From Hyphomicrobium denitrificans 1NES1 (GTDB taxonomy: Bacteria > Pseudomonadota > Alphaproteobacteria > Rhizobiales > Hyphomicrobiaceae), in the NCBI RefSeq assembly GCF_000230975.2, contig NC_021172.1, positions 806,001 through 870,000 on the forward strand: a DNA stretch of 64,000 bases, given 5' to 3'. This document shows, one piece after another, positions 1-64,000 of the stretch. Positions within the stretch are counted from its first letter, which is position 1, and the number at the start of each line of letters is the position of its first letter. Position numbers and translations under genes: made by a program. The notes under the pieces were generated by a model. That model made no database searches and was not told where the DNA came from. It was given only the letters and a program-made list of their open reading frames with translations.

Positions 1-63
1 GTCCAATCATATTCTTGCTCTTACGCAGAACATAACGCGAGCATTGGCAGCAATTGGGGTGGT

Positions 64-331
64 TATCTGAGGCTGACGGACAGAAAGTTAGGCCAGTTCC
101 TATTCTCATGCCGGCCGTTGATTGTTGGCCCGCCGTTACGCCTCGTGCATGAATGGGTGGCCTGTATCGCCTCGATCCGAGGAAGTTTGCACGCATTCGC
201 TACGCCGAACGAGGGCGGTACTAATCTACAGTCGGACAGGTAACCTTCGTGCGGTCCAAGAGAGCACAGCGCAGTATCTGGGAATCGAAGTCGACGATGC
301 GATCGAGATCGCCGAGAAGATCGACATCTGA
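64..331 (+). pseudogene. Decayed C-terminal copy of tyrosine integrase
   Basis: This is a broken, inverted copy of the C-terminal half of the integrase encoded at 718-1350. The translated pieces YLRLTDRKLGQFLF (from 64) and LGIEVDDAIEIAEKIDI (to 331) match the intact protein almost residue for residue. The reading frame changes near 190. The segment holding the LLGHSKI box is deleted, so AVQ joins directly to EST. Without that catalytic histidine it cannot be an active recombinase. No start codon is visible; any 5' part is lost or lies left of the window. The two copies form an imperfect inverted pair, pointing to duplication followed by decay. Confidence 0.8.
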
Positions 332-717
332 TGGCGTCACGCTCTACCTCCGATTCCAGACGTGATCGGCGTCGCCGATTGCCAGTCAGCTGATGGCCGC
401 TAATGGGATAACCGGCTTTGCTGCAAACGACGATGCTTCGGTCCGCATGCCTGTTTCTGGCCCTGAACGCCGCGAGCTGAACGGCCGCTAACTGATCATT
501 TCGTCGATCGCGGTTCGGTACGGCTTCAGTTCTTGCCTGGACCTAGCCAGCAGCTTCTAAAATTGTTTCTTGGCGCAGTACGCTACCCGACTCCGGGACA
601 TGTTTCAAAATGATTCTATAGCAGATCAGTCCTATTAGCTGCCATGGTGTAGCAGAGATCGGCGACGCAGGGAGCGCCGCCGACCACGTCCGGTATCGGA
701 GGCAGAGCGTTAGTCGC
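332..717. other. Spacer between inverted integrase copies, no gene seen
   Basis: This stretch lies between the 3' ends of the decayed and the intact integrase copies, which converge on it. No open frame here has protein-like composition or a ribosome binding site, and no clear hairpin with a T tract was found. It may contain the recombination site used by the integrase, but no repeat was identified that would show this. Confidence 0.4.
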
Positions 718-1350
718 TCAGATATCGATCTTCTCCGCGATCTCGATCGCGTCGTCGACCTCGATGCCGAGATATCTGACCGTGCTTTCGATCTTGGAAT
801 GCCCGAGCAAGAGTTGGACGGCCTGGAGATTTCCTGTTCGCCGGTAGATGAGTACGGCCTTCGTCCGCCGCAGCGAATGCGTGCCAAATTTTGCCGGGTC
901 GAGACCGATGCTAGCGATCCACTCTAGCACCAGCCGCGCGTATTGCCGCGTTGTCAGCCCACCTCTGTCGCCACGGCCGGCGAAAAGGAACTGGCCCGGC
1001 TTGCGCTCCGTCAGACGCAGGTATTCGTCGATGGCCTGTCGAGTCTGATCGGTCAGTTCGAAGCGAACCGGCCTGCCGGTTTTCTTTTGCCGAATGGTTG
1101 CTCGATCCATTGAGTATCCGCTTGGAGCAACGTCATCGACGCGCACGGTGACAATATCGCAGCCGCGAAGTTTGCTGTCGATCGCTAGGTTGAAGAGTGC
1201 AAGATCCCTCTTCTTGCCCTCGATTTGCAACTTGGTTCTAATCGACCAGACATGGCTCGGCCTCAGCGGCGGTTTTGCGCCGACAAGTTTCCCTTTGTTC
1301 CACGGCACGCGAACTGGCTTGATAAGCGAATTGGCATGTTCCTGTTCCAT
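718..1350 (-). CDS. Short tyrosine recombinase/integrase
   Basis: A 210-residue tyrosine recombinase that consists of little more than the catalytic domain. The arginine in the SKLRGCD segment, the HSLR box, the histidine in LLGHSKI and the tyrosine in VRYLGIE are all present, so the catalytic set looks complete. A normal core-binding N-terminal domain is missing, as in the short integrases common in Hyphomicrobiales genomes. The start at 1350 (MEQEHANS) is chosen over an upstream ATG at 1410 because AAAGGAGA lies at the right distance. It would cut and rejoin DNA at a site that cannot be located from sequence alone. A decayed inverted copy lies at 64-331. Confidence 0.85.
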   Translation of the reverse strand: MEQEHANSLIKPVRVPWNKGKLVGAKPPLRPSHVWSIRTKLQIEGKKRDLALFNLAIDSKLRGCDIVTVRVDDVAPSGYSMDRATIRQKKTGRPVRFELTDQTRQAIDEYLRLTERKPGQFLFAGRGDRGGLTTRQYARLVLEWIASIGLDPAKFGTHSLRRTKAVLIYRRTGNLQAVQLLLGHSKIESTVRYLGIEVDDAIEIAEKIDI

Positions 1351-1621
1351 GGTCTGTCTCCTTTCTAGAGAGACGAACGACCATGCGCTCGCGACGGCCG
1401 CGCGGATCAATCTAATGGTCGCTATCGGCCCAATTCTTCCTTGGCTTGGTTAGCGGTCCACGATTTTGACCCAAATCGGACACGCATCGATGGCCATGCC
1501 GTGCGCGCGGAGAGTCATAAATCTCATTGCGGAAAATATCTGTGCCGGCAACGGTCCTTTACTTGGCAACCGCCAAGCACTCGACTAGCGTTCGAGTAGA
1601 TTTGTTCTTACGGGGGTTGCA

Positions 1622-1921
1622 ATGCAGGTTTTCAAGTTAGGCTTCGCGGCCGCGGTTATGGTGTGCGCACTTTCGGCGATGGCTCAGGCGGCCGATTGTA
1701 CAAGGGTCGCAGCCATTGGCGATAACATCACCCACGATTTGGCGGTCCTGTTCTCCACAAACGCACTTAAGAATACGATCGCCGGGCGAGGGCTTATAGG
1801 GAAGGGGCCAGTGAAAACCAGCTGCAAATCGGCGTCGGCGATGATTGAGTGTTACTCCTCGCAGATGGCCTGCAAGGGCGGAACGCCCGCGACCTGCTTG
1901 GGCCCCTGGCTATGCTTCTGA
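1622..1921 (+). CDS. Small secreted cysteine-containing protein, unknown
   Basis: A 99-residue protein with a clear N-terminal signal peptide (hydrophobic core to about residue 20, cleavage site AQA/ADC). The mature part is about 75 residues with five cysteines, which suggests disulfide bonds in the periplasm. A purine-rich GGGGG stretch precedes the ATG. No family was recognised. It stands alone between the integrase and the ketosynthase, with no evident operon partner. Confidence 0.65.
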   Translation: MQVFKLGFAAAVMVCALSAMAQAADCTRVAAIGDNITHDLAVLFSTNALKNTIAGRGLIGKGPVKTSCKSASAMIECYSSQMACKGGTPATCLGPWLCF

Positions 1922-2231
1922 ACCCGGCACTAGACGTGCCCTCATCTTGAATCTGTTCTTGCGGCTCGAACCTCGCAGTTATGCCGGGCACCATCCGAAA
2001 AGATGCATCGGGCGCTTCTGGCCCGTAACGCCGCCCGCCCGACTGAAGCTAACGGATCGGTTCACCTCCGGGAAGCAGTAGCCAGGAGGCGTCGGCGTCT
2101 GGGCAGAGCCGACGGTCGGTCCCAAAAGCGGTCATTGACCCTGCCGGTTAGCGAGAGCAATCCACATCCTTAGAGTTGCGTGCTTTCAAGAGCAAAGCGG
2201 ACGCAGTCCTGGCCACGCAGAGGCACGATGC
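1922..2231. other. Intergenic region, nothing identified
   Basis: About 310 bases between the small secreted protein gene and the 3' end of the convergent ketosynthase gene. No convincing reading frame, repeat or hairpin with a T tract was seen. Confidence 0.4.
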
Positions 2232-3533
2232 TCACCCATGGGCACTTCGATCAGTCTCACGGGCGAGAGCGTCCGACCATCGGCGGAAGACGATGCTGGC
2301 ATTGACGCCGCCGAAGCCGAAGCCGTTCGATATTGCGTGCTCCATTCGAAGGGATCGGGCCTGTTTGCCCACGAGATCTATGCCTTCAGCGGCCGGATCG
2401 GGATTTTCCAAGTTGAGCGTCGGCGGCGCGACCTGATCGCGCAGTGCAAGGATGGTGAATATTGCCTCGAGGCCTCCTGCTGCGCCGAGCAGGTGGCCCG
2501 TCGCCGACTTGGTAGCGCTGACGGCGATCTTTCCTTCCCGTCGAAATACGGCCTTGATGGCTTCGAGCTCACCCAAATCGCCGATCGGAGTCGATGTGGC
2601 ATGAGCATTGAGGTGCTGGATGTCGAACGAACTGAGATCCGCTTGTCTAAGCGCGATCTCCATGGCCCGGCGAGCGCCTTCGCTATCCTCCGGCCCAGCT
2701 GTCATATGGTAGGCATCTGCCGTCGTGCCGTAACCGACGATTTCCGCAAGAGGCTTGGCCGCGCGAGCGTGTGCGTGCGCGAGGTTCTCGATCACCAGAA
2801 TGCCCGCGCCTTCCCCCATGACGAAGCCGTCCCGGTCTCGATCATAAGGCCGTGACGCACGATCCGGCGTGCCATTGAACCCCGTGGAAAGCGCACGTGC
2901 AGCGGCAAAGCCGCCAAGGCTGACCAGATCAATGCAGGCTTCGGCACCGCCGCACACCGCCACGTCCGCTTCTCCGGATCTGATAAGACGCGCGGCATCC
3001 CCTATGGCCTGAACGCTTGCGGCACAGGCGGTCACCGGCGCACCGATTGGCCCCTTGTAGCCGTGGCGGATCGAGACATGGCCGGCCGCAAGGTTGGCCA
3101 GGAACGAGGGGACGGTGAAAGGTGAAAGGCGGCGGACGCCGCGGTGATCGGTGGTGCGCACTGCGTCGACGATAGCGGGAAATCCGCCGATGCCCGTTGC
3201 GATGACGGTTGCGGTCTTCTCAAGAGCTCGCGCATCGGCGGGCGTCCATCCCGCCTGCGCGATGGCCTCCGCCGCAGCGACAAGCGCGAACAGGATGAAG
3301 CGATCCATCTTCCGTTGGTCTTTGGCAGGTACGGCCAGGATCGCATCGAAGCCGCCGTTGGCATCCTCGTCTTTGCCCGGCACAATTCCGGCTACTCTTG
3401 CCGGGAGAGAGGCCGCCCATTCAGGCAATGCACGCAATCCGGACTGGCCGGCGAGAAGTCGCTTCCACGCGAGTTCTGCCCCACATCCCAAGGGCGACAC
3501 TACTCCCAATCCCGTCACAACAACACGACGCAT
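2232..3533 (-). CDS. Beta-ketoacyl-ACP synthase (KAS II/FabF type)
   Basis: A 433-residue condensing enzyme of the KAS I/II (thiolase) superfamily. It would condense an acyl-ACP with malonyl-ACP in fatty acid or polyketide-like chain elongation. Seen in order: N-terminal RRVVVTGLGVVSPLG, the nucleophile cysteine in TACAAS, the first catalytic histidine in NAHATSTPIGD, the lysine and second histidine in KSATGHLLGAAGG, and the C-terminal NGFGFGGVNAS loop. The start is set at the ATG at 3533; an in-frame GTG lies at 3539. It does not sit in a fab cluster, so a role in a special lipid or secondary product is as likely as housekeeping elongation. The next gene on the same strand encodes an NTF2-like protein. 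Confidence 0.9.
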   Translation of the reverse strand: MRRVVVTGLGVVSPLGCGAELAWKRLLAGQSGLRALPEWAASLPARVAGIVPGKDEDANGGFDAILAVPAKDQRKMDRFILFALVAAAEAIAQAGWTPADARALEKTATVIATGIGGFPAIVDAVRTTDHRGVRRLSPFTVPSFLANLAAGHVSIRHGYKGPIGAPVTACAASVQAIGDAARLIRSGEADVAVCGGAEACIDLVSLGGFAAARALSTGFNGTPDRASRPYDRDRDGFVMGEGAGILVIENLAHAHARAAKPLAEIVGYGTTADAYHMTAGPEDSEGARRAMEIALRQADLSSFDIQHLNAHATSTPIGDLGELEAIKAVFRREGKIAVSATKSATGHLLGAAGGLEAIFTILALRDQVAPPTLNLENPDPAAEGIDLVGKQARSLRMEHAISNGFGFGGVNASIVFRRWSDALARETDRSAHG

Positions 3534-3617
3534 GCACACACCCTAGCCACTTTTGGTGACGAAACGTGTCCGAGGGCCAAGGGCCTTGATGGAGGCTAGC
3601 CCGCCTACCTGCTTCCG

Positions 3618-4073
3618 TCAGCTTTCAATCGGCTTTGCGGCAGCCTCTTGAAGGCCAGACGCCGCCTGAGCGGAAAGACCACGGGCCGCTTCCTGTGAAT
3701 CCTGGAATTCCTCGAGCGCATAGAGTCTGCCCCACCGCAAAGTAAAAACGTGAAGACCACGGTTGATGTAGGGGCCGCCGTTGAGCAGCGTTGCGGTGGC
3801 GTCCCATTCGGCAAACGCGGTCGTATGCCAAGGCCAGCCTGTGATCCAAATATTGTTGACCTTAATACGTAGGTTGGGAAGAACGCGGCCTGCGCGCTCA
3901 AGCCAGAGCCGAAGTGCTTCTTTGCCACGTCGCTCGCCAGCAAGCGCGTGGGCGCCGGCAACACGGTGGTGAATATTCGGCGCGGCTGCTTTCACGGCCT
4001 CAGCCCAGCGATGGTTGTTCATGTCGTCGAAAGTCTGTCGGATATTTTTCTCTACGATATAGCTGTATAGCAT
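3618..4073 (-). CDS. SnoaL/NTF2-like fold protein
   Basis: A 151-residue protein with the length and pattern of the SnoaL-like/NTF2 superfamily: an N-terminal helix with a DDMNNHRW stretch, a middle HHRVAGAHALAGERRGKEALRLW segment typical of these proteins (written here across two strands), and paired tryptophan-rich beta strands (ITGWPWHTTAFAEW, HVFTLRWGRL). Members are cyclases, isomerases or small-molecule binding proteins; the substrate cannot be told from sequence. It lies between ketosynthase and glutathione transferase genes on the same strand and may act on the same metabolite. Confidence 0.7.
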   Translation of the reverse strand: MLYSYIVEKNIRQTFDDMNNHRWAEAVKAAAPNIHHRVAGAHALAGERRGKEALRLWLERAGRVLPNLRIKVNNIWITGWPWHTTAFAEWDATATLLNGGPYINRGLHVFTLRWGRLYALEEFQDSQEAARGLSAQAASGLQEAAAKPIES

Positions 4074-4136
4074 CTGATGTCTCTCGCTGGTTTTGCTGTT
4101 TCCGGATTGGGTGGTCAGCTCGCATCAATGTTGCAA

Positions 4137-4802
4137 TCAACACTTTGCCATTGCGCGGGAATGGGCGGGCCGGGCCCTGAGACCTTCGATCCAAGAGCGT
4201 ATTGCGTCTCGCCCTTCGAGCAGACCGATATCCAGAGCCCACCCCATCATGGAACCGTTGAGAATGTCGGCTGCCGTAATTTTGTCGCCCAATAAGAAAG
4301 ATCGCCCCGTCAGGTACCGCTCCATGAAAGCAGCGACATCATCAAAGGGTGTCAGCGAAGGTCCGACGCTTAGGATGGGTATTTTGCGAGCTCTGGCTTT
4401 CGCCACTCTCATCTGTTCCAATATGGCCGGCTCCAGCGTCCCAGCCGAGAACGCCATCCAGGTGCAATAGTCCGCCCTGCGCTTTTTATCCGCTAGCGGA
4501 GGCGCCAGATCTGCCTCTGGAAAGCGATCTGCAAGATAGAGAGAGATGCCCAGCGACTCGAAGATGATCGTTTGGTCGATTTCGAGGGCCGGCACCTTGC
4601 CGAGCGGATGAACAGCCAGGTAACGTTTTCTTTTGTGCTCGCCTAGCCAAAGACTGACAATGCTCAGCTGATAGGAAACGCCGATTTCTTCTAGCTGCCA
4701 ACGCACTCTCGCCGCACGAGTGCCGGGCGCAAAATGCAGCCGGATGATGCCAGACTCAAATGTGGACGGCAATGAAGCTGGCGCTCGTCCTTTATCGCTC
4801 AT
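4137..4802 (-). CDS. Glutathione S-transferase family protein
   Basis: A 221-residue protein with an N-terminal thioredoxin-like domain and a C-terminal helical domain. The first strand and helix (IIRLHFAPGTRAARVRWQLE) carry the Ser/Thr-rich active-site region near residues 26-32. The cis-proline motif is KVPAL, followed by the glutathione-contacting ES pair (IFESLGISLYLA). The C-terminal part includes the conserved KITAADI helix-capping motif. It would conjugate or reduce a small electrophile with glutathione in the cytoplasm. It lies just downstream of a TetR repressor gene, a common arrangement for detoxification genes. Confidence 0.85.
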   Translation of the reverse strand: MSDKGRAPASLPSTFESGIIRLHFAPGTRAARVRWQLEEIGVSYQLSIVSLWLGEHKRKRYLAVHPLGKVPALEIDQTIIFESLGISLYLADRFPEADLAPPLADKKRRADYCTWMAFSAGTLEPAILEQMRVAKARARKIPILSVGPSLTPFDDVAAFMERYLTGRSFLLGDKITAADILNGSMMGWALDIGLLEGRDAIRSWIEGLRARPAHSRAMAKC

Positions 4803-4851
4803 CTCATCTGGCCCGATGCTGTTTCATTTGCATGCTCCGTGCGACGCTACG

Positions 4852-5436
4852 CTACTCCAGCTGGCCTGCACTGCGGCCCGCCGAAAGGATTTCTGCGCGA
4901 AGTTCTCCGCTGCCGACGGCGCGCGCCATAACGACCGTACCAACAAGGTTGATAAGAAGTGTGAGGGCTTTGGCTCTTTGCTCGGCGGGCACACCAGTTT
5001 GAGCCGCCGATAATTTCTCGATCAGACCTTGCGTTCCGTTTGCGAATACCTGCTGCAGGGATGCGTGCTCTCGCGCGATTTCGCTCCCGAGCGCCACCAT
5101 CGGGCAGCCGATTTCAGGCTCCGCCACATGCGTTTCCGAAAGATAGTCGGTCACGTACGCCTCTACTGCCGACCTGGGTCCCCCACTCTGCAAAACCATT
5201 TCGAGACGGCTGAGGAGCTCGCCGTAGGCCTGTTCGGAGGCTTCGGCAATGAGAGCCTCCTTCGATGCAAAGTGACGGTAGAATCCTCCGTGCGCGAACC
5301 CCGCCGCTTGCATGATGTCGGCAACGCTCGTGCCGGAAATGCCGCGCTCGCGAAGGATCCGGGAACCGATCGCAACGATCTCCGCGTGATGTTCGGCCTT
5401 CGCCTCTCGTGACATGCGCATCTGAGCTGGTTCCAT
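4852..5436 (-). CDS. TetR/AcrR family transcriptional repressor (copy 1)
   Basis: A 194-residue TetR-family regulator. The N-terminal DNA-binding domain is clear: helix-turn-helix GTSVADIMQAAGFAHGGFYRHF followed by SKEALIAEA (shown here only as the family-defining stretch, residues about 34-66). The C-terminal ligand domain resembles that of the second regulator at 7293-7877 (both contain an ALKAYV/AVEAYV-x2-YL segment and an ExGCP motif). It sits next to a divergently read secreted-protein gene. The shared promoter region carries three TTAGAT-N10-ATCTAA type dyads, one within 20-45 bases of the start codon, so autoregulation is likely. The inducer is unknown. No strong ribosome binding site decides between the starts at 5436, 5421 and 5415. 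Confidence 0.9.
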   Translation of the reverse strand: MEPAQMRMSREAKAEHHAEIVAIGSRILRERGISGTSVADIMQAAGFAHGGFYRHFASKEALIAEASEQAYGELLSRLEMVLQSGGPRSAVEAYVTDYLSETHVAEPEIGCPMVALGSEIAREHASLQQVFANGTQGLIEKLSAAQTGVPAEQRAKALTLLINLVGTVVMARAVGSGELRAEILSAGRSAGQLE

Positions 5437-5455
5437 TTGGTTTGGGCTTCTTAAT

Positions 5456-5477
5456 TTAGATTATATATAGCATCTTA
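5456..5477. promoter_or_regulatory. TetR-type operator dyad 1 (TTAGAT-N10-ATCTTA)
   Basis: Two six-base arms in inverted orientation spaced by ten bases, TTAGAT and ATCTTA, 20 bases upstream of the first TetR gene. The same layout is found at 5531, 5557, 8139 and 8295. One mismatch to the perfect dyad. Confidence 0.6.
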
Positions 5478-5530
5478 TCGTACGACACAATCGCCGCCGT
5501 CGAAATTTTGCAAACTCCGCGCTTGACGTT

Positions 5531-5552
5531 TTAGATTTCTATCAGCATCTAT
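5531..5552. promoter_or_regulatory. TetR-type operator dyad 2 (TTAGAT-N10-ATCTAT)
   Basis: Inverted arms TTAGAT and ATCTAT separated by ten bases in the divergent promoter between the first TetR gene and the secreted-protein gene at 5617. It overlaps a second perfect palindrome, CATCTAT-ATGG-ATAGATG (5546-5563), that links it to dyad 3. Confidence 0.65.
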
Positions 5553-5556
5553 ATGG

Positions 5557-5578
5557 ATAGATGATTGTCATCATCTAA
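5557..5578. promoter_or_regulatory. TetR-type operator dyad 3 (ATAGAT-N10-ATCTAA)
   Basis: Inverted arms ATAGAT and ATCTAA with a ten-base spacer, about 40 bases upstream of the ATG at 5617. Centre-to-centre distance from dyad 2 is 26 bases, so two repressor dimers could bind side by side. Confidence 0.65.
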
Positions 5579-5616
5579 TGTGAAGTATCCAACCTACGGT
5601 CAAATGGAGACACGCT

Positions 5617-5826
5617 ATGAAAGCTCTGATTATCGCTGCCATGACCACTGCCGCGCTTTCGGCCGGCGCCATGAGCGCCCAGGCTCAGGATGAAACCGAT
5701 CGAGCCATGCGCGCCGGCTCTTATGTCAATCCTACCGGACCTGCGAACGGAGCCTGGTCGAGTTCTGGGGCCACAATTCGCTACAGCGGTGCACTCGTCA
5801 GAAGTAAGAAGCACACGGCTCGCTGA
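5617..5826 (+). CDS. Small secreted protein, unknown function
   Basis: A 69-residue protein with a signal peptide (MKALIIAAMTTAALSAG, cleavage after SAQAQ). The mature part is about 45 residues, rich in Ser, Gly and Arg, with no cysteine. GGAGA precedes the ATG. It is read divergently from the first TetR gene, and its promoter holds operator dyads 2 and 3, so it is probably controlled by one or both TetR proteins. No family was recognised. Confidence 0.65.
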   Translation: MKALIIAAMTTAALSAGAMSAQAQDETDRAMRAGSYVNPTGPANGAWSSSGATIRYSGALVRSKKHTAR

Positions 5827-5894
5827 CCTCAGCGGCACCGACGCCGCTCGGTGGATTCAGGTTTGATAGAGGCAGGGCTAGCATGGCTCTTAAT

Positions 5895-7079
5895 TCATAG
5901 TGCTTCTAGAGCCAATGCGATGCCCTGCCCGCCACCGATGCAAAGCGTTACGATACATTTGCGGAGATGATGCCTTCGCATTGCATGCGCGAGACGTGTG
6001 GTCAGTACCGCCCCTGTTGCGCCGATCGGATGTCCGTGGGCAATTGCGCCGCCTTCGGGGTTGATGATCTCCTCGGGGAGCTGAAGCTCTTGGGCGACGG
6101 CGAGTGGCACCGCAGCAAAAGCCTCATTGATCTCGATCCGATCGAGATCACCAATTGTCCAGCCTGCTCGTTCCAGAGCAATCCGCACCGCCGGGACCGG
6201 GCCAAGCCCGAACAGTCCTGGCTCAACCGCTGCAATGCCGTACGAGACCAGTCGCGCCCATGGCGAAATCCCGAGCTTTTCCGCACATGAACGGTCGGAC
6301 ACGATCATGGCTGCCGCGCCCGAATTGAGCCCCGGTGCGTTCCCCGCCGTGATCGTGCCGTCCTTTCGAAATGCCGGACGCAGTTTGGACAGCGCCTCGT
6401 AAGTCGTATCAACTCGATTGGCCTCGTCCTTCGCGAACAGCTCTTCCCCCTTCTTGCCCTTCACTTTTACTGCGACGATCTCGGCCTCTAGAACGCCCGC
6501 CGTTTGTGCGGCGGCAAAACGGGTTTGAGACCGCTCGGCCCAATGGTCCTGGCGCTCACGGGTGAGCTGCGTCTTCGTAACCAGATCTTCCGTGTGCCAT
6601 CCAGAATGCTCGCCTGAAAACGCGTCGATCAGGCCATCCCGCAACATGCTGTCGTGGATTTCTGCCGGGCCCATGCGGTAGCCCCATCGGCCCCCATCGA
6701 GCAAGTAGGGTGCGCGATCCATGTTCTCCATGCCGCCAGCAATGGCGATTTGAACGTTGCCGGACACGATCTCTTGCGCTGCGGCTATAATGGCCTGGGC
6801 GCCGGATCCGCAGACGCGGTTGACCGTAAGGGCCGGCGTCGTCACGGGCAGACCGCCGCCGATTGCAGCTTGTCTTGCGGGGTTCATGCGATTGCCGGCC
6901 TGGATGACGTTCCCCATCGTCACCGACTGAACGTTTTGAGGATCGAGTTTGGCGCGGCGGACGACCTCCGCGATGACAATGGCACCGAGTTCAGTTGCAG
7001 CGGTGCCCTTGAGAGTTCCGTTAAAGGTGCCGATCGCCGTGCGAACGGGCTCAGCAATGATGATTTCTTGTCTCGGCAT
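5895..7079 (-). CDS. Acetyl-CoA acetyltransferase / 3-ketoacyl-CoA thiolase
   Basis: A 394-residue type II thiolase. The acyl-accepting cysteine is in NRVCGSGAQAI, the catalytic histidine in HGHPIGATGA and the second cysteine in CIGGGQG near the C-terminus; all three are present. It would cleave 3-ketoacyl-CoA or condense two acetyl-CoA units. The start at 7079 (MPRQEIII) has AAAGGA at the right distance; an open frame extends 64 codons upstream but has the look of non-coding sequence. It lies between the two TetR genes, downstream of the second on the same strand. Degradative (beta-oxidation) and biosynthetic roles cannot be told apart. Confidence 0.9.
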   Translation of the reverse strand: MPRQEIIIAEPVRTAIGTFNGTLKGTAATELGAIVIAEVVRRAKLDPQNVQSVTMGNVIQAGNRMNPARQAAIGGGLPVTTPALTVNRVCGSGAQAIIAAAQEIVSGNVQIAIAGGMENMDRAPYLLDGGRWGYRMGPAEIHDSMLRDGLIDAFSGEHSGWHTEDLVTKTQLTRERQDHWAERSQTRFAAAQTAGVLEAEIVAVKVKGKKGEELFAKDEANRVDTTYEALSKLRPAFRKDGTITAGNAPGLNSGAAAMIVSDRSCAEKLGISPWARLVSYGIAAVEPGLFGLGPVPAVRIALERAGWTIGDLDRIEINEAFAAVPLAVAQELQLPEEIINPEGGAIAHGHPIGATGAVLTTRLAHAMRRHHLRKCIVTLCIGGGQGIALALEAL

Positions 7080-7292
7080 TTTTAATCCTTTCATTGCAAC
7101 GGATGTGGAGTGGCCGTCCTTTGCCCGCATCTGACCGAGATCGCACTTGCAGCGCCTCAGGTTCTCGACGGCTACGAGGTCTTGAGAACCAGCGACGGGC
7201 CCACGACCAGATCCGTCGCAACAAAGCATCGCGAAGGACACCGAAACTGAGGCTGCAAGCGGCGCACGCAAAAAGGCACTCTCGCCTACAGC

Positions 7293-7877
7293 CTACCGGC
7301 GCGATTCCAGGAGTGTGTTCGCCCGTTTTCGAGCGGCGGCGATGATTTCAGACGATAGCTTCTGATCGTTGGCTGCCCGAGCCATCGAAACCGCTCCTGC
7401 GAGCAACGCCATGAGTTCTAGGGCTTTGCTTTGCCGCTCCGCTGATGGGCACGACAGCCCATCCATGATGAGTGACATGGTTGTCTTGAGCCCAGCTGTA
7501 AACGCGCCCCTTACGCCGGCTTGTTCCCGACTGATATCAGGGGCGAAGGATGGAATCGGACAGCCCAATTCCGGGTTCTTGATGTGCGCTAGCGTCAGGT
7601 ACTCGGCGACATAAGCTTTGAGCGCGGCCTTTGGGCCCTCGGACTGGGATCGTTCCTCGAACCGCGAGTTGATTTCCGCGAAGATTCTCTCCGTGGCTTC
7701 CGCGACGAGTGTGTCCTTGGAATCGAAATGCTTGTAGAAGCCCCCATGCGTGAGGCCCACTGCCGCCATCAGGTCAGCAAGGCTTGTTCCTATGATGCCG
7801 CGTTGGCGCAACATCTTCGAAGTCTGGGAAATGATCTCGTCATGGCGCTTGGCCATGACCTCTCGTGACGCGCGCAT
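7293..7877 (-). CDS. TetR/AcrR family transcriptional repressor (copy 2)
   Basis: A 194-residue TetR-family regulator, the same length as copy 1 and clearly related to it along its whole length. Helix-turn-helix: GTSLADLMAAVGLTHGGFYK (residues about 31-50), then HFDSKDTLVAEATE. The start ATG follows AGAGG. A 49-residue gene lies 83 bases upstream on the same strand, and the pair shares an upstream dyad at 8139-8160. Because the recognition helices of the two regulators are close (FAHGGFYRHF and LTHGGFYKHF), they probably bind the same TTAGAT-N10-ATCTAA operators, including the one ahead of the RND pump. Confidence 0.9.
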   Translation of the reverse strand: MRASREVMAKRHDEIISQTSKMLRQRGIIGTSLADLMAAVGLTHGGFYKHFDSKDTLVAEATERIFAEINSRFEERSQSEGPKAALKAYVAEYLTLAHIKNPELGCPIPSFAPDISREQAGVRGAFTAGLKTTMSLIMDGLSCPSAERQSKALELMALLAGAVSMARAANDQKLSSEIIAAARKRANTLLESRR

Positions 7878-7960
7878 TGCTCTACCTCTAGCGTCTCGTC
7901 GGGCTGATATTCCGGCTCAGCCCGGCGGATGATTGGAATTACTGGCTTCCGTGCCGACCG

Positions 7961-8110
7961 TTAATTTGCTCCGCTAAGCCCTTGAACCTCATCCTCCAGC
8001 AAGGAAACCCGGGCGTGCAGGTCCTCGATGGGGTCGTACTCCAGGGCCATCGCATATCGATCGAGCCATTGCCAAAAGCGAAACCAGACCGAGTTCTGAA
8101 GATGTTCCAT
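7961..8110 (-). CDS. 49-residue protein, unknown, upstream of TetR copy 2
   Basis: A short frame beginning MEHLQNSVWFRFWQWLDRY and ending EVQGLSGAN. It has an aromatic N-terminal helix (W9, F10, F12, W13, W15) and an acidic C-terminal helix (DLHARVSLLEDEVQ) with coiled-coil spacing. GGAG lies seven bases before the ATG. It is located between the TetR gene and the dyad at 8139-8160, so it should be transcribed with the regulator. The composition and the ribosome binding site argue that it is real. It may be an amphipathic membrane-associated or adaptor peptide for the regulator or pump; this is only a guess. Confidence 0.55.
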   Translation of the reverse strand: MEHLQNSVWFRFWQWLDRYAMALEYDPIEDLHARVSLLEDEVQGLSGAN

Positions 8111-8138
8111 GCTTCGGCTCCGGGATTTAGCTCTCCTT

Positions 8139-8160
8139 ATAGATGCTATTAATCATCCAA
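8139..8160. promoter_or_regulatory. TetR-type operator dyad 4 (ATAGAT-N10-ATCCAA)
   Basis: Inverted arms ATAGAT and ATCCAA with a ten-base spacer, about 30 bases upstream of the 49-residue gene that precedes the second TetR gene. One arm has a single mismatch to ATCTAA. Confidence 0.55.
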
Positions 8161-8294
8161 AGAGTCAAGACCCCTCGCACGCGTTTAGAACTGTAAATCG
8201 CCCCTAAGCTGGCCCCGGAATGCTCTGCGATCGCGCTTTGCTGTGAGCCCCAGTGCCCCCGAGACATCTCACCGCAACTTCTTCTCTTGCACTT

Positions 8295-8316
8295 TTAGAT
8301 GTCATATGTAATCTAA
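8295..8316. promoter_or_regulatory. TetR-type operator dyad 5 (TTAGAT-N10-ATCTAA)
   Basis: The most perfect of the five dyads: arms TTAGAT and ATCTAA are exact reverse complements and the ten-base centre contains CATATG. It lies about 50 bases upstream of the start codon of the efflux adaptor gene, where a bound repressor would block transcription of the pump operon. Confidence 0.7.
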
Positions 8317-8364
8317 TCGGCGAGATTGAGGATCTTCGTAACGCCATTGGGCAGTGAGGTCATA

Positions 8365-9501
8365 ATGGAAACTCTGGAATGGAACGCCGGGCAATTCCGT
8401 TCAATCGGCACCCCGTGGCTGAAAACGTCGGTTGCTATGGCGGCTATAGCGGTTGTCTCGGCCGGCGTTGCCGGCTGCAAACCATCAGAGGCCGACCCGA
8501 GGACGAGCGCTTCTCTCGTCCGCATCGCCACGGCTCAGCCGGCAAGCGCGGCTGAACGCTCCTTTACGGGCGTCATCGCTGCGCGCGTTCAGAGCAACCT
8601 TGGCTTTCGCGTTTCGGGAAAGATCATCGAGCGTCTCGTCGACACCGGCCAGACCGTCAAAGCGGGACAATCCCTGATGAAGCTCGATCCGGCTGATCTG
8701 AAGCTCACAATTGATGCTCAAAACAATGCCATCAATGCGGCCCGCGCGACGGCCATTCAGGCGCGTGCCGATGCAGCGCGCTACAAAAAGCTTGTGGCCG
8801 ATGGCTGGATTTCCCACCAGCGCTACGAGCAGGCGAAATCGGCGCTCGATAACGCCGAGGCGCAGCTCGCGGCCGCCCAGGCCAACGCCCAGCTTGCCCG
8901 CAACGCCCAGGACTATTCCGTTCTGGTCGCCGATGCCGATGGCGTCGTGATGGAGACCCTTTCGGAGCCCGGCCAAGTTGTCTCGGCAGGCCAGACTGTC
9001 GTTCGTCTCGCCCATGCGGGACCGCGTGAAGCGGCTGTCAATTTGCCCGAAACAGTGCGGCCCGCAGTCGGCTCAGAAGCAACGGCGACCCTTTATGGCG
9101 ACCTCAAATCCCGCTCCGAGGCGCATCTCCGCCAACTCTCGGATGCGGCTGACCCGAGCACGAGAACGTACGAAGCGCGCTACGTCCTCGCGGGAGCCGC
9201 CGCAAATGCGCCGCTCGGCGCGACTGTGACGCTCCACATTCCGCAACTCAAAGCGAAGAATGTCGTCGAGGTGCCCGTCAGTGCCGTGATCGATAATGGC
9301 GCGTCCTCGGGCGTGTGGCTCCTCAATCAACAGAAAATGGTTGTCGACTTCCGGCCGGTCACGCTGGCGGGTGTCGGCGAAGAAACGGCGCTCATCAGCC
9401 AGGGCGTTCATGTTGGGGACCAGGTCGTTGCCCTTGGGGCGCGGCTTCTGCGCGATGGCGACAGCGTTCGCGTGAACGGCGAAGAAACGGCATCACAATG
9501 A
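8365..9501 (+). CDS. RND efflux periplasmic adaptor (membrane fusion lipoprotein)
   Basis: A 378-residue adaptor of the HlyD/AcrA type. It has an N-terminal hydrophobic segment with lipobox VAGC (Cys38), so it is anchored in the outer face of the inner membrane. Next come the split lipoyl domain (GKIIERLVDTGQTVKAGQSL and GVVMETLSEPGQVVSAGQTV), an alpha hairpin (about residues 105-165) and beta-barrel domains. It would bridge the RND transporter to an outer-membrane channel. The ATG at 8365 has GAGG before it and is preferred to the in-frame TTG at 8326. Its stop overlaps the transporter ATG by four bases, so the two are translationally coupled. Regulation is probably by the TetR repressors through dyad 5. 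No outer-membrane channel gene is nearby. Confidence 0.92.
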   Translation: METLEWNAGQFRSIGTPWLKTSVAMAAIAVVSAGVAGCKPSEADPRTSASLVRIATAQPASAAERSFTGVIAARVQSNLGFRVSGKIIERLVDTGQTVKAGQSLMKLDPADLKLTIDAQNNAINAARATAIQARADAARYKKLVADGWISHQRYEQAKSALDNAEAQLAAAQANAQLARNAQDYSVLVADADGVVMETLSEPGQVVSAGQTVVRLAHAGPREAAVNLPETVRPAVGSEATATLYGDLKSRSEAHLRQLSDAADPSTRTYEARYVLAGAAANAPLGATVTLHIPQLKAKNVVEVPVSAVIDNGASSGVWLLNQQKMVVDFRPVTLAGVGEETALISQGVHVGDQVVALGARLLRDGDSVRVNGEETASQ

Positions 9502-12500
9502 CAAACTTCAACCTCTCCGCCCTCGCGGTGCGCGAACGCGCCATCACGCTGTTTCTGATCATCGCCATTACCTTCGCGGGCGCTTACGCGTTCGCCAAGC
9601 TCGGCCGCGCCGAAGACCCTCCGTTCACCGTCAAGTCCTTGACGGTGACCGCCATGTGGCCCGGAGCAACGGCAAAGGAGATGCAAGATCTCGTTGCAGA
9701 ACCGCTCGAAAAGCGGCTGCAAGAACTTCGCTGGTATGACCGCGTCGAGACGTTTACGCGCCCCGGCATGATGCTGATGAAGCTGGAACTCAGGGACCAA
9801 ACGCCTCCCGCGGCAGTCCCGGAACAGTTCTACCAGGCGCGCAAGAAGCTCGGCGATGAGGCCCTCAAACTCCCGGCCGGCACCATAGGCCCGTTTATCA
9901 ACGACGAATACGCCGACGTCACCTTCGCGCTTTATACGGTTGAGGGAGATCGGATGCCCCCGCGTCAGCTGACGCGAGAGGCCGAATCCCTGAGGCAACG
10001 CCTTCTCCATGTCGCGGGCGTCAAAAAAGTCGATATCCTTGGAGAGCGGCCCGAGCGCATCTTTGTTGAATTCTCTTACGCAAAACTCGCCACGCTTGGG
10101 ATTAGCGCGAACTCGATTTTTGACGCGCTCAACCGGCAGAACGTCGTTACGCCGGCCGGATCCATCGACACAAACGGACCGCAGGTGTTCGTTCGCGTCG
10201 AAGGCGCGTACGACGATCTGCAAAAGATCGCCGACACGCCCATTGTGGCGGGCGGCCGCATTCTGAAGCTCTCCGACGTCGCGGAGGTGAAGCGCGGCTA
10301 CGAGGATCCCGCCACCTTCCTCATCAGGCACAATGGCGAGCCCGCGATGGTGCTTGGCGTCGTCATGCAGGATGGCTGGAATGGACTCGATCTCGGCAAA
10401 GCGCTCGATGCGGAAGAAGCCAAGATCGCGAAGACTTTGCCGGCAGGCCTTTCATTCAAAAAAATCATCGACCAAGCCGAAAACATCCGCGAATCCGTCG
10501 ACGAGTTCATGCTGAAGTTCTTGGTTGCCCTTGCGGTCGTCATGATCGTGAGTTTTGTCAGCCTCGGTTTCCGTGTCGGCATTGTGGTGGCTGCGGCGGT
10601 TCCCTTAACGCTCGCCGGCGTGTTCGTGATCATGATGTATACCGGTCGGAATTTCGACCGCATCACACTTGGCGCGCTTATCCTCGCGCTTGGACTCCTT
10701 GTCGATGACGCGATCATCGCCATCGAAATAATGGTGGTGAAGCTCGAGGAGGGCTATGAGCGCGCCAAAGCGGCGGCCTATGCCTGGAGCCATACGGCAG
10801 CTCCGATGCTGTCAGGAACTCTGGTGACCGTCATTGGTCTGATGCCCGTTGGCTTCGCAAAGTCCACGGCCGGAGAATACGCGGGCAATATCTTCTGGAT
10901 CGTGGCGTTCGCGCTCATCACATCCTGGGTCGTTGCCGTCGCCTTCACGCCTTACCTGGGCGTGAAGCTCCTCCCCGACATTAAGCCCGTGGCAGGCGGC
11001 CATGCGGCCATCTACTCAACGCCCAATTACGAACGGTTTCGACGGCTGGTCAGTTGGTCCGTCCGGCATAAGTTTCTCGTCGCTGGCTTCGTGGCTCTGC
11101 TGTTCGCGGCGGCTGGCGGAGGAATGGCTGGTGTGAAGCAGCAATTCTTTCCGAGTTCTGATCGCCGCGAATTGCTCGTCGAGGTGCAGTTGCCTGAAGG
11201 AACAAGCATCGAGGTAACGAGCGCCGCTACTACCAAAGTGGAAGCCTGGCTCAAGCAGCAGCCGGAAGCCAAGAACGTCGTTTCCTTCATTGGCCAGGGC
11301 GCCGCTCGCTTTTTCCTCGCTTACAATCCGGAACTGCCGGATCCTTCGTTCGCGAAGATCATTGTGTTGACGCCGAGCTCGGAAGCTCGGGACGTCTTGA
11401 AATGGCGCCTACGCCAGAAAATCGCAGAAGGCCTGGCATCCGAGGCCCGCGTTCGCGCCACCCAATTTGTGTTTGGCCCGCCGTCTCCGTTCCCTGTCGC
11501 ATTCCGGGTAATGGGACCCGATCTCGCCAAGCTGCGAGAGATCTCGCAGAAAGTGACAGAGATCATGCGCGCAAACCCGCACATGCGCGACGTGAACACG
11601 GATTGGACGGAGCGCACACCTTCTGTACGGTTCGCGCTGGATCAGGACCGATTGCGCTTGATTGGATTGTCGCCCAACGACGTCTCCCAACAGCTGCAAT
11701 TCTTGCTGACGGGAGTGACTGTGACCGGCGTCCGCGAGGACATCCGTACGGTCCAGGTCATGGCGCGCAGCGCGGGACCTGACCGCCTCGATCCGACGAA
11801 ACTCGGCAATCTTGTGCTGCAAAACAACAGCGGCCAATTGGTGCCTCTGAGCCAGATCGGACGCATCGAAGTCGTTCAGGAAGATCCGATCCTTAAACGG
11901 CGTGACCGCACACCGACGATCACAGTGCAGGGCGACATTGATGAAACCATGCAGCCGCCGCCGGTCTCGCTTGAGGTGCAGAAGGCTTTACAGCCTCTCA
12001 TTGCATCGCTTCCGGATGGCTACCGCATCGAAATGGGAGGCAACATTGAGGAAGCCAGCAAGGCCAACGACGCGCTGGTTCCCGTATTCCCGCTCATGTT
12101 CGTCCTGACGCTGGTTGTGATCATTTTGCAGGTCAGATCATTTTCGGCGATGTGGCTCGTCGTTGCGACGGCTCCGCTCGGTCTGATCGGCGTGGTTCCG
12201 ACCCTCCTGCTCTTCAATCAGCCGTTTGGCTTCAATGCCATTCTCGGTCTCATTGGATTGTCGGGCATTTTGATGCGCAACACCTTGATCTTGATTGAGC
12301 AGATCAAGAGCAACAAGAACGACGGCCTCGATGATTTTCACGCGGTCGTGGAAGCAACAGTGCAGCGGGCCCGACCCGTCGTCCTTACGGCGATGGCGGC
12401 GGTGCTCGCCTTCATCCCGCTGACGACTTCCGTCTTCTGGGACTCGATGGCTTACACGCTGATCGGCGGAACGGCAGTCGGCACGTTTTTGATCCTGCTC

Positions 12501-12593
12501 TTTCTGCCGGCATTGTACGCGATCTGGTTTCGGGTTCGTCCGACCGAGGCGCCACTTCGCTCTCATGTCGCGCGAGCTCTAGCGGCAATGTGA
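9498..12593 (+). CDS. RND multidrug efflux transporter (AcrB/MexF superfamily)
   Basis: A 1031-residue inner-membrane proton-driven exporter, the full length for the hydrophobe/amphiphile RND family. An N-terminal transmembrane helix (about residues 12-31) is followed by a large periplasmic loop, and a second repeat starts near residue 530. The central membrane block contains LGLLVDDAIIAIE with the paired aspartates of TM4 that carry protons, and GFNAILGLIGLSGILMRNT in the second half. It forms a pump with the adaptor at 8365 to remove small hydrophobic compounds from the cell. The start ATG overlaps the adaptor stop codon. The adjacent hydrolase at 12623 is probably co-transcribed. Confidence 0.93.
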   Translation: MTNFNLSALAVRERAITLFLIIAITFAGAYAFAKLGRAEDPPFTVKSLTVTAMWPGATAKEMQDLVAEPLEKRLQELRWYDRVETFTRPGMMLMKLELRDQTPPAAVPEQFYQARKKLGDEALKLPAGTIGPFINDEYADVTFALYTVEGDRMPPRQLTREAESLRQRLLHVAGVKKVDILGERPERIFVEFSYAKLATLGISANSIFDALNRQNVVTPAGSIDTNGPQVFVRVEGAYDDLQKIADTPIVAGGRILKLSDVAEVKRGYEDPATFLIRHNGEPAMVLGVVMQDGWNGLDLGKALDAEEAKIAKTLPAGLSFKKIIDQAENIRESVDEFMLKFLVALAVVMIVSFVSLGFRVGIVVAAAVPLTLAGVFVIMMYTGRNFDRITLGALILALGLLVDDAIIAIEIMVVKLEEGYERAKAAAYAWSHTAAPMLSGTLVTVIGLMPVGFAKSTAGEYAGNIFWIVAFALITSWVVAVAFTPYLGVKLLPDIKPVAGGHAAIYSTPNYERFRRLVSWSVRHKFLVAGFVALLFAAAGGGMAGVKQQFFPSSDRRELLVEVQLPEGTSIEVTSAATTKVEAWLKQQPEAKNVVSFIGQGAARFFLAYNPELPDPSFAKIIVLTPSSEARDVLKWRLRQKIAEGLASEARVRATQFVFGPPSPFPVAFRVMGPDLAKLREISQKVTEIMRANPHMRDVNTDWTERTPSVRFALDQDRLRLIGLSPNDVSQQLQFLLTGVTVTGVREDIRTVQVMARSAGPDRLDPTKLGNLVLQNNSGQLVPLSQIGRIEVVQEDPILKRRDRTPTITVQGDIDETMQPPPVSLEVQKALQPLIASLPDGYRIEMGGNIEEASKANDALVPVFPLMFVLTLVVIILQVRSFSAMWLVVATAPLGLIGVVPTLLLFNQPFGFNAILGLIGLSGILMRNTLILIEQIKSNKNDGLDDFHAVVEATVQRARPVVLTAMAAVLAFIPLTTSVFWDSMAYTLIGGTAVGTFLILLFLPALYAIWFRVRPTEAPLRSHVARALAAM

Positions 12594-12622
12594 ACGCACA
12601 ACTCTCATAAGGAAAAAATCAA

Positions 12623-13468
12623 ATGACCGTCGAGACACAATCTGCACCGAAACTCCTGAAGATCTCCGATACTCTGAGCATTCGGTATCAGACGACAGGG
12701 AACGGACCGCCGTTGGTGCTCATGCATACGATCCGGACGCAACTCGAATATCTGCGCGGCTTGGCGGCTCTCCTATCTCCATCGTACACCGTCTACGCCA
12801 TCGATCTTCCTGGACATGGTCATTCCCCGATAGACCCCCGGGCAAGCTTCGATGAGCCGTACTTCAGGCAGGGAGTTATTGGCTTCATCGAGAAGCTCGA
12901 TCTTTCTGACGTGACGCTCGTCGGCGAATCCATCGGGGGCGCCCTGGCGCTCACGGTGGCTGCCGCGATCCCGCAACGGGTAAAGCAAGTATTCGCGATC
13001 AACCCTTATGACTACGAAACCCGCTATGGTGATGGGATCCGGCGCGGCAACTGGTTTGCAAACTTCATCATCGGAAGTCTCCAAGTTCCACTCCTCGGTG
13101 CGTTCAATGCCTCGATGGAAAACAAGATGGTCCTGAATAAGATTATGTCAGGGGGATATCACGATCCACGCAAGCTTCCTCCCGACCTCCTCGAGGAGTT
13201 CGACAGGGTCGCACATCGACCAGGTTACAAGCGCGCCGCACGCAAGGTGCTGGCGGGCTGGCGATCTTGGAGCAAGGCGCGGGACCATTATCGAGAAATC
13301 ACTGCGCCCGTCACACTGATCTATGGCGACAGCGATTGGTCCCGCCTCGATGAACGGGAGAGGACGCGCGCAGAGATCCCGCATGCTCGAATGTTCACGC
13401 TAAAAAACACTGGCCACTTTTCGGCAATCGAGAATCCGTCGGACTTGGCACGCACTATCCTAGGGTAG
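12623..13468 (+). CDS. Alpha/beta hydrolase
   Basis: A 281-residue hydrolase of the alpha/beta fold. The nucleophile elbow is GESIGG (Ser about 101), the acid is in YGDSDWS and the histidine in NTGHFSAIENP; the oxyanion region is LMHTIRTQ. It would hydrolyse an ester, lactone or similar bond in the cytoplasm. An AAGGA precedes the ATG and the gap to the pump gene is 29 bases, so it is likely the last gene of the efflux operon and could act on the exported compound. Confidence 0.88.
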   Translation: MTVETQSAPKLLKISDTLSIRYQTTGNGPPLVLMHTIRTQLEYLRGLAALLSPSYTVYAIDLPGHGHSPIDPRASFDEPYFRQGVIGFIEKLDLSDVTLVGESIGGALALTVAAAIPQRVKQVFAINPYDYETRYGDGIRRGNWFANFIIGSLQVPLLGAFNASMENKMVLNKIMSGGYHDPRKLPPDLLEEFDRVAHRPGYKRAARKVLAGWRSWSKARDHYREITAPVTLIYGDSDWSRLDERERTRAEIPHARMFTLKNTGHFSAIENPSDLARTILG

Positions 13469-13722
13469 CGTTGACTGCCAATCGAATGAAAAGAAGGCGT
13501 CTTGTCCACGGCAGAGGATTGTGACTGCTATTGGCCCGTCGCATCATCTGTCAGTTGTCTGCTGTTAGAGGTCTTGCCGACGTGATGCGGGCGCGTCGGA
13601 ACGGCATAAGCATTCGATGACGGGACGTCTGGTTTCTCGGCAAAGCAGCTATTGGTCAGCTGGGTATGGTGTGTTTGCTAAAGTCGCCTTTTTGGGATTT
13701 TCCTGTCGCGCGCGAGATCTGA

Positions 13723-14052
13723 CAAAATCAATTTAAGCCAAGATTAGACTCGAAAGATCTGTGCGATCTGTTCCTCAAACACGGCGATGGAAGCTCTATC
13801 CTTGCCTACAATAAAGATAGCGTCAGGTTTGCTTCACAAGCTGCCGCGGGACCTCGGTCAAGACTTGCTTCAAATTCCCAGGCCTTGGAGGCTCGGGAAG
13901 ACATTTCATCGGTCGCTCGGAATGAGTGGATCTACTGGATTGAGTCCGCCAAAAAGGTAGACACGAGAACCCGCCGCATTGAGCGGGCTATAGAGGATCT
14001 ATCAAGGGGAAAGCGACGACCTTGTTGTTGGCCTGGCTGTCGACATCGCTGA
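13723..14052 (+). pseudogene. Remnant of YdeI/OmpD-associated family protein
   Basis: An open stretch without a start codon whose last 48 codons read SVARNEWIYWIESAKK, then TRTRRIERAIEDL, and end GKRRPCCWPGCRHR before a TGA. The W-I-x-W-I/V-x2-A-K-K-x3-T-R pattern and the cysteine-rich RPCC end resemble the C-terminus of YdeI/OmpD-associated family proteins. The upstream part is not recognisable, and a TGA at 13720 closes the frame. I read it as a truncated relic. The flanking 13469-13722 and 14053-14334 hold nothing else that I can recognise. Confidence 0.5.
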
Positions 14053-14334
14053 AACTCGCAGGCGTTCTAATTCCGTTTTTCGCTCTGCGTATCAACGATA
14101 CTATCGGCGTTCGCTCGTGCAATGCGTTGAACCCATATTAACTAGTTAACTAGCATTTTGAGATGAGCCTAAGCCGTAAAGTTAGGTCTGGACTTCGGCC
14201 GCAAAGGACGCATGGGTGTGGTGACGGCGGCGACTGAAATTGACGCCGACCAATTCGGGCGACCTCGCGATTTGCGGGGCTTTGGGTGGTGCGGGCGCCA
14301 ATGAGGGCGCCGGTAATTTCCGACGGAGCCCAAT

Positions 14335-14685
14335 ATGATCGCAAGCGAAGTACGTGCCCAGGTTAAAGCCAAACGAACACTCCTATCGCCCGAAGCCGGC
14401 AAATCAAAATCCTCTAGGAAATCATCACCGTTGCGAGCCGCGACGGCCGCGGATGATGCGCTCCGGCCGGCACCGATGACAAAGCACGACCGCGTTCTAA
14501 CGCTGCTCAGCCGCCGCGAGGGCGCGACCGTTCAGGAAATAATGGAAGCAACCAATTGGCAGCAGCACAGCGTGCGCGGCTTCTTCGCTGGCACGGTCAA
14601 GAAGAAGCTCGGTTTCACGCTGACGTCGAAAAAGGCAGACGGCGAGCTTCGTCGGTATCGCATCGAAGCAAAGCGCGGTCGTTAA
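14335..14685 (+). CDS. DUF3489 domain protein
   Basis: A 116-residue protein with a basic N-terminus and a C-terminal winged-helix-like DUF3489 domain (TKHDRVLTLLSRREGATVQE, then W-Q-x-H-S-V-R-G-F-F and the KKLG strand). Such proteins are found upstream of DUF2924 and serine recombinase genes in alphaproteobacteria and may bind DNA. The next gene starts two bases after its stop codon. The three genes 14335-15528 are the usual cassette in the usual order, but the third is broken. Confidence 0.85.
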   Translation: MIASEVRAQVKAKRTLLSPEAGKSKSSRKSSPLRAATAADDALRPAPMTKHDRVLTLLSRREGATVQEIMEATNWQQHSVRGFFAGTVKKKLGFTLTSKKADGELRRYRIEAKRGR

Positions 14686-14686
14686 C

Positions 14687-15130
14687 GTGACGTCAGACGC
14701 GATCGACGTCGCGGCGGAGCTGACGCGTCTCGAGGTCCTGACGAACTTCGAACTGCGTAGCGAATGGCGGCGACTGCATGGGATGCAGCCGCCGAAGAGC
14801 CTCTCCCGCGATCTCCTGCTTCGCGGCATCACCTACAAAATTCAGGAGAGGGCGTTCGGCGGCCTCTCCAAATCTGTCCTTCGCAGGTTAAGTGGTGCGG
14901 TGCCGGACGTACCTCGGGGCGTTACTCGCAAAGCTACTCAGGCCCTCGTAAAACCGGGCACACGGCTTGTTCGCGAGTGGAATGGGCAGACGCATACCGT
15001 TCTTGTCCACACGGACGGTGTCGAGTGGCGCGGCAAGCGCTATAGGTCGCTCTCGGTCGTCGCGCGGGAAATCACCGGCGCACACTGGTCCGGGCCACGC
15101 TTCTTCGGTTTGGACGGGCGCTCCAAATGA
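14687..15130 (+). CDS. DUF2924 domain protein
   Basis: A 147-residue basic protein of the DUF2924 family. The N-terminal helical part (ELTRLEVLTNFELRSEWRRL) and the C-terminal part with GTRLVREWNGQTHTVLV and the YRSLSVVAREITGAHWSGPRFF stretch (residues about 118-139) match the family. It starts with GTG at 14687, and its stop overlaps the ATG of the recombinase remnant (ATGA). Members accompany large serine recombinases and probably assist them on DNA; the exact role is not known. Confidence 0.85.
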   Translation: MTSDAIDVAAELTRLEVLTNFELRSEWRRLHGMQPPKSLSRDLLLRGITYKIQERAFGGLSKSVLRRLSGAVPDVPRGVTRKATQALVKPGTRLVREWNGQTHTVLVHTDGVEWRGKRYRSLSVVAREITGAHWSGPRFFGLDGRSK

Positions 15131-15523
15131 AACGATCGAATTGTGCGATCTATACCCGCAAGTCCTCTGACGAGGGGCTTGAAAAGGAGTTCAACTCACT
15201 CGATTGTGCTGAGCCAGAAGCACGCCGGTTGGGTGTGCCTCCCCGATCTTTACGACGACGGTGGCCTGTCGGGCGGTACGATGGATCGACCGGCACTTCA
15301 ACGGCTGCTGGGCGACATCAAAGTCGGCAAGGTCCAGATCGTGGTCGTCTATAAGGTCGACCGGCTGACACGGTCGCTCGCCGACTTTGCCAAGATCGTT
15401 GATGTGTTCGACGCGCACGGAGCCTCGTTCGTCTCGGTGACGCAGCAGTTCAATACCACGACGTCCATGGGCCGACTCACGCTCAATATGCTTCTGTCGT
15501 TCGCGCAGTTCGAGCGTGAGATC
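15127..15523 (+). pseudogene. Serine recombinase, N-terminal fragment (broken)
   Basis: The N-terminal resolvase domain of a large serine recombinase. It begins MKRSNCAIYTRKSSDEGLEK with the catalytic serine in YTRKSSD, then loses about ten codons near 15205, which shifts the frame. The second frame continues GWVCLPDLYDDGGLSGGTMD, the VVYKVDRLTRSLADF segment and SFAQFERE, where homology stops abruptly at about 15523. The expected protein is more than 500 residues. A matching C-terminal piece lies at about 18955-19125. It cannot make an active enzyme as it stands. Confidence 0.85.
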
Positions 15524-15558
15524 GTCAGTGCGAAACACGAGCACGATTATGGGGTTGC

Positions 15559-15705
15559 TCAACACGTCATCGTTGCGGAGCTCGCAGGCGCTCCAGATTC
15601 TTCAAGACCATTCGGTGAGGGCATCCAGGCGCAAGCCCAGAGGTTGAGGTAGGCCGCCTCCTTCGGCGTGAGGTAGGTCTTGCCCTGGAAAGTCCTGTCC
15701 CCCAT
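15559..15705 (-). CDS. Possible 48-residue truncated protein
   Basis: A short frame starting MGDRTFQGKTYLTPKEAAYL with GGAGG five bases before the ATG. The YLTPKEAAYL piece resembles the start of an excisionase-type winged helix, but the rest (ending SATMTC) does not fit. Its 3' end lies close to the point where the serine recombinase homology ends, so it was probably cut by the same rearrangement. Whether it is expressed is doubtful. Confidence 0.3.
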   Translation of the reverse strand: MGDRTFQGKTYLTPKEAAYLNLWACAWMPSPNGLEESGAPASSATMTC

Positions 15706-15871
15706 TCCGTCCTCCTGGTGCGGCGGAGACTAAACAAAGCCGGGCCGCCCCGCTAGTGTCCGGCGCCGGGTGATTGAGGTTCCGACATGCGCGAGACCGT
15801 TGCCGAGTTAGACGCCGCCATCGAGCGGGACAAGGCTGCGTTCAACGCCAGCGGCGCCGCTGGGGCCCGCC

Positions 15872-16377
15872 ATGCCGAAGCCGGAGGTCGAGGAGATCTT
15901 CATCGCCCTGGCATACGAGGTCGGCGTGGCGCGGACCCTGGAGGAAGCGGCGCGGGACGCGGCGTATTTCGACATCGCGCAACCGCTCGACGCGGCGATG
16001 GTCGCGAAGATCGATGACGCCCTCAAGGACGCGGACCGGATGCACAACGCCGTCATCGACAACGTCGCCCGCCGCGAGAGCATGCTGCTCAGGTCCGACC
16101 CCGCGCACAAACCGGCCTACTTCTGGGTGGGGTGGGAGTTCGGCATCGATCCGAAGATGCAGACCATGACATACAAGGACGCCGGCGAAGTGTGCGCCTT
16201 CATCCAGGAAGACAGCAGACCGCGCCGTCCTTCATCGCCACCCAAAGACCGGTCACACTTAACCTTTGGGAGCGCGCGATCGACTTCACCGACTGCCCCG
16301 AAGGAGAGTGGCGATTCTGGATCGGTGAAGGCGATCCCGAAAACACCACCGTCATCATGCTGCCCAGCGAATATTAA
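15872..16377 (+). pseudogene. Hypothetical protein with a frameshift
   Basis: The first part (MPKPEVEEIFIALAYEVGVA to CAFIQED) has protein-like codon use, then the frame changes around 16212. The following sequence in the other frame (APSFIATQRPVTLNLWERA, then EGEWRFWIGEGDPENTTVIM and SEY before TAA) reads as the natural C-terminus. Joined, the product would be about 168 residues: an N-terminal helical part and a beta-rich C-terminal part. No family was recognised. The shift may be true decay or a sequencing error. Confidence 0.5.
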
Positions 16378-16722
16378 TCCACCGATGAAGGACGGTGCTG
16401 TTCTAATTTCAGCCTGACATGACCAGGGGTGCACCAACTTCGCCGTGCGAGCCAAGTTTTTTAATAGCACACGGGCTATGCGAAATTTTCCCTTCAATGG
16501 ATTTGGCGAACCGAAGGAGGTTGATTTCAGCCCGAGACCGGAGAGGTGTCACCGGATACATCGCGGCCAAAAAAATCCCCTGACGTTTGCTGCGCTCATT
16601 GCGCTGTTTTTCGCAGGTGCTTACCCGCAAACTAGAACAATACCGACAGGGTGTCTTCACTTGAATACTCACGGCGAGTATGCGATAAACGCCCATTCTT
16701 TATTCATTGCGTGGGGGATTGC
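16378..16722. other. Intergenic region, nothing identified
   Basis: About 345 bases, noticeably richer in A and T than the flanks. It should hold the promoter of the secreted protein gene at 16723. No conserved frame was found. Confidence 0.4.
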
Positions 16723-17982
16723 ATGTCGCTTATCCGCCTTGTGCTGCTTCTTTCCCTGTTCTCTTCGACTTTACTGCATACGAGCGAAGCCATTCACATC
16801 GAAGAAATTGATTGGGACAAGCCGCAGGGAGATAGCAGCTATGATGCCCTAATTGGCAGCCGCGCGGCGCCCAATCAGCTTACTTTCGTAGGAATTCGTG
16901 ATTTTTATTATCAGCTCGTTGTTGAGCCGCATTGGAAACGCTCCGAGTGCTCTGCCTCTTCAAGTGGAATTTATAATTATCTCAATACAGTCATGACGGA
17001 CGTGAGTTATATCTCTGACGTCTCTGAAGCAAACGACGAAGTCAAATCTATGCCGACATTGCTTATCGGTTTTGGCGTCGAGCCTGCCAACGGAAGCCGC
17101 CGATCGGGGTGTCATCTTAGATCATTTGCTCAGCAATGGACTCTCCGCCGCTATGGCGGTTCCGAAGTTGGATCTCGAAAAGAGCTCTTCAAAATCACCG
17201 TGACTGCGAGCCTTGCCTCGTCTTTCTTCAAGCCTTTAAGGGACGTCGCCGTCGCGGTGGCTGGCATACCGGCCGTCGCGGGCGCGATTCCACCTGGCTA
17301 CGCTGCTGCAGTGACGACTCTTGTTGATGCTTTGGTTGCAGCTGGTGCAGGCAATCCGGTGGGCGTTTTTAGCAACGACGTATATGCGGCCGCTAATCCA
17401 AAGGCGGTGTCCAGGATCCAAATAGCCGCTGATAAAGCCGCAGGTTATACCGACATATATGTGCGCAGGATTGGCTCCCTCATTTTGGACCGGCTGGATC
17501 CCGTAGGGTCAGAAGATGTAATAACAATTTCTCTGAACAAGGCCGGCGATAAATTCCGAAAAAAATTTCTCGAAGCCAATAAGGACTACAAGCAGCGGAT
17601 AGCGATAGAGAATCCCGCAAAAAGAAAGGACCTTTACACTCTCTGCCAAACAATTCGCAATTTCGTCGACGATGAATTGGCTCTTTCGACCATCGATGCG
17701 GCGTTGATTAGAAGAAGCTTTTTAATCTATCAGCAATACGACAAATTGCTTTCGGACGCTAATTGGACAAAGACCGTCACGGACGAACTCAGAGCCAGCA
17801 ATCCCGAGCTACCCAGAACGCTGCAGGATGAGTGCTGGAACAATATCGACGAAGAATTTCTACGCAAAATTATTGTGACCAGGCTGAAGAAAAGAATGGA
17901 TCCCTTTGGTAGCTACGCGGTTCAGCCGGCGTCCAGCGGACCGCCCACAAATCGCTTGCGCGCACCTTTCGCGGTGTACTGA
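16723..17982 (+). CDS. Secreted protein of unknown function
   Basis: A 419-residue protein with an N-terminal signal peptide (MSLIRLVLLLSLFSSTLLHT, cleavage near SEA/IHI). The start at 16723 is chosen because GGGGGA lies just upstream and it begins at the signal peptide; an earlier in-frame start at 16651 adds 24 hydrophilic residues. The middle part has a hydrophobic alanine/glycine stretch (VAVAVAGIPAVAGAIPPGYA, about 165-190) that could be membrane-active, followed by lysine-rich helices. Codon use is more A+T-rich than the flanking genes, suggesting foreign origin. No family was recognised. It lies in the region that separates the two halves of the serine recombinase. Confidence 0.65.
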   Translation: MSLIRLVLLLSLFSSTLLHTSEAIHIEEIDWDKPQGDSSYDALIGSRAAPNQLTFVGIRDFYYQLVVEPHWKRSECSASSSGIYNYLNTVMTDVSYISDVSEANDEVKSMPTLLIGFGVEPANGSRRSGCHLRSFAQQWTLRRYGGSEVGSRKELFKITVTASLASSFFKPLRDVAVAVAGIPAVAGAIPPGYAAAVTTLVDALVAAGAGNPVGVFSNDVYAAANPKAVSRIQIAADKAAGYTDIYVRRIGSLILDRLDPVGSEDVITISLNKAGDKFRKKFLEANKDYKQRIAIENPAKRKDLYTLCQTIRNFVDDELALSTIDAALIRRSFLIYQQYDKLLSDANWTKTVTDELRASNPELPRTLQDECWNNIDEEFLRKIIVTRLKKRMDPFGSYAVQPASSGPPTNRLRAPFAVY

Positions 17983-18044
17983 ACTCCCAATCCGCTGCGA
18001 GCGCATCATGGCTTCAGCAGTATGTCCACGGCAAGGGTGAACTG

Positions 18045-18656
18045 ATGTTGATTTCCCGTCGCGCTGTGACCGTCGGGCTGGTCACGGCTTCCGTGATCGT
18101 ACTAAGGGCTCCAGCATCGGCGCTCCGGAGCATGGATTCTACAAAGCAGATGGGTTCTTGCGCCCCGGGAACAGTGGTGGTCCGGTCTTCAACGAGGCCG
18201 GGCAGGTAGTCGCGCTCGTGCAAGGGGGCACACTGCCGGGGACCGAGAGCAACGACCTTATTCCGATTTCTCTTGCCACCAGTCTGCTGAAAAAAGGGGC
18301 GTTCAGATCGGGGTCGACGTCGCCCTCGCATACGAGAGCTCATGCTATTCGACATGTCGGCATGTATCTCACGGAGTCGAGGCCTGGACATCGGAGACAC
18401 CGTGGGGCCCGGTCAACAGCGGATGGTTGGAGGCGGGCACAACCGAACGGACGAATACAATGCCTTGATCGCGGGGGCGCTCGCGGGCAGGGGCGATGCA
18501 CAGATAGAACTCCTGCCTGGCGATCAAGGAAAATGGGAGGAGAACAAGAAGGATGTCTTCGGGCACGTCGAATACCGGTTTTTCTGCAAAGGCATCCTAC
18601 GATCGGGTGCCGTATATGCCGATCGGCAGTCGGCCGCCTGTCCGTTGAAACAATGA
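18045..18656 (+). pseudogene. Trypsin-like serine protease remnant
   Basis: A signal peptide with a twin arginine (MLISRRAVTVGLVTASVIVL) runs to about 18115. The sequence then jumps in a different frame into the C-terminal part of a trypsin-like protease: EHGFYKADGFLRPGNSGGPV with the active serine in GNSGGP, then NEAGQVVALVQGG. The His and Asp parts of the catalytic triad are missing, so there is a large internal deletion. Another frame change follows an A6G4 run at about 18290, and more protein-like sequence continues to 18656 in two frames. It is a relic without protease activity. Confidence 0.65.
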
Positions 18657-18954
18657 ATGTTCTGTGCCGGAGCATCCCATCGTCAGGTTGGACGTGCGAA
18701 ATAAGGCAAGTGCGGGAACGCCTAACCGCCGGGTTCGATGGCAGTCCGCGTGTTGCCATGTGACCAGTAGTGGCCGTGGTGCCGCGTACACACACCCCAT
18801 ACTGTTTGTGTACGGAGTGATTAAACTAGCAGCATGGCATCTTGGCGCCAGGTGCCATGGCGTTTAACACTTGGCTCCATGCTCATCTCAATTGAATCAA
18901 CGTCCGAGGGCGAGAAGCGCATCTACTGCACGCGTGGGCATTCGGTCGTCACCT
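18657..18954. other. Intergenic region, nothing identified
   Basis: About 300 bases between the protease relic and the recombinase C-terminal relic. No supported gene. Confidence 0.35.
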
Positions 18955-19125
18955 ACTTCACCGGCGCACATGCGGCTGACGTATCTCGCGCCCGACATTG
19001 TCCGCGCGCTCCTGTCCGGACGATATCCACCCGAGCTGACACCGACGCGCCTTGTCTCTCTTTGCAAAGATCTACCGCACGACTGGCAACTCCAACGCGC
19101 AGTCCTCGAGTTCGAGACGCGGTAG
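18955..19125 (+). pseudogene. Serine recombinase, C-terminal fragment
   Basis: The piece HMRLTYLAPDIVRALLSGRY followed by PPELTPTRLVSLCKDLPHDW and QLQRAVLEFETR before TAG has the typical end of the large serine recombinases that accompany DUF2924: an RLTxLAPDI helix, a GR-x-P-x-EL-x2 turn, and a final W-x-x-Q-R. The upstream frame is not conserved. It is plausibly the other end of the recombinase begun at 15127, displaced by a 3.4-kb insertion or rearrangement, but it could also come from a second, lost copy. Confidence 0.65.
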
Positions 19126-19168
19126 CGCCGACCAATACCTAAAAACGATGCGAGTCTGACCGGCCGAA

Positions 19169-19196
19169 AAAGGCCGACAGAGATAAAACGGCCTTT
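19169..19196. terminator. Hairpin after recombinase fragment
   Basis: AAAGGCCG and CGGCCTTT form an eight-base stem with a twelve-base A-rich loop, about 45 bases after the recombinase fragment. No T tract follows on the plus strand, so termination is only possible. Confidence 0.3.
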
Positions 19197-19332
19197 GAGG
19201 GCGGGGAAGTACCGTAGAGACGCGGCCAGTTGCGCGGGACATCGAACCGCCTGCTGATAAGACGCGGAATTCGCGCCTAAATTTTGCCTACGGAAATCGT
19301 ATAATATGCAGAGATATCAGTGGCTTAGTCGC

Positions 19333-19381
19333 TGGCTGGGGGACTAGGATTCGAACCTAGACAGGCAGAGTCAGAGTGTAC
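19333..19381 (-). other. 3' half of tRNA-Gln(CTG): probable attachment site
   Basis: Read on the minus strand, this is the end of a tRNA: the anticodon loop CTCTGAC with anticodon CTG, the 3' anticodon stem TCTGC, a short variable region, the T arm CTAGG-TTCGAAT-CCTAG, the acceptor strand TCCCCCA, discriminator G and CCA. The TCCCCCA-G-CCA end is typical of tRNA-Gln. The matching 5' half (TGGGGGA and D arm) is absent, and the 5' anticodon stem matches only partly, so this is not a working gene. It lies 176 bases before an integrase gene and is most likely the attL/attR copy left by integration into tRNA-Gln. Confidence 0.75.
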
Positions 19382-19556
19382 TCTGTCTATGTTTTCACCC
19401 ATTCCGGCATGTGCCGGACAATTCATATATAAAGCTAGTAAAACCAGCATGTTAATCCGGCCCTCCGATGGTCACGACGGAACCTCACTGAACGCTGTAA
19501 AACATGCTTCTTGAGACACTGGCGAGACATCGATTTTCTATGCTAGGCAGGCAGAC

Positions 19557-20786
19557 ATGGTGTCTGTTGCGCCCAACGTACTGATGATCCGGCGGGCCCT
19601 GAATGGGCCACGGGCGACCTACAGCGTCGCCAAGCATCCGCGGCTTTTCCTGGCGACCAACGGAAAGGGGGGTGGTTCTTGGCGCATCCGGTTTCGACCG
19701 CATGCTGGCGCTCAGCAGTGCTGGCTGACGATCACGAATGATGCTCGCAATGTCGAGTTCGACAGCATCGTGAACAAGGCAAAGGAGCTGATCTCGAAGC
19801 TGGAGCTCGAAGGTGTCGACCCGCGCAGCGCCCGCCCTAAGACCGGGGCGAACTTCGACACCTTGTTCGCGCGCTGGCTTGAGGTGTACGCCAAGGTGCA
19901 CAAGCGCAGCTGGGAGAGCGACGAGAAAATCTACCGTCGCCACATCAAACGGCGGCTTGGATCGAACCTCGTGCGCAGCATCGATCGTCTGCGGGTTATC
20001 GACGTCCTCGATGATATCGCTAAGGCGGCGACTCCGATTCAGGCGAACCGATGCCAGTCGGTGATCTCCGCGGTGTTCTCCTGGGCGCTCGACGAAGGCC
20101 TGGTGCGGTCGCATCCGGCGCTCCGTATCCGCCGTCGCGGTGAAGAACGCGTTCGCGAGTTCGTGATGACCGACGACCAGCTCCGGGCGTTCTGGGCCAA
20201 GCTCGACGGCATGTTTGAGAATGCAGCAATCGCGGTTCGGTTGCTGCTGATCACCGGCCAGCGGCTCGGCGAGGTGGTCGGAGCCAGCGCGGATGAGTTG
20301 AGCCTATCGGGTGATTCTCCGGAATGGGTCATCCCGGGCGCGCGCACGAAGAACGGGCTGCGCCACATCGTGCCGCTCACGGCGACTGCGGTCACGCTTT
20401 TTGAAAAGGCGCGCGATATCGCACGCAAGCCCGACAATCCGTTCGTCTTCCCGGCTCGACGCATGGAGCCTGAGGCGCTTAATGGCAACCAGGTGTCGCG
20501 CCAGTGCAAAGAGGTCTTCCGCGAGATCGGTGCCGGACACATGCGCCTGCACGATCTTCGCCACCAGGCGGCGACGGGCATGGCGCAATGCGGCGTTCCC
20601 CTCGACATCCGCCAGATGGTGCAGAACCAGATCACCGGCCGGACGCAGACGATCGGCGCGGTCTACGACCAATATGATTACGCGCCCGAAAAGCGACGCG
20701 CCTTGGAACTCTGGGAGCGGCGCTTGCTTGCCGTCGTCGCCGGCAAGGCGCCCCCGACCGAGCGCTATGGTTCGGCGACGATCTAA
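19557..20786 (+). CDS. Tyrosine recombinase/integrase of the island
   Basis: A 409-residue integrase with an N-terminal arm and core-binding region (TLFARWLEVYAKVHKRSWES) and a C-terminal catalytic domain. Seen: box I arginine in LLITGQRLGEV, the HDLRH motif, and the nucleophile tyrosine in GAVYDQYDY. The box II position that is usually LNH reads QNQ, so the second histidine is replaced by glutamine; activity may be altered. It sits next to a tRNA-Gln 3' fragment, as expected for an integrase that targets a tRNA gene. Its last codons and following bases (20774-20797) are repeated exactly at 22814-22837. Confidence 0.9.
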   Translation: MVSVAPNVLMIRRALNGPRATYSVAKHPRLFLATNGKGGGSWRIRFRPHAGAQQCWLTITNDARNVEFDSIVNKAKELISKLELEGVDPRSARPKTGANFDTLFARWLEVYAKVHKRSWESDEKIYRRHIKRRLGSNLVRSIDRLRVIDVLDDIAKAATPIQANRCQSVISAVFSWALDEGLVRSHPALRIRRRGEERVREFVMTDDQLRAFWAKLDGMFENAAIAVRLLLITGQRLGEVVGASADELSLSGDSPEWVIPGARTKNGLRHIVPLTATAVTLFEKARDIARKPDNPFVFPARRMEPEALNGNQVSRQCKEVFREIGAGHMRLHDLRHQAATGMAQCGVPLDIRQMVQNQITGRTQTIGAVYDQYDYAPEKRRALELWERRLLAVVAGKAPPTERYGSATI

Positions 20787-20797
20787 AGCCGCGACGG
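20774..20797 (+). repeat. 24-bp direct repeat, copy 1 (end of integrase gene)
   Basis: Begins GGCGACGATCTAA (including the integrase stop codon) and ends GCCGCGACGG. An exact second copy lies at 22814-22837, with weaker similarity extending about 14 bases upstream (ACCGAGCG in both). Confidence 0.9.
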
Positions 20798-21126
20798 TTG
20801 ACAGTTCCGGGGCGCCGATCGCCGCTTTAGCACCTCTGACGATCAATCGGCTCGCCGAAGTACGGTAGAAACTTGCTCGCAGGCCGCGAAGGTCCGCGCA
20901 TCATCCTCGAAGACCAAGACGCAGAAGACAAATCTCGGAGCACGAAGAGACATTGGTCGTTGCGCTGAAACAAGGCTTAAAGCGAGATCGCTGCGTTAGC
21001 TTCGGATACCTGACGAGATGCTGACACCGCCCGTCAGGGTGCGATCAGGTGCATTCCGGCAGTCTCGGCCGCGTCGCCTAAGCGTGGCGACTGGACCGAG
21101 AACGAAGCACAAAAAGGACTACACCT
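20798..21126. other. Region between integrase and PepSY gene
   Basis: About 330 bases with no supported gene. It presumably contains the promoter for the three-gene cargo that follows. No clear -35/-10 pair was identified. Confidence 0.35.
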
Positions 21127-21423
21127 ATGAAAATAGCTCTAATTGCAGGCCTCGTTACCTTGAGTGTTGCTGGCGCAGCGCACGCGGGAAGCTATGGCAA
21201 ACCCTGCACGACGCAGCCGCAAGAAAAATGGATGTCCATTCAGCAACTTGAAAAGATCGTCAATGATCACGGCTACAAGGTTGCCAAGTCGAAAATCAAA
21301 GGCGCTTGTTTCGAGGTCTATGCGCGAGATCCTCAGGGTCAGCGGATCGAGCTGTTCCTAGATCCTGTCACGGGCAATCCAGCCGATGCCGACTGGAGCA
21401 ATCCAGCGAAGCAGGCAGGCTGA
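21127..21423 (+). CDS. Secreted PepSY domain protein
   Basis: A 98-residue protein: a signal peptide (MKIALIAGLVTLSVAGAAHA) and one PepSY-like domain (SIQQLEKIVNDHGYKVAKSK, then FEVYARDPQGQRIELFLDP). Small periplasmic PepSY proteins are often found with membrane cytochrome b genes and may sense or inhibit partner proteins. It overlaps the cytochrome gene (TGATG), so the two are translated together. Confidence 0.85.
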   Translation: MKIALIAGLVTLSVAGAAHAGSYGKPCTTQPQEKWMSIQQLEKIVNDHGYKVAKSKIKGACFEVYARDPQGQRIELFLDPVTGNPADADWSNPAKQAG

Positions 21424-21989
21424 TGCTCTCAGATGCTAACAATGTGAGCGAAGCCGGCGGCGCGATGCCGCCGGCAACCGTTCGGGTCTGGGATCCCTTC
21501 ATCCGCATTTTCCATTGGTCACTTGTTGCCCTGTTCGCCATTGCTTTTCTGACCGGAGACGAGATCGAATGGCTGCACCTGTGGGCAGGATACGCAATTG
21601 CTTTGCTGGTAACATTGCGACTCTTGTGGGGCTTTGTTGGTCCTCGTTATGCACGGTTTTCCGACTTTGTCAGAGGGCCGACTGCCGTCTGGTCTTATCT
21701 CAGGAAAGCCTTGCGTCTCGATGCCCCGAGAACTCTTGGCCACAATCCGGCTGGAGGAGCAATGATACTTGCTCTCCTCGGCCTGCTGATTGGTCTCTGC
21801 TCAACCGGTATCCTAATGACGACCGACACCTTCTGGGGTTCAAAAATGCTGGAAGAAATTCATGAGGCGCTGGCCTACGCGACGCTTGCTCTCGTCGGGT
21901 TACACGTCGTCGGAGTCATCTTTGCGAGCATTGAGCACGGCGAAAATCTTGTTAAGTCGATGCTGACTGGCAGGAAGCGCCCGCTGTAG
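21423..21989 (+). CDS. Cytochrome b561/b6-type membrane protein
   Basis: A 188-residue integral membrane protein of the Ni/Fe-hydrogenase/cytochrome b561 family. It begins with the family signature VRVWDPFIRIFHWSLV, whose histidine is a heme ligand. Four transmembrane helices follow, with further histidines (HLWAGYAIALL near 54 and HEALAYATLALVGLHVVGV near 150-165) in place to bind one or two b-hemes. It would pass electrons across the inner membrane between quinone and a periplasmic partner. The co-translated PepSY gene and the following transporter gene form a small cargo operon. Confidence 0.9.
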   Translation: MLSDANNVSEAGGAMPPATVRVWDPFIRIFHWSLVALFAIAFLTGDEIEWLHLWAGYAIALLVTLRLLWGFVGPRYARFSDFVRGPTAVWSYLRKALRLDAPRTLGHNPAGGAMILALLGLLIGLCSTGILMTTDTFWGSKMLEEIHEALAYATLALVGLHVVGVIFASIEHGENLVKSMLTGRKRPL

Positions 21990-22034
21990 ATATGAGGAGA
22001 CGCAAAGCACATTTGGAACTGAGGGGCATCCTGC

Positions 22035-22736
22035 ATGAGCCGCTTACATCTACATTCGGAGGAACATCTCGTCCATCGAATCGGCTGGCTGAGGGCGGCC
22101 GTGCTTGGCGCCAACGATGGCATCGTCTCAACCGCAAGCCTCATCGTTGGCGTGGCTTCGGCAGCCGCGAAATCTAACGACATTCTGGTGGCGGGTGTCG
22201 CGGGTTTGGTGGCGGGCGCCATGTCGATGGCGGCCGGCGAGTATGTTTCTGTCAGTTCTCAATCGGACACCGAGCGGGCCGATCTCGCAAGAGAGCGAAA
22301 AGAACTCTCGGAAAATATTGCGTTTGAGCGCGAGGAACTCGCAAACATCTATGTCCAGCGGGGCGTCGAGCACGACCTCGCTCTCAAAGTTGCCGACCAA
22401 CTGATGGCAAAAGATGCACTGGGCGCGCACGCTCGGGACGAGCTCGGAATCTCGGAAATCACTACCGCCCGGCCGATGCAAGCAGCTCTGACGTCCGCGG
22501 CGACGTTTTCGGTGGGCGCGGCCCTGCCGATCCTGGTGGTTTTGCTTGCCCCTCCAGACAAGCTTGTACTCAGCGTTTCGATTGCATCCTTGGTCTTCCT
22601 CGGAGCGCTTGGCTGGGTTGGCGCGAAGGCCGGCGGCGCCAACCCCCTTACCGCAACGCTTCGTGTCACATTCTGGGGTGCCTTGGCGATGGCCCTGACG
22701 GCTGGGGTCGGAGCAATTTTTGGGACCGCCGTGTAG
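22035..22736 (+). CDS. VIT1/CCC1 family metal transporter
   Basis: A 233-residue membrane protein of the VIT1/CCC1 family that moves Fe(II) or Mn(II). The first helix contains AVLGANDGIVSTASLIVGVA, the second GLVAGAMSMAAGEYVSVSSQ, both family signatures; the charged cytoplasmic segment (ERADLARERKELSENIAFER onward) carries the acidic metal-binding residues; three more helices follow. It probably exports or sequesters metal. It is the last gene of the cargo operon, 45 bases after the cytochrome gene. Confidence 0.9.
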   Translation: MSRLHLHSEEHLVHRIGWLRAAVLGANDGIVSTASLIVGVASAAAKSNDILVAGVAGLVAGAMSMAAGEYVSVSSQSDTERADLARERKELSENIAFEREELANIYVQRGVEHDLALKVADQLMAKDALGAHARDELGISEITTARPMQAALTSAATFSVGAALPILVVLLAPPDKLVLSVSIASLVFLGALGWVGAKAGGANPLTATLRVTFWGALAMALTAGVGAIFGTAV

Positions 22737-23060
22737 GCGATCAGCGCCCTGCGATGCAGTAAAAAATCAGCGGATAATTTCGTTCTTACCATATTCACCG
22801 AGCGTCGCGGCCTGGCGACGATCTAAAGCCGCGACGGGTGGCGACAGCCACAATTCTGCGCCCTGTCGCGGGTTGTCGCGTCCGGTCGCGCCCCGCCGCG
22901 GCAGTCGACATAAAATGTGATGTGCCGTGTCGCCCCGATGGGTTCGGTAATGCCCGTCGGCTAGCTTGCTAGCAACATAGAAATGGAGGTTTCTGCATTG
23001 ACAGGTCGCGTGAATGCTGCAGATTTGGTGTGGGGGCATCTCGTTGCAAAGGAGAACGGA
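22737..23060. other. Region with integrase-tail repeat and GTCGCG motifs
   Basis: It contains the second copy of the integrase-tail repeat at 22814-22837, followed by a run of GTCGCG/CGCGAC words between about 22840 and 22910 (for example CTGTCGCGGGTTGTCGCG). Such clustered short repeats could be sites for an excisionase or an initiator. This also is the promoter region of the AlpA-ParA genes. No protein gene is supported. Confidence 0.4.
22814..22837 (+). repeat. 24-bp direct repeat, copy 2 (integrase-tail relic)
   Basis: Identical to 20774-20797. Read in frame, the preceding bases give TERRGLATI and a stop, against TERYGSATI at the real integrase end, so this copy looks like the last nine codons of a second, related integrase gene. 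It lies about 225 bases before the AlpA-like gene. Confidence 0.85.
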
Positions 23061-23318
23061 ATGTCGTCGGACCTGCCACGTATGATCACGAAGCGGGAGT
23101 TGTGCCTTATTGTGCCGTACTCGCCGCAACACATTGGGCGGCTCGAGAAGCGGGGATTGTTCCCGAAGCGCGTCACCATCGGTTTGAGGCGCGTGGGGTG
23201 GTGGCTGCATGAGGTGCAGGAGTGGCTGAATACGCGCCCAGACCTCAAATGCCGGGCGCCCATCAAGAGCGACAAACCGAAGGCTGATACAACATGCCCG
23301 TCGTCGTCTCATTTGTGA
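23061..23318 (+). CDS. AlpA-like helix-turn-helix protein
   Basis: An 85-residue small DNA-binding protein of the AlpA/excisionase type: the helix-turn-helix is in ITKRELCLIVPYSPQHIGRL, followed by the wing with RVTIGLRRVGWWLHEVQEWL. The start at 23061 follows AAAGGAGAACGGA, which is a strong binding site. AlpA proteins often control excision or integration genes of islands. Its 3' end overlaps the parA start by 25 bases. Confidence 0.8.
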   Translation: MSSDLPRMITKRELCLIVPYSPQHIGRLEKRGLFPKRVTIGLRRVGWWLHEVQEWLNTRPDLKCRAPIKSDKPKADTTCPSSSHL

Positions 23319-23977
23319 GTCAGAAGGGCGGGGTGGGGAAGAGCACGCTGGCGCGTGCGCTCGCTGCCGTCGCAGGCCATGGTGGCGTGCGCCTGCTTCT
23401 GGCGGATCTCGATCCGCAGCAGCGCACGGTGTCGAAATGGCAAAAGCTGCGCGCGCAGAATGCGCTCGCGCCCGCGATCGAGGTAAAGGCGTTTCGTACG
23501 ATAGACGATGCGTTTGCGGCAGGCGCGAAGCGCGATCTTGTTATCCTCGATACACCGGGCAGTGTTACGCGCGCGACGCTCGACATCGCGCGCAAGTCGC
23601 ATCTGGTCGTACAGCCGACGGGTCCCAGCCTTGATGATCTCGAGCCGGCGGTCCTTCTCTTTCACGAGCTCGCGGATGCAGGAATCCCGCGCGAGCGGCT
23701 GTTGCTCGTGCTGTGCCGGACAGCGACGAAAGGGGAGGAGGCGGAGGCGCGCCGGTACATCGCACAGACGGGATACGCGGTCCTGCGCTCGTCGATCCCG
23801 GAGCGTGCCGTTTACCGCGCGGCGCAGAACCGCGGCCTCGGTCTCACCGAGACGAATGAGCGTGCGCTCAATCAACGTGCCGACATGGTGATTGCGGAGC
23901 TGCTGGCTCGGGTCAACGACGCGATCGCCGCGATGAAGCGCAAGCCGCGCAAGATGGGCAAGGAGGATGTCGCATGA
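23294..23977 (+). CDS. parA: ParA family partition ATPase
   Basis: A 227-residue deviant Walker ATPase. The P-loop is SQKGGVGKSTLARALA at residues 9-24 with the signature lysine (KGGVGKS), Walker A' is LLADLDPQQRTV, and Walker B is LVILDTPGS. It would partition or stabilise the element, particularly when excised. It overlaps the AlpA-like gene upstream and the RHH gene downstream by four bases (ATGA), so the three are one operon. Confidence 0.92.
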   Translation: MPVVVSFVSQKGGVGKSTLARALAAVAGHGGVRLLLADLDPQQRTVSKWQKLRAQNALAPAIEVKAFRTIDDAFAAGAKRDLVILDTPGSVTRATLDIARKSHLVVQPTGPSLDDLEPAVLLFHELADAGIPRERLLLVLCRTATKGEEAEARRYIAQTGYAVLRSSIPERAVYRAAQNRGLGLTETNERALNQRADMVIAELLARVNDAIAAMKRKPRKMGKEDVA

Positions 23978-24252
23978 GCGACGCAGCCAAGTTCGTGAAA
24001 AACATGTTTGCGCCGTCGAAACTCGGGAAGGCGCCGAACCCGGAGGAGGCGCTGCGCAATCTGCACGTTCCTGCGACCCAAGCGCCGGCGGAGCCCTCGG
24101 AGCCGATGGTGCAGGTCAACGTCCGCGTGCCGGCAAGCAAGAAGAAGCGGCTCCGGCTTCTCGCGGCGCGCGACGGCAAAGGCTTGGCCGATGTCATCCT
24201 AGAAGGACTCGAACTCTACGAAGAGCGTCACGGACGCGCGCCGAACGTGTGA
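23974..24252 (+). CDS. Ribbon-helix-helix partner of ParA
   Basis: A 92-residue protein with a flexible N-terminus and a C-terminal ribbon-helix-helix-like part (MVQVNVRVPASKKKRLRLLA, then DGKGLADVILEGLELYEER). Its overlap with parA and its size suggest it is the centromere-binding partner, replacing a full ParB. Confidence 0.75.
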   Translation: MSDAAKFVKNMFAPSKLGKAPNPEEALRNLHVPATQAPAEPSEPMVQVNVRVPASKKKRLRLLAARDGKGLADVILEGLELYEERHGRAPNV

Positions 24253-24256
24253 TCGC

Positions 24257-25393
24257 ATGTGGCGGGTGTGGAGCGTCATCGGCATGCTGGTGTGGGGCGG
24301 CACGATCTTCGCCTCCGCGTCGATGAATTATTTAGCCGGCCAACAATTCGGCCACACGCCATCCGAGGCTCGCGTCTTTGCACTTCTCGGGCTCTCCGCT
24401 GATGTGTGGAAGGCGATCGGGCCGATCTTCATCCTGACACTATGGCGCGCCCGGCGGCCTGTGCCGGCGGGACTTGCCGCGTTTGTATGGATCTTTTGCT
24501 TCATCTTCGCCGTCTCGGCCGCGCTGGGCCTTGCCGCACGCAACCGAAGCGCGGTGATCGGGGAGCAGCAGGATCTCCGGCTAGCTTATCAGGACATCGA
24601 GAGCGAGCTCGCCGCCGTAGAAAAGGAGCGGAGCGCATTCGGGGTCGTGCCGTCGCCTGCCGAGAAGGAAGCGGCGATCGCAGCGGTGTTCGCGCAAGTT
24701 GTTCCGGGCGGCACGGTCGGTGCAGTATCTAAAGACTGTGCCAAGGACACGCCGAGGACACGAAATGCATGTGCGCACGTTGCTTTGTTGCGGCAAGACC
24801 TGGAAAGATCGAAAGATGCCGCCGAGCTCGAGCGGCGGGCATCTTTCCTTCGGCACAAGCGCGATGTTTACCGCGCGCGAGGTGCACGCCGCGAAGCCGA
24901 TCCGCAGTCGCGCCTCATCGCATCGCTTTCCCGCGGTCTTGTTCCGGTCGAGGACGTGAGCCTCGTCCTCATCTTGGTTCTGGTCGTCGTGGTGGAGCTT
25001 GTGAGCGCCTTCGCGCCGGTCGTGGTGCACGAGTTCGTTCTGACGATGCGATCACCTGCTCAACCCGCACGCAGACGCCAAGTTGGCGGTCATCGCACGG
25101 AAACAGGTCCAGCTCGAACGTCTTTGAGCGCTGCAAAGACGGTAGCGGCGCTGGCGCCGAAGGTCGGCGCGCTCTACGATTATCTTGCTGAGCGCATCGA
25201 GCCGGACGAGACGGGTATTTTGGCCGTTAGCGACCTGTGGGGGGACTATCACTTGTGGTGTGGCAATCAAGGCTTCGCGGCTCTCACACGGCGCGCCTTC
25301 ATCAGCGAACTCGATGCCATCGCGGCCGGCGATCTCCGCGACTGCATCTTTTGGCAGGGGAGCAATTACAGGGGATTGAGGTTTGTAAGCTGA
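24257..25393 (+). CDS. Membrane protein with coiled coil, ICE backbone
   Basis: A 378-residue protein with predicted membrane helices near residues 4-27, 45-62, 70-95 and 233-262, coiled-coil-forming charged segments at about 100-130 and 170-215, and a soluble C-terminal domain (about 295-378) with a helix-rich, tryptophan-containing pattern (VSDLWGDYHLWCGNQGF). The C-terminal part resembles winged-helix domains found at the end of phage or plasmid primases, but this is a weak impression. It starts five bases after the RHH gene and is likely in the same operon. Confidence 0.6.
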   Translation: MWRVWSVIGMLVWGGTIFASASMNYLAGQQFGHTPSEARVFALLGLSADVWKAIGPIFILTLWRARRPVPAGLAAFVWIFCFIFAVSAALGLAARNRSAVIGEQQDLRLAYQDIESELAAVEKERSAFGVVPSPAEKEAAIAAVFAQVVPGGTVGAVSKDCAKDTPRTRNACAHVALLRQDLERSKDAAELERRASFLRHKRDVYRARGARREADPQSRLIASLSRGLVPVEDVSLVLILVLVVVVELVSAFAPVVVHEFVLTMRSPAQPARRRQVGGHRTETGPARTSLSAAKTVAALAPKVGALYDYLAERIEPDETGILAVSDLWGDYHLWCGNQGFAALTRRAFISELDAIAAGDLRDCIFWQGSNYRGLRFVS

Positions 25394-25556
25394 ACTTCTA
25401 TCGTGTCAGAGTCTCGTCTCGAAGCCACGACGCCTATCACGCGGATTGGATGAAAAGCGCGCTGTGAGCGAATGCGGGAGGCATCACGGATTTTCGGAGG
25501 GGAAGCAGGAGTTAGCGGCTCTGCTGGGCCGAGTTCATGGCCATGACGGACGATGC

Positions 25557-26090
25557 TTAGCGCTTGGTCTTGAGGTCCCAAAGGGTGGGCAGCACGAATA
25601 CGGCGGTGACTGCAAGAGCAAAGATGCTGAATGGGAAATAATTCCTGGAATCGGCAAAGCCAGCTATTAGGCATCCGATCGCGATCAGGAGGCAGATTGC
25701 TGCAGTGAAGAGTGCTGGTTCGTGGTCGCTCATAACCTTGCGCATCGTTTCCAGACGTTTGCTGGTGTGGGTCTCATCAGCCTTTTTGAGTGCGTCGACG
25801 CCGCGCGCGAGTGCGGCGATCGCGCTTTGTCCCCGGTGCTTGAGCGCCGTCACCTGATCCGCGACGTTCGCCACGAGGCCATAGGCGCCAGGTACTCCTT
25901 GCTTGTCGAGCCTGCGTGCGAGGGTGAGGAGTTCATCATAGAGTCGCCGCTCAGCTGGAGAAAGATTTGCGGGCGGTGCGTCGTGCTCCAGACCGTCATC
26001 ATTGGCGGAGCTGGACTGCGGAAACGTAAAGACCTCCGCGGGCAATTGTCCGGACCCGGTCTTTCCCGATTTATCGCTGCGTCGCGCCAT
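25557..26090 (-). CDS. Small membrane protein, unknown function
   Basis: A 177-residue protein with a hydrophilic, Ser/Ala-rich N-terminus, a helical middle (LSPAERRLYDELLTLARRLD and following) and two C-terminal transmembrane helices (ALFTAAICLLIAIGCLIAGF and FSIFALAVTAVFVLPTL). The ATG at 26090 has GGGGGA eight bases upstream and is chosen over an upstream ATG at 26165. It is convergent with the gene at 24257 and divergent from hsdM. It may be an accessory of either system; no family recognised. Confidence 0.65.
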   Translation of the reverse strand: MARRSDKSGKTGSGQLPAEVFTFPQSSSANDDGLEHDAPPANLSPAERRLYDELLTLARRLDKQGVPGAYGLVANVADQVTALKHRGQSAIAALARGVDALKKADETHTSKRLETMRKVMSDHEPALFTAAICLLIAIGCLIAGFADSRNYFPFSIFALAVTAVFVLPTLWDLKTKR

Positions 26091-26216
26091 GCTTCTATCC
26101 CCCGCGTTGCGGGCGACGATACAATGAAATCGATGGGACTCAAGGTCGGTTGGATATAGTGGCAATGTTCGAAATGTGGAGAATTGGGGAGTTAGGAGAT
26201 ACGGCCCTGTTTTGCG

Positions 26217-26222
26217 TATAAT
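26217..26222 (+). promoter_or_regulatory. -10 box TATAAT ahead of hsdM
   Basis: A perfect TATAAT sits 43 bases before the GTG at 26265. The -35 region is weak (TTAGGA, spacing of about 19). With transcription starting near 26229, the ATG at 26232 would lack a leader, which favours the GTG at 26265 with its GGGGGG binding site. Confidence 0.55.
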
Positions 26223-26264
26223 GTGCGGCGTATGACGGGACAGGAATCTGCGGGGGGAACGAGG

Positions 26265-28400
26265 GTGGCGAACGGCGATTTTGGGTGGATAGCAAATTTT
26301 ATATGGGGCATCGCGGACGACGTCCTACGTGACCTGTACGTCCGCGGCAAGTACCGCGACGTCATCCTTCCGATGACGGTCTTGCGGCGACTGGACGCCG
26401 TGCTCGAACCGACCAAGAAGGCCGTGCTCGACATGAACGACAAGCTCGATAAGGCGAAGGTCACCAACAAGGACCAGCCGCTTCGACAGGCCGCCGGGCA
26501 GGCTTTCTACAACACGTCGAAGTTCACGCTGCGGGATCTCAAGAACCGCTCGAGCCAGCAGCAGTTGCGCGCAGACTTCGAGGTGTACCTCGAAGGCTTC
26601 TCGCCGAACGTGCAGGTGATCATCGAGAACTTCGAGTTCCGTAATCAGATTCCGCGGCTCTCGAAGGCGGACGTACTGGGCACACTCATCGAAAAGTTCC
26701 TCGACCCGTCTATCAACTTGGGTCCGAACCCGGTGCTGAATGGCGACGGATCAGTGAAGCATAAGGGCCTCGACAATCATGCGATGGGCACGGTGTTCGA
26801 AGAGCTCGTCCGGCGCTTCAACGAAGAGAACAACGAGGAGGCCGGAGAGCACTGGACACCGCGCGACGGGGTGAAGCTTATGGCCGAGCTCATCTTCCGC
26901 CCGATCGCAGATAAGATCACGTCCGGCACGTATTTGCTCTACGACGGCGCGTGCGGCACTGGCGGCATGCTCACGGTTGCCGAGGAGACCCTGCAGCAGC
27001 TTGCCAAAGAGCATGGCAAGGAAGTTTCCACGCACCTTTACGGACAAGAGATCAATGCCGAGACCTACGCGATCTGCAAAGCCGATCTTCTCGTGAAGGG
27101 CGAGGGCGAGCAGGCGGACAATATCATCGGCGGTCCGGAGTATTCCACGCTGTCGAATGATGCGTTCCGGGCTCGCGAGTTCGACTTCATGTTGTCGAAT
27201 CCCCCCTACGGCAAGAGCTGGAAGAGCGACCTTGAGCGCATGGGCGGGAAAGATGGCTTGAAAGACCCGCGCTTTGTAATCGAACATGACGCTGACAGTG
27301 AGTATTCGCTGGTTACGCGTACCAGCGACGGCCAGATGCTTTTCCTCGCGAACATGCTGTCGAAGATGAAGCATGGGTCCAAGCTCGGGAGCCGGATTGC
27401 CGAGGTTCATAACGGGTCATCGCTCTTCACCGGCGATGCCGGGCAAGGCGAGAGCAACATCCGGCGCTGGATCATCGAGAACGACTGGCTCGAAGCGATT
27501 ATCGCCCTGCCTCTGAACATGTTCTACAACACCGGCATCGCGACCTACATCTGGGTGCTTTCCAACAAGAAGCCGGCGAACCGCAAGGACAAGGTACAGC
27601 TCATCGATGCGACGAGCTGGTACAAGCCCTTGCGCAAGAACCTCGGGAAGAAGAACTGCGAGCTGTCCGAGGACGATATCAAGCGGATTCTCGACACGTT
27701 TCTGGCCTTCGAAGAGACGGCGCAGTCGAAGATTTTCCCGAACAAGGCATTCGGGTACTGGAAGGTGACGGTCGAGCGGCCGCTTCGGCTCGCAGTCGAT
27801 TTGGGTGAGACGAGGCGAAAACATTTTCGGGTTGCGTGCGTCGATGCGGGCGAAGAGCCGATGGCGAACCTCATGGACGCGCTCGCGAAGTCAATCGGTG
27901 TGGGACCGCATACGAATTTCAACGCATTCAAAAAGAAGCTCGAAGGACTCGCAGACGACAAGGGCGTGAAGCTCACGGCGAAGCGTGTGAAGCTGGTGCA
28001 GTCTGAACTCGCACAGCGCGACGAGACAGCTGAGCCAGTGATCAAGAAAATTCATAAGAAGGGCGAAGCCGATCCGTTGCACGGCCTTTGCGACGTCAAG
28101 CTCGATGCCAAGGCTGCCATCGTCGAATACGAGCCGGACACGGAACTACGCGACACTGAACAAGTGTCTCTGCTCGAAGAGGGAGGCATCCAAGCATTCA
28201 TCGAAAGGGAAGTATTGCCGCACGCGAGCGACGCGTGGGTCGACAAGGACGCGACCAAGATCGGGTACGAGATCAGCTTCAATCGGTACTTCTACAAACC
28301 GCAGCCGCTGCGCACGCTCGATGCGATTCGGGCGGATATAGTCGCGCTCGAGAAGGAAACGGACGGACTCCTGGCCGAAATCATTGGAATGAAAAATTGA
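26265..28400 (+). CDS. hsdM: Type I restriction-modification DNA methyltransferase HsdM
   Basis: A 711-residue adenine-N6 methyltransferase subunit. After the N-terminal HsdM domain (IPRLSKADVLGTLIEKFLDP near 130), the S-adenosylmethionine motif YDGACGTGG is at about 226-234 and the catalytic NPPYGKSW at about 312. A long C-terminal helical region contacts HsdS. Together with HsdS it methylates the recognition sequence. GTG at 26265 follows a GGGGGGAACGAGG stretch; earlier in-frame starts exist at 26223 and 26232. It is the first gene of a tight operon with a DUF262 gene, hsdS, hsdR and an ASCH gene. Confidence 0.95.
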   Translation: MANGDFGWIANFIWGIADDVLRDLYVRGKYRDVILPMTVLRRLDAVLEPTKKAVLDMNDKLDKAKVTNKDQPLRQAAGQAFYNTSKFTLRDLKNRSSQQQLRADFEVYLEGFSPNVQVIIENFEFRNQIPRLSKADVLGTLIEKFLDPSINLGPNPVLNGDGSVKHKGLDNHAMGTVFEELVRRFNEENNEEAGEHWTPRDGVKLMAELIFRPIADKITSGTYLLYDGACGTGGMLTVAEETLQQLAKEHGKEVSTHLYGQEINAETYAICKADLLVKGEGEQADNIIGGPEYSTLSNDAFRAREFDFMLSNPPYGKSWKSDLERMGGKDGLKDPRFVIEHDADSEYSLVTRTSDGQMLFLANMLSKMKHGSKLGSRIAEVHNGSSLFTGDAGQGESNIRRWIIENDWLEAIIALPLNMFYNTGIATYIWVLSNKKPANRKDKVQLIDATSWYKPLRKNLGKKNCELSEDDIKRILDTFLAFEETAQSKIFPNKAFGYWKVTVERPLRLAVDLGETRRKHFRVACVDAGEEPMANLMDALAKSIGVGPHTNFNAFKKKLEGLADDKGVKLTAKRVKLVQSELAQRDETAEPVIKKIHKKGEADPLHGLCDVKLDAKAAIVEYEPDTELRDTEQVSLLEEGGIQAFIEREVLPHASDAWVDKDATKIGYEISFNRYFYKPQPLRTLDAIRADIVALEKETDGLLAEIIGMKN

Positions 28401-28403
28401 ACC

Positions 28404-30200
28404 ATGTCGACACAGCGATACACGGTCACACAGCTCCCGATAGAGACGCTTCTCACCTGGGTCAAGTCGGGAGAGATTGCGATTCCCGAGATCCAGCGGC
28501 CCTTCGTCTGGGAGCCGACGAAAGTCCGCAACCTTCTCGACTCGCTCTATAGTGGCTATCCGGTAGGTTATCTGATCGCATGGCGTAATCCGACCGTGCG
28601 GCTCAAGGACGGCACGCCATCTGCCGGCAAGCGCATCCTTATCGACGGACAGCAACGTGTTACGGCTCTCATGGCTTCGCTGCTTGGTCTCGAGGTGCTC
28701 ACTCAAGACTATACGACGACGCGTATTCGCATCGCGTTCCATCCTCTCGAGGAGAAGTTCGAGGTCGCCAACCCTGCTATCGAGAAGAATGCAGCATGGC
28801 TGCCGGATATCGCAGAGCTTTTCTCTCCGAACGCCAAGCTGCTTCAAATCACGAAGGCTTACGCGGCAGCGAACAAGGGCGTCGACGCAGACGAGCTCTT
28901 TAACACGCTCGAGAAGTTAAAAAAGATCATCAACAATCCGGTCGGCGTCATCGAGCTTGCAGAGGATCTCGACATCGATACGGTCACGGAGATCTTCATC
29001 CGCGTCAATTCGGCAGGCAAGTCGCTTAGTCAAGCCGATTTCGCCATGTCGAAGATCGCTGCGAACGAAAGCTACGGCGGCAACGAGTTGCGCAAGGCCA
29101 TCGATTACTTCTGCCACCTTGCGGTGGCGCCGGAGTTTCTCGCCCGCATCGAGAAGGGCGACCCGAAGTTCTCAAGCTCAGATCTCTTTCTGAAGATGCG
29201 TTGGCTCAAGGGTGCGGGCGAGCCGATCTATGATCCGTCCTACACTGACGTGCTGCGCGTAGCCTTCACCTCCGAATTCGTGCGCGGAAAGCTCCAAGAC
29301 CTTGTGGCTCTTCTGTCCGGGCGCAATTTTGAAACCAAACAGTACGAGGATCAGATCGCCGAGCAGTCCTTCGCAGGCCTGAAGCGCGGTATCGAGAATT
29401 TCATCAGTGAGACGCACTTCAAGCGCTTCACGATGATCCTTCAGTCGGCTGGGTTCATCACGCGCGACTTGTTCGTCGGCCGCAACGCCGTTAACTTCGC
29501 ATACATCGCGTACTTAAAGGGGCGCTCCGACAGCGTGGCGCCTGCCGACCTTGAGCGGATCGTCCGACGCTGGTACGCGCTGTCGCTGCTGACGGAGCGA
29601 TACACGACCAGCCCTGAGACGGCTTTCGATCGCGATATCCGCGAGATCTCAAAGCGAGGATTGCTCGATTACGTCAATGGGACGATCGATGCCGAACTGC
29701 CGGACAATTACTGGACGAACCTGCTACCGAATCAACTCGAGACGTCATCGAGTACGAGCCCGTTCTTCTTCGCGTTCCAGGCAGCGCAGGTGAAGCTCGG
29801 CGATAAGGGATTTCTGTCACGCGACATCACCGTGCGCGATCTCCTCCTCAATCGTAGCGACGTCCATCACATCTTCCCACAGGAACATCTCAAGAAGCAG
29901 GGTATGAGTCGAGGGCGCTACAATCAGATCGCGAACTTCGCCATCGCTCAGAGCGAGATCAATATCGCCATCCGTGACAAGGCGCCGGACATCTACTTCG
30001 CGGAACTCGCCAAGCAATGCAACGGCGGGCAGGCGAGGTATGGCGGCATTAGCGATGAGGCTGAATTGCGAGACAATCTCGAGACGCATTGTCTGCCGGA
30101 TGGGATGCTCGACGGCAAAGTGCCCAGCTACGATACCTTCCTCGAGTTTCGGCGCGGTCTCATGGCAAATAAAATCAAGGAATGGTTTCAATCGTTATGA
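28404..30200 (+). CDS. DUF262/DUF1524 protein, GmrSD-like nuclease
   Basis: A 598-residue protein of the GmrSD architecture. The N-terminal DUF262 domain carries [12 protein letters not shown] and the ParB-like nucleotide-hydrolysis motif DGQQR at about 81-85. The C-terminal DUF1524 domain carries the His-Me finger (HNH-like) nuclease motif HHIFPQEHL at about 488-496 with a later asparagine ([15 protein letters not shown]). Known relatives (GmrSD, BrxU) cut DNA with modified cytosines using NTP. It starts three bases after hsdM and overlaps hsdS by ATGA, so it is made with the type I subunits. It may act as a modification-dependent second layer against phages that escape the type I enzyme. 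Confidence 0.9.
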
Positions 30201-31612
30201 TCGAGGATCTCAAACCATATCCGGAGTACAAAGATTCAGGGGTGAAGTGGCTTGGGCCGGTACCTAAGCATTGGGCTCGCTCCAGAATTAAACATTATCT
30301 TCGCGAGACTGAAGAGCGAAGCCGTGATGGCACAGGCCTCCTTCTCTCACTGACCCGATCCAGAGGATTGATACCGCAACGCGAAGCATCGAAGAAGCTA
30401 GCGAGTGCTAGTGATCTCTCAAAATATAAAGTGTGTCATTCGGGGCAACTTGTTATGAACCGAATGCAGGCTTGGTCCGGTATGTTTGCCGTGGCGAAAG
30501 AGACCGGGCTGGTAAGTCCAGACTATAGCGTTTTCCGAAATATTTCGGATGGGGATGTGTTTTACCTAGATCGGCTTTTCAAAACGCCAATGCTGGTCGA
30601 TCAGTTCTCGCAACGATCAAAAGGGATCGGTACAGGTTTTAATCGACTGTATTCACCGGACTTTGGCGCTATAGAGGTTGTGGTTCCGCCGCCGACCGAA
30701 CAAGACGCTATCGTTCGCTTCCTCGATTATGCTGACCGGCAAATCCATCGCTACATCCGCGCGAAAAAGAAGCTCATCGCACTCCTCAACGAACAGAAGC
30801 AGGCCATCATTCATCGCGCGGTTACGCGCGGGCTTGATCCGAATGTAAAGCTAAAGCCGTCGGGGCTCGAGTGGATAGGCGACATGCCCGTGAACTGGAC
30901 GGTACTTAAATTGTCTCAGCTGACATCTCGCATAGGAGATGGACTGCACGGAACGCCGAAGTATGTCGATGCATCGCCGTTTCATTTTATAAACGGGAAC
31001 AACTTAGTCGACGGGTCCATTTCAATAAGGCCGACCACACGATGTGTTGGCGAAGCAGAGTATCTAAATCACAGGGTGGACCTAGATGAAACAACACTGC
31101 TGATGTCCATCAACGGGACTATCGGGAATGTTGCTTGCTATAATTATGAGAAAGTTATTTTGGGAAAAAGCGCGGCCTACATTAAGTGTAACAAGCGCAT
31201 TTTGAGGTCATTTCTGTTTTACTACCTTCAGTCGCCTACCGTGACAGAACATTACAAGCTAGAAGTAACGGGCACTACAATTTTTAACCTGTCGCTCGAT
31301 TCCATACGCGGAACGAAAGTCGCATTACCATCGGTTACAGAGCAGTTGGAGATAGCAAACTTTCTAGATGGGGAAACTCTTAGGTTCAAAAAGGCTGTTT
31401 CGCGAATAAGTCTTGAGATTGAATGCCTATCTGAATACCGCGCTCGCCTCATCGCCGATGTCGTCACCGGCAAGCTCGACGTACGCGAAGCGGCAGCGAA
31501 GCTTCCCGACTTTGCTGTCGAACCTGCTCTTCTGGACGAAGCGGATGATCTGTTGCAGGATGATTCGACGGCTGAGGAAGGCGAACCCGAAGCCGAAGAT
31601 GAAGCCGCATGA
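30197..31612 (+). CDS. hsdS: Type I restriction specificity subunit HsdS
   Basis: A 471-residue specificity subunit with two target-recognition domains, each introduced by a similar sequence ([15 protein letters not shown] and [14 protein letters not shown]) and each followed by a conserved helix ([20 protein letters not shown] and [15 protein letters not shown]). The second domain uses noticeably more A and T than the flanking genes, as is common where recognition domains are exchanged. The start ATG at 30197 overlaps the stop of the DUF262 gene. An acidic tail of about 30 residues ends the protein. Confidence 0.93.
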
Positions 31613-34551
31613 AATCCGATACCAGCGAAAAAGGGCTCGAGACGCTCATCGTCGACCACATGACGTCGACGGGCTGGATTGCCGGAAAGCCTGCTGATTA
31701 CGACCGTGCCTTCGCGATCGACCTTGCGCAGCTGATAGAGTTCGTCCGAGCCACGCAACCCAAGCTGATTGAGGCCCTAGACCTCGAAAATGATGACCCT
31801 ACCCGGCGCTCGTTCCTCAGCCGACTGCAGGGAGAGATTACTAAGCGCGGGGTCATCGACGTCTTACGCAAGGGCGTGAAGCACGGTCAACACCACGTCG
31901 ATCTCTTTTTTGGCACGCCCTCGCCCGGTAACCTGCATGCGACAGAGCGGTATGCCGCTAACCGCTTTATCGTTACCCGCCAGGTACGCTACAGCCAGAA
32001 CGAAGAACAGAACGCGCTCGACGTCTGTCTGTTCATCAACGGTCTGCCGATTGCAACTTTCGAACTCAAGAATAGCCTGACGAAGCAGACCGTCGCGGAT
32101 GCCGTCGAGCAGTATAAACGGGATCGCGATCCGAGAGAATTGCTGTTTCTGTTTGGGCGTTGCATCGCGCATTTTGCGGTTGATGATGCTGAAGTGAGAT
32201 TCTGCCCCGAGCTAAAGGGGAAAGCTTCATGGTTCCTTCCATTCAACAAAGGTTGGAACGATGGAGCCGGAAATCCGCCAAATCCGCACGGCCTCAAGAC
32301 CGACTACCTGTGGAAGGAGACGCTCACCAAGCATGGTCTCACCGAAATCCTGGAGCATTATGCCCAGATCGTCGAAGAGACGAATAAGAAGACCGGCAAG
32401 AAGAAGCGCGTCCAGATCTTTCCGCGATACCATCAGCTCGACGTGGTGCGGAAGCTCCTCGCACACGCTGCCCAGCACGGAGCAGGGAAGCGCTACCTCA
32501 TCGAACACTCTGCTGGTAGTGGGAAGTCGAACTCCATTGCTTGGCTCGCGCACCAGCTCACATCCGTCGAAAAAGATGACAAGCAGGCATTCGACACCAT
32601 CATCGTCGTCACGGACCGCACCATCCTGGACAGCCAGATTCGTGAGACGATCAAGCAATTCGACCATGTGGGGGCTACCGTCGGTGCGGTAACGGAAGGA
32701 TCTAAGCAGCTGCGAGAGTTCATCGAGCAAGGGAAGCGCGTCATCATCTCGACGGTGCAGAAGTTCCCGTTCATTGTCGAGGACATCGGGATAGAGCACC
32801 GCGGACGTTCGTTCGCGATCATCATTGATGAGGCGCACTCGAGCCAGGGCGGCAAGACCTCGGCGGCGCTGAGTACAGCGCTTGCGGAGGCTGGGGCTGA
32901 GGAAGACGATGAGACTATCGAAGATACCATCAACCGCGTGATGGGGGCGAAAAAGCTGTTGCCGAATGCGAGCTACTTCGCATTTACCGCGACGCCGAAG
33001 AACAAGACACTTGAGATCTTCGGCGAGCCTTACCTTGATGGTGGGGAGACGAAGCACTGCCCATTCCACAGCTACACGATGAAGCAGGCAATCGAGGAAG
33101 GCTTCATCCTGGATGTGCTCAAGAACTACACGCCGGTCGACAGCTACTACAAGCTTGTGAAAACCGTGGAGGATGACCCGGAGTACGATACGAAGCGGGC
33201 AAAGAAGAAGCTGCGCCACTACGTCGAGAGCCACAGTCACGCGATCCGGCTTAAGGCCGAGATCATGGTCGACCATTTCCAGGAGCAGGTCATCGGTCTT
33301 AATAAGATCGGCGGGCAGGCGCGGGCAATGGTTGTGACGGGGAGCATCGAACGCGCGATCGACTATTTCCACGCGATCCGCGACTACCTGAAAGAGATCA
33401 AGAGCCCTTACCAAGCCATCGTGGCGTTCTCCGGCGAACCTGAGTATGGCGGGCACAAAGTTACTGAGGCCTCGCTCAACAAATTTCCGTCGAAGGAGAT
33501 CGCTGACAGGATTCAGGAAGACCCGTACCGATTCCTCATCTGCGCAGACAAGTTCCAGACCGGCTACGATGAGCCGCTCTTGCATACCATGTACGTCGAC
33601 AAGCCGCTCTCCGGCGTGAAGGCAGTGCAGACTCTGTCGCGGCTCAACCGTGCGCGGCCGCAAAAGTACGACACGTTTGTGCTCGACTTTCAGAACGACG
33701 TTGACACCATCCAGAAGGCGTTCGCTCCCTACTACCGCACGACAATCCTCTCGCAGGAGACCGACCCAAACAAGCTGCATGATCTGAAGGCGGCCCTGGA
33801 CGGCTTCCAAGTATACTCGCAGGCACAGATCGATGATCTGGTCGCTAAGTATCTCAAGGGCGCGGGACGTGAGCAGCTGGACCCCATCTTGGATGCATGC
33901 GTCGCCACTTACATTGACGAACTTGATGAAGACCAGCAGGTCGAGTTCAAAGGCAAGGCTAAGGCATTCGTGCGCACATACGGCTTCTTGTCAGCCATCC
34001 TCCCATACACGAACGCGGAGTGGGAGAAGCTCTCCATCTTCCTCAACTTCTTGGTGTCGAAGTTGCCTGCACCGAAAGAGGAAGACCTGTCGAAGGGCAT
34101 CCTCGAGGCGATCGACATGGATAGCTATCGCGTCGAGAAGAAGGCCGTCGTCCGCATCCAGTTGCCCGATCAGGACGTGGAGATCGAGCCGGTGCCGACG
34201 GATGCCGGTGGACGAAAATCGGAGCCGGAACTCGATCGCCTCTCGAACATCCTAAATGATTTTAATGAGCAGTTCGGAAATATCGAATGGCAGGACGGCG
34301 ACCGCGTGCGACGGATGATCAGCGAAGAGATCCCTGCAAAGGTCGCCGCTGACAAGGCTTACCAGAACGCGATGCAAAACTCCGACAAGCAGAATGCGAA
34401 GATTGAGCACGAGAAGGCGTTGAAGCGAGTCATGACGGCCGTGCTGAATGACGACACGCAGCTGTTCAGCAAGTTCCAGGACGATCCCAGCTTCCGGAAG
34501 TGGCTGACGGACAAGATGTTTTCAATGACATATGAGAAGGCGGGGGAATAG
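31609..34551 (+). CDS. hsdR: Type I restriction endonuclease subunit HsdR
   Basis: A 980-residue motor/nuclease subunit. The N-terminal nuclease core has FELKN at about 151 (the E-x-K of the PD-(D/E)XK fold), Walker A is in SAGSGKSNS at about 302, the DEAD-box is IIDEAHSSQGG at about 404-414, motif III is FTATP, and motifs V-VI are in TGYDEPLL and QTLSRLNR. It translocates DNA and cuts unmethylated targets. The ATG overlaps the hsdS stop (ATGA). Confidence 0.95.
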   Translation: MKSDTSEKGLETLIVDHMTSTGWIAGKPADYDRAFAIDLAQLIEFVRATQPKLIEALDLENDDPTRRSFLSRLQGEITKRGVIDVLRKGVKHGQHHVDLFFGTPSPGNLHATERYAANRFIVTRQVRYSQNEEQNALDVCLFINGLPIATFELKNSLTKQTVADAVEQYKRDRDPRELLFLFGRCIAHFAVDDAEVRFCPELKGKASWFLPFNKGWNDGAGNPPNPHGLKTDYLWKETLTKHGLTEILEHYAQIVEETNKKTGKKKRVQIFPRYHQLDVVRKLLAHAAQHGAGKRYLIEHSAGSGKSNSIAWLAHQLTSVEKDDKQAFDTIIVVTDRTILDSQIRETIKQFDHVGATVGAVTEGSKQLREFIEQGKRVIISTVQKFPFIVEDIGIEHRGRSFAIIIDEAHSSQGGKTSAALSTALAEAGAEEDDETIEDTINRVMGAKKLLPNASYFAFTATPKNKTLEIFGEPYLDGGETKHCPFHSYTMKQAIEEGFILDVLKNYTPVDSYYKLVKTVEDDPEYDTKRAKKKLRHYVESHSHAIRLKAEIMVDHFQEQVIGLNKIGGQARAMVVTGSIERAIDYFHAIRDYLKEIKSPYQAIVAFSGEPEYGGHKVTEASLNKFPSKEIADRIQEDPYRFLICADKFQTGYDEPLLHTMYVDKPLSGVKAVQTLSRLNRARPQKYDTFVLDFQNDVDTIQKAFAPYYRTTILSQETDPNKLHDLKAALDGFQVYSQAQIDDLVAKYLKGAGREQLDPILDACVATYIDELDEDQQVEFKGKAKAFVRTYGFLSAILPYTNAEWEKLSIFLNFLVSKLPAPKEEDLSKGILEAIDMDSYRVEKKAVVRIQLPDQDVEIEPVPTDAGGRKSEPELDRLSNILNDFNEQFGNIEWQDGDRVRRMISEEIPAKVAADKAYQNAMQNSDKQNAKIEHEKALKRVMTAVLNDDTQLFSKFQDDPSFRKWLTDKMFSMTYEKAGE

Positions 34552-34556
34552 GGGTT

Positions 34557-34832
34557 GTGGGCAATTCCAAATCATCAATCCTTCAACTCAACCTCCACCG
34601 CGAATTCTTCGAAGCGATCGCGAAGGGTACTAAGCATGGGGAGTATCGCGATCGCACCGACTATTGGAAAACGCGGCTCGAAGGCCGCGAGTATGACTTT
34701 ATTCGCTTCCGTAACGGGTATGGCCCCAACGTTCCTGAGATGGACGTGCAGTGGAAGGGAGTCGAGAAGCGGCGGGGTTGCTATGCGATCCGGCTTGGCA
34801 AGATTCTAAGTCTGAAGCGATGGAATGGTTGA
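34557..34832 (+). CDS. ASCH domain protein
   Basis: A 91-residue protein with the ASCH fold pattern: LHREFFEAIAKGTKHGEYRD, a positively charged K-x-x-E-Y-R region, and FIRFRNGYG (a GD-x-V-x-F-equivalent strand). ASCH domains bind RNA or modified nucleosides. GTG at 34557 follows AGGGG. It begins five bases after hsdR, so it belongs to the restriction operon. Confidence 0.75.
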   Translation: MGNSKSSILQLNLHREFFEAIAKGTKHGEYRDRTDYWKTRLEGREYDFIRFRNGYGPNVPEMDVQWKGVEKRRGCYAIRLGKILSLKRWNG

Positions 34833-34975
34833 GGCTACTGCTCGACGCTCACGTGCTCGACACAAGTCCGTTCTGGAATCATCCATCGGCGTTAAAGCAA
34901 TTGCGCTGCTTTAGAAGATCCTTCGAATTGACCCGCGCCGGGTGCTATGAGTGCCTCTTAAGGATCAAGGTAAAT

Positions 34976-37705
34976 TCAAAAACCGTACTTTTGTTTGCGA
35001 AATTCAAACGCTTCCTGTCCGCCTTCAAGTAATTCTTTGACCAGCTCTTTGACTGTTGGTGTATCGATTGAACCGCAGAACTCGTCAGGGATCGTGGCGT
35101 GCTCGATACCACCCTCTACAACGGATATGAGACCAACGATCTGCTCTGCATCCCCCAGTACGGGGATGTTGGCGTTGTGAGTAGAAAAGATAAATTGGCG
35201 CTTGCGCTTTTCCTCCCGCATCGTCGGAACCACGGATTCAGCAATGAACCGGTTGTCGAGATCATCTTCAGGTTGATCGACCACGAGCGGAGCATCGGAT
35301 TCAAGTAAAAGTAAAAGGAGGACCGCTGTTGCCTTTTGGCCGGTCGATAGTTGGTCCAGCTGTTTCCACGTCTGCGTTGTCTCATTGCCGACGTTCAGTT
35401 CCAAGACAGCCTCGGCAGCAAGCTCGCACTCTTCCAGTTCGAGTGCGAGGGCCGTGGCACCCTGTGCGATCCGTTCAGCTGAGACTTGCGAGAAACCGTA
35501 CTTCTCGACGAGCGATGGTGCGCCTTCGATGAGGGCGGCAGCCAAGTCGGTCAGACTCAAATCGTCTGTGTTCCTCAATCGCTCCAGCGCTTGGCTTATG
35601 TTGCCGGAGCAATGCTTGCGTATGACCGCTTCCACTTGCCCGAGCGAAGCGCTCGGCCGCACTTGGACGCGAACGCGATCTTTAAGCCGCTTTGAGACCT
35701 TGCGTGCAGCTTTCTGCAATTCGCGAAAGTCTTCTGCTTTCGCCGCATCCCATTTCGCGAGCAACTCGCCTCGCTCCTTTTGAAGTTTAGCCAGGGACTT
35801 GTTGCGGGCTTTCAGCTCCGCCTCTTTGGGCTTTAGGCGCTCGAGCTGGTCCTTGTATGCCACGTATTTTGCGGCGTCGTGGCCCTCGGCCTTCAGTTGT
35901 TTCAGCGTCTTTTGGTACAGCTCTTCGGAAGCCTTCTGCTTCGGTTCCCATTCGGCCTTGACCGTTTCGAGCGCTGTAGTCGCCTCGGTTACAGCCGTTT
36001 GGATGCCCTGGCCAGCCACCTTCACTTTCTGCAGCAATTTCGATTGTACCGCGTCAAGTTTTGCGAGTATCGAAGCGTTGGGGAGCTCCTTGGCTTCTTC
36101 GCCGATTAGCGGCCCGTCGGTTGCGGCCTGGCCAAGTACGTGGGCTGCGAGTTCTGCAGCTTGCTGAATCATCCCTGCGGCCTGTTCGAAAAACCTGGCC
36201 TCCTTGTCGATGAGCGTCTTGTCCTTCAGCTTCGCATCGAGGCCCGCCGCAGCGAAGCGTTTGAGATGTTCCTTGAGCGTCGGCAGAGCTGTGAGCGCTT
36301 CCTCAACGTGCCCGATTTGGAGGATCTCGGCCGCAATCGTGACGCGTGAGCGTTCCAGCCGTTCTTTTAGGTGCCCCTTCGTAGCTGTGGTATCGGTCGT
36401 CGGTTCTGTAAAGCGGCGAAGAAGCTGCGCGAGCTTCTCCGGGAATCTCGTGAGCTCGGAGATCTCGTGCTGGCCATACACCTCGAGGCTTCCCAGTACA
36501 GAACGAGGAGTGACGTTATCTAGTAGGTTACCGCTTTGATCGCGTACGCGCGGCCGACCGCCGAAAATGCGCTGGATCAAATAATACTGAGGGGATGGAA
36601 GGGGCGAACGGATCAAGACAGTTATGGACGCACCTTGGCCGAGCACATTCTTTATCATGCTGTCGTGCGTGCGGCGGGCTTCGTCGCCCTTAGGCGGCAG
36701 TTCGAAAGCGTACCTCAAGCTTTCAATCAAAGTTGATTTGCCCGCGCCACGGCCACCGACAAGGACATTGAGGCACTCATTGAATCGAAGTCCCTGACCA
36801 TCGAGAAGTCCGCCCGCCCATGAGACGGCTATCAGCTCAGTGTGCGCGGTGGAATTTGGATCGCTGTTTAGACGAATGCGCGACTCCCAATCGAGGAATG
36901 CTTGCCTTAGTCCTTCAATGGAAGGTGCTGCCATTTTTATCCAGGTTGTGCAGCTGGGGTCCGAAAGCACGGCAGGGTCGCTGACGTCGTTTGCGTTCAG
37001 CACCGCGAGCGCGCGAGGCCGCGCATACGCCGGATCCTTGTTGACGATGATGTCCCGAAATCCGTCTTGCGCAGCGGCTCTTGCCCCGGGCAAGGCAATG
37101 GCAAGCAAATCCGGGGATGACCAGACGCGCGCCCGCGTTTGACCTTTCAACGTCGCGAGGAGTCCACCCGCTGCGCATGCGTGAGCCGCAATGGTGATGC
37201 CTCCCAACTTGGGAATGGATTGGAGGAGCTGCTCGCACGTTTTGTCTGACTGCGGAGATTCCGCATTGAGGTCCGTCACGCCGCAGGCGCCGATCGCCCT
37301 TTCCAATTCATGTACTGTCGTTGAACTCGGAAAAAGGCAGAGGAGGTGGACGCCGTCGCTCGAAACGGCCTCGAAGCCCATAAGAACACGAATGCCGGCA
37401 GTGGTTAGGGCCTTTGCCAGACTTTCCGAGGCTGCGATGCGGAAATGGTCCGTTATGCCAACGACCTCGATTCCCTCCTCAAGACAAGCGGCAAGCATGG
37501 CCGCATTGTATTCACCCTCGGTCTTGTGGCTGTTCGCCTTCGAATGGCGTGTGCCGTATGCGAATGGGTTCACCTGAAGGGCGCACTTGTAGAACCGAGC
37601 TCCCGCCGGCCTCCGAACGGCGTTGGCGAGCCCTGTCGGCACGGCATCGTGCTCAATGAGACTAACAAGTTGGGGATCTAGTGGGTCGTCGACTACAGTG
37701 TTCAT
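34976..37705 (-). CDS. PHP-SMC-type ATPase (TrlF-like family)
   Basis: A 909-residue protein. Residues about 35-250 resemble a PHP phosphoesterase domain (GIEVVGITDHFRIA), but the first H-x-H metal motif reads Q-V-N, so the metal site is not canonical. An SMC/ABC-type ATPase is split around a long coiled coil: Walker A GGRGAGKSTLIES at about 317, coiled coil about 440-700, signature STGQKATAVL at about 787, Walker B LVVDQPEDDLD, and a histidine switch in FSTHNANIP. Such proteins occur next to restriction systems and are thought to act in phage defence. It is convergent with the type I operon. Divergent partner: the DUF2779 gene at 37935. Confidence 0.85.
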   Translation of the reverse strand: MNTVVDDPLDPQLVSLIEHDAVPTGLANAVRRPAGARFYKCALQVNPFAYGTRHSKANSHKTEGEYNAAMLAACLEEGIEVVGITDHFRIAASESLAKALTTAGIRVLMGFEAVSSDGVHLLCLFPSSTTVHELERAIGACGVTDLNAESPQSDKTCEQLLQSIPKLGGITIAAHACAAGGLLATLKGQTRARVWSSPDLLAIALPGARAAAQDGFRDIIVNKDPAYARPRALAVLNANDVSDPAVLSDPSCTTWIKMAAPSIEGLRQAFLDWESRIRLNSDPNSTAHTELIAVSWAGGLLDGQGLRFNECLNVLVGGRGAGKSTLIESLRYAFELPPKGDEARRTHDSMIKNVLGQGASITVLIRSPLPSPQYYLIQRIFGGRPRVRDQSGNLLDNVTPRSVLGSLEVYGQHEISELTRFPEKLAQLLRRFTEPTTDTTATKGHLKERLERSRVTIAAEILQIGHVEEALTALPTLKEHLKRFAAAGLDAKLKDKTLIDKEARFFEQAAGMIQQAAELAAHVLGQAATDGPLIGEEAKELPNASILAKLDAVQSKLLQKVKVAGQGIQTAVTEATTALETVKAEWEPKQKASEELYQKTLKQLKAEGHDAAKYVAYKDQLERLKPKEAELKARNKSLAKLQKERGELLAKWDAAKAEDFRELQKAARKVSKRLKDRVRVQVRPSASLGQVEAVIRKHCSGNISQALERLRNTDDLSLTDLAAALIEGAPSLVEKYGFSQVSAERIAQGATALALELEECELAAEAVLELNVGNETTQTWKQLDQLSTGQKATAVLLLLLLESDAPLVVDQPEDDLDNRFIAESVVPTMREEKRKRQFIFSTHNANIPVLGDAEQIVGLISVVEGGIEHATIPDEFCGSIDTPTVKELVKELLEGGQEAFEFRKQKYGF

Positions 37706-37934
37706 GTACGTATCTTACTCTCGACTTCGACGCCCGCACAAATCCTGTTGAGAAAAGTTTCCCCTGTCATAGAGGGGTAGGGACCCCCAGTGTCTGCAGT
37801 GCACTTTAGCGAGGAGGATCGATGAGGGTGTGGTGGACTGAAGCGAGCGTACGATTCCCGCAGGGTGATGGATGTGCGAGTCGGTGCGACGATACTGTTG
37901 AGGTCTGCAAATTTTTGGTACGCTGTAGCTCTCC
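37706..37934. promoter_or_regulatory. Divergent promoter region, PHP-ATPase and DUF2779 genes
   Basis: About 230 bases between two outward-reading genes, so both promoters must lie here. No strong -35/-10 pair or dyad is evident by eye. Confidence 0.4.
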
Positions 37935-39461
37935 ATGCCCCTCATCTCCAAAACTACCTTCCTCGAGTTCCAGCTCTGCCCGCGCGATACCTGGCTCAAG
38001 CTCCACAAGCCTGAGCTCGTCGAGCAATTCACGCCCACGGCGTTCGAGCTGCACCTCATGGAAGAGGGCAATGCGATCGAGCACGTGGGGCGAGGCCTCT
38101 GGCCCGATGGCGTGCTCGTCACCGAAACGGGGGATGAGGCGTGCCGACGGACGGCCGAGCTGATGGCGGCAAGGACGCCGGCGATCTTCCAGGCGACGTT
38201 CGTCGTCGACGGCTTTATCGCCAAGTGCGACGTGCTCGCCTTCAACGTGGCGGCGGAAAGCTGGGACCTCTACGAGATCAAGGGTACCAACGACAAGAAG
38301 GAGGAGGGTGAGGATCGCGACCACATCTCCGATCTCGCGTTCCAGAAGAACGTCCTCGAGCGGGCCGGCGTGAAGCTTGGCCGGCTCTTCATCGTCCACC
38401 TCGACCGGGAGTACGTGCGCGACGGCGAACTCGACCTCGAGGCCCTGTTCGTCAAGGACGACAGCACCGAGCAGGTGGCCGCGATCGCGCAGGAGATCGG
38501 CGAGGAGATGATGGTGGCGCGCGGCGTGCTCGCCCGCGAGCGCGAGCCGAGCATTACGTGCGACTGCCACTTCAAGGGCCGCAGCCGGCACTGCCGCACC
38601 TTCGCCTACTCGCACCCGGAGATCCCCGAGTATTCGGTGCACGACCTGGTGCGCATCGGAACGAGCAAGAAGAAGCTCGCGTACTTCATGGACCATCGCA
38701 TCTACACCCTCGACGAGGTCCCGGACGGCTTCGAGCTTGGCGACGCCCAGCAGAACCAGGTGCTGGCGCATAAGCGCCGGGCGCCGATCATCGACGAGCA
38801 GGGGATCGCCGCGGCGCTCGAGCGCTATCGCTATCCCTTGTACTTCTTCGACTACGAGACCTATGCCCCCGGCATTCCGACCTTCGCCGGCTTCTCGCCC
38901 TACCAGCGCATCCCGTTTCAGTTCTCGCTTCACATCCTGCGTCGGCCGGGCGACGCGCTCGAGCATCTCGAGTTCCTGCAGCCGGATCTTGCCGATCCGA
39001 CGGAGGGCGTCGCGAAACTCTTGAGCGAGCACATCGATCCAAATGGAAGCGTGGTCGTCTGGTATGCGCCATTCGAGCGCGACGTCAACGCCGAGATCGG
39101 CAAACGGGCGCCGGCCTATCGCATGGCGCTCGAACGCCTCAACGGCCAGATCGTCGACCTGCGCGAGATCTTCGTCGACCAGCACCTCGTGCATCCGGAG
39201 TTCCGCGGCAGCACCTCGATCAAGGCGGTGCTGCCGGTGCTCGTACCGGAGCTCTCGTATAAGGATCTCGCCATCCAGGAGGGCGGCACCGCCTCGAAGG
39301 AGTGGTGGCGCATGGTGGCGGCCGAGACACCGCCGGCGGAGCGCCAGGCCATCGCCGCGGCGCTCAAGACCTACTGCGCCCGCGACACCTACGCGATGGT
39401 CGCGATCTGGCAGAAGCTGCATGAGCTGGCCGCAACAGGAGCATCACGGCAGTCCGCGTAA
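37935..39461 (+). CDS. DUF2779 protein: Cas4-like plus DnaQ-like exonuclease
   Basis: A 508-residue protein. Residues 1-220 resemble a PD-(D/E)XK nuclease of the Cas4/RecB type: QLCPRDTWLKLHKPEL at the start, an acidic D in FIAKCDVLAF followed by YEIKGTN (the E-x-K), and a C-x-C and a further C in the CDCHFKGRSRHC region that together with Cys14 could hold an iron-sulfur cluster. From about 285, FFDYETYAPGIPTFAG is the first motif of a DEDD (RNase H-like) exonuclease, with WYAPFERDV as motif II and CARDTYAM as the last. It probably processes DNA. It may be a defence or repair function of the island. Confidence 0.85.
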   Translation: MPLISKTTFLEFQLCPRDTWLKLHKPELVEQFTPTAFELHLMEEGNAIEHVGRGLWPDGVLVTETGDEACRRTAELMAARTPAIFQATFVVDGFIAKCDVLAFNVAAESWDLYEIKGTNDKKEEGEDRDHISDLAFQKNVLERAGVKLGRLFIVHLDREYVRDGELDLEALFVKDDSTEQVAAIAQEIGEEMMVARGVLAREREPSITCDCHFKGRSRHCRTFAYSHPEIPEYSVHDLVRIGTSKKKLAYFMDHRIYTLDEVPDGFELGDAQQNQVLAHKRRAPIIDEQGIAAALERYRYPLYFFDYETYAPGIPTFAGFSPYQRIPFQFSLHILRRPGDALEHLEFLQPDLADPTEGVAKLLSEHIDPNGSVVVWYAPFERDVNAEIGKRAPAYRMALERLNGQIVDLREIFVDQHLVHPEFRGSTSIKAVLPVLVPELSYKDLAIQEGGTASKEWWRMVAAETPPAERQAIAAALKTYCARDTYAMVAIWQKLHELAATGASRQSA

Positions 39462-39468
39462 AGTCGTG

Positions 39469-40011
39469 TTAAGGCGGCGTCAGCGGCACGATGTCGGCTG
39501 CGAGGCAATTCTTGCCTCCGTACACGGCTCGGAAGCGCACCATGGTGCCGGGTTTGATACGCTTAACGTCTCTCTTGCGCACACTGTCAGGCGCGATATC
39601 TGCGAACCCGCCATCCTCGAGGTGGATGGAACCGGAGCATCTCTTGGCATCGAAGCTCTCGATGGTGCCGGTCTGCGTCTCGACGGCGTAGCCGTCGTAT
39701 CTGATGCGCTGCTTGAGCGTGCGGTCACGGTAGCGCTTCTCGAGTTTGGCGATGACCGCATCGTCGCGCGCTCGCGCTTCGATCATGCGCACTTCCTTGA
39801 GCTTGTAAGTGACCCGGACTTCCTCCTCTGCCCAGAAATGAACGCGATCGCCGACCGTTGGGATGTTTTTGAAGCCGTCCAACCGCAGCTTGATCTCGTG
39901 AATCGTGATGCGTTCGCCGTCGTCGGTCAGGATGATACCGGTCCGGCCGTCCCACTCGGTAACGAGGCCTTGCATCGCACAGGCCGTGTAGGTGTCGTCC
40001 GCATCGCTCAT
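39469..40011 (-). CDS. Protein with two cold-shock-like domains
   Basis: A 180-residue protein with two OB-fold, cold-shock-like repeats: QGLVTEWDGRTGIILTDDGE with GDRVHFWAEE, and TGTIESFDAKRCSGSIHLED with GTMVRFRAVY. The RNP-type aromatic residues are only partly kept. A charged helix links the repeats. It might bind RNA or single-stranded DNA. Its 3' end is seven bases from the DUF2779 stop codon (convergent). Confidence 0.6.
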   Translation of the reverse strand: MSDADDTYTACAMQGLVTEWDGRTGIILTDDGERITIHEIKLRLDGFKNIPTVGDRVHFWAEEEVRVTYKLKEVRMIEARARDDAVIAKLEKRYRDRTLKQRIRYDGYAVETQTGTIESFDAKRCSGSIHLEDGGFADIAPDSVRKRDVKRIKPGTMVRFRAVYGGKNCLAADIVPLTPP

Positions 40012-40438
40012 GTCCGCGCCTCCGCCATACGCGGAAAGCGGCGGCCGATATCCGTCATGCGCGCGGTTACCCTTACATCGCCCCTAGCACTCGCGAGCAC
40101 TGTGCGCGGCCGCTTTCCGGTTGCGAAGATTGCGCCCGATCCGGGCGCGAGTGCGGCGGATGCTGCGAAGAACAGAAGGCGAGGCGGCCCTCGATTCCGA
40201 GGTGCCGTAGGTAGTGGCACCGCGGCCGCGTAGATGTGATCGCGACAAGGCAATGGCGGGTGAAAACGCATTCACCCCACGCTCTGCGGCCTACTCCGCG
40301 CCAGCGATCGACGCCGGGACGGCCGAGACCGAGGGCTCGGCGTGCGAGAGCGCGGTCGCCAGAGGCGAGGCGCCCAGACCGATCCACCGCAATAAACAAT
40401 GAAGCCCCGACCTATTCTGGTCAGGGCTCCACGCTTCC
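40012..40438. other. Long intergenic region with a dispersed repeat
   Basis: About 430 bases upstream of the cold-shock-like gene and downstream of the CHC2 gene. The only recognisable item is the 55-bp repeat at 40321-40375. Several GC-rich frames cross it but none has support. Confidence 0.4.
40321..40375 (-). repeat. Dispersed inverted repeat, copy 1 (55 bp)
   Basis: Its reverse complement matches 56196-56249 with only a few differences: both contain GGGCGCCTCGCC, then GGCGACCGCGCTCTCGCA and GGTCTCGGCC. In both places one frame reads GASP-x-ATALS-x-AE, so the repeat might be the relic of the end of a gene. Confidence 0.7.
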
Positions 40439-41044
40439 TCACTTGCGGGCGGCCTTCTTCGGCGGCTCCGGGTCCTGTTCCTCGTCCTCATAGGGGCGAA
40501 GAACGATCCGGGTCTGCACGGCGCCGTCGTAGATCGTCGGCACCGGCAGGGCATCGAGCTGGACGTTATGCGACCCGTCCTTGTTCTCGAAGGCGGTGCC
40601 GATCCGCGTCCACCAGCCTTTCTTGATTTCCCCGGTTTTGGGGTCCTTCCACTCACGGTCGGAGACCGTGAAGACCTTGAAGCTCGGACTTACCGCGCTC
40701 ATCTTGCTTCTCCTTTCTGTCGTTGCAAGGTGCGGAGAGCTAACCGCGAACCACTGGGCGATCCGCACGGCCGCCTCGTGGACGTCGACCTTCTCGAGCT
40801 CGGCAACGAGCTCGAGCATCGCACCGCCGCGGCTGCAATTGCCGAAGCAGTGCCATGTCCCGTCGCGTGGATTGACGACGAACTGGCGCTTGTTGGTGCC
40901 GCTGTGGATGGGGCACGGTCCGCGCAGCTGCTGCCCGCTGCGCGTCAAGGTCTCGATGAGCCCGTAGCGGCTCAAGACCATCGTCAGCGAGACCAGGCGC
41001 CGGATCTGGGTGTAATCGACGGGGTACGATTTCGGGGCTGACAA
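40439..41044 (-). CDS. CHC2 zinc-finger protein fused to small ICE protein
   Basis: A 201-residue frame. The N-terminal part is a primase-type CHC2 zinc finger (GPCPIHSG, then WHCFGNCSRGGAMLELV). From residue 115 it continues into MSAVSPSFKVFTVSDREWKD and the WWTRIGTAFENKDGSHNVQL segment, typical of a separate small ICE/plasmid protein. The junction includes a perfect ribosome binding site (AAAGGAGAAGCAAG before the ATG at 40702), so the 87-residue second product is probably also made. The upstream stop codon seems to have been lost. The TTG at 41044 behind GGAGG is the best start for the fusion; ATG 41131 is farther upstream. It probably acts in replication or transfer of the element. Confidence 0.7.
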   Translation of the reverse strand: MSAPKSYPVDYTQIRRLVSLTMVLSRYGLIETLTRSGQQLRGPCPIHSGTNKRQFVVNPRDGTWHCFGNCSRGGAMLELVAELEKVDVHEAAVRIAQWFAVSSPHLATTERRSKMSAVSPSFKVFTVSDREWKDPKTGEIKKGWWTRIGTAFENKDGSHNVQLDALPVPTIYDGAVQTRIVLRPYEDEEQDPEPPKKAARK

Positions 41045-41287
41045 AGAGCTCGCCTCCTTCCTGTGTGCCGTCGTCTCTCTGAATCCTAGACCCGGAGAAT
41101 CTCCTGTCAAATCAGGGTCTTGCACTGTCATCCGAGGCCCCCAGCGTGGCGCAGGCCGGCGCTTCGAGCGTCAAGGGCGCGCGTCGCAAGGGAAGGCCAT
41201 ACCCGGCCCTCAGGCGCGCCCTGGACGCCGCGCCGCCCCGCGCCCGAGGGACGGCTATCTGTCTGCGGGGCCGAGGAAGGGGAGCGC

Positions 41288-42199
41288 TCATCCGGCCGCC
41301 TCAAGGTCAGACGCGAGCAGCGACACCTGCGCGCGACGGAGGTTGACCCAGATCGGCGCGAAGGGGCCCTCGTTGGCGAGCTGCGCGAGGGTGGTGAAGA
41401 GGAAGAGGCCGCTCGGCTTGCCAGTGATCTCGAGCGTGCGATCGATCATCGTCGTGATGCGCGCTTCGGCGCGCGTCACGAACAGGACGCGGAAGCGCTG
41501 GAAGCCCCAGCGACGCACGTGCTCCTCGGTGTGCCAGGCGTTCCAATAGACAAACACTTTCTTGGCGATCGACGAAGTGCCGGTCAGCTTCTTGCGTCTG
41601 ACCGGCATATGGCCGGTGTCCTGCTCGAGGACGAAGTTGACGCGCGTCGTCGCGGAGTCCTGCAGCGAGAAGATGCGATCAGGCACCGCGGAGCGCGGCA
41701 CGTCGTTGCGCGAGACCTTGCTCAGCGTGATCGCCATCGGGTTCGGCGCCGTGCGCGTCGCCTCCGGGAAATGCCGGAAGAGATCCTGGTAATCGATGAG
41801 CGGCATGCCGCGATGCGCCGCGTGAAGCTCGAACGCGAGCATCGTCTCGGCGATGTCGAGGGTGTGGGCGACGAGGTCGGTCGTGGCTTTGGCGTTCTTC
41901 TTCTTGAGCGCACGGCGATCCGGCGACACCCCGTCCTGGGCGACGAGCAGGTCGGCGCCGGCCTTGGCAAGCGCGAAGACGCGCGGCATGGTGACGAGGC
42001 GCAGCCGCGCCGTCTCGGTCGCTGGCTCGACGACGAGCCCGTGCAACGCCATCAGATGCAGGCGGCGCGACAGATGCTGCGCCGAGCCGCCATCGATGCG
42101 GGCGAGCTGCGATTGCGAGAGGAAACGGTAGCGGGCGAGAGCGCGAAGGATTTTGAGCTCTCGATCGCCGACCTCGAAGGCTGGCAAAGCCAGGCTCAT
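41288..42199 (-). CDS. Replication-relaxation family protein
   Basis: A 303-residue protein with the PF13814 pattern: an N-terminal winged helix (FEVGDRELKILRALARYRFL, then SQSQLARIDGG), a middle conserved HTLDIAETMLAF segment and a C-terminal part with FFVYW/VFVYWNAW and FRVLFVT. Such proteins are encoded on conjugative plasmids and elements near transfer genes and probably act at the origin. The ATG at 42199 fits the conserved domain better than the longer frame to 42415. Confidence 0.8.
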   Translation of the reverse strand: MSLALPAFEVGDRELKILRALARYRFLSQSQLARIDGGSAQHLSRRLHLMALHGLVVEPATETARLRLVTMPRVFALAKAGADLLVAQDGVSPDRRALKKKNAKATTDLVAHTLDIAETMLAFELHAAHRGMPLIDYQDLFRHFPEATRTAPNPMAITLSKVSRNDVPRSAVPDRIFSLQDSATTRVNFVLEQDTGHMPVRRKKLTGTSSIAKKVFVYWNAWHTEEHVRRWGFQRFRVLFVTRAEARITTMIDRTLEITGKPSGLFLFTTLAQLANEGPFAPIWVNLRRAQVSLLASDLEAAG

Positions 42200-42281
42200 G
42201 GCAACAGTGTACCCCAAAACTGAGGGAGCCGAAAAAACGCGCTTCGCTGTCCAGAGGCGATCGATATGCCTGGCCTTCTCA

Positions 42282-42605
42282 TCATGCGGGCGGACCGGCG
42301 ATAAATCGGCGCAGCAGATAGGCGATCGGGCGCAGAATCGGATCGATGACGAAGCGGACGAAGCTGGTCGCCAGCGCCATGATCGCTCGTCCGGCGAACG
42401 CGAGGACGGCGGCAATCAGATTGGCGACTTGCGTTGCAGTCCCCATGAGCGGCCGCAGAATAAAGAACTCGGCGGCGGCCTGGGCGGCACTCGGTCCACC
42501 GAGCATCATCGCAAAGCCGATCATGGTCATGGCCGCGGCGCCATAGAGGAGGGCGTAGATTAGGAAGGTGACGCCGATGTGCGCGAGAAGATCGGTTTCA
42601 GGCAT
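42282..42605 (-). CDS. Small membrane protein
   Basis: A 107-residue protein with about three hydrophobic helices (IGVTFLIYALLYGAAAMTMI, VANLIAAVLAFAGRAIMALA and a C-terminal amphipathic segment). Its start overlaps the end of the JAB gene by eight bases. No family recognised; perhaps an inner membrane part of the transfer system. Confidence 0.6.
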   Translation of the reverse strand: MPETDLLAHIGVTFLIYALLYGAAAMTMIGFAMMLGGPSAAQAAAEFFILRPLMGTATQVANLIAAVLAFAGRAIMALATSFVRFVIDPILRPIAYLLRRFIAGPPA

Positions 42606-43371
42606 GGGGTGGGCTCTGCAGCGGCGTCAGGATGGCCGATAAGGGATGGCGCGCTGCGAAGATGTCTCTGAGCTCCGCCGCCCGCATGCGAGAGAGCGCA
42701 TCGATCATCTGCGCCCGTTGCGCCCGCGGTAGAGCGCGGGAGCGGGCGACGCGCTCGATTTCGATGGCGTAGCGCTGCAAGAGGTTGCGGACCATAACGA
42801 CGCGCAGCTCGGCCGCAGCCAGGGCGTCCCGCGCCGGCACGACGACGGCCGTTGCTGCCGATTCAATGATCTCGACGGGGCATGCGCGCGGCGCAACTTC
42901 GCCGCGGGTCAATGTCCAACCATGAATGCGGTCGCTGCCATCGGCGGCAAACGTTGTGATCGGCGCCAGGAAGGTGTGCCAGTTGTGGTCGGGACTGTCG
43001 TCATTGGCGAGGCAGGCTGAGAAGAAGGCGATGTCGCCATAGGTATTCGCAAAGTCGCCGCAGGACGGCCGTGTCAGGCCGGGCGGATGCGAGTGCCAGA
43101 CCCCCAAGATGAATTTGCCGTTCGGGCGCCACTCATGGTCGACGATCCAATTGAGGAGATCGGCATCGACGTTGATGTGCAAGGCGCTGGCATCGTAACG
43201 GCCGCTGGCGTCGCGGACCGGGGGGCAGAAGCGGAAATCGGTGACGAGATAGTCCTCGAGCCGGCCACCGAGGATGGCGAAGGTCTCCGGCGGATGCTTG
43301 GCGATGGTCTGGCGATAGCTGTCGTAGACCGCGCGGGTGATGCGGATCGTCGACGGCGATAGCTGTTGCAT
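42598..43371 (-). CDS. JAB/Mov34-type metallopeptidase
   Basis: A 257-residue protein with a JAMM motif: Glu29 in PPETFAILGG, His93-Ser-His95 in VWHSHPPG and Ser103-x2-Asp106 in RPSCGD, all metal-binding or catalytic residues present. The rest is a helical C-terminal domain with an arginine-rich stretch. JAMM enzymes cut isopeptide or peptide bonds after ubiquitin-like tails. The ATG at 43371 follows AAGGAG. It lies in a cluster with a ThiF-type E1 (43863) and a possible E2-like protein (43382), a layout known from ThiF-related (PRTRC-like) cassettes. Confidence 0.85.
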   Translation of the reverse strand: MQQLSPSTIRITRAVYDSYRQTIAKHPPETFAILGGRLEDYLVTDFRFCPPVRDASGRYDASALHINVDADLLNWIVDHEWRPNGKFILGVWHSHPPGLTRPSCGDFANTYGDIAFFSACLANDDSPDHNWHTFLAPITTFAADGSDRIHGWTLTRGEVAPRACPVEIIESAATAVVVPARDALAAAELRVVMVRNLLQRYAIEIERVARSRALPRAQRAQMIDALSRMRAAELRDIFAARHPLSAILTPLQSPPHA

Positions 43372-43381
43372 GATGCACTCC

Positions 43382-43774
43382 TTAGGAAAACGATGTGCCG
43401 TGGCGGATGTAGGCCGCCGTCTTCTCGCTCCAGTACACCGCCCATGACAGGGCATCCGGTACCGTGGTTGGCTGATATCGGTCGCCGATGCAGATGTACG
43501 GATGATCGGTGAGAACGCCGATGCGATGCGTCGAGTGCCCGTCAGTCGCGCGTCGGCCGTAGGATGGCTGGTGGAGGATGTAGATCCGGATCACTGCGCC
43601 GACACGTTTGAGGTCGAACGTGAAGGTGCACGAGCGATCGCGGGTCGTGTACGAGTACTCGCCGTAAGCATCGGGTGCCCATAACGAGAAATCGATGATC
43701 TCGCCGTTCCAGTCGAACGTTGTGCGCGTGCTTTGCGCGGGCGAGCGAAGTCCGAGAACGTCGAGCAGGCTCAT
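43382..43774 (-). CDS. Possible E2-like (UBC fold) protein
   Basis: A 130-residue protein with no certain family. The C-terminal half has the order of motifs of prokaryotic E2-like proteins: YILHQPSY, a histidine-containing linker, then DHPYICIGDRYQPTTVPDAL with Cys95 in a position typical of the E2 active-site cysteine (H-P-Y-I-C-I), followed by a helix (WAVYWSEKTAAYIRHG). It is located between a JAB peptidase and a ThiF-type E1 gene, as expected for an E2. The assignment rests on motif order only. Confidence 0.45.
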   Translation of the reverse strand: MSLLDVLGLRSPAQSTRTTFDWNGEIIDFSLWAPDAYGEYSYTTRDRSCTFTFDLKRVGAVIRIYILHQPSYGRRATDGHSTHRIGVLTDHPYICIGDRYQPTTVPDALSWAVYWSEKTAAYIRHGTSFS

Positions 43775-43787
43775 AAAGATCTCCGGG

Positions 43788-43814
43788 TGCCCCGCCGCAC
43801 GAGGCGGCGGGGCA
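43788..43814. terminator. Strong GC hairpin between E1 and E2-like genes
   Basis: TGCCCCGCCGC and GCGGCGGGGCA form a perfect 11-bp stem with a five-base loop. No T tract follows. In an operon this could attenuate or protect the mRNA. Confidence 0.5.
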
Positions 43815-43830
43815 GTTATGCTATCGAGCG

Positions 43831-43853
43831 CCGCCGGCGCTTATCGCCGGCGG
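43831..43853. other. Second GC hairpin downstream of the E1 gene
   Basis: CCGCCGGCG and CGCCGGCGG form a perfect nine-base stem with loop CTTAT, ten bases beyond the E1 stop codon. Together with 43788-43814 it makes a double hairpin within an otherwise tight operon. Confidence 0.5.
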
Positions 43854-43862
43854 CTCGTGGCG

Positions 43863-43916
43863 TTAGCGCAGGCCGCCGGTGACGACGGGGCCGCGCGGCA
43901 AGAGCGTCGGCTTCAT
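43863..43916 (-). CDS. Possible 17-residue peptide with GG near the C-terminus
   Basis: The internal ATG at 43916 is preceded by AAAGGAGG with perfect spacing and gives MKPTLLPRGPVVTGGLR. It is in frame with the end of the E1 gene. The binding site is stronger than those of most genes here, which suggests separate translation. A GG close to the C-terminus next to E1 and JAB genes is suggestive of a substrate, but the peptide is far too short for a ubiquitin fold. Confidence 0.35.
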   Translation of the reverse strand: MKPTLLPRGPVVTGGLR

Positions 43917-44837
43917 TCGGTCCTCCTTTCTGTTTGGGCAGGGGGGAGAGCGAGGCTCCTCGCCTCGCATCTGCGGGACGCGGCCCGCGGTGCCGCAGTC
44001 GGGGCAGATCCAGGTGTCGGGCGTGTCGAGCGCCCACAATTTCGTCGTGAACAGCGACATCTCACGCGGCGCGTCGCTGAAGGGCTCGCCCGGTGCCGCG
44101 TAAAACAGCGGATCGAGACGGCTGATGAGGCACGGCGTTCGTGCGAACACCTCGGCGACGCGACCGATTGCAACGTCGGAGGCGGCGCGCTGATGCAAGC
44201 GCCCGATGACGATCAGAGCGATCAGGGTATTGAGGTATTCCGCTATGACCGCATGACTGCCGATCACCGCCGGGTTCTGATAGCCGCTCGCGTAATCGTC
44301 GTAGCGCGACTTGGTATGACAACGGTGGCAGCCACTGCCGGCCGCAACCGCCTCGGCGAAGGTGGCCGTGATCTCGACGCCGACAGCATCGGGATAGGAG
44401 ATCGCGAACACGGCATCGGTATGGGTCTCGAGGGCCTGGCGATTGATGGCCGCCTGCGTCGCGAAACGATCGGTCATCGCGAGCACCATGTCGGACTGCC
44501 AGACGGACGGGTGAGCCGCCGCCGGCAGCGACTCGTAGGTGCCGTGGTAGGTCTCGACGATGATAGAGGGATCGATGTCCGTGAGACGGGTGGCCAAGGC
44601 CTCGACTTTGGGCCGACCGAGATCGGTGTAATCATGGTTCTGGGTCGTAGGGTTAGTCGCACTGACGATGTCGGGATCGACGAGCGTCAATTTCCCGACG
44701 CCGGAGCGGACCAGCAGGTTCGCGAGCCCGGCGGCGCCACCGACCCCGATGACGGCGACGTGAGACCCCGTCAAAAGCTGATGATCGAGCAGCCCACTAT
44801 GGCGCGAGAAATCAGGAAACCGCGGAACGTTCGTCAT
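43863..44837 (-). CDS. ThiF/E1-like protein of the ICE backbone
   Basis: A 324-residue ThiF-type protein. The Rossmann nucleotide site is VAVIGVGGAAGLANLL (G31-x-G-G-x2-G), followed by VDPDIVSATNPTTQ. Zinc-binding C-x2-C pairs appear in GCHRCH and WICPDCG. It would adenylate the C-terminus of a small protein or a related substrate. The ATG at 44837 follows AGGAG. At its 3' end the frame runs through AAAGGAGGACCGA into a 17-residue peptide (43863-43916), so that tail may not belong to the original protein. Neighbours: JAB, E2-like and TraG-like genes. Confidence 0.85.
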   Translation of the reverse strand: MTNVPRFPDFSRHSGLLDHQLLTGSHVAVIGVGGAAGLANLLVRSGVGKLTLVDPDIVSATNPTTQNHDYTDLGRPKVEALATRLTDIDPSIIVETYHGTYESLPAAAHPSVWQSDMVLAMTDRFATQAAINRQALETHTDAVFAISYPDAVGVEITATFAEAVAAGSGCHRCHTKSRYDDYASGYQNPAVIGSHAVIAEYLNTLIALIVIGRLHQRAASDVAIGRVAEVFARTPCLISRLDPLFYAAPGEPFSDAPREMSLFTTKLWALDTPDTWICPDCGTAGRVPQMRGEEPRSPPCPNRKEDRMKPTLLPRGPVVTGGLR

Positions 44838-44841
44838 CGGA

Positions 44842-46667
44842 TCACTCCTGGTCACGGTTGAATGGCGGCCGCGGCCGCGTCGGTAGGTGCACGACGCGCG
44901 GGTCGGGTTCGGGCTGTGAGAAATCTGGTTCCTCGATCACGGGCGGTACGGTGATTGCGGCGAGCCGCTCGCGGATCTCCTGGTCGACCATCGCAGCCGG
45001 CTGCGCGTAGCGGGCGGTGCGTGCGATCTTGGCCAGGTAGAGGGGCAGGCATCGCGCCCGGAACGCCGCGGACCGGAATGCCGGTTCGAGGTCACGGGTG
45101 CGTGTGCGGACCGGCGCCTCGCTCTCGACCCGGATGACGCATTCGCGGCGCGGCAGAGCCATCAACTCCCAGGTACGCCGCGCGAGCTGCTCCTCGAGGC
45201 TGAACATTTGCGTCGGCAGGGTTCTCGTAGCGAGGCATGAATGCCTCGGCCTCGGAGACAGCGTCGCTGCTGCCGTCAACACGCACCTGGTTCCGGGTCT
45301 CGACGTTGGCCTCTCCCGACTGCGAGCCCGCGGCGCGGCTCCGGCCACGCGCGCCAGCGCGTGACGACGCCTGCCCATCGTTAATGCTGACGAGCGCATC
45401 AGGGCCGGTGAGCATCGTGCTGCCCCCCGAGACGACACTGCCCCAGCTTGACAAGAAGGTGTCGGTCGCGGTGGCAAAGCGGCTGATGGAGCGGGCGTGA
45501 CCTTGAGCGCGTCCCAGGCCCTCAGCTTGGTGTCGGCCACGCGTACGGCCCTTGAGGATGACCTTATCGACGCCGACGACCGTCGGCCGGGCGCTGCCCG
45601 CTTTCCATTCCTCGAGGTCGATGTGCCCTGCAAAGAGCATCTCGGCCATGAAGCGGGCGCTTTCAGGCTCGAGCCCGCCGAAACAAACTTTGACGCCGCA
45701 GTTGGTGAACAGTGCATCGGCGATGAAGTCGCCGCGGGCGCGCAACTGTCCGAGCCGCTGCACACTCAGGGTAAGGAATAATCTGTGCTTGGCAACCTGA
45801 TCGGCCGCCCGCGCGGTATCGATGGTGATGAGGCTTTCGGCTTCGTCGACGATGAGACGATGGGTGGCGCCATGAAGCGGCGTCCGGCGCCGCGCCGCCG
45901 CCACATACATCGAGGTCATGATGGTGCCGACCAGGGCGGCGTCTTGATAGGTGAGGGCCGACAGATCGGCGATGACAATCTCAGCGCCATCCATGACGGC
46001 GCGCGGCGAAAGGCCCCGCGTCTGCCCGAGCATGCGCCGTAGGCGGCGGTCGCCCAGCCAGCGGACGAGGCGGTTCTTGCAGCTCTCGACCAAGGTGATG
46101 AACTCGCGGACGTTGCGAACGGCCAGCAGGTGCAGGTCTTCAAGTTCGCGACGAATGATGTGATCGTCGAAATCTTCGATGAGGGCGGTGCGGAGATCTT
46201 CACCGCCGACCGTGAACAGCTCGAGCAGCTCGATGAGGGTGAGGCCGCGGCGGGCGCAAAGGTAGCCGCCAACGTAGAGCAAGCGCGACAGCCGCGGCGT
46301 CTCTTCCGGCGACGCCCCGAAGCGGCTCTCGATGGCCGAAGAAAGCGTGATGGCCGCCTCATGCCAGCCTTCGGGCGTATCGCTATGGGGCTCGAGCGGA
46401 TTGAGGCCGACCGCCATATCGCTTGCAGCATCAATCACGTGGACAACACGATCATGCTGTCCATGCGCAGGGTTGGCGAGATATTCCATAACAGCGCGAG
46501 CAACTGCCGTGGGGATCGACGAGCGAGAGCGCCTCGTGACGCGGCGTTGCACGCGCGATAAGGTCCAGGAGTCCGCTCTTGCCACGCCGCGTGCCGCCCA
46601 CAATCAGCACGTGATGATCGGCGAGCTGCGGCAGGGGATGCGGTGGTGTTGGCCGTCTCAGCGTCAT
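44842..46667 (-). pseudogene. TraG/VirD4-type coupling ATPase with two frameshifts
   Basis: Three consecutive frames make one P-loop ATPase of about 608 residues. Frame 1 (46667 to about 46520) has Walker A in VLIVGGTRRGKSGLLDLIAR and LSLVDPHG. Frame 2 (to about 45210) has AVMEYLANPAHG, Walker B in HRLIVDEAESLITID and the LTLSVQRLGQLR motif. Frame 3 (45207 to 44842) begins MFSLEEQLARRTWELMALPR and ends RPPFNRDQE. Each junction needs skipping one base (near GATCCCCACGGCAG and GACGCAAATG on the coding strand). The third part may be translated alone from the ATG at 45207. If real, the ATPase is dead; the shifts may also be sequencing errors. It would couple DNA to a type IV secretion system. Confidence 0.7.
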
Positions 46668-47146
46668 CGGCGCGTCTCCTCGAGGTAGGCGTCGATGAGA
46701 GCTAGAAACTCAGCCCGGAACTGAGCATCGGCCTGCGGTAGGAGCTCGATCAGGTGCGCGAGATCTTGCCGAGCGAGAGAGGGCGCGTGCGGAATCGCCC
46801 GGGCAGGTGTTGGCTGCGGAGTGTTTTGGGCGATCATCGCCTCAAGCTCGGCTGAGGCCCGCAAGAGGGCGAGCGTCGCCTGCGCGTGACTCGTCTTCGC
46901 GCCGACCAATTCCGTCGTTGTTCGGGTTATCCGGAGATCATAAAGCAGGTGCTCGTGCGGCGGGGCGAAGCGGCTCGGCGGCCGCAGCACGGCGTCGACT
47001 TGCTCCGCTTGTGCCGATGACTCGGCCGGCGGCGCCGATGGCCGTGCCAGCTCTTCTGAGAGCAACGCGCACAGTCTCAGGACGAGCAGGATCACAAGGA
47101 TGACAACCGCCGTCTGGGCGAGGGGGTCCATGTCCTCAAGCGGCAT
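46664..47146 (-). CDS. Membrane-anchored ICE protein, unknown
   Basis: A 160-residue protein with one N-terminal transmembrane helix (TAVVILVILLVLRLCALL) and a cytoplasmic helical domain ending EFLALIDAYLEETRR. It overlaps the TraG-like start by four bases and the upstream gene by eleven. Probably an accessory of the coupling ATPase. Confidence 0.65.
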   Translation of the reverse strand: MPLEDMDPLAQTAVVILVILLVLRLCALLSEELARPSAPPAESSAQAEQVDAVLRPPSRFAPPHEHLLYDLRITRTTTELVGAKTSHAQATLALLRASAELEAMIAQNTPQPTPARAIPHAPSLARQDLAHLIELLPQADAQFRAEFLALIDAYLEETRR

Positions 47147-47408
47147 GGCGATCCTCTCTCAAGTGACGGGCGGCACCTTGCTTGAAAGAGTCCCAGTACC
47201 GAAGCTCATCTTCGAGATAGCGGCAGGCGGCAACGACGCGTCCGGCACCAACATCATCGCAAACGATACCGATGATCTCGTCGAAGTGCTGCGTGGCTCG
47301 CAATGCGCGTAACCGCGCGGCAAGTCGGCTCGCCAAATCAAGAAGACCAGGTTCGAGTTGCGGACTGCGATGGAAGGGTCGGATGGTTCCGCCGAGGGGC
47401 TTGGGCAC
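47136..47408 (-). CDS. Small ICE protein, unknown
   Basis: A 90-residue soluble protein (MPKPLGGTIRPFHRSPQLEP start; middle HFDEIIGIVCDDVGAGRVVA). Its 3' end overlaps the membrane-anchored protein gene. No family recognised; supported by operon position and codon use. Confidence 0.55.
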   Translation of the reverse strand: MPKPLGGTIRPFHRSPQLEPGLLDLASRLAARLRALRATQHFDEIIGIVCDDVGAGRVVAACRYLEDELRYWDSFKQGAARHLREDRHAA

Positions 47409-47414
47409 GGACTT

Positions 47415-47600
47415 CTACTCCTGGTCGCTTCGAGGCCGCACTCCGATGCGCTCCAAGAACTTTTCGTATTGTTCGTCGGAGAGCTCGTGATGCTTCACGT
47501 TGAGACGGGGGCGCGGGCGTTTCCGCGGGCGTCCTCGGAGCATGTCTTCGATATCTCGGGGATCGACTTCGTACTCCGTAATCGTCAGTCTCTTTTTCAT
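47415..47600 (-). CDS. Small charged ICE protein, unknown
   Basis: A 61-residue, highly charged protein (MKKRLTITEYEVDPRDIEDM start, RGRPRKRPRPRLNVKHHELS middle). Its ATG overlaps the stop of the upstream gene (ATGA), so it is part of the operon. The arginine-rich middle could bind nucleic acid. Confidence 0.55.
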   Translation of the reverse strand: MKKRLTITEYEVDPRDIEDMLRGRPRKRPRPRLNVKHHELSDEQYEKFLERIGVRPRSDQE

Positions 47601-47848
47601 GGTTTCCTCGTGAGCTTACGATGGTGACCTCTCTGGAGCAGGTGCCGGTACATGATCCGTCTAGACACCTGTTCTGGGTCCTGCGGATCGCTTTCAAATG
47701 CGGCAAGCTCATCGGAGCCGATGTTCTCCCAAGGCCAAATCCCGTGACCGAGGAGAAGGAGTTCCGAAACCGTCAGTCTCCGCATTGGAGGACTGGGACG
47801 ACTTCTGTCCGACCAGACACGTACTTTCGAGCCCATGAGTTGCTCCAT
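47597..47848 (-). CDS. First gene of backbone operon, unknown
   Basis: An 83-residue protein (MEQLMGSKVRVWSDRSRPSP) with a WPWENIGSDEL segment and a basic C-terminus. An alternative start is at 47836. It is the first gene of a minus-strand operon that extends at least to 41288. The candidate PadR operator 47865-47888 lies 17 bases before its start. Confidence 0.55.
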   Translation of the reverse strand: MEQLMGSKVRVWSDRSRPSPPMRRLTVSELLLLGHGIWPWENIGSDELAAFESDPQDPEQVSRRIMYRHLLQRGHHRKLTRKP

Positions 47849-47864
47849 GTATGTTAGTCATATC

Positions 47865-47888
47865 GTCAAATAGACAAAATGTAAGACT
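47865..47888. promoter_or_regulatory. Candidate PadR operator, copy 1
   Basis: The 24 bases share CAAATAG and a TGT-W-AGACT end with the reverse complement of 49399-49422 (about 16 of 24 positions). It lies in the divergent promoter between the backbone operon (47848) and the gene at 47991. Confidence 0.45.
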
Positions 47889-47990
47889 GATGGTAAAGTT
47901 ATCGCGGTTGTTTGTCCGCGAGTCTCCCTTTGCTCTTGGGGCCCAGTTGCTGGGTTCGGCTGTTGGGTCTTGAGAGCAAAGGAGGAAAGC

Positions 47991-48296
47991 ATGACCCCTC
48001 AAGACTATGCGGACATCCGGCGCAAGCACCGCTGGGAGGCTCTTTCGAGCTTGTCGATCTCGACCATCATTCTTGTGGCCATCGTCTACATGTTGTTGAC
48101 GATCGACGATAATCGCTGGCCAGTGTACGGAATTTTCGCGCTGCTCGGCGCCGTGGTGGTAGCGGGCTTCGACAATTGGATCAGGCAGTCGCAGCTGTCG
48201 GACGCTGCCAATCCGGCCATGTACGAGGTCTATAAGCGGGAGCAGCCGGAGGGTCCGATCTTTGCGCTGCTGCAAAAGCGGTTCGGTGATCAGTAA
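47991..48296 (+). CDS. Small membrane protein
   Basis: A 101-residue protein with two membrane helices (SISTIILVAIVYMLLTI and VYGIFALLGAVVVAGF) and soluble ends. The ATG at 47991 follows AAAGGAGG with ideal spacing. It is read divergently from the backbone operon and convergent to the secreted repeat protein gene. No family recognised. Confidence 0.65.
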   Translation: MTPQDYADIRRKHRWEALSSLSISTIILVAIVYMLLTIDDNRWPVYGIFALLGAVVVAGFDNWIRQSQLSDAANPAMYEVYKREQPEGPIFALLQKRFGDQ

Positions 48297-48310
48297 CGTA
48301 GGCGAGTCGA

Positions 48311-49057
48311 TCATTGCTGGTCGGCTCGCTTTCTTGATTGCTCGAGACTTCTGTACTTGAGGGTCGCGGCCTCCCAGGCGACGACCAGTGTTTGCAAGCA
48401 ACCGCGGATCAGGACGCCAGCGATCGCAGCGCGTGAGGCGTTGTGCGCGCGTAGCTCACTGGCCTCGAAAAGCGCCTCGGGGAAGGCCATGCGAGCCGCA
48501 GTCCACACATCCTTCCATGGGATCAACCGCCACAATAGCACGAGAGCAGCGAGCGCTGCCCAGAGGCAAGCGGATTTGGGCACAAGGGAGTTGCTTTTCG
48601 CTGTGCGCGTCGTGAACGTGCCCGCATACTCCAGACCACCGCCGTATGAGGGATAGTTCAAACCCTTCCACTCGTAGGAAGAGTCGCTGGGTCCGAGATT
48701 GTACGAACGATCACCACTGAAGTACCGGGATGCGCCGCCGAATGACGAGTCGGTACCGCCGAAGGATGAGTCGGTACCTCCGAATTTGGCGCCTTTATCG
48801 CGTTTTGAGATGCGACTGCCCCAGTCATAGGTATCGAGCCCGCCGACGTAGGTGTACGTGTCGAGGCCGCCCCCGACCTCGTTGTAGTCACTGGCACTGT
48901 GATTGGCCGTGGTATCGGGCATATATGTGTTGTTGTAGCTTGGGAAATAGGTCGCATCATAAGGCGGCACTGACTTCGATGGGGCCGCGATCGCGCACGA
49001 CGGCGTGCTGAGCGCTAGCAAGATTAGCGGGGACCAGAGCTTCCAGGAGGTCATCAC
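48311..49057 (-). CDS. Secreted or membrane-anchored repeat protein
   Basis: A 248-residue protein with an N-terminal signal peptide (WSPLILLALSTPSCAIAA), a region of about 110 residues that is rich in Tyr, Gly, Ser and Asp with imperfect repeats (FGGTDSS twice, then FGGAS; GGLDTY twice), then a transmembrane helix (ACLWAALAALVLLWRLIP) and a cytoplasmic helical tail. The tyrosine/glycine-rich part is exposed outside the inner membrane. It overlaps the PadR gene by ATGA, so both are one operon. Function unknown. Confidence 0.65.
   Translation of the reverse strand: MMTSWKLWSPLILLALSTPSCAIAAPSKSVPPYDATYFPSYNNTYMPDTTANHSASDYNEVGGGLDTYTYVGGLDTYDWGSRISKRDKGAKFGGTDSSFGGTDSSFGGASRYFSGDRSYNLGPSDSSYEWKGLNYPSYGGGLEYAGTFTTRTAKSNSLVPKSACLWAALAALVLLWRLIPWKDVWTAARMAFPEALFEASELRAHNASRAAIAGVLIRGCLQTLVVAWEAATLKYRSLEQSRKRADQQ
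48735..48785 (-). repeat. Tandem repeat of 21 bases in the secreted repeat protein
   Basis: Two nearly identical 21-base units and part of a third encode FGGTDSS, FGGTDSS and FGGA. The unit length keeps the reading frame, so copy number could change without loss of function. Confidence 0.6.
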
Positions 49058-49380
49058 TGGCCCCCTCTCTGCGCACCCGCTACCTGGAGGCGTGACAGCT
49101 GCCGCCGGACATTCACCCCGACCGCATGCATCTGTTGCCCGAACCCAGTTATTTTGTAGAGCACGCGCCGCGGCCCAGGCTCGGGACGCTCGTCCCAGGT
49201 CTCATCTCGGGATGACAGGTACCCGCGCGCGACCATGCGCGCGAGAACGATATAGATGGTGTTCTTGCTAACGGTGTTTCCGGCCGCTCGCTGGATCTCA
49301 AGGCCGTACATTTCGCGCCTGGGGCGGACGATCATCACATCGAGAACGCTGTGTTCCTGTTCGCTCGGAAGCTTCTTCAT
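49054..49380 (-). CDS. PadR family transcriptional regulator
   Basis: A 108-residue PadR-type regulator: the winged helix runs from EQEHSVLDVMIVRPRREMYG through EIQRAAGNTVSKNTIYIVLA to RMVARGYLSSRDE, with the wing in RRVLYKITGFG. It lacks the longer C-terminal domain, so it belongs to the short subfamily. Its own promoter holds a dyad, AGTCT-N7-AGACT, within 49399-49422, 19 bases before the start codon. A related sequence lies at 47865-47888, so it may control the backbone operon. Confidence 0.85.
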   Translation of the reverse strand: MKKLPSEQEHSVLDVMIVRPRREMYGLEIQRAAGNTVSKNTIYIVLARMVARGYLSSRDETWDERPEPGPRRVLYKITGFGQQMHAVGVNVRRQLSRLQVAGAQRGGQ

Positions 49381-49398
49381 CCTTAGGGGACCTCGACC

Positions 49399-49422
49399 AG
49401 TCTAACAGACAGACTATTTGTC
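49399..49422. promoter_or_regulatory. Candidate PadR operator, copy 2 (own promoter)
   Basis: Contains AGTCT-N7-AGACT followed by ATTTGTC. The reverse complement resembles 47865-47888. The position next to the PadR start codon fits autoregulation. Confidence 0.5.
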
Positions 49423-49500
49423 CCTCTGTACCATATCCTGCCCACAGCGGCAAGCGCGTTCCGATCGCAGGTTCAAAGTTTGGAAGATGAAGCCCGCGAC

Positions 49501-49842
49501 TTAGTCAGCGCACCACAGGATTGCACCCTTACGGATGAAGAAGTGGGCCCGACAGCTGCCAGTTTGCCAGATCGAAGGGTAGATACTCGCTCGGCGTAGC
49601 CAGTCCGTAGTTATCCGCCAGGACTTAGGCCCAGCCAAGGGTATCTGGATGTGCTCGCCGCAGCGCGGGCAAAGAAGGTGCGCCCACTTGGGATAACCGT
49701 CGCGCACCTCCTTGTAGATGATGCCGCGCTCAAGCTCATGTTCCTCCGGCCCCTCCGGAACGCTGCACACGCGGAACTCCCGTCTCGGAATGAGCGCGAA
49801 CTGCTCCAAAAGCGACGCTATCCATTCCGGCATGATGATCAT
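49501..49842 (-). CDS. DUF6527 protein of ubiquitin-like operon
   Basis: A 113-residue protein of the DUF6527 family. Conserved parts: LLCPRCGEHIQIPLAGPKSW with a C-x2-C pair, SIYPSIWQTGSCRAHFFIRK with a further cysteine and histidine, and ILWCAD at the end. The Cys/His set suggests a zinc site. DUF6527 genes are found almost only in operons with bacterial ubiquitin-like, E2 and E1 proteins, and a role as a processing or deconjugating enzyme is plausible. Its ATG overlaps the E1-JAB stop codon by four bases. Confidence 0.85.
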   Translation of the reverse strand: MIIMPEWIASLLEQFALIPRREFRVCSVPEGPEEHELERGIIYKEVRDGYPKWAHLLCPRCGEHIQIPLAGPKSWRITTDWLRRASIYPSIWQTGSCRAHFFIRKGAILWCAD

Positions 49843-51245
49843 GGTGCGATATCCAGGAACGGCGTGCAGTCGCCTCTGCCATCGTAGATTCGGCGATCGC
49901 AGAGCTTGCAGCCCGGCCGGGATCTTCCGGCCGGGATGGTATCGGTGTCCTTGAGCTCATCGAAGCGTCGCACTCGCTCATATGCGTGGCCGTTCTCGCC
50001 GCGAAAACCGGTGAGGCGCTGGAAAAGTTCATTGACGGCCATCGTCGCGACCTCGGTCGTGAAGGTGACGACGGCGGGGTTCTGCTCGTTGAGCGATGGA
50101 ACATAGCCGGCACGCCTGCGCTGCTCATAGAGTTGAGGGTTGGTCCGCATAAGCGATTCGGCGAAGAGCTTGTCGGTGCTGATCAGGCCCCTGCAAACCT
50201 GGCACGGAGCGCCAGGCTGGATGACCGTCACTCGACCGTCAAATACATCGTATCCGGAAGCGTCTTTCGAAGGCTCTATCAGAAGCCCGAGATCGATCAC
50301 CGGTATCAGATAGAAATGGGCGATCCTGTTGAGGATATTCCGTCCCGAATGATCATCGGTGCAGCCGAGGACAATATCGCACGAGAGCAAAGCGTCGCGT
50401 GCGCGAGCGTCAGTGACATCATAGGGGATGCTCACGACCGAGGACTGGAGACCCATCTCGCCGAGCGCCTCGGCGATCACTTCGATCTTGCGGCGACGAA
50501 CGATCGCGTCCGCTCGCGTTGAGAAGTGGACGCGATTCAAGTTGGTCTCCTCGATGCGGTCGAAATCAAACAGCGCGATATGCGCGACGCCAATGCGGGC
50601 CAGCAAAGCGACAACCGCCGAGCCGGTTCCGCCGCATCCAACGACGCCCACTCGTAGGCTCTGAAGGTCGGCAGTTGAATCGCGCCCAAAGGCGCGCTGT
50701 TGCCGGTCAAGGTGCCGAGCAGCCGCGGGGGCGGATGCTGGCCAGAAGCGCCAGCGGTCTCCGAACGACCGTATGAGATCGACGGGAACGGGAGAGAGGT
50801 CGGGTCCGTACGCACGCGCGACAAGATCCTCTTTTCCATTCATCACGATCGAGAGATGGGGCCGTTCGCTGTTGAGCCGGTCGAACGCAATACGGAACAA
50901 CTCCTTTTCAGCGACGTCATCTTGCGCGGAGAAGGCGAGTGGCCCGCTTGGGTGGGAGTGCGCGACCGCGACGGCTAAGTCCTCGATCTCGGCGCGTTTG
51001 AGGCAATTAAAGAAAGGGGTGGTGGACCACGTCAGGCCCTCGGGCGACCGGCTGTGGAATGCGGACGGATCGACCTCGACGAGCTCCCGGACCAGGTAGC
51101 GCTCTTGGGGCAGGCCAGTCCAGGGATCCACGGTCCGAGAGCGGCCGCAGAATAGAAGAGCCGCGTACTCGTCTGCATCGCGCAGCAGGGTTTTCGCGAG
51201 CGCCGCCCGCTGATCCTCGCGCATTGTCAGGGTGTGACGGGTCAT
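49839..51245 (-). CDS. JAB-E1 fusion of ubiquitin-like conjugation operon
   Basis: A 468-residue two-domain protein. Residues 1-170 are a JAB/JAMM peptidase: Glu26, His96-x-His98, Ser106-x2-Asp109 (AHSHPSGPLAFSAQDD). Residues 195-440 are an E1/ThiF adenylation domain: VGVVGCGGTGSAVVALLARI (nucleotide site G203-x-G-G-x-G), FDFDRIEETNLNRVH, the GCTDDHSGRNILN segment and C-x2-C pairs (PCQVC, GCKLC) for zinc. It would activate the C-terminus of the ubiquitin-like protein and, through JAB, trim or release it. Starts at the ATGA overlap with the E2 gene. Both ends overlap partner genes, strong evidence for a single functional unit. Confidence 0.92.
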   Translation of the reverse strand: MTRHTLTMREDQRAALAKTLLRDADEYAALLFCGRSRTVDPWTGLPQERYLVRELVEVDPSAFHSRSPEGLTWSTTPFFNCLKRAEIEDLAVAVAHSHPSGPLAFSAQDDVAEKELFRIAFDRLNSERPHLSIVMNGKEDLVARAYGPDLSPVPVDLIRSFGDRWRFWPASAPAAARHLDRQQRAFGRDSTADLQSLRVGVVGCGGTGSAVVALLARIGVAHIALFDFDRIEETNLNRVHFSTRADAIVRRRKIEVIAEALGEMGLQSSVVSIPYDVTDARARDALLSCDIVLGCTDDHSGRNILNRIAHFYLIPVIDLGLLIEPSKDASGYDVFDGRVTVIQPGAPCQVCRGLISTDKLFAESLMRTNPQLYEQRRRAGYVPSLNEQNPAVVTFTTEVATMAVNELFQRLTGFRGENGHAYERVRRFDELKDTDTIPAGRSRPGCKLCDRRIYDGRGDCTPFLDIAP

Positions 51246-51649
51246 GCGCGCCTCAACTCGTTCCAAACGTAATTGAGGAAAGTGTGAAGGCCGTCGATAT
51301 CCGGCCTCCAATCGCTGTTGTCGAGGTGACGCGACCAGAACTGCCATTGTCGGCCGAAGTGCGTCTCCTCTCCCGTCGCGCAGTTGGGAAAGGAATTGTC
51401 AGGCCGCCGCAGAACCGGCGAGGTGTAGAAGCTGTCGAGTTTCGTCGTCGCGTAACCGCTGGGAATGCGGATCAGCACGTCGCACGAGACGCAGCGAACG
51501 AGCTGACTTTGCTCGTTAGTGCAATAGAGATTACCCTCGAAGCTCAGACCTGGGAACACGATGCCCCGCTGCCCGCCTACATCCTTGAGTTCGTAGATGA
51601 GCGCTTTGCTTGAGAGGAACTCGACATCGTCATGTGGCAGGAAGGTCAT
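51242..51649 (-). CDS. E2-like protein (Prok-E2_E type)
   Basis: A 135-residue protein with the Prok-E2_E pattern: the beta-strand segment GIVFPGLSF, RCVSCDVLIRIPSGYATTKL, FYTSPVLRRP and the C-terminal FGRQWQFWSRHL, then WRPDIDGLHTFLNYVWNELR. The cysteines (43, 53, 56, 90) are not at the usual E2 active-site position ahead of a W-x-P; the conserved W-S-R-H places Ser106 there instead, so an oxyester rather than thioester intermediate is possible. It overlaps the ubiquitin-like gene and the E1 gene by four bases each. Confidence 0.85.
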   Translation of the reverse strand: MTFLPHDDVEFLSSKALIYELKDVGGQRGIVFPGLSFEGNLYCTNEQSQLVRCVSCDVLIRIPSGYATTKLDSFYTSPVLRRPDNSFPNCATGEETHFGRQWQFWSRHLDNSDWRPDIDGLHTFLNYVWNELRRA

Positions 51650-51903
51650 GCTGCCCCCGGCGACGTCGTCGCCTTGCGCGTGGTGAACCTCTTGATCCCC
51701 TTCGGTTCCGACTGCTGGTCGAGGTCGACCTTCTGATCGTTGGAGATCTCAGGATCGCCGCCAGGGCCGGGAACGATCTCATTGACCACCCAGTCCGCCG
51801 GAGAGTTGGCGAGCACCTTGATCTCGGTTCCGGTGATCACGCGCTGAGGCCACTCGTACTCCTTCTTGTTAATGATGAGCTTGGACTCGTGTTTTTCAGC
51901 CAT
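51646..51903 (-). CDS. Ubiquitin-like protein (multi-ubiquitin domain type)
   Basis: An 85-residue protein with one ubiquitin-like (PF14452-type) domain: SKLIINKKEYEWPQRVITGT, then the IKVLANSPADWVVNEI strand-helix part and RFTTRKATTSPGAA at the end. It ends PGAA, so there is no free diglycine; removal of AA by the JAB or DUF6527 partner would leave a glycine end for E1. The ATG at 51903 follows GAGGAAAAACC. It is the first gene of the operon, behind the promoter at 51963-51991. Confidence 0.85.
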   Translation of the reverse strand: MAEKHESKLIINKKEYEWPQRVITGTEIKVLANSPADWVVNEIVPGPGGDPEISNDQKVDLDQQSEPKGIKRFTTRKATTSPGAA

Positions 51904-51962
51904 GGTTTTTCCTCGATCGAGTAACGCGGCGACCGGGGGGAGACTCGATCGCGACATGGTTA

Positions 51963-51991
51963 AGCGTACGGTCGGGCGCGCTCGATGTCAA
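51963..51991 (-). promoter_or_regulatory. Promoter of ubiquitin-like operon
   Basis: On the minus strand: TTGACA (51991-51986), 17-base spacer, TACGCT (51968-51963). The -35 is perfect and the spacing ideal. Transcription would start about 55 bases before the ubiquitin-like ATG. Confidence 0.65.
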
Positions 51992-52053
51992 CTTTTGGTA
52001 AGTTTTCTAAAACGTCATCGTTATTGACAGTCATCACCATTTGACTTTTGACG

Positions 52054-52076
52054 ACACGTCGACCAGGATGACGTGT
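52054..52076. promoter_or_regulatory. Inverted repeat ahead of XRE gene (candidate operator)
   Basis: ACACGTC-N9-GACGTGT is a perfect seven-base inverted repeat, 25 bases before the XRE start codon and about 65 bases from the -35 of the opposite operon. It is well placed for autoregulation, and possibly for control of the conjugation operon. Confidence 0.6.
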
Positions 52077-52101
52077 AAGAGAAAAAAGCGAATCAGGCTG
52101 C

Positions 52102-52422
52102 ATGAGACGGACGCGCGGAGATCAGAACCGACAATTCTACGCCGAGGTCGGCCGTCTCATTGCCAAGGCGCGCAACGGCAGAGCCACTCAGGATCACCTC
52201 GCCAAAAGAACGGGGCTGACCCGCACGTCGATCATCAACATCGAAAAGGGCAGACAGCAGGTCTATCTGCATACTCTGGTCGACATCGCGAGCGCGCTCG
52301 AGGTGCCGGTGTCGGAGCTCATACCGCCCTCGGACAAGATGGACGCGTTGCTACGCGACAAGCCACAGAATGCGGTTGAATGGATCAGGCTTTCGACAGC
52401 CTCAGAAGGCAAGAAAAAATAG
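52102..52422 (+). CDS. XRE family helix-turn-helix regulator
   Basis: A 106-residue Cro/C1-type regulator: the helix-turn-helix spans RATQDHLAKRTGLTRTSIIN and continues IEKGRQQVYLHTLVDIASAL. The C-terminal extension (EVPVSELIPPSDKMD onward) is short. It is read divergently from the ubiquitin-like operon and followed nine bases later by an ImmA/IrrE peptidase gene. In such pairs, the peptidase cleaves the XRE repressor upon a signal, which would release the operon. Confidence 0.9.
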   Translation: MRRTRGDQNRQFYAEVGRLIAKARNGRATQDHLAKRTGLTRTSIINIEKGRQQVYLHTLVDIASALEVPVSELIPPSDKMDALLRDKPQNAVEWIRLSTASEGKKK

Positions 52423-52430
52423 GAAGGGCT

Positions 52431-52976
52431 ATGGCGGTACGAAGAAAGCTCATCCGTGAGATGGTGGAAGCACTTCTTGCGAAGCATCGGATCAGCCATG
52501 GGGCTGTCCCCGTCGAGAAGATCGTCGAATCCTACGGAATCAAACTTTCCCTGGATGAAGTGGACGACGAGCTGTCAGGATTTCTCGTGCGAGAGCCAGG
52601 CAAGAATAAGCGTAGCGTTATCGGAGCCAACAAGGCCCATCACCCACATCGCCAGCGATTCACGATCGCTCATGAACTCGGCCATTTTCTCTTGCACAAA
52701 GGCGAGATGGTTCATCTCGATCAAGGCCGAGGCGCACTGGCGATCAACTTGAGGAATGAGCAATCCTCTCGAGGAGAGGATCAGGATGAGCGAGAGGCCA
52801 ACCTTTTCGCAGCAGAGCTTCTAATGCCCGCTATTTTTCTCGCGAAGGACCTGGAGGGAGTCTCCCTGGATATATTGGGAGATAGTGGCGTCTTGGATCG
52901 CCTCGCGAAGAAATACAAAGTCAGCACTCAGGCCCTGACATTCCGTCTGGCAAACTTGGGCTATATCCAGCTTTAG
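52431..52976 (+). CDS. ImmA/IrrE family metallopeptidase
   Basis: A 181-residue peptidase. The HELGH zinc motif is in QRFTIAHELGHFLLHKGE, with the downstream glutamate in EREANLFAAELLMP. The ATG at 52431 follows AGGAAGG; a longer frame starts at 52380 inside the XRE gene. With the XRE protein it forms a typical sense-and-derepress module, here paired with a ubiquitin-like system. Confidence 0.9.
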   Translation: MAVRRKLIREMVEALLAKHRISHGAVPVEKIVESYGIKLSLDEVDDELSGFLVREPGKNKRSVIGANKAHHPHRQRFTIAHELGHFLLHKGEMVHLDQGRGALAINLRNEQSSRGEDQDEREANLFAAELLMPAIFLAKDLEGVSLDILGDSGVLDRLAKKYKVSTQALTFRLANLGYIQL

Positions 52977-53055
52977 GACGCATGACCATCCTTCGCGGAG
53001 TCAAGAGCTTAGCTCTGGGTGGATGGAGGGGGATGGTGGGTCAGTCCCTCCCGCG

Positions 53056-53079
53056 CCCCCTCGGACAACAGCGAGGGGG
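53056..53079. terminator. GC-rich hairpin between convergent genes
   Basis: CCCCCTCG and CGAGGGGG form an eight-base stem with an eight-base loop, between the ImmA/IrrE gene and the convergent gene at 53100. No T tract; a bidirectional terminator is plausible by position. Confidence 0.45.
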
Positions 53080-53099
53080 TGGGAGTGCCGGTCGAGTTA

Positions 53100-53357
53100 T
53101 CAGCCCTCAGGATTGCATTCCCTGCATCCGTCCGCGCAGGCGTAGACGGCAAGCTCGGTCGTGCGGATGCGGCGCGACAGCGGGTCGAGCCAGCGCACCA
53201 GGTCGTCCTCCGGCGAGAACCAGTCGCGGCAGCCGTCGCAGAGGTAGAACGTCGGGAGCGGGTAGCCTAATCCCCAGAGGTCGGCCGCCGCGAACCAGCG
53301 CGTCGCCTCCTCCGCACAGCCGGCGACCGAGCAGAAGGCGGGCATGTGCGCAGTCAT
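53100..53357 (-). CDS. Small cysteine-rich protein, probable zinc binding
   Basis: An 85-residue protein with cysteine pairs CSVAGC, CDGC and CADGCREC, consistent with a treble-clef or zinc-ribbon fold. ATG 53357 lies directly after the upstream gene stop (53359); a second start is at 53345. Codon use is very GC-rich. No family assigned. Confidence 0.55.
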   Translation of the reverse strand: MTAHMPAFCSVAGCAEEATRWFAAADLWGLGYPLPTFYLCDGCRDWFSPEDDLVRWLDPLSRRIRTTELAVYACADGCRECNPEG

Positions 53358-53358
53358 A

Positions 53359-53859
53359 CTAGTATGACGCGACTATCGTGCACGCCTCGCCGGTCTCGCG
53401 CTCCATGCGCTCGCAGAGCGCCACGAAGTCCACGAACGAGAGCGCGGTCGCGGGGAGCATCCGCTCCGCGATGAGGCCCTCGGCCGTCTCGATGCTCTCG
53501 GGCTTGAGCGCCGCCGCGAAGTCCTCGTGCGTCTCGTCGCCGACTTCTTGCGTAAACACGGCCTGCAGCGCGTTCGGGAGCTCGTCGAGGTCGATGCGGC
53601 CCGGGTCTTTGCCGCCGCCATAGAGCCGGTGCTCGCGGTAGAGGTGCATGAGGACGGCCGTCGGCAAGCGCTCCCGCAGCGTCGCGGCCGCTATCGCGGC
53701 CGAGCCGCCGTCGAACGCCTCGGCGACGAGGTACTTCGTCACGTAGGGCCCGCCGTGGTAGGCCTCGCGCAGATAGCCGACGTTGCCGGCAGTCGCATCG
53801 AAGCCCGTGCACTGGGCGCTCTCCTCGGCTTTGGTCATCCCAGGCCACTCGGTGCGCAC
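53359..53859 (-). CDS. Hypothetical island protein
   Basis: A 166-residue, mostly helical, acidic protein (MRTEWPGMTKAEESAQCTGF; RERLPTAVLMHLYREHRLYG in the middle; ends CTIVASY). It is co-transcribed with the cysteine-rich protein that follows. An overlapping frame (53354-53872) reads as an arginine-rich shadow. No family recognised. Confidence 0.6.
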   Translation of the reverse strand: MRTEWPGMTKAEESAQCTGFDATAGNVGYLREAYHGGPYVTKYLVAEAFDGGSAAIAAATLRERLPTAVLMHLYREHRLYGGGKDPGRIDLDELPNALQAVFTQEVGDETHEDFAAALKPESIETAEGLIAERMLPATALSFVDFVALCERMERETGEACTIVASY

Positions 53860-54233
53860 GGTTACTCCTCACCAGGTCATATTCGAGCGCACTGGCAGTG
53901 GTGGTTCGCTGACACCGGAGTTTATGCAGGTGTTTCGTTACGTCGCTCGCGGGATCCCCTTGAAAGAAGTACCAAAGGAATGACGGCAGCGGTGCGCTGC
54001 CTGAAACCGGCTATTAATTACCGGTCGGCGTGAGAAGCGCACCTTCTGATGGGGCCCGCGTCCGTTCTCTAGAGCCGATATTAGATTGAGGCGATTGACG
54101 AGATCGCCAACAGTTCGACGGATATCGCCGGCGGAAGTTTCTGCTCAAGATAGTGACGACGGGGTCAAGGAAATCACATTCGATGCTAATGCACTGCTGG
54201 GTTTTTGAAAGTCCATTCGAGTAAAATATCAGA
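53860..54233. other. Intergenic region with possible LuxR-like relic
   Basis: About 370 bases. One frame ending at 53983 reads LTPEFMQVFRYVARGIPLKE, which is reminiscent of the LuxR helix-turn-helix start, but it stops after four more residues and has no start. The rest shows nothing. The promoter of the gene at 54234 should be near 54190-54225. Confidence 0.3.
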
Positions 54234-55445
54234 ATGAGCGAAGAGATGCACAGTTCCGCGCCGGGGATGGACCAGATCGGAGCGGCAGAGCCGATGCCCG
54301 GCCTGATAGCGGAAAATCTCGGAACGCCGATACAGCTGTCGAACGTAGAACTCGATGGTTTCGCCGTGGAAGCGGCGCGACCTGGCGAGACGATCAAGAT
54401 CTGGACCCGCCTCTCGATCACCTCTGATGAACCATCATTTCACAAGATGGCCGGCGGGCTCGCGCGCACGATCCAACACTATAGTGCCTTAGCCGGGACA
54501 CCGATTGATTTGCAGTGCGCGGCAACCGTACTGCTCATCATTAAGCGGGACAAATCTGCCGAACTTTGGGTCGACACTGCGGCCGTGGCCGTCAAGGTCC
54601 TGGCGAAGCGAGACTTCGATGCAGGTAGCCCTGTCCTCGAGAGCGACATTGTCGATATCGCAGAGATGGCGTTCCCATGCGTCAAGTTCGAGAAGGAAGA
54701 CAAGGTCGTGGTCCTGTTTCGGCAGGATTGGCGTTTTGGGCTCTTCTTCGACTTTAATCCGGGCCGAGAGTTCTCCGAGGTCGCCATGAACCGATCCCTT
54801 GGCGCGCTGCTCCGCAACCTCAAGTATCGGCATATCTTCGACACGATAGACAACCAACAGGTAGTCGCGAGTTTGACCGGAGCTGGGTGGTTCCCCTTTG
54901 CGGAGATAATCACGAGCGAATTTCCGGCTATAGCCGAGGCATGTGAAGCAAAATTCAACCTCACTGACGTTGAAGCAAAAGTCCTGGCATCATTTGATCA
55001 GGCACGTCTCGATCGAATGTTTAAACGCTGGCTAAGCAGGCCTGCGTTGGCATCTCGAGAGGCTGTGCTTCGCTCCGCAATGAGGAGCTTCGTTGCGGAC
55101 GATCCAATCGCGGTGATGAAGACGGTGCTGACCGAGATAGAAGGTGTCTTGAGGGAAGCATATCAGGCAATTCACGGGACCGGCGCTAAGATCGAAACCT
55201 TGCTTGAATTTGCCGTCGCGTCAGCTGAGCGGAAAGCTGGGTCGCCTTCATCTTTGCTCTTACCTGCGAGTTTTGCGAAATACCTGCGGGATCGACCTTT
55301 CGCGCACTTCGATCCGAGCGTGGGCTTGGCGCATGCGAGTTCCAGACATGCCGTAGGACATGGTATGGCTGCGCCCGCAACCTACACCAAGGTCGGCGCG
55401 CTCCAGGTACTGCTTACGCTCGATCAACTCGCTTTTGCGCTTTGA
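54234..55445 (+). CDS. HEPN-like protein of unknown function
   Basis: A 403-residue protein. The N-terminal and middle parts are not recognisable. Near the C-terminus SSRHAVGHGMAAPATYTK then ALQVLLTLDQLAF has the R-x4-H motif and helix order of HEPN domains found in RNA-cutting toxins and Abi proteins. The region DIVDIAEMAFPCVKFEKEDK (about residue 137) may be a separate domain. It is convergent to the YedK-type gene. A role in defence is plausible from location, not proven. Confidence 0.6.
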   Translation: MSEEMHSSAPGMDQIGAAEPMPGLIAENLGTPIQLSNVELDGFAVEAARPGETIKIWTRLSITSDEPSFHKMAGGLARTIQHYSALAGTPIDLQCAATVLLIIKRDKSAELWVDTAAVAVKVLAKRDFDAGSPVLESDIVDIAEMAFPCVKFEKEDKVVVLFRQDWRFGLFFDFNPGREFSEVAMNRSLGALLRNLKYRHIFDTIDNQQVVASLTGAGWFPFAEIITSEFPAIAEACEAKFNLTDVEAKVLASFDQARLDRMFKRWLSRPALASREAVLRSAMRSFVADDPIAVMKTVLTEIEGVLREAYQAIHGTGAKIETLLEFAVASAERKAGSPSSLLLPASFAKYLRDRPFAHFDPSVGLAHASSRHAVGHGMAAPATYTKVGALQVLLTLDQLAFAL

Positions 55446-55475
55446 GAATCGAGAACTGCAGGCCGATTAGGGGTG

Positions 55476-56156
55476 CTAGATGCCCACGGCATCAAGGATC
55501 TCCGGATCATCATCGACCGGCTTGTTCACGCGCGACGAGATCGGCCACATCGTCATCGGCTCGGCAGGGTAAGGCCGTAAGAGATCACGCGGGTCCGGCT
55601 CGTCGGGCGAGAGCCAGCGGGCGTAGTCGGCCGGTCCAATGATGACGGGCATGCGATCGTGAATCGGACGCATGAGATCGTTCGCTTCCGTCGTGATAAT
55701 CGTGAACGTGCGCACCCATTCCTCTGTGCTCGGCCGCTTCCAGTTCTCCCAGATGCCAGCGAGCGCGAACGGCGCGCCGCTCTTCATGCCGATAGCGTAG
55801 GGTTGCTTGTAGGCGCCCTTGATCGCCTTCCATTCGAAGAAGTTGTCGATTGGGACGAGGCAGCGACGCTTCTTGTATCCGTCGCGAAAAGAGGGGAGTG
55901 ACGCGATCGTCTCGGCCTTGGCGTTGATCGGTTTGCGATCACCCTGCGGATCTTTGCACCAGTGCGGAATGAGGCCCCACCAGAGGCGGTCGAGCGAATA
56001 CGCGTGCGTCTCCGGTTGTTCGCGGATCACCCAGTGCTCCTGTCCAGGCGAGCCATTGTAGCGCGGCGGAGCGACGCCTGGCACAACGTGGTCGGCGCTC
56101 GCAAGACCAAGGCCGAGCTTCTTCGCGTTGCTTTTCTGCGTGATGCGTCCGCACAT
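55476..56156 (-). CDS. yedK: SOS response-associated peptidase/HMCES (YedK family)
   Basis: A 226-residue protein. It starts MCGRITQ, so Cys2 is exposed for the DNA-protein thiazolidine link after methionine removal. The conserved NAKAETI, RRCLVPIDNFFEWK (with Glu) and TTEANDLMRPIHDRMPVII segments follow. It forms a covalent shield on abasic sites in single-stranded DNA. The gene is common as cargo of islands. Its upstream region holds the 54-bp dispersed repeat copy and the palindrome at 56295. Confidence 0.93.
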   Translation of the reverse strand: MCGRITQKSNAKKLGLGLASADHVVPGVAPPRYNGSPGQEHWVIREQPETHAYSLDRLWWGLIPHWCKDPQGDRKPINAKAETIASLPSFRDGYKKRRCLVPIDNFFEWKAIKGAYKQPYAIGMKSGAPFALAGIWENWKRPSTEEWVRTFTIITTEANDLMRPIHDRMPVIIGPADYARWLSPDEPDPRDLLRPYPAEPMTMWPISSRVNKPVDDDPEILDAVGI

Positions 56157-56195
56157 GCGGCGAGATATAGAATGTCGCTCGCCTGATGCAACGGC

Positions 56196-56249
56196 GGGCG
56201 CCTCGCCGGCGGCGACCGCGCTCTCGCAAGCCGAGTCCTGGTCTCGGCC
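56196..56249 (+). repeat. Dispersed inverted repeat, copy 2
   Basis: Matches the reverse complement of 40321-40375 (GGGCGCCTCGCC, GGCGACCGCGCTCTCGCA and GGTCTCGGCC shared). It lies 40-95 bases before the YedK start on the opposite strand. Confidence 0.7.
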
Positions 56250-56294
56250 TGCGGCTTCGATCGAGTTCGAATATCCATCTTCCGGTCGAAGTAA

Positions 56295-56316
56295 ACACCG
56301 AAATTGGGTGTTGCTC
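56295..56316. repeat. Palindrome CACCGA/TCGGTG, copy 1 (imperfect)
   Basis: ACACCGAAATTGGGTGTTGC, a degenerate version of the perfect palindrome at 60572. It lies about 140 bases before the YedK gene. See 60572 and 63048 for the others. Confidence 0.55.
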
Positions 56317-56437
56317 GTTTGTTGCCAATCACCTCTTTTGATGAGTGGCGTCCGACCCTTTGCTCATTGCACTGACCATGGGTGGAGCAACCGAGTTTGC
56401 CAATATTCCTTGGTCGAGAGTCCCCAGAAAGCAATGG

Positions 56438-56875
56438 CTATAATGATAGACTCTCGAAATGGACGTTATTGGGCAGATCAAAGAGATGCGGATCGAGATA
56501 GAATACGCGATGGCACTCGACGATCGGGTCCGGCAATTCATTGGCGGGGGTCGCTTTGAAGGCACCCCTTGCCGGAATCACGTCGCCGCGCTCCGCGCCG
56601 TCGCTCCACGCATAGAGTCGCCCGTCCTGCTCGACATCGTGCACGGCCATCTGCGGTGCTGCCAAGTTTGTGGCATCGGCGCGAAAGCGCCCATGTGATA
56701 GGAAAATCCTGACGGTCACAGCGGCCGTGAATGTCGAGAATGTTCCGAAACATTCAAAGCTTCCGACGGGAGGTGAATCCAGATTGGCCATGTCGAAGGG
56801 AAATGGGCGGAACAGGACGTAGAGAGAGATGAACGTGAACATGAAGAATATGGTACAGATCGCCAGTGCGCGCAT
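56438..56875 (-). CDS. Membrane-anchored protein, unknown function
   Basis: A 145-residue protein starting MRALAICTIFFMFTFISLYV, an N-terminal membrane helix or uncleaved signal, followed by a soluble part (SFECFGTFSTFTAAVTVRIF, later WSDGAERGDVIPARGAF). An opposite-strand frame at 56459-56698 competes but has less protein-like composition. No family recognised. Confidence 0.5.
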   Translation of the reverse strand: MRALAICTIFFMFTFISLYVLFRPFPFDMANLDSPPVGSFECFGTFSTFTAAVTVRIFLSHGRFRADATNLAAPQMAVHDVEQDGRLYAWSDGAERGDVIPARGAFKATPANELPDPIVECHRVFYLDPHLFDLPNNVHFESLSL

Positions 56876-56957
56876 AGGTGCTGGAATAACGAAAGCATAT
56901 CACAGAGCGAACTCGTGCAATAGCGATGTCAAGCGACGTGCTCATTGCGTGTGACGA

Positions 56958-58289
56958 GTGGGTGCAACGGTGTCTTCGGAGGCAAAAAACTCCACAGCTT
57001 TATCAATAGATGAGGGGTCGGTGACGAAGCCGCCATCGAGCCCAGCTGGCGAGAGCGCATCGGGTTGTCGGCCGCCCCCCATACCGCATTCGGGAGGTAC
57101 CTCATTTGCGCTGCAAATCGAGTCAGATGAACCCGCTGCTCGTCCCACGGCGCGCAAGACGGGAAGGTTTTCATTTGGTCTTTGGTTTGGTTTCGCTTTG
57201 CTTGGGATCGGCGTTGTCGTCGCTGTCATCGCCAGAGACTTGCCGCGTCAACTGATTTTGATAACCTCGACACATTCGATGGCGGATCGCGAGCCGGCCG
57301 AAAAAACGGCCGCGCCAGTATTTCCAGGCAGGACCGAATATTACGGAAATACGCCGGCTACGCATGCGTTCGGCGATGTCAGTCACGCGGTGCCGACCGC
57401 CGCATCGGAGCCTCGCGTGCAGCCTAAACTGGCACCGGCAAATGCGCCTAAAGAGCACGATTATGGCGAACCGGTTCAGGAGATGACGACCTATCTCGCC
57501 GGCCTGAAGGCGGGACGTTTCGTCTTCAATTGGGCAATCACGGGCGAGGAGGCAGCTAAGCAACTCGGCTTTACGCGATTATTCGCAAGCGGTTACGACG
57601 AGATCGCTCTGCAGGCAAAGGCGCGTGCCAAAACGCAAGGCTCAGTCAACATCGGCGACATTATCAGCGATTTCCAAGGCGTCGTCCAAGAGGAACAACG
57701 GATCGCGGAGCTGATGGTTAGCCGTAAAGAGTATGTCGCGGTCATTGCGTACTTGCGAGCGCTACAAAACGGCGACGTGGTTTTTCCGGGACCGCAGGAT
57801 CTGGCGCCGACCCCGCCCGTATTGCTCGTGCAGCTGATGACGGCTTACCCCGATACTAAGTTCGATATTGACGACCCGGTATTTGCGTCCGTCTACCGCC
57901 AGACACGCGTATTCGCAAACGCGCGGATCCAGGAAGCCGGTGAGGTTTGGGCGCAGGAAATCATCGGAGAATTCCGGCGCCAGATAATCCACTCTGCATC
58001 GCAGCCGGCCGTTGTTTCGGCGCCCACCGACTGCGAGCGAGCACGTGCGGTCGGGGTTCTTACGGCAGTGGTGGCCCAATGCCCGGGCTTGCGCCTCAGT
58101 CAGACGGCCCAAGCCGTCGCTGATGCGCTCGAAGGACGGCAAGGCGCCAGTGACTGTCTGACGACGTCGCGAGACAAGCTTAAAGGCGAATTCGGCAGAA
58201 AACCGGCAAACGAGATTGCTCGCATTTGTGGGTCTCTCGAACGGCAAGTGCAGGCCGGCAAGGTCGCCAATCTCGACATTTCCCACTAA
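56958..58289 (+). CDS. Membrane-anchored protein with periplasmic domain
   Basis: A 443-residue protein: a proline/serine-rich cytoplasmic N-terminus of about 68 residues, one membrane helix (SFGLWFGFALLGIGVVVAVI, about 72-91), then a periplasmic region with a linker and a helical domain (VQEMTTYLAGLKAGRFVFNW onward). Two cysteines (CERARAVGVL and CPGLRL), and two more in CLTTSR and CGSLER, may form disulfides. The GTG at 56958 is the first possible start; no clear ribosome binding site. It is followed by a secreted protein gene 26 bases later, suggesting a common system such as envelope assembly. Confidence 0.65.
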   Translation: MGATVSSEAKNSTALSIDEGSVTKPPSSPAGESASGCRPPPIPHSGGTSFALQIESDEPAARPTARKTGRFSFGLWFGFALLGIGVVVAVIARDLPRQLILITSTHSMADREPAEKTAAPVFPGRTEYYGNTPATHAFGDVSHAVPTAASEPRVQPKLAPANAPKEHDYGEPVQEMTTYLAGLKAGRFVFNWAITGEEAAKQLGFTRLFASGYDEIALQAKARAKTQGSVNIGDIISDFQGVVQEEQRIAELMVSRKEYVAVIAYLRALQNGDVVFPGPQDLAPTPPVLLVQLMTAYPDTKFDIDDPVFASVYRQTRVFANARIQEAGEVWAQEIIGEFRRQIIHSASQPAVVSAPTDCERARAVGVLTAVVAQCPGLRLSQTAQAVADALEGRQGASDCLTTSRDKLKGEFGRKPANEIARICGSLERQVQAGKVANLDISH

Positions 58290-58315
58290 GCACGGGTGCC
58301 GATTGGAGAGATGGC

Positions 58316-60292
58316 ATGTTGAGAACTCTGTGTTTGGCTCTCGTCGTCGGCGGTGTCGCAAGCGCTGCAGATGCAGCGGATTGTCCCTACAGCCAGACAA
58401 TCAGCGATGCCTCGGGTTATGTCGGTTTGGATATCGCTTGTAGTGCCTCGTATCCTCTCGCGACCGACGCGCGTCAGGTGATCGCACATAGTCCGCAGGG
58501 TGCCTCGATGGAGTCCTATGTAGCGACGCCGCCGGGCGCGCAACAGCCGGTTCCTTCGGACGGGACCTATTTCAATGAGTTCGACAGGAAGCGCTACTAC
58601 AATGGCACGACGCAAGTGGTGACGCCGCCTTCGTCCCCCACATCGTCAAGCTCATCATCGTTCCCGGGCGGGCCGGTGAAGTTGAATCCGAACGTGACGG
58701 CAAACGTCGCCCTAGGTCCAGGCGCGACGACGTCCTCTGCGCTCTCAGGCTCGGGTCCATCGGTGTCGAATCCATACCGATATCAATCTACGAGCACGTT
58801 TGCGCCGCCTGCGGCGACGTCGGGATCGGGGACTTCTACAGCGGGGTCAAATCAGTTCGCGGAGATCGCGGCCCATATTTCGGGTGTCGCTCCGCAGTAC
58901 GGAGTCGGGGGCGTCGCGCTCAGTCGCGCCGCGGCTGAGCGAATGGCTTTCAAATTGGATCTCCAAGGATTGGCCTATAGGGACGGTCGCATCGTCCTGT
59001 CGGGCGCAAAGGACAACGATACGAGGTTGGACGCGGCCACTTTTCTAACCTCGCTACGGCTCGCTTGCGGGACAACAGATCCGTACTTCAGCCTCGATCC
59101 CGTCAACGGAACTGCTTGGATGAACGAGAGCACCGATGCCATGAGTACCATCTGGGAGCGGCTTAAGGACAGATTTCGTACCGAGCCGAAAGAAGACGGG
59201 TTCAGCAGCACGACGATCTCGGTCCGACGAGAGTTGCCGGAATTATGGTCGGAGCTTGCGCAAGAGTATCCCGACCTCAGAGCACGGCTCGTCTTTCATC
59301 CCGAATGGCTGCGGCAGACGCGGTTTGGCGAAATCCTTTATAAAGCGGATGTCCTGTTGAAGGAGCTGACTGCCGGAGCGGCAGTCCTTGACACAAATCG
59401 GCCTTTACGGGTGCGTGCTATTCCGGGCTATGTGGCACCGGATCTCAGGGGTGCAGCACGCAGCCTTTTCAATAGCGAGACGCGGGAGGTGCAAAGCCTC
59501 GGCGGGTTCCGTTTGTGGTTTGACCTGCTACCTCAGGCCAACGCGCCAGCGCAACCGGAAGCGGTCAGTAGCGGACGGGCTTTAGAGCGGAGCAAAAATC
59601 CCGGTCTATATGCTGTGCTCAGGGCGCGTGGATACATCGATGAAAAGCCGCCCCCCATGCCATTACAAAGGTCGGCTTTTTATGTCAGCGGGGATGTTAC
59701 CGACCTGTCCGAAGTGTATCCAAAAATGTTCGTCCGTCGTCACGACAGCGTGTCCGGCGAAGATCTCCCCGGGACAAGCCCTGATCTCGATCTTTTGGCA
59801 CGGGACGTAAACGCGCGCTCTGCCAAGTATGCCGATGCTTACAGTGAGCTGCGTGATCTCACAGATGTCTTTCGCGCCTATATCGCGAGTGTCAAGATCG
59901 CGCAACAAGACACCCTGATCTGCCCGAGGGTGCGGTCCATCCCGCTGTCGGAGGGCGAAAAGGTTGACACTATCCTGCCTGAGTTTCGGCCGAACGAGCT
60001 TTTCGTCACCGTGGCGCAGTACAAATCGTCGACCCGTCGGCAGCGAGTCTGGCACACCGCGAGCCAAAGTTCCGTGAGCGGCGGAATCAGCCTGCGCGGA
60101 AAGGAATTTTTTCGCGCTGCGAGCGTAGAGGCTCGGACGCCGCTAACGCGAGAAATGCACCAAGAACTCGCCGGTGGCGTGCCGTCTTCTTCTTGGACAA
60201 GCCGAACCGGGCGCCAATTCCTTGCCTTCAGCATCGACCCCCGCGAGCCGCCGCCTAAGGTCCCGATTATCGCGACCAGCGTTTTTAAGTAG
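58316..60292 (+). CDS. Large secreted protein, unknown function
   Basis: A 658-residue protein with a signal peptide (MLRTLCLALVVGGVASAADA). An N-terminal region with cysteines is followed by a Ser/Pro/Gly/Thr-rich linker (about 100-180) and two folded regions (IAAHISGVAPQYGVGGVALS onward; DVNARSAKYADAYSELRDLT onward). The Ser-rich linker suggests an exposed or surface-associated protein. The ATG at 58316 follows GGAGAG. It is probably co-transcribed with the preceding membrane protein. Domain identity is unknown to me. Confidence 0.65.
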   Translation: MLRTLCLALVVGGVASAADAADCPYSQTISDASGYVGLDIACSASYPLATDARQVIAHSPQGASMESYVATPPGAQQPVPSDGTYFNEFDRKRYYNGTTQVVTPPSSPTSSSSSSFPGGPVKLNPNVTANVALGPGATTSSALSGSGPSVSNPYRYQSTSTFAPPAATSGSGTSTAGSNQFAEIAAHISGVAPQYGVGGVALSRAAAERMAFKLDLQGLAYRDGRIVLSGAKDNDTRLDAATFLTSLRLACGTTDPYFSLDPVNGTAWMNESTDAMSTIWERLKDRFRTEPKEDGFSSTTISVRRELPELWSELAQEYPDLRARLVFHPEWLRQTRFGEILYKADVLLKELTAGAAVLDTNRPLRVRAIPGYVAPDLRGAARSLFNSETREVQSLGGFRLWFDLLPQANAPAQPEAVSSGRALERSKNPGLYAVLRARGYIDEKPPPMPLQRSAFYVSGDVTDLSEVYPKMFVRRHDSVSGEDLPGTSPDLDLLARDVNARSAKYADAYSELRDLTDVFRAYIASVKIAQQDTLICPRVRSIPLSEGEKVDTILPEFRPNELFVTVAQYKSSTRRQRVWHTASQSSVSGGISLRGKEFFRAASVEARTPLTREMHQELAGGVPSSSWTSRTGRQFLAFSIDPREPPPKVPIIATSVFK

Positions 60293-60696
60293 TCTCGATC
60301 ATAACGCGCATTGCTTCGGCTACAGGCCCAGTCGAGCAGCCGCAGGGTGACAAGGCATCGCCGCACCCGGCTCAATCGTTCTGCGCGTCTCGAAGCTTGG
60401 CGAAACTAGTTGGGGAGCCGGCATACGGCCGCGCTAACATCGTCTTGTCTCTTCAGACAATGTCCATACCCGCTGGCTGCCATGACTCGAATGGAGAAAG
60501 ATCTCGCGCTTCGCCAGTTGCGATCCACCGCGTCATGCAATGTCGCAGGCGCACTGCTGACTTGCCAGGAGACACCGAAAATCGGTGTTGATCATTTCTC
60601 GGCTAAGGCTAGTAGAGGGCTGGGCTCAGAACCTGCGGGATAGACGTATCGATCTCGGACGCTAACGCAGGCCAGTGCGTTCTAATGGAGTAATAC
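60293..60696. other. Intergenic region with palindrome
   Basis: About 400 bases with one perfect inverted repeat at 60572-60588 and, after it, the promoter region of the secreted protein gene at 60697. No gene supported. Confidence 0.45.
60572..60595. repeat. Palindrome CACCGA-AAA-TCGGTG, copy 2 (perfect)
   Basis: ACACCGA and TCGGTGT are exact inverted arms around AAA, followed by TGATCAT. The same core and a similar tail (TGNTCAT) occur at 63048, and a degenerate copy at 56295. It lies about 100 bases before the gene at 60697. Confidence 0.75.
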
Positions 60697-61422
60697 ATGT
60701 ACCGCGGAATGCACGTGGCCGCCTTGTTGTGCTTGATCAGTTGGCCGGCCCCGTGCCTGGGGTTCGGTAAGGAATTGCGTCCTGGGGATGCAGAGCCTGA
60801 CGTTGAGCTCAATGGTGTGTCGGGCTGCTCCGTAATTCCTGGCGGGCACATCATTGGTGAGGAAATCTATCTGCGTAACTGGCACGCTCTGCTGAAGCAG
60901 GGTGCTATGCAAAAGCTTTTCGACTATGCGTTTCAGACCGCTGCAGCGGAGTGTGTTGTCACCGAAGTGGGCGTTACTGTGTATGAGAGCGGCAATTCTG
61001 TAACGCCGGTCGCTACCGGCACGTGGAAAGCTGCAACGGGCGTGTGGGACATCTCTTCGGCCCTTCCAAAATGGGTCCAATGGGAGCAGAGAGACATCGC
61101 CGCAAAAGCTGCGGCTGTAAAGGCGCAGGAGGACGCTCAACGTCAAGCGAATATCATCGCGCAGCGCAAGCAGAAGGCCCTAGCCGACTGCAAGCCAGAA
61201 CCGAACTATAATGGAGGCCCTTGGTTTGCTCCTTCCTATAAGGTTTCGGCACATGACCAAGTGCAAAAAGTCGTGGCAAGTCAGCGTCTGCTTTGCGTGA
61301 AATCAGTCGACTATGTTAGCGTTGCGCCTAATCCGTTCGGCGGTAATGCGGCTCGTATTCGGATTAATGGCTACGATATGAATGGCAACCCCGGCAGCCT
61401 CGGAATGGATATTCCTTATTAG
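60697..61422 (+). CDS. Secreted protein, unknown function
   Basis: A 241-residue protein with a signal peptide (MHVAALLCLISWPAPCLGFG region), a small domain with cysteines (VSGCSVIPGG, AAAECVVTEV), an alanine/glutamine-rich helix (AAKAAAVKAQEDAQRQANII) and a C-terminal domain with two cysteines. GGAG precedes the ATG. The helix and cysteine pattern suggest a periplasmic or surface protein; no family recognised. Confidence 0.6.
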   Translation: MYRGMHVAALLCLISWPAPCLGFGKELRPGDAEPDVELNGVSGCSVIPGGHIIGEEIYLRNWHALLKQGAMQKLFDYAFQTAAAECVVTEVGVTVYESGNSVTPVATGTWKAATGVWDISSALPKWVQWEQRDIAAKAAAVKAQEDAQRQANIIAQRKQKALADCKPEPNYNGGPWFAPSYKVSAHDQVQKVVASQRLLCVKSVDYVSVAPNPFGGNAARIRINGYDMNGNPGSLGMDIPY

Positions 61423-61491
61423 TTGGGCTTTCTTGAAGGATTGCTCTCATACGACGCTTTGCAAAATGCTTGATTATGCCTGCTTGACTCA

Positions 61492-61917
61492 TCATTGGCC
61501 AAGTATCTGGGTGATGGTCCCGCCGATCACCGTTGCAATCACCCACGCGCCGAGAATGAGGACAGCGCCGTAGATCACGTATTTGAAGTTCTCATGCGCC
61601 TCGCCGAGCTTTTGGGCGTTGCCGCGCGCCGAGACGTACATGTAGCCGGCGATCAGAATGAAGAGCGCGACGACGATGATGCCGAGCCGCACCATCGCCT
61701 CCAAGACCCGCTGGACGAATTCCGAGATCGAACTCACACCGATAGGATTGCATAATTGCTTTTGCGGATCGCATGAGGCCGCGATTGCGCTAAGCGGCAT
61801 TGCCAACGAAGCTGTAGTTAGGAGCCTGAGCATAACGTTAATGAGCACCCCAATGGCACGCGGTTGCATCGAGCGCTTGAGGCGGCGCATGCCAAGAAGG
61901 GTAGCACGCCTTATCAA
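61492..61917 (-). CDS. VirB2/TrbC-like pilin subunit
   Basis: A protein of up to 141 residues. A signal-like segment (MLRLLTTASLAMPLSAIAAS) is followed by two membrane helices (AMVRLGIIVVALFILIAGYM and YVIYGAVLILGAWVIATVIG) joined by a short charged loop (SARGNAQKLGEAHENFK), the shape of type IV secretion pilins. CDPQKQLC at the mature N-terminus may form a disulfide. The true start may be 61833 (MLRLL), because the first 28 residues are strongly basic and unlike a signal peptide. No other type IV secretion genes are nearby in the window. Confidence 0.7.
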   Translation of the reverse strand: MIRRATLLGMRRLKRSMQPRAIGVLINVMLRLLTTASLAMPLSAIAASCDPQKQLCNPIGVSSISEFVQRVLEAMVRLGIIVVALFILIAGYMYVSARGNAQKLGEAHENFKYVIYGAVLILGAWVIATVIGGTITQILGQ

Positions 61918-62025
61918 AAATAATGATCGAGAGTTTGCGTGGTGTGGATAGTGAGCGCAATGCTGGAGGTATCATACATTCGCCGGGCGATATTGAAATT
62001 CTTGCCGGCGCACGTTACCGCGAGA

Positions 62026-63021
62026 TCATCCACTATAAGGGCGCAACTCCTCTGGGTGATCGTCGATGTAGGCAAGTACGCGGCGGCGCTTCTCGGGACC
62101 ACGAGATTCAGAGTTGATCGCAACCTGAGTGAAAACGTGCGGTAACACACTTTCGACACGCTCGTAGATCGACCGCCAACGCTCTTTCACGGCGTTCGCG
62201 CTTATTTTGAGTTGGGTTGCAATTTCTTGATCAATGAGGCCCTCGGTTGCGCCTAGCAGGACGCTCTGCTCGGCGCGCGTAAAGCGGCAAACTGGCCTGT
62301 TGCCAGTGAAGAGCCACGCAATCGCAGAGCCCGGGTCCCCGCGTTCAACGTCTTCTCTAGATAAACCAACGAGCACTCGCTCATCTGGTGCCGTCATTCT
62401 AAGAAAAGGCGCGAGAGTTCCTGCTGGAATCTTGCGGAGTTGAAGAAAGCCGCCGGCCAAAAACATAGGTAAAGCTGCGGCGGGCACCTCCTTCAAAATT
62501 CGATTGAGTCGGTATCCGCGATGCGAGCGAATAAGCGTCTGCTGGCCAAGCATGGACAGTTCCCGGCCGCTTGCTTCGCTCGCATCGATTGGCCGTTGGA
62601 TCCAGAGCAGTGGCACGAGGCTGAGGCCACCGTTCGCATTGCCAGCCGCTATCTGAGAGTGATTAAGGAGACCAGCGACAGGATGGTTATCGTGCGCCTC
62701 GCTAAATAACGTTAACGCCAACCATGGATGTGGGTCTTGACAATAGGATAGGGCATAGCGATCATCTAAAAAGCCGGATACTCCAAAAGCTTCTAGACAC
62801 CACACTGGTGACGGCGAACGCGTCGCTTCGATGCATGAGCCAAGCAAACATTCTTCGCCGATCAAACGATACAAAAGCTCAGCCAAATCGAGCGCCAGGT
62901 TTGAGGGCACCGGCCGTTCTGCAATGATCCAGGATGCGACAGTCGGAGCGTCTGCCGGCAGCATACGTCTGACGCGCCGCGAAATCCGTCTGCTTTCGAC
63001 GTCCTTGTTGTGTCCAGCCAT
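62026..63021 (-). CDS. LuxR-type transcriptional regulator
   Basis: A protein of about 331 residues. The C-terminal DNA-binding domain has the LuxR-type helix-turn-helix (FTRAEQSVLLGATEGLIDQE, then IATQLKISANAVKERWRSIY). The N-terminal part is not the usual autoinducer domain; it is unrecognised but contains a SREDVERGDPG and WLFTGNRPV segment common in this class. The frame extends to a GTG at 63051; ATG 63021 is used here, though neither has a good ribosome binding site. The palindrome at 63048-63072 lies directly upstream, so autoregulation is likely. Confidence 0.75.
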   Translation of the reverse strand: MAGHNKDVESRRISRRVRRMLPADAPTVASWIIAERPVPSNLALDLAELLYRLIGEECLLGSCIEATRSPSPVWCLEAFGVSGFLDDRYALSYCQDPHPWLALTLFSEAHDNHPVAGLLNHSQIAAGNANGGLSLVPLLWIQRPIDASEASGRELSMLGQQTLIRSHRGYRLNRILKEVPAAALPMFLAGGFLQLRKIPAGTLAPFLRMTAPDERVLVGLSREDVERGDPGSAIAWLFTGNRPVCRFTRAEQSVLLGATEGLIDQEIATQLKISANAVKERWRSIYERVESVLPHVFTQVAINSESRGPEKRRRVLAYIDDHPEELRPYSG

Positions 63022-63047
63022 CCTCAGAACACCGAATTCATCCCCTA

Positions 63048-63072
63048 GCACCGAAAATCGGTGTTGCTCATC
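63048..63072. repeat. Palindrome CACCGA-AAA-TCGGTG, copy 3, before LuxR gene
   Basis: CACCGA and TCGGTG around AAA, followed by TTGCTCATC. It shares about 22 of 23 bases with the copy at 60572. A half-site (ACACCGAATTC) follows at about 63029. It sits in the divergent promoter between the LuxR gene and the FhaC/ShlB gene. Confidence 0.75.
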
Positions 63073-63129
63073 GTTTCTATACTGAATTATTGCGCGACAC
63101 GCACTTGAAAAGTGGGGGAGTGAGCTGTC

Positions 63130-64000
63130 ATGCCAAGTAGCGGCAGGCTCGCGCTGTTTTGCGTGTCCGCATTATTGGCGGCAGTGTTGCCTGAGCAGGT
63201 TTTTGCCCAAGCCGTCCCCCCGTCGGATAATGCCGGGCGCATACCGCAGCGCTTCCAGGAAGCGCCGCAGCCGAAATCCCTGCCGCGCGCCGGCGGAATC
63301 GAACTTCCGTCAACCATCGCTCCGGCCAATGCGGCGCACATCAAGCTGACGGTTCGCCGGTTCGAGATCACCGGCTCGAGCATCTACAGCGCCCGCGATT
63401 TTTCAGATCTCACGGCGCCGCTGACCGGTCATCCGATCGCGCTGTCTGAGATCTACGCCCTCGCTGCCCGCATCACCGCGCGCTATGGCGAGGATGGCTA
63501 CGTCCTCTCGCGCGCCGTCGTGCCGCCGCAGTCACTGTCACCGAACGGCGCTGTCATCCGCATCGAGATTGTCGAGGGCTATGTCGACGCCGTGGTCTGG
63601 CCGGCTAGCCTTAAGCAGCGCTACCGCGATTTCTTCTCGGACTACGAAGCCCGCATCGTCGAATCGCGTCCGGCCAACATCAAAGTCATCGAGCGCTATC
63701 TGCTTCTGGCGAGCGACCTGCCAGGGTTGACATTCTCATCGACCTTCAAGCCTTCCGGTTTGCACGCGAAGGCATCGACCCTCATCGTGTCGGCAGCGAC
63801 CAAGCCTGTTTCTGCGGAAGCCAGCGTCGACAACTGGGGCTCTAAGGGGCGCGGACCCTGGGAAGCGATCGTTTCCGGCACCGCCAACAACTGGTTGGGG
63901 CTGCACGAGGCGCTGTCGATGAGATACGCGACCGCCGTGCCGTCAACCAACCAGCTCCAGTATTGGGAGGGAACATGGCGGCAGGTGCTCAACTCCGAAG
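63130..64000 (+). CDS. Two-partner secretion transporter FhaC/ShlB (partial)
   Basis: The frame runs off the right edge after 290 codons. A signal peptide (LALFCVSALLAAVLPEQVFA) is followed by a proline-rich linker, a POTRA domain (KLTVRRFEITGSSIYSARDF through GHPIALSEIYALAARITARY), a second POTRA-like part (VIRIEIVEGYVDAVVWPASL) and the first beta-barrel strands (SAEASVDNWGSKGRGPWEAI). It forms an outer-membrane pore that exports a large partner protein (TpsA), whose gene is not in the window. GGGGGAG lies just before the ATG at 63130. The LuxR-type gene and a palindrome are upstream. Confidence 0.9.
   Translation, partial: MPSSGRLALFCVSALLAAVLPEQVFAQAVPPSDNAGRIPQRFQEAPQPKSLPRAGGIELPSTIAPANAAHIKLTVRRFEITGSSIYSARDFSDLTAPLTGHPIALSEIYALAARITARYGEDGYVLSRAVVPPQSLSPNGAVIRIEIVEGYVDAVVWPASLKQRYRDFFSDYEARIVESRPANIKVIERYLLLASDLPGLTFSSTFKPSGLHAKASTLIVSAATKPVSAEASVDNWGSKGRGPWEAIVSGTANNWLGLHEALSMRYATAVPSTNQLQYWEGTWRQVLNSE

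Follow-up and report, generated by a model that had tools for sequence, protein, structure and literature searches.

Genes of the locus and class of the operon

Four genes were found in a single minus-strand run in the 64,000-nucleotide stretch of Hyphomicrobium denitrificans 1NES1 DNA that was analysed (the window), and two further genes are read divergently from them. The genes and the sequence features between them are as follows.

49501-49842, minus strand: DUF6527 gene, 113 aa (PF20137, 7.2e-16)
49839-51245, minus strand: JAB-E1 fusion gene, BubCD-like, 468 aa (ThiF 1.8e-39, Prok-JAB 1.5e-6)
51242-51649, minus strand: E2-like gene (Prok-E2_E), BubB-like, 135 aa (PF14462, 1.3e-26)
51646-51903, minus strand: ubiquitin-like (Ubl) gene, BubA-like, one Multi_ubiq domain, 85 aa (PF14452, 5.2e-11)
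51914-51951, no strand: possible operator within the bub leader, formed by a longer inverted repeat, CGATCGAGT-N20-ACTCGATCG (13/500 shuffles as good)
51991-51963, minus strand: bub promoter TTGACA-17-TACGCT (2/200 shuffles as good)
52054-52076, no strand: candidate operator formed by the inverted repeat ACACGTC-N9-GACGTGT, not statistically significant
52102-52422, plus strand: XRE/Cro-type repressor gene, CapH-like, 106 aa (HTH_3, 1.4e-7)
52431-52976, plus strand: short ImmA/IrrE (M78) peptidase gene, 181 aa (PF06114, 3.6e-21, scored on 52380-52976)

The minus-strand genes are joined by three 4-base ATGA overlaps, read in the sequence at 51646-51649, 51242-51245 and 49839-49842. The original prediction had described this run, its joins and the divergent XRE and ImmA/IrrE genes, and the gene coordinates, strands and overlaps agreed with it. 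All four operon proteins matched the profiles proposed for them (PF14452, Prok-E2_E, ThiF/JAB and DUF6527). The Ubl scored over the PF14452 cut-off, the E2 is related to BubB and carries the Ser of a WSRH motif, the JAB-E1 protein has a JAMM motif and the DUF6527 protein has a Ser and a His. Judged by its sequence, the locus is an intact Bub operon, type 6e of Iyer 2006, a family already in print.

The type 6e polyUbl operons (Iyer 2006) and the multiubiquitin cassette of Synechocystis pSYSX (Kopfmann 2016) have these four gene types in an identical order. On pSYSX the cassette is likewise accompanied by a divergent XRE gene and a short M78 gene (slr6056-slr6057; the M78 protein has 195 aa). 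Unlike the polyUbl and Citrobacter Bub proteins, the Ubl in the window has a single domain, although Iyer also reports one solo Ubl (PMC1779556). The clade of the window operon is shared with Acidobacteriota MAGs, a Dyella and an Acidiphilium plasmid. Relatives of the E2 were absent from the viral and phage collections. A second ThiF/JAB pair was considered as PRTRC and rejected, the ThiF score being 18.5 where the cut-off is 144.75.

Rather than defending against phage, the operon may serve a general response to stress or DNA damage; this is a serious alternative, if somewhat less likely than not. According to PMC13373217, Bub has yet to be shown to protect against phage, and a global stress response is suggested as another possibility. 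Against this, type I R-M genes, a GmrSD-type gene and a TrlF-family ATPase gene are located in the window about 12-23 kb from the operon, and 3 of 13 inspected plasmid copies have restriction genes, or a gene annotated as an anti-phage dCTP deaminase, in their vicinity.

The intergenic region and the repressor/peptidase pair

The bub promoter was found where it had been predicted. Two related loci (L003 and L005) keep the same TTGACA-17 layout; its distance upstream of the Ubl start is 54 and 52 bp there and 59 bp in the window, and none of 200 shuffles matched it in either locus. These results supported the promoter, although a stricter promoter scan listed none. The inverted repeat ACACGTC-N9-GACGTGT was also confirmed letter for letter at 52054-52076, a fixed pattern that occurs once within the window. 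However, a role as operator was not supported, since equally good repeats arose in 29/200 and 67/500 intergenic shuffles. Its position, about 63 bp ahead of the bub -35, is closer to the XRE start. The leader repeat at 51914-51951, considered as an RNA hairpin, did not exceed shuffled sequences in stability (z 0.07). Among the relatives, a palindrome follows the bub -10 in three and overlaps the -35 in two; four motif patterns were tried for an operator shared with them, and none was present in the window.

The XRE protein matched the PADLOC profiles HTH_VI (8.9e-10), Control_protein (1e-7) and capH (1.4e-7), all confined to the HTH part. For the peptidase, the ATG at 52431 is a likelier start than that at 52380, and AGGAAGGG ends 2 bp ahead of it. 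The protein has HELGH at residue 81 and no Cys. The 3.81 Mb genome, a single contig, contains one Prok-E2_E match and one M78 match at E <= 0.001, and because these two sit about 1 kb apart, the pairing of operon and switch is not due to chance.

In ICEs, the ImmA peptidase acts on the ImmR repressor. The same relation of peptidase to repressor holds for PprI and DdrO (PMC10904395), and CapH/CapP of CBASS and other immune operons likewise pairs the gene of an HTH repressor with a following gene for an HExxH M78 peptidase, beside an immune-type operon. On the model of CapH/CapP and PprI/DdrO, the XRE protein would keep the TTGACA promoter repressed until, on a signal, the short M78 peptidase cut the repressor, so that by analogy the pair probably turns the operon on.

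The pair could be a true CapH/CapP module, in which ssDNA from DNA damage activates the peptidase and the repressor is then cleaved; we regard this as possible but rather doubtful. The capP profile heads the PADLOC list of the peptidase (2.3e-33) and capH is third by E-value for the XRE protein, CapP (7t5t) is the best PDB match of the peptidase (1.1e-6, query 52380-52976), and 219 of 544 Bub operons adjoin CapW or CapH+CapP (PMC13373217). However, the capP match covers only profile positions 4-154 of 242. Positions 155-242 are missing from the window peptidase, whereas the peptidases of L067, L071 and L090 extend to position 240-241. The missing C-terminal part of CapP would be the counterpart of the GAF-like domain of PprI, which is required for ssDNA activation: PprI deprived of it loses both the binding of ssDNA and the stimulation by ssDNA (PMC10904395). 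Since the window peptidase lacks the corresponding part, an ssDNA trigger cannot be assumed, and by this analogy the trigger may not be ssDNA. At high concentration, PprI without its GAF-like domain still cleaves (PMC10904395), and the window peptidase retains the Arg at -7 from HELGH that corresponds to PprI Arg85, so it may still respond to ssDNA to some degree. The window peptidase tentatively groups with those of L003, L005, L055 and L100, and not with the pSYSX-type short M78 proteins.

It seems improbable that the pair is a toxin-antitoxin module stabilising the cassette on mobile DNA, although the like pair on pSYSX was classed as a toxin-antitoxin locus (Kopfmann 2016, PMC4963859), and the E2 family is patchy (7/103 genomes of the family) and also occurs on plasmids. 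Relatives of the window peptidase cleave repressors (PMC13373217, PMC10904395), some related loci have palindromes at the bub promoter, and regulators of WYL and GHKL type are encoded upstream of other Bub-type loci. We consider it highly probable that the locus combines a Bub (type 6e) conjugation operon with a divergent repressor/peptidase switch that controls it, and the trigger of this switch is probably not ssDNA sensed by a C-terminal part.

Conserved residues and the proposed conjugation pathway

The original reading of a ubiquitin-like conjugation operon was borne out: its proteins have homologues of solved structure in BubCD, BubB and multi-ubiquitin Ubls. The JAB-E1 protein matched Citrobacter BubCD in the PDB at 9e-43 (Bub structures include 9EA4 and 9EAE), and the E2 matched BubB with a profile E of 2.6e-7, over an aligned stretch limited to positions 57-130 of 139. 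The nearest solved chains of the Ubl are multi-ubiquitin Ubls and BilA (8u38, 2.4e-4). Apart from this resemblance of the Ubl, the Bil (bacterial ISG15-like) pathway was not recovered: no Bil-named chain was found in the 59 E1 or two E2 structural matches, of which the best were Bub. Matches of the Ubl to SME beta-lactamase (E 0.016; 0.22-0.24) were regarded as chance.

At the C-terminus of the Ubl, P82-G83 is invariant (19/19 aligned) and is followed by Ala-Ala. The E2 motif W-S106-R-H is invariant in 29/29 aligned proteins and shared with solved BubB, while no Cys is invariant among the same 29, and the E2s of L064, L066 and L069 are entirely without Cys. When the pattern was sought over frames near the JAB-E1 gene, WSRH was found in 37 of 40 loci (missing in L041, L053 and L100), for which 36/40 is the safer count, because the match in L055 lies outside its E2 frame. 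The JAB-E1 protein has the JAMM motif HSHP...S..D and, in its E1 half, two CxxC pairs. In the DUF6527 protein, which we take to be the Ser-His protease of the Bub papers, Ser90 and His100 are invariant (37/37 aligned) and Cys58, Cys61 and Cys97 nearly so (36-37 of 37).

The Citrobacter Bub work reportedly describes a functional E2 that acts through oxyesters. In view of this chemistry and of the invariant WSRH shared with BubB, it is very improbable that the E2-like protein lacks catalytic activity (RWD-like) and only binds the Ubl, as was proposed in 2006, even though a conserved Cys is absent here and in that account (PMC1779556).

In a conjugation cycle through Ser106, the last two Ubl residues would be removed by the JAB domain or the DUF6527 protein, exposing Gly83, and the E1 half would adenylate the Ubl. 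It would then form an ester with Ser106 of the E2, instead of being linked to a Cys, as suggested by the conservation and the reported Citrobacter biochemistry, and be attached to targets, and JAB and the DUF6527 Ser-His protein would trim or remove it. Trimming of the tail cannot be the sole job of JAB and DUF6527, because the Ubls of L064, L066 and L069 terminate exactly at Gly and these loci yet retain both. Since one CxxC pair of the window E1 is at a site that lacks such a pair in Citrobacter BubCD (the second pair lies beyond that alignment), this mechanism is transferred between classes, with an E1 identity of about 29% to the copies on enterobacterial plasmids.

Probable switches beside related operons

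Altogether 57 loci were examined, and 49 with an E1 were counted (L054 and L056-L062 have none). The 49 are a non-random set drawn from E2 or DUF6527 matches plus 13 plasmid regions, which were chosen among the best 30 of 205 plasmid records. A separate M78 gene lies within 5 kb upstream in 30 of the 49 E1 loci; 28 of these are divergent, and all 30 encode HExxH. Among 30 host genomes, 15 have the linked M78 gene compared with 0.07 expected. The survey, together with PMC4963859 and PMC13373217, confirmed that such a pair recurs beside such operons. The earlier interpretation was supported for the conjugation operon and the recurring adjacent pair but not for the inverted repeat as operator, and its induction by phage and defence against phage are proposals. 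It has also been published that COG2856 loci are found beside 70% of PF14452 genes. The locus is mostly ordinary, the Bub family and its link to such switches being known.

In the other 19 E1 loci, the upstream 5 kb hold no separate M78 gene. Pfam was applied to one or two frames from each of the 16 other than L040, L070 and L093, and gave seven M78-UvrD fusions, which the <450 aa filter of the M78 count had hidden, one WYL protein (L038) and one GHKL protein (L051); the frames taken from the remaining seven contained nothing regulator-like.

An M78-UvrD-nuclease fusion is encoded directly upstream of other Bub loci.

Tentatively, and with some doubt, the same Ser-based tagging machine might be wired to interchangeable M78 alarms. 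The window type would be a divergent XRE gene with a short, sensor-less peptidase that is not read out by ssDNA, and a second type would be an XRE gene with a full-length CapP. The third would be the fusion of M78, UvrD helicase and PD-(D/E)XK nuclease encoded directly upstream of bub, near which no close XRE gene was detected. On this reading, the fusion would form a direct link between the processing of DNA ends and the tagging of proteins, and M78 may act beyond repressor cleavage.

The operon is a further clear member of the Ubl-conjugation branch in which the E2 conserves a Ser and lacks a conserved Cys. Its short switch makes the locus a natural experiment on where in an M78 peptidase the alarm is sensed, and if the short form works without ssDNA, ssDNA would not be the universal trigger of Bub.

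Genes of the locus and their setting

The six genes named in the original prediction were all found intact at the positions claimed, four in one operon and two divergent from it:

51903-51646, minus strand, Ubl, first in transcription order
51649-51242, minus strand, E2, second
51245-49839, minus strand, JAB-E1, third
49842-49501, minus strand, DUF6527, fourth
52102-52422, plus strand, XRE, divergent from the bub genes
ending at 52976, plus strand, M78 (ImmA/IrrE) peptidase, divergent from the bub genes

Each neighbouring pair in the operon (Ubl/E2, E2/JAB-E1 and JAB-E1/DUF6527) is joined by an ATGA overlap. The first ATG of the peptidase gene, at 52380, falls inside the end of the XRE gene; a later ATG (52431) is preceded by a likely ribosome site and gives a product of 181 aa. 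Prok-E2_E and M78 each had a single match in the genome (3.81 Mb, one contig), and both are at this locus.

The assignment to ubiquitin-like conjugation was supported by the database matches. The nearest PDB protein to the JAB-E1 is Citrobacter BubCD (9e-43, query 10-418), the E2 matched only BubB in the PDB (0.0017 as a single sequence, 2.6e-7 as a 29-sequence profile), and the Ubl, the protein called BubA in Bub systems, matched multi-ubiquitin Ubls and BilA. In Iyer 2006 (PMC1779556), row 6e is the same four-gene set, with the E2 termed inactive and the fourth protein metal-binding. The name Bub is used in EMBO J 2026 (PMC13373217), citing Gong 2025 and Ye 2026.

Window positions 26223-37705 hold type I restriction-modification genes (HsdM, HsdS and HsdR, a GmrSD-type gene separating HsdM from HsdS), followed by a TrlF-family AAA ATPase with a PHP domain. 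Conjugation-type genes are also present in the window, and together these genes give the impression of a mobile element or a defence island. This neighbourhood supports, short of proof, a role of the Bub operon in conflict; phage protection by Bub is undemonstrated according to PMC13373217. A second ThiF (43863-44855) and JAB (42598-43455) pair lies on the minus strand at 42598-44855, with an unassigned 130-aa frame between the two and TraG-like and Replic_Relax genes nearby, so that two ubiquitin-like gene sets stand within 10 kb. By NCBIfam, this pair is not PRTRC. An SRAP (SOS response associated peptidase) gene is located at 55476-56156 on the minus strand, 2.5 kb past the M78 gene.

Linkage of the XRE/M78 switch to Bub operons

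Co-occurrence of the XRE/ImmA pair with such operons elsewhere had been proposed as a test, and the survey bears it out. An E1 is present at 49 loci; in 30 of them the 5 kb upstream contains an M78 gene (<450 aa), divergent in 28. One of the 30 carries HTH-M78 as a single gene on the same strand (L004:4793-5935). Thirty host genomes contain 74 M78 matches in ~153.7 Mb, from which ~0.07 would be expected in 30 stretches of 5 kb, whereas our own profile found M78 upstream of Bub in 15 of these genomes; one of the 15, G1101, had none by Pfam search. Published work already covers the linkage as well as its interpretation. Kopfmann 2016 (PMC4963859) reports that 70% of PF14452 genes adjoin COG2856/DUF955 loci and takes these neighbours for toxin-antitoxin, and PMC13373217 places CapW or CapH+CapP beside 219 of 544 Bub operons.

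Other arrangements were also observed: a second XRE/M78 pair downstream of Bub, besides the upstream pair, on a Jiella plasmid (L067:7536-9040); a WYL protein (L038:6554-7726) and a GHKL ATPase, possibly CapK-like (L051:4196-5335), near Bub-type loci; and an IS256 transposase gene between E2 and E1 on a Celeribacter plasmid (L073:3191-4462).

At seven loci without a separate M78 gene, the Ubl is immediately preceded, on the same strand, by a frame of 1119-1176 aa:

L042:2692-6222, M78-UvrD-nuclease fusion
L046:10249-13668, the same fusion
L048:10248-13637, the same fusion
L049:10647-14159, the same fusion
L050:1788-5201, the same fusion
L091:7944-11303, the same fusion
L094:3004-6432, the same fusion

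Each has a UvrD helicase and a PD-(D/E)XK domain, and each matches M78 at its N-terminus with HExxH, the match falling under the Pfam cut-off in L042 only. Our XRE profile had no match at six of these loci and one weak match (4.4e-4) ~1.5 kb off at L091. With the L094 protein as query, 297 genomes of the order were searched and 8, its own included, had the fusion; Bub adjoins it in five (G915, G991, G1034, G972 and G956) and was absent from the stretch examined in three. A literature search for such a fusion with ubiquitin-like genes gave no relevant paper, which does not establish novelty.

Seven rows of the E1 tree form a group (100/100) made up of the window, four acidobacterial MAGs, Dyella flava and an Acidiphilium plasmid, within which the window joins the latter two (95/83). 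For the window's peptidase and XRE, by contrast, the nearest proteins are those of L003, L005, L055 and L100 (41-42% and 33-48% identity), of which L055 and L100 are distant in the E1 tree. Exchange of the switch is thereby suggested, and only suggested because the M78 fork is open. The label short, long or none for the M78 gene required 15 changes on the E1 tree vs 22.5 in shuffles, which indicates clustering together with frequent change.

Proposed control of bub and type of the peptidase

The predicted bub promoter, TTGACA-17-TACGCT, was supported: it was equalled in 2 of 200 shuffles, and its layout is common to L003 (TTGACA-17-CATACT) and L005 (TTGACA-17-CATTAT), at almost the window's distance. 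The predicted inverted repeat at 52054-52076 was no better than chance in shuffles and is unlike any palindrome type of the relatives. A 9-base inverted repeat with a 20-base spacer was seen in the bub leader (51914-51951; 13 of 500 shuffles).

Among relatives, L006 and L063 share GTCTYAC-N2-GTRAGAC with paired changes, TCGACAT-N7-ATGTCGA lies directly past the bub -10 in L067, L090 and L092, GTCAAGC...GCTTGAC overlaps the -35 in L095 and L096, and ATTGC-N6-GCAAT is present in L066, L068, L069 and L039, with one occurrence also in L062, a locus without E1. Shuffle controls (of 200) were low for L006 (3), L067 (1), L092 (9), L095 (4) and L096 (5) and higher for L063 (33), L090 (33), L039 (94), L068 (95), L069 (136) and L066 (191); L003, L043, L041, L055 and L098 had no repeat beyond chance. 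With these mixed controls, the sequences support putative repression of bub by XRE in some relatives only.

Eleven of the 30 upstream M78 genes are short (frames <=230 aa) and 19 long. Five proteins of each class were scanned with a CapP profile of 242 positions. The match ended at 154 in the window, 153 in L003, 143 in L006 and 142 in L063, and short L066 had none at the cut-off; long L067, L071 and L090 were matched to 240-241, and L065 and L096 ended at 153 and 161 despite long proteins. Unlike CapP, the window peptidase thus has no counterpart of positions after 154. According to PMC10904395, removal of the C-terminal GAF-like domain abolishes both the binding of ssDNA by PprI and the stimulation of PprI by ssDNA, cleavage persists at high concentration, and the CapP and PprI structures are alignable. 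From this remark, the absent CapP part probably corresponds to the GAF-like domain. Because this part is missing and PprI needs the domain, we infer that ssDNA would not drive the window switch in the CapP manner. Against this reading, the peptidase retains Arg74, seven residues before HELGH, the place that Arg85 has in PprI (PMC10904395), so some response to ssDNA may remain.

Catalytic residues of the conjugation proteins

No invariant Cys was found among 29 aligned E2s, and the plasmid E2s of L064, L066 and L069 have zero Cys. W105-S106-R107-H108 is invariant in the 29, and WSRH is also present in the solved BubB. Work on Bub reportedly describes oxyesters as well as a protease of the Ser-His type. 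The JAMM pattern was found in 40 of 49 E1 proteins; it is absent at the aligned place in seven (L044-L048, L051 and L052), and the frames of the other two, L092 and L099, are shorter. Two CxxC pairs lie in the second half of the window E1; of the 49 proteins, 29 have two such pairs, 18 none and 2 one. Among the 40 JAB-E1 loci, 37 have a WSRH frame close by (36 without L055) and 39 a DUF6527 gene; L041 lacks both.

In DUF6527, Ser90, His100 and Cys58 (window numbering) are each kept in 37/37 aligned proteins, and Cys61 and Cys97 each in 36/37. The Ubl has P82-G83 near the C-terminus in 19/19 homologues; the tail behind the Gly is one residue long in 14 of them, two in 3 and three in 1, and is missing in 1. 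The Ubls of L064, L066 and L069, which are more distant, end in TTTEG, and these loci retain DUF6527 and JAB.

The observation of the original prediction is sound, and both the kind of system at this locus and the linkage of the switch to Bub operons are already described. What the window locus adds is modest, namely a short switch occurring in nature and catalytic residues that are conserved.
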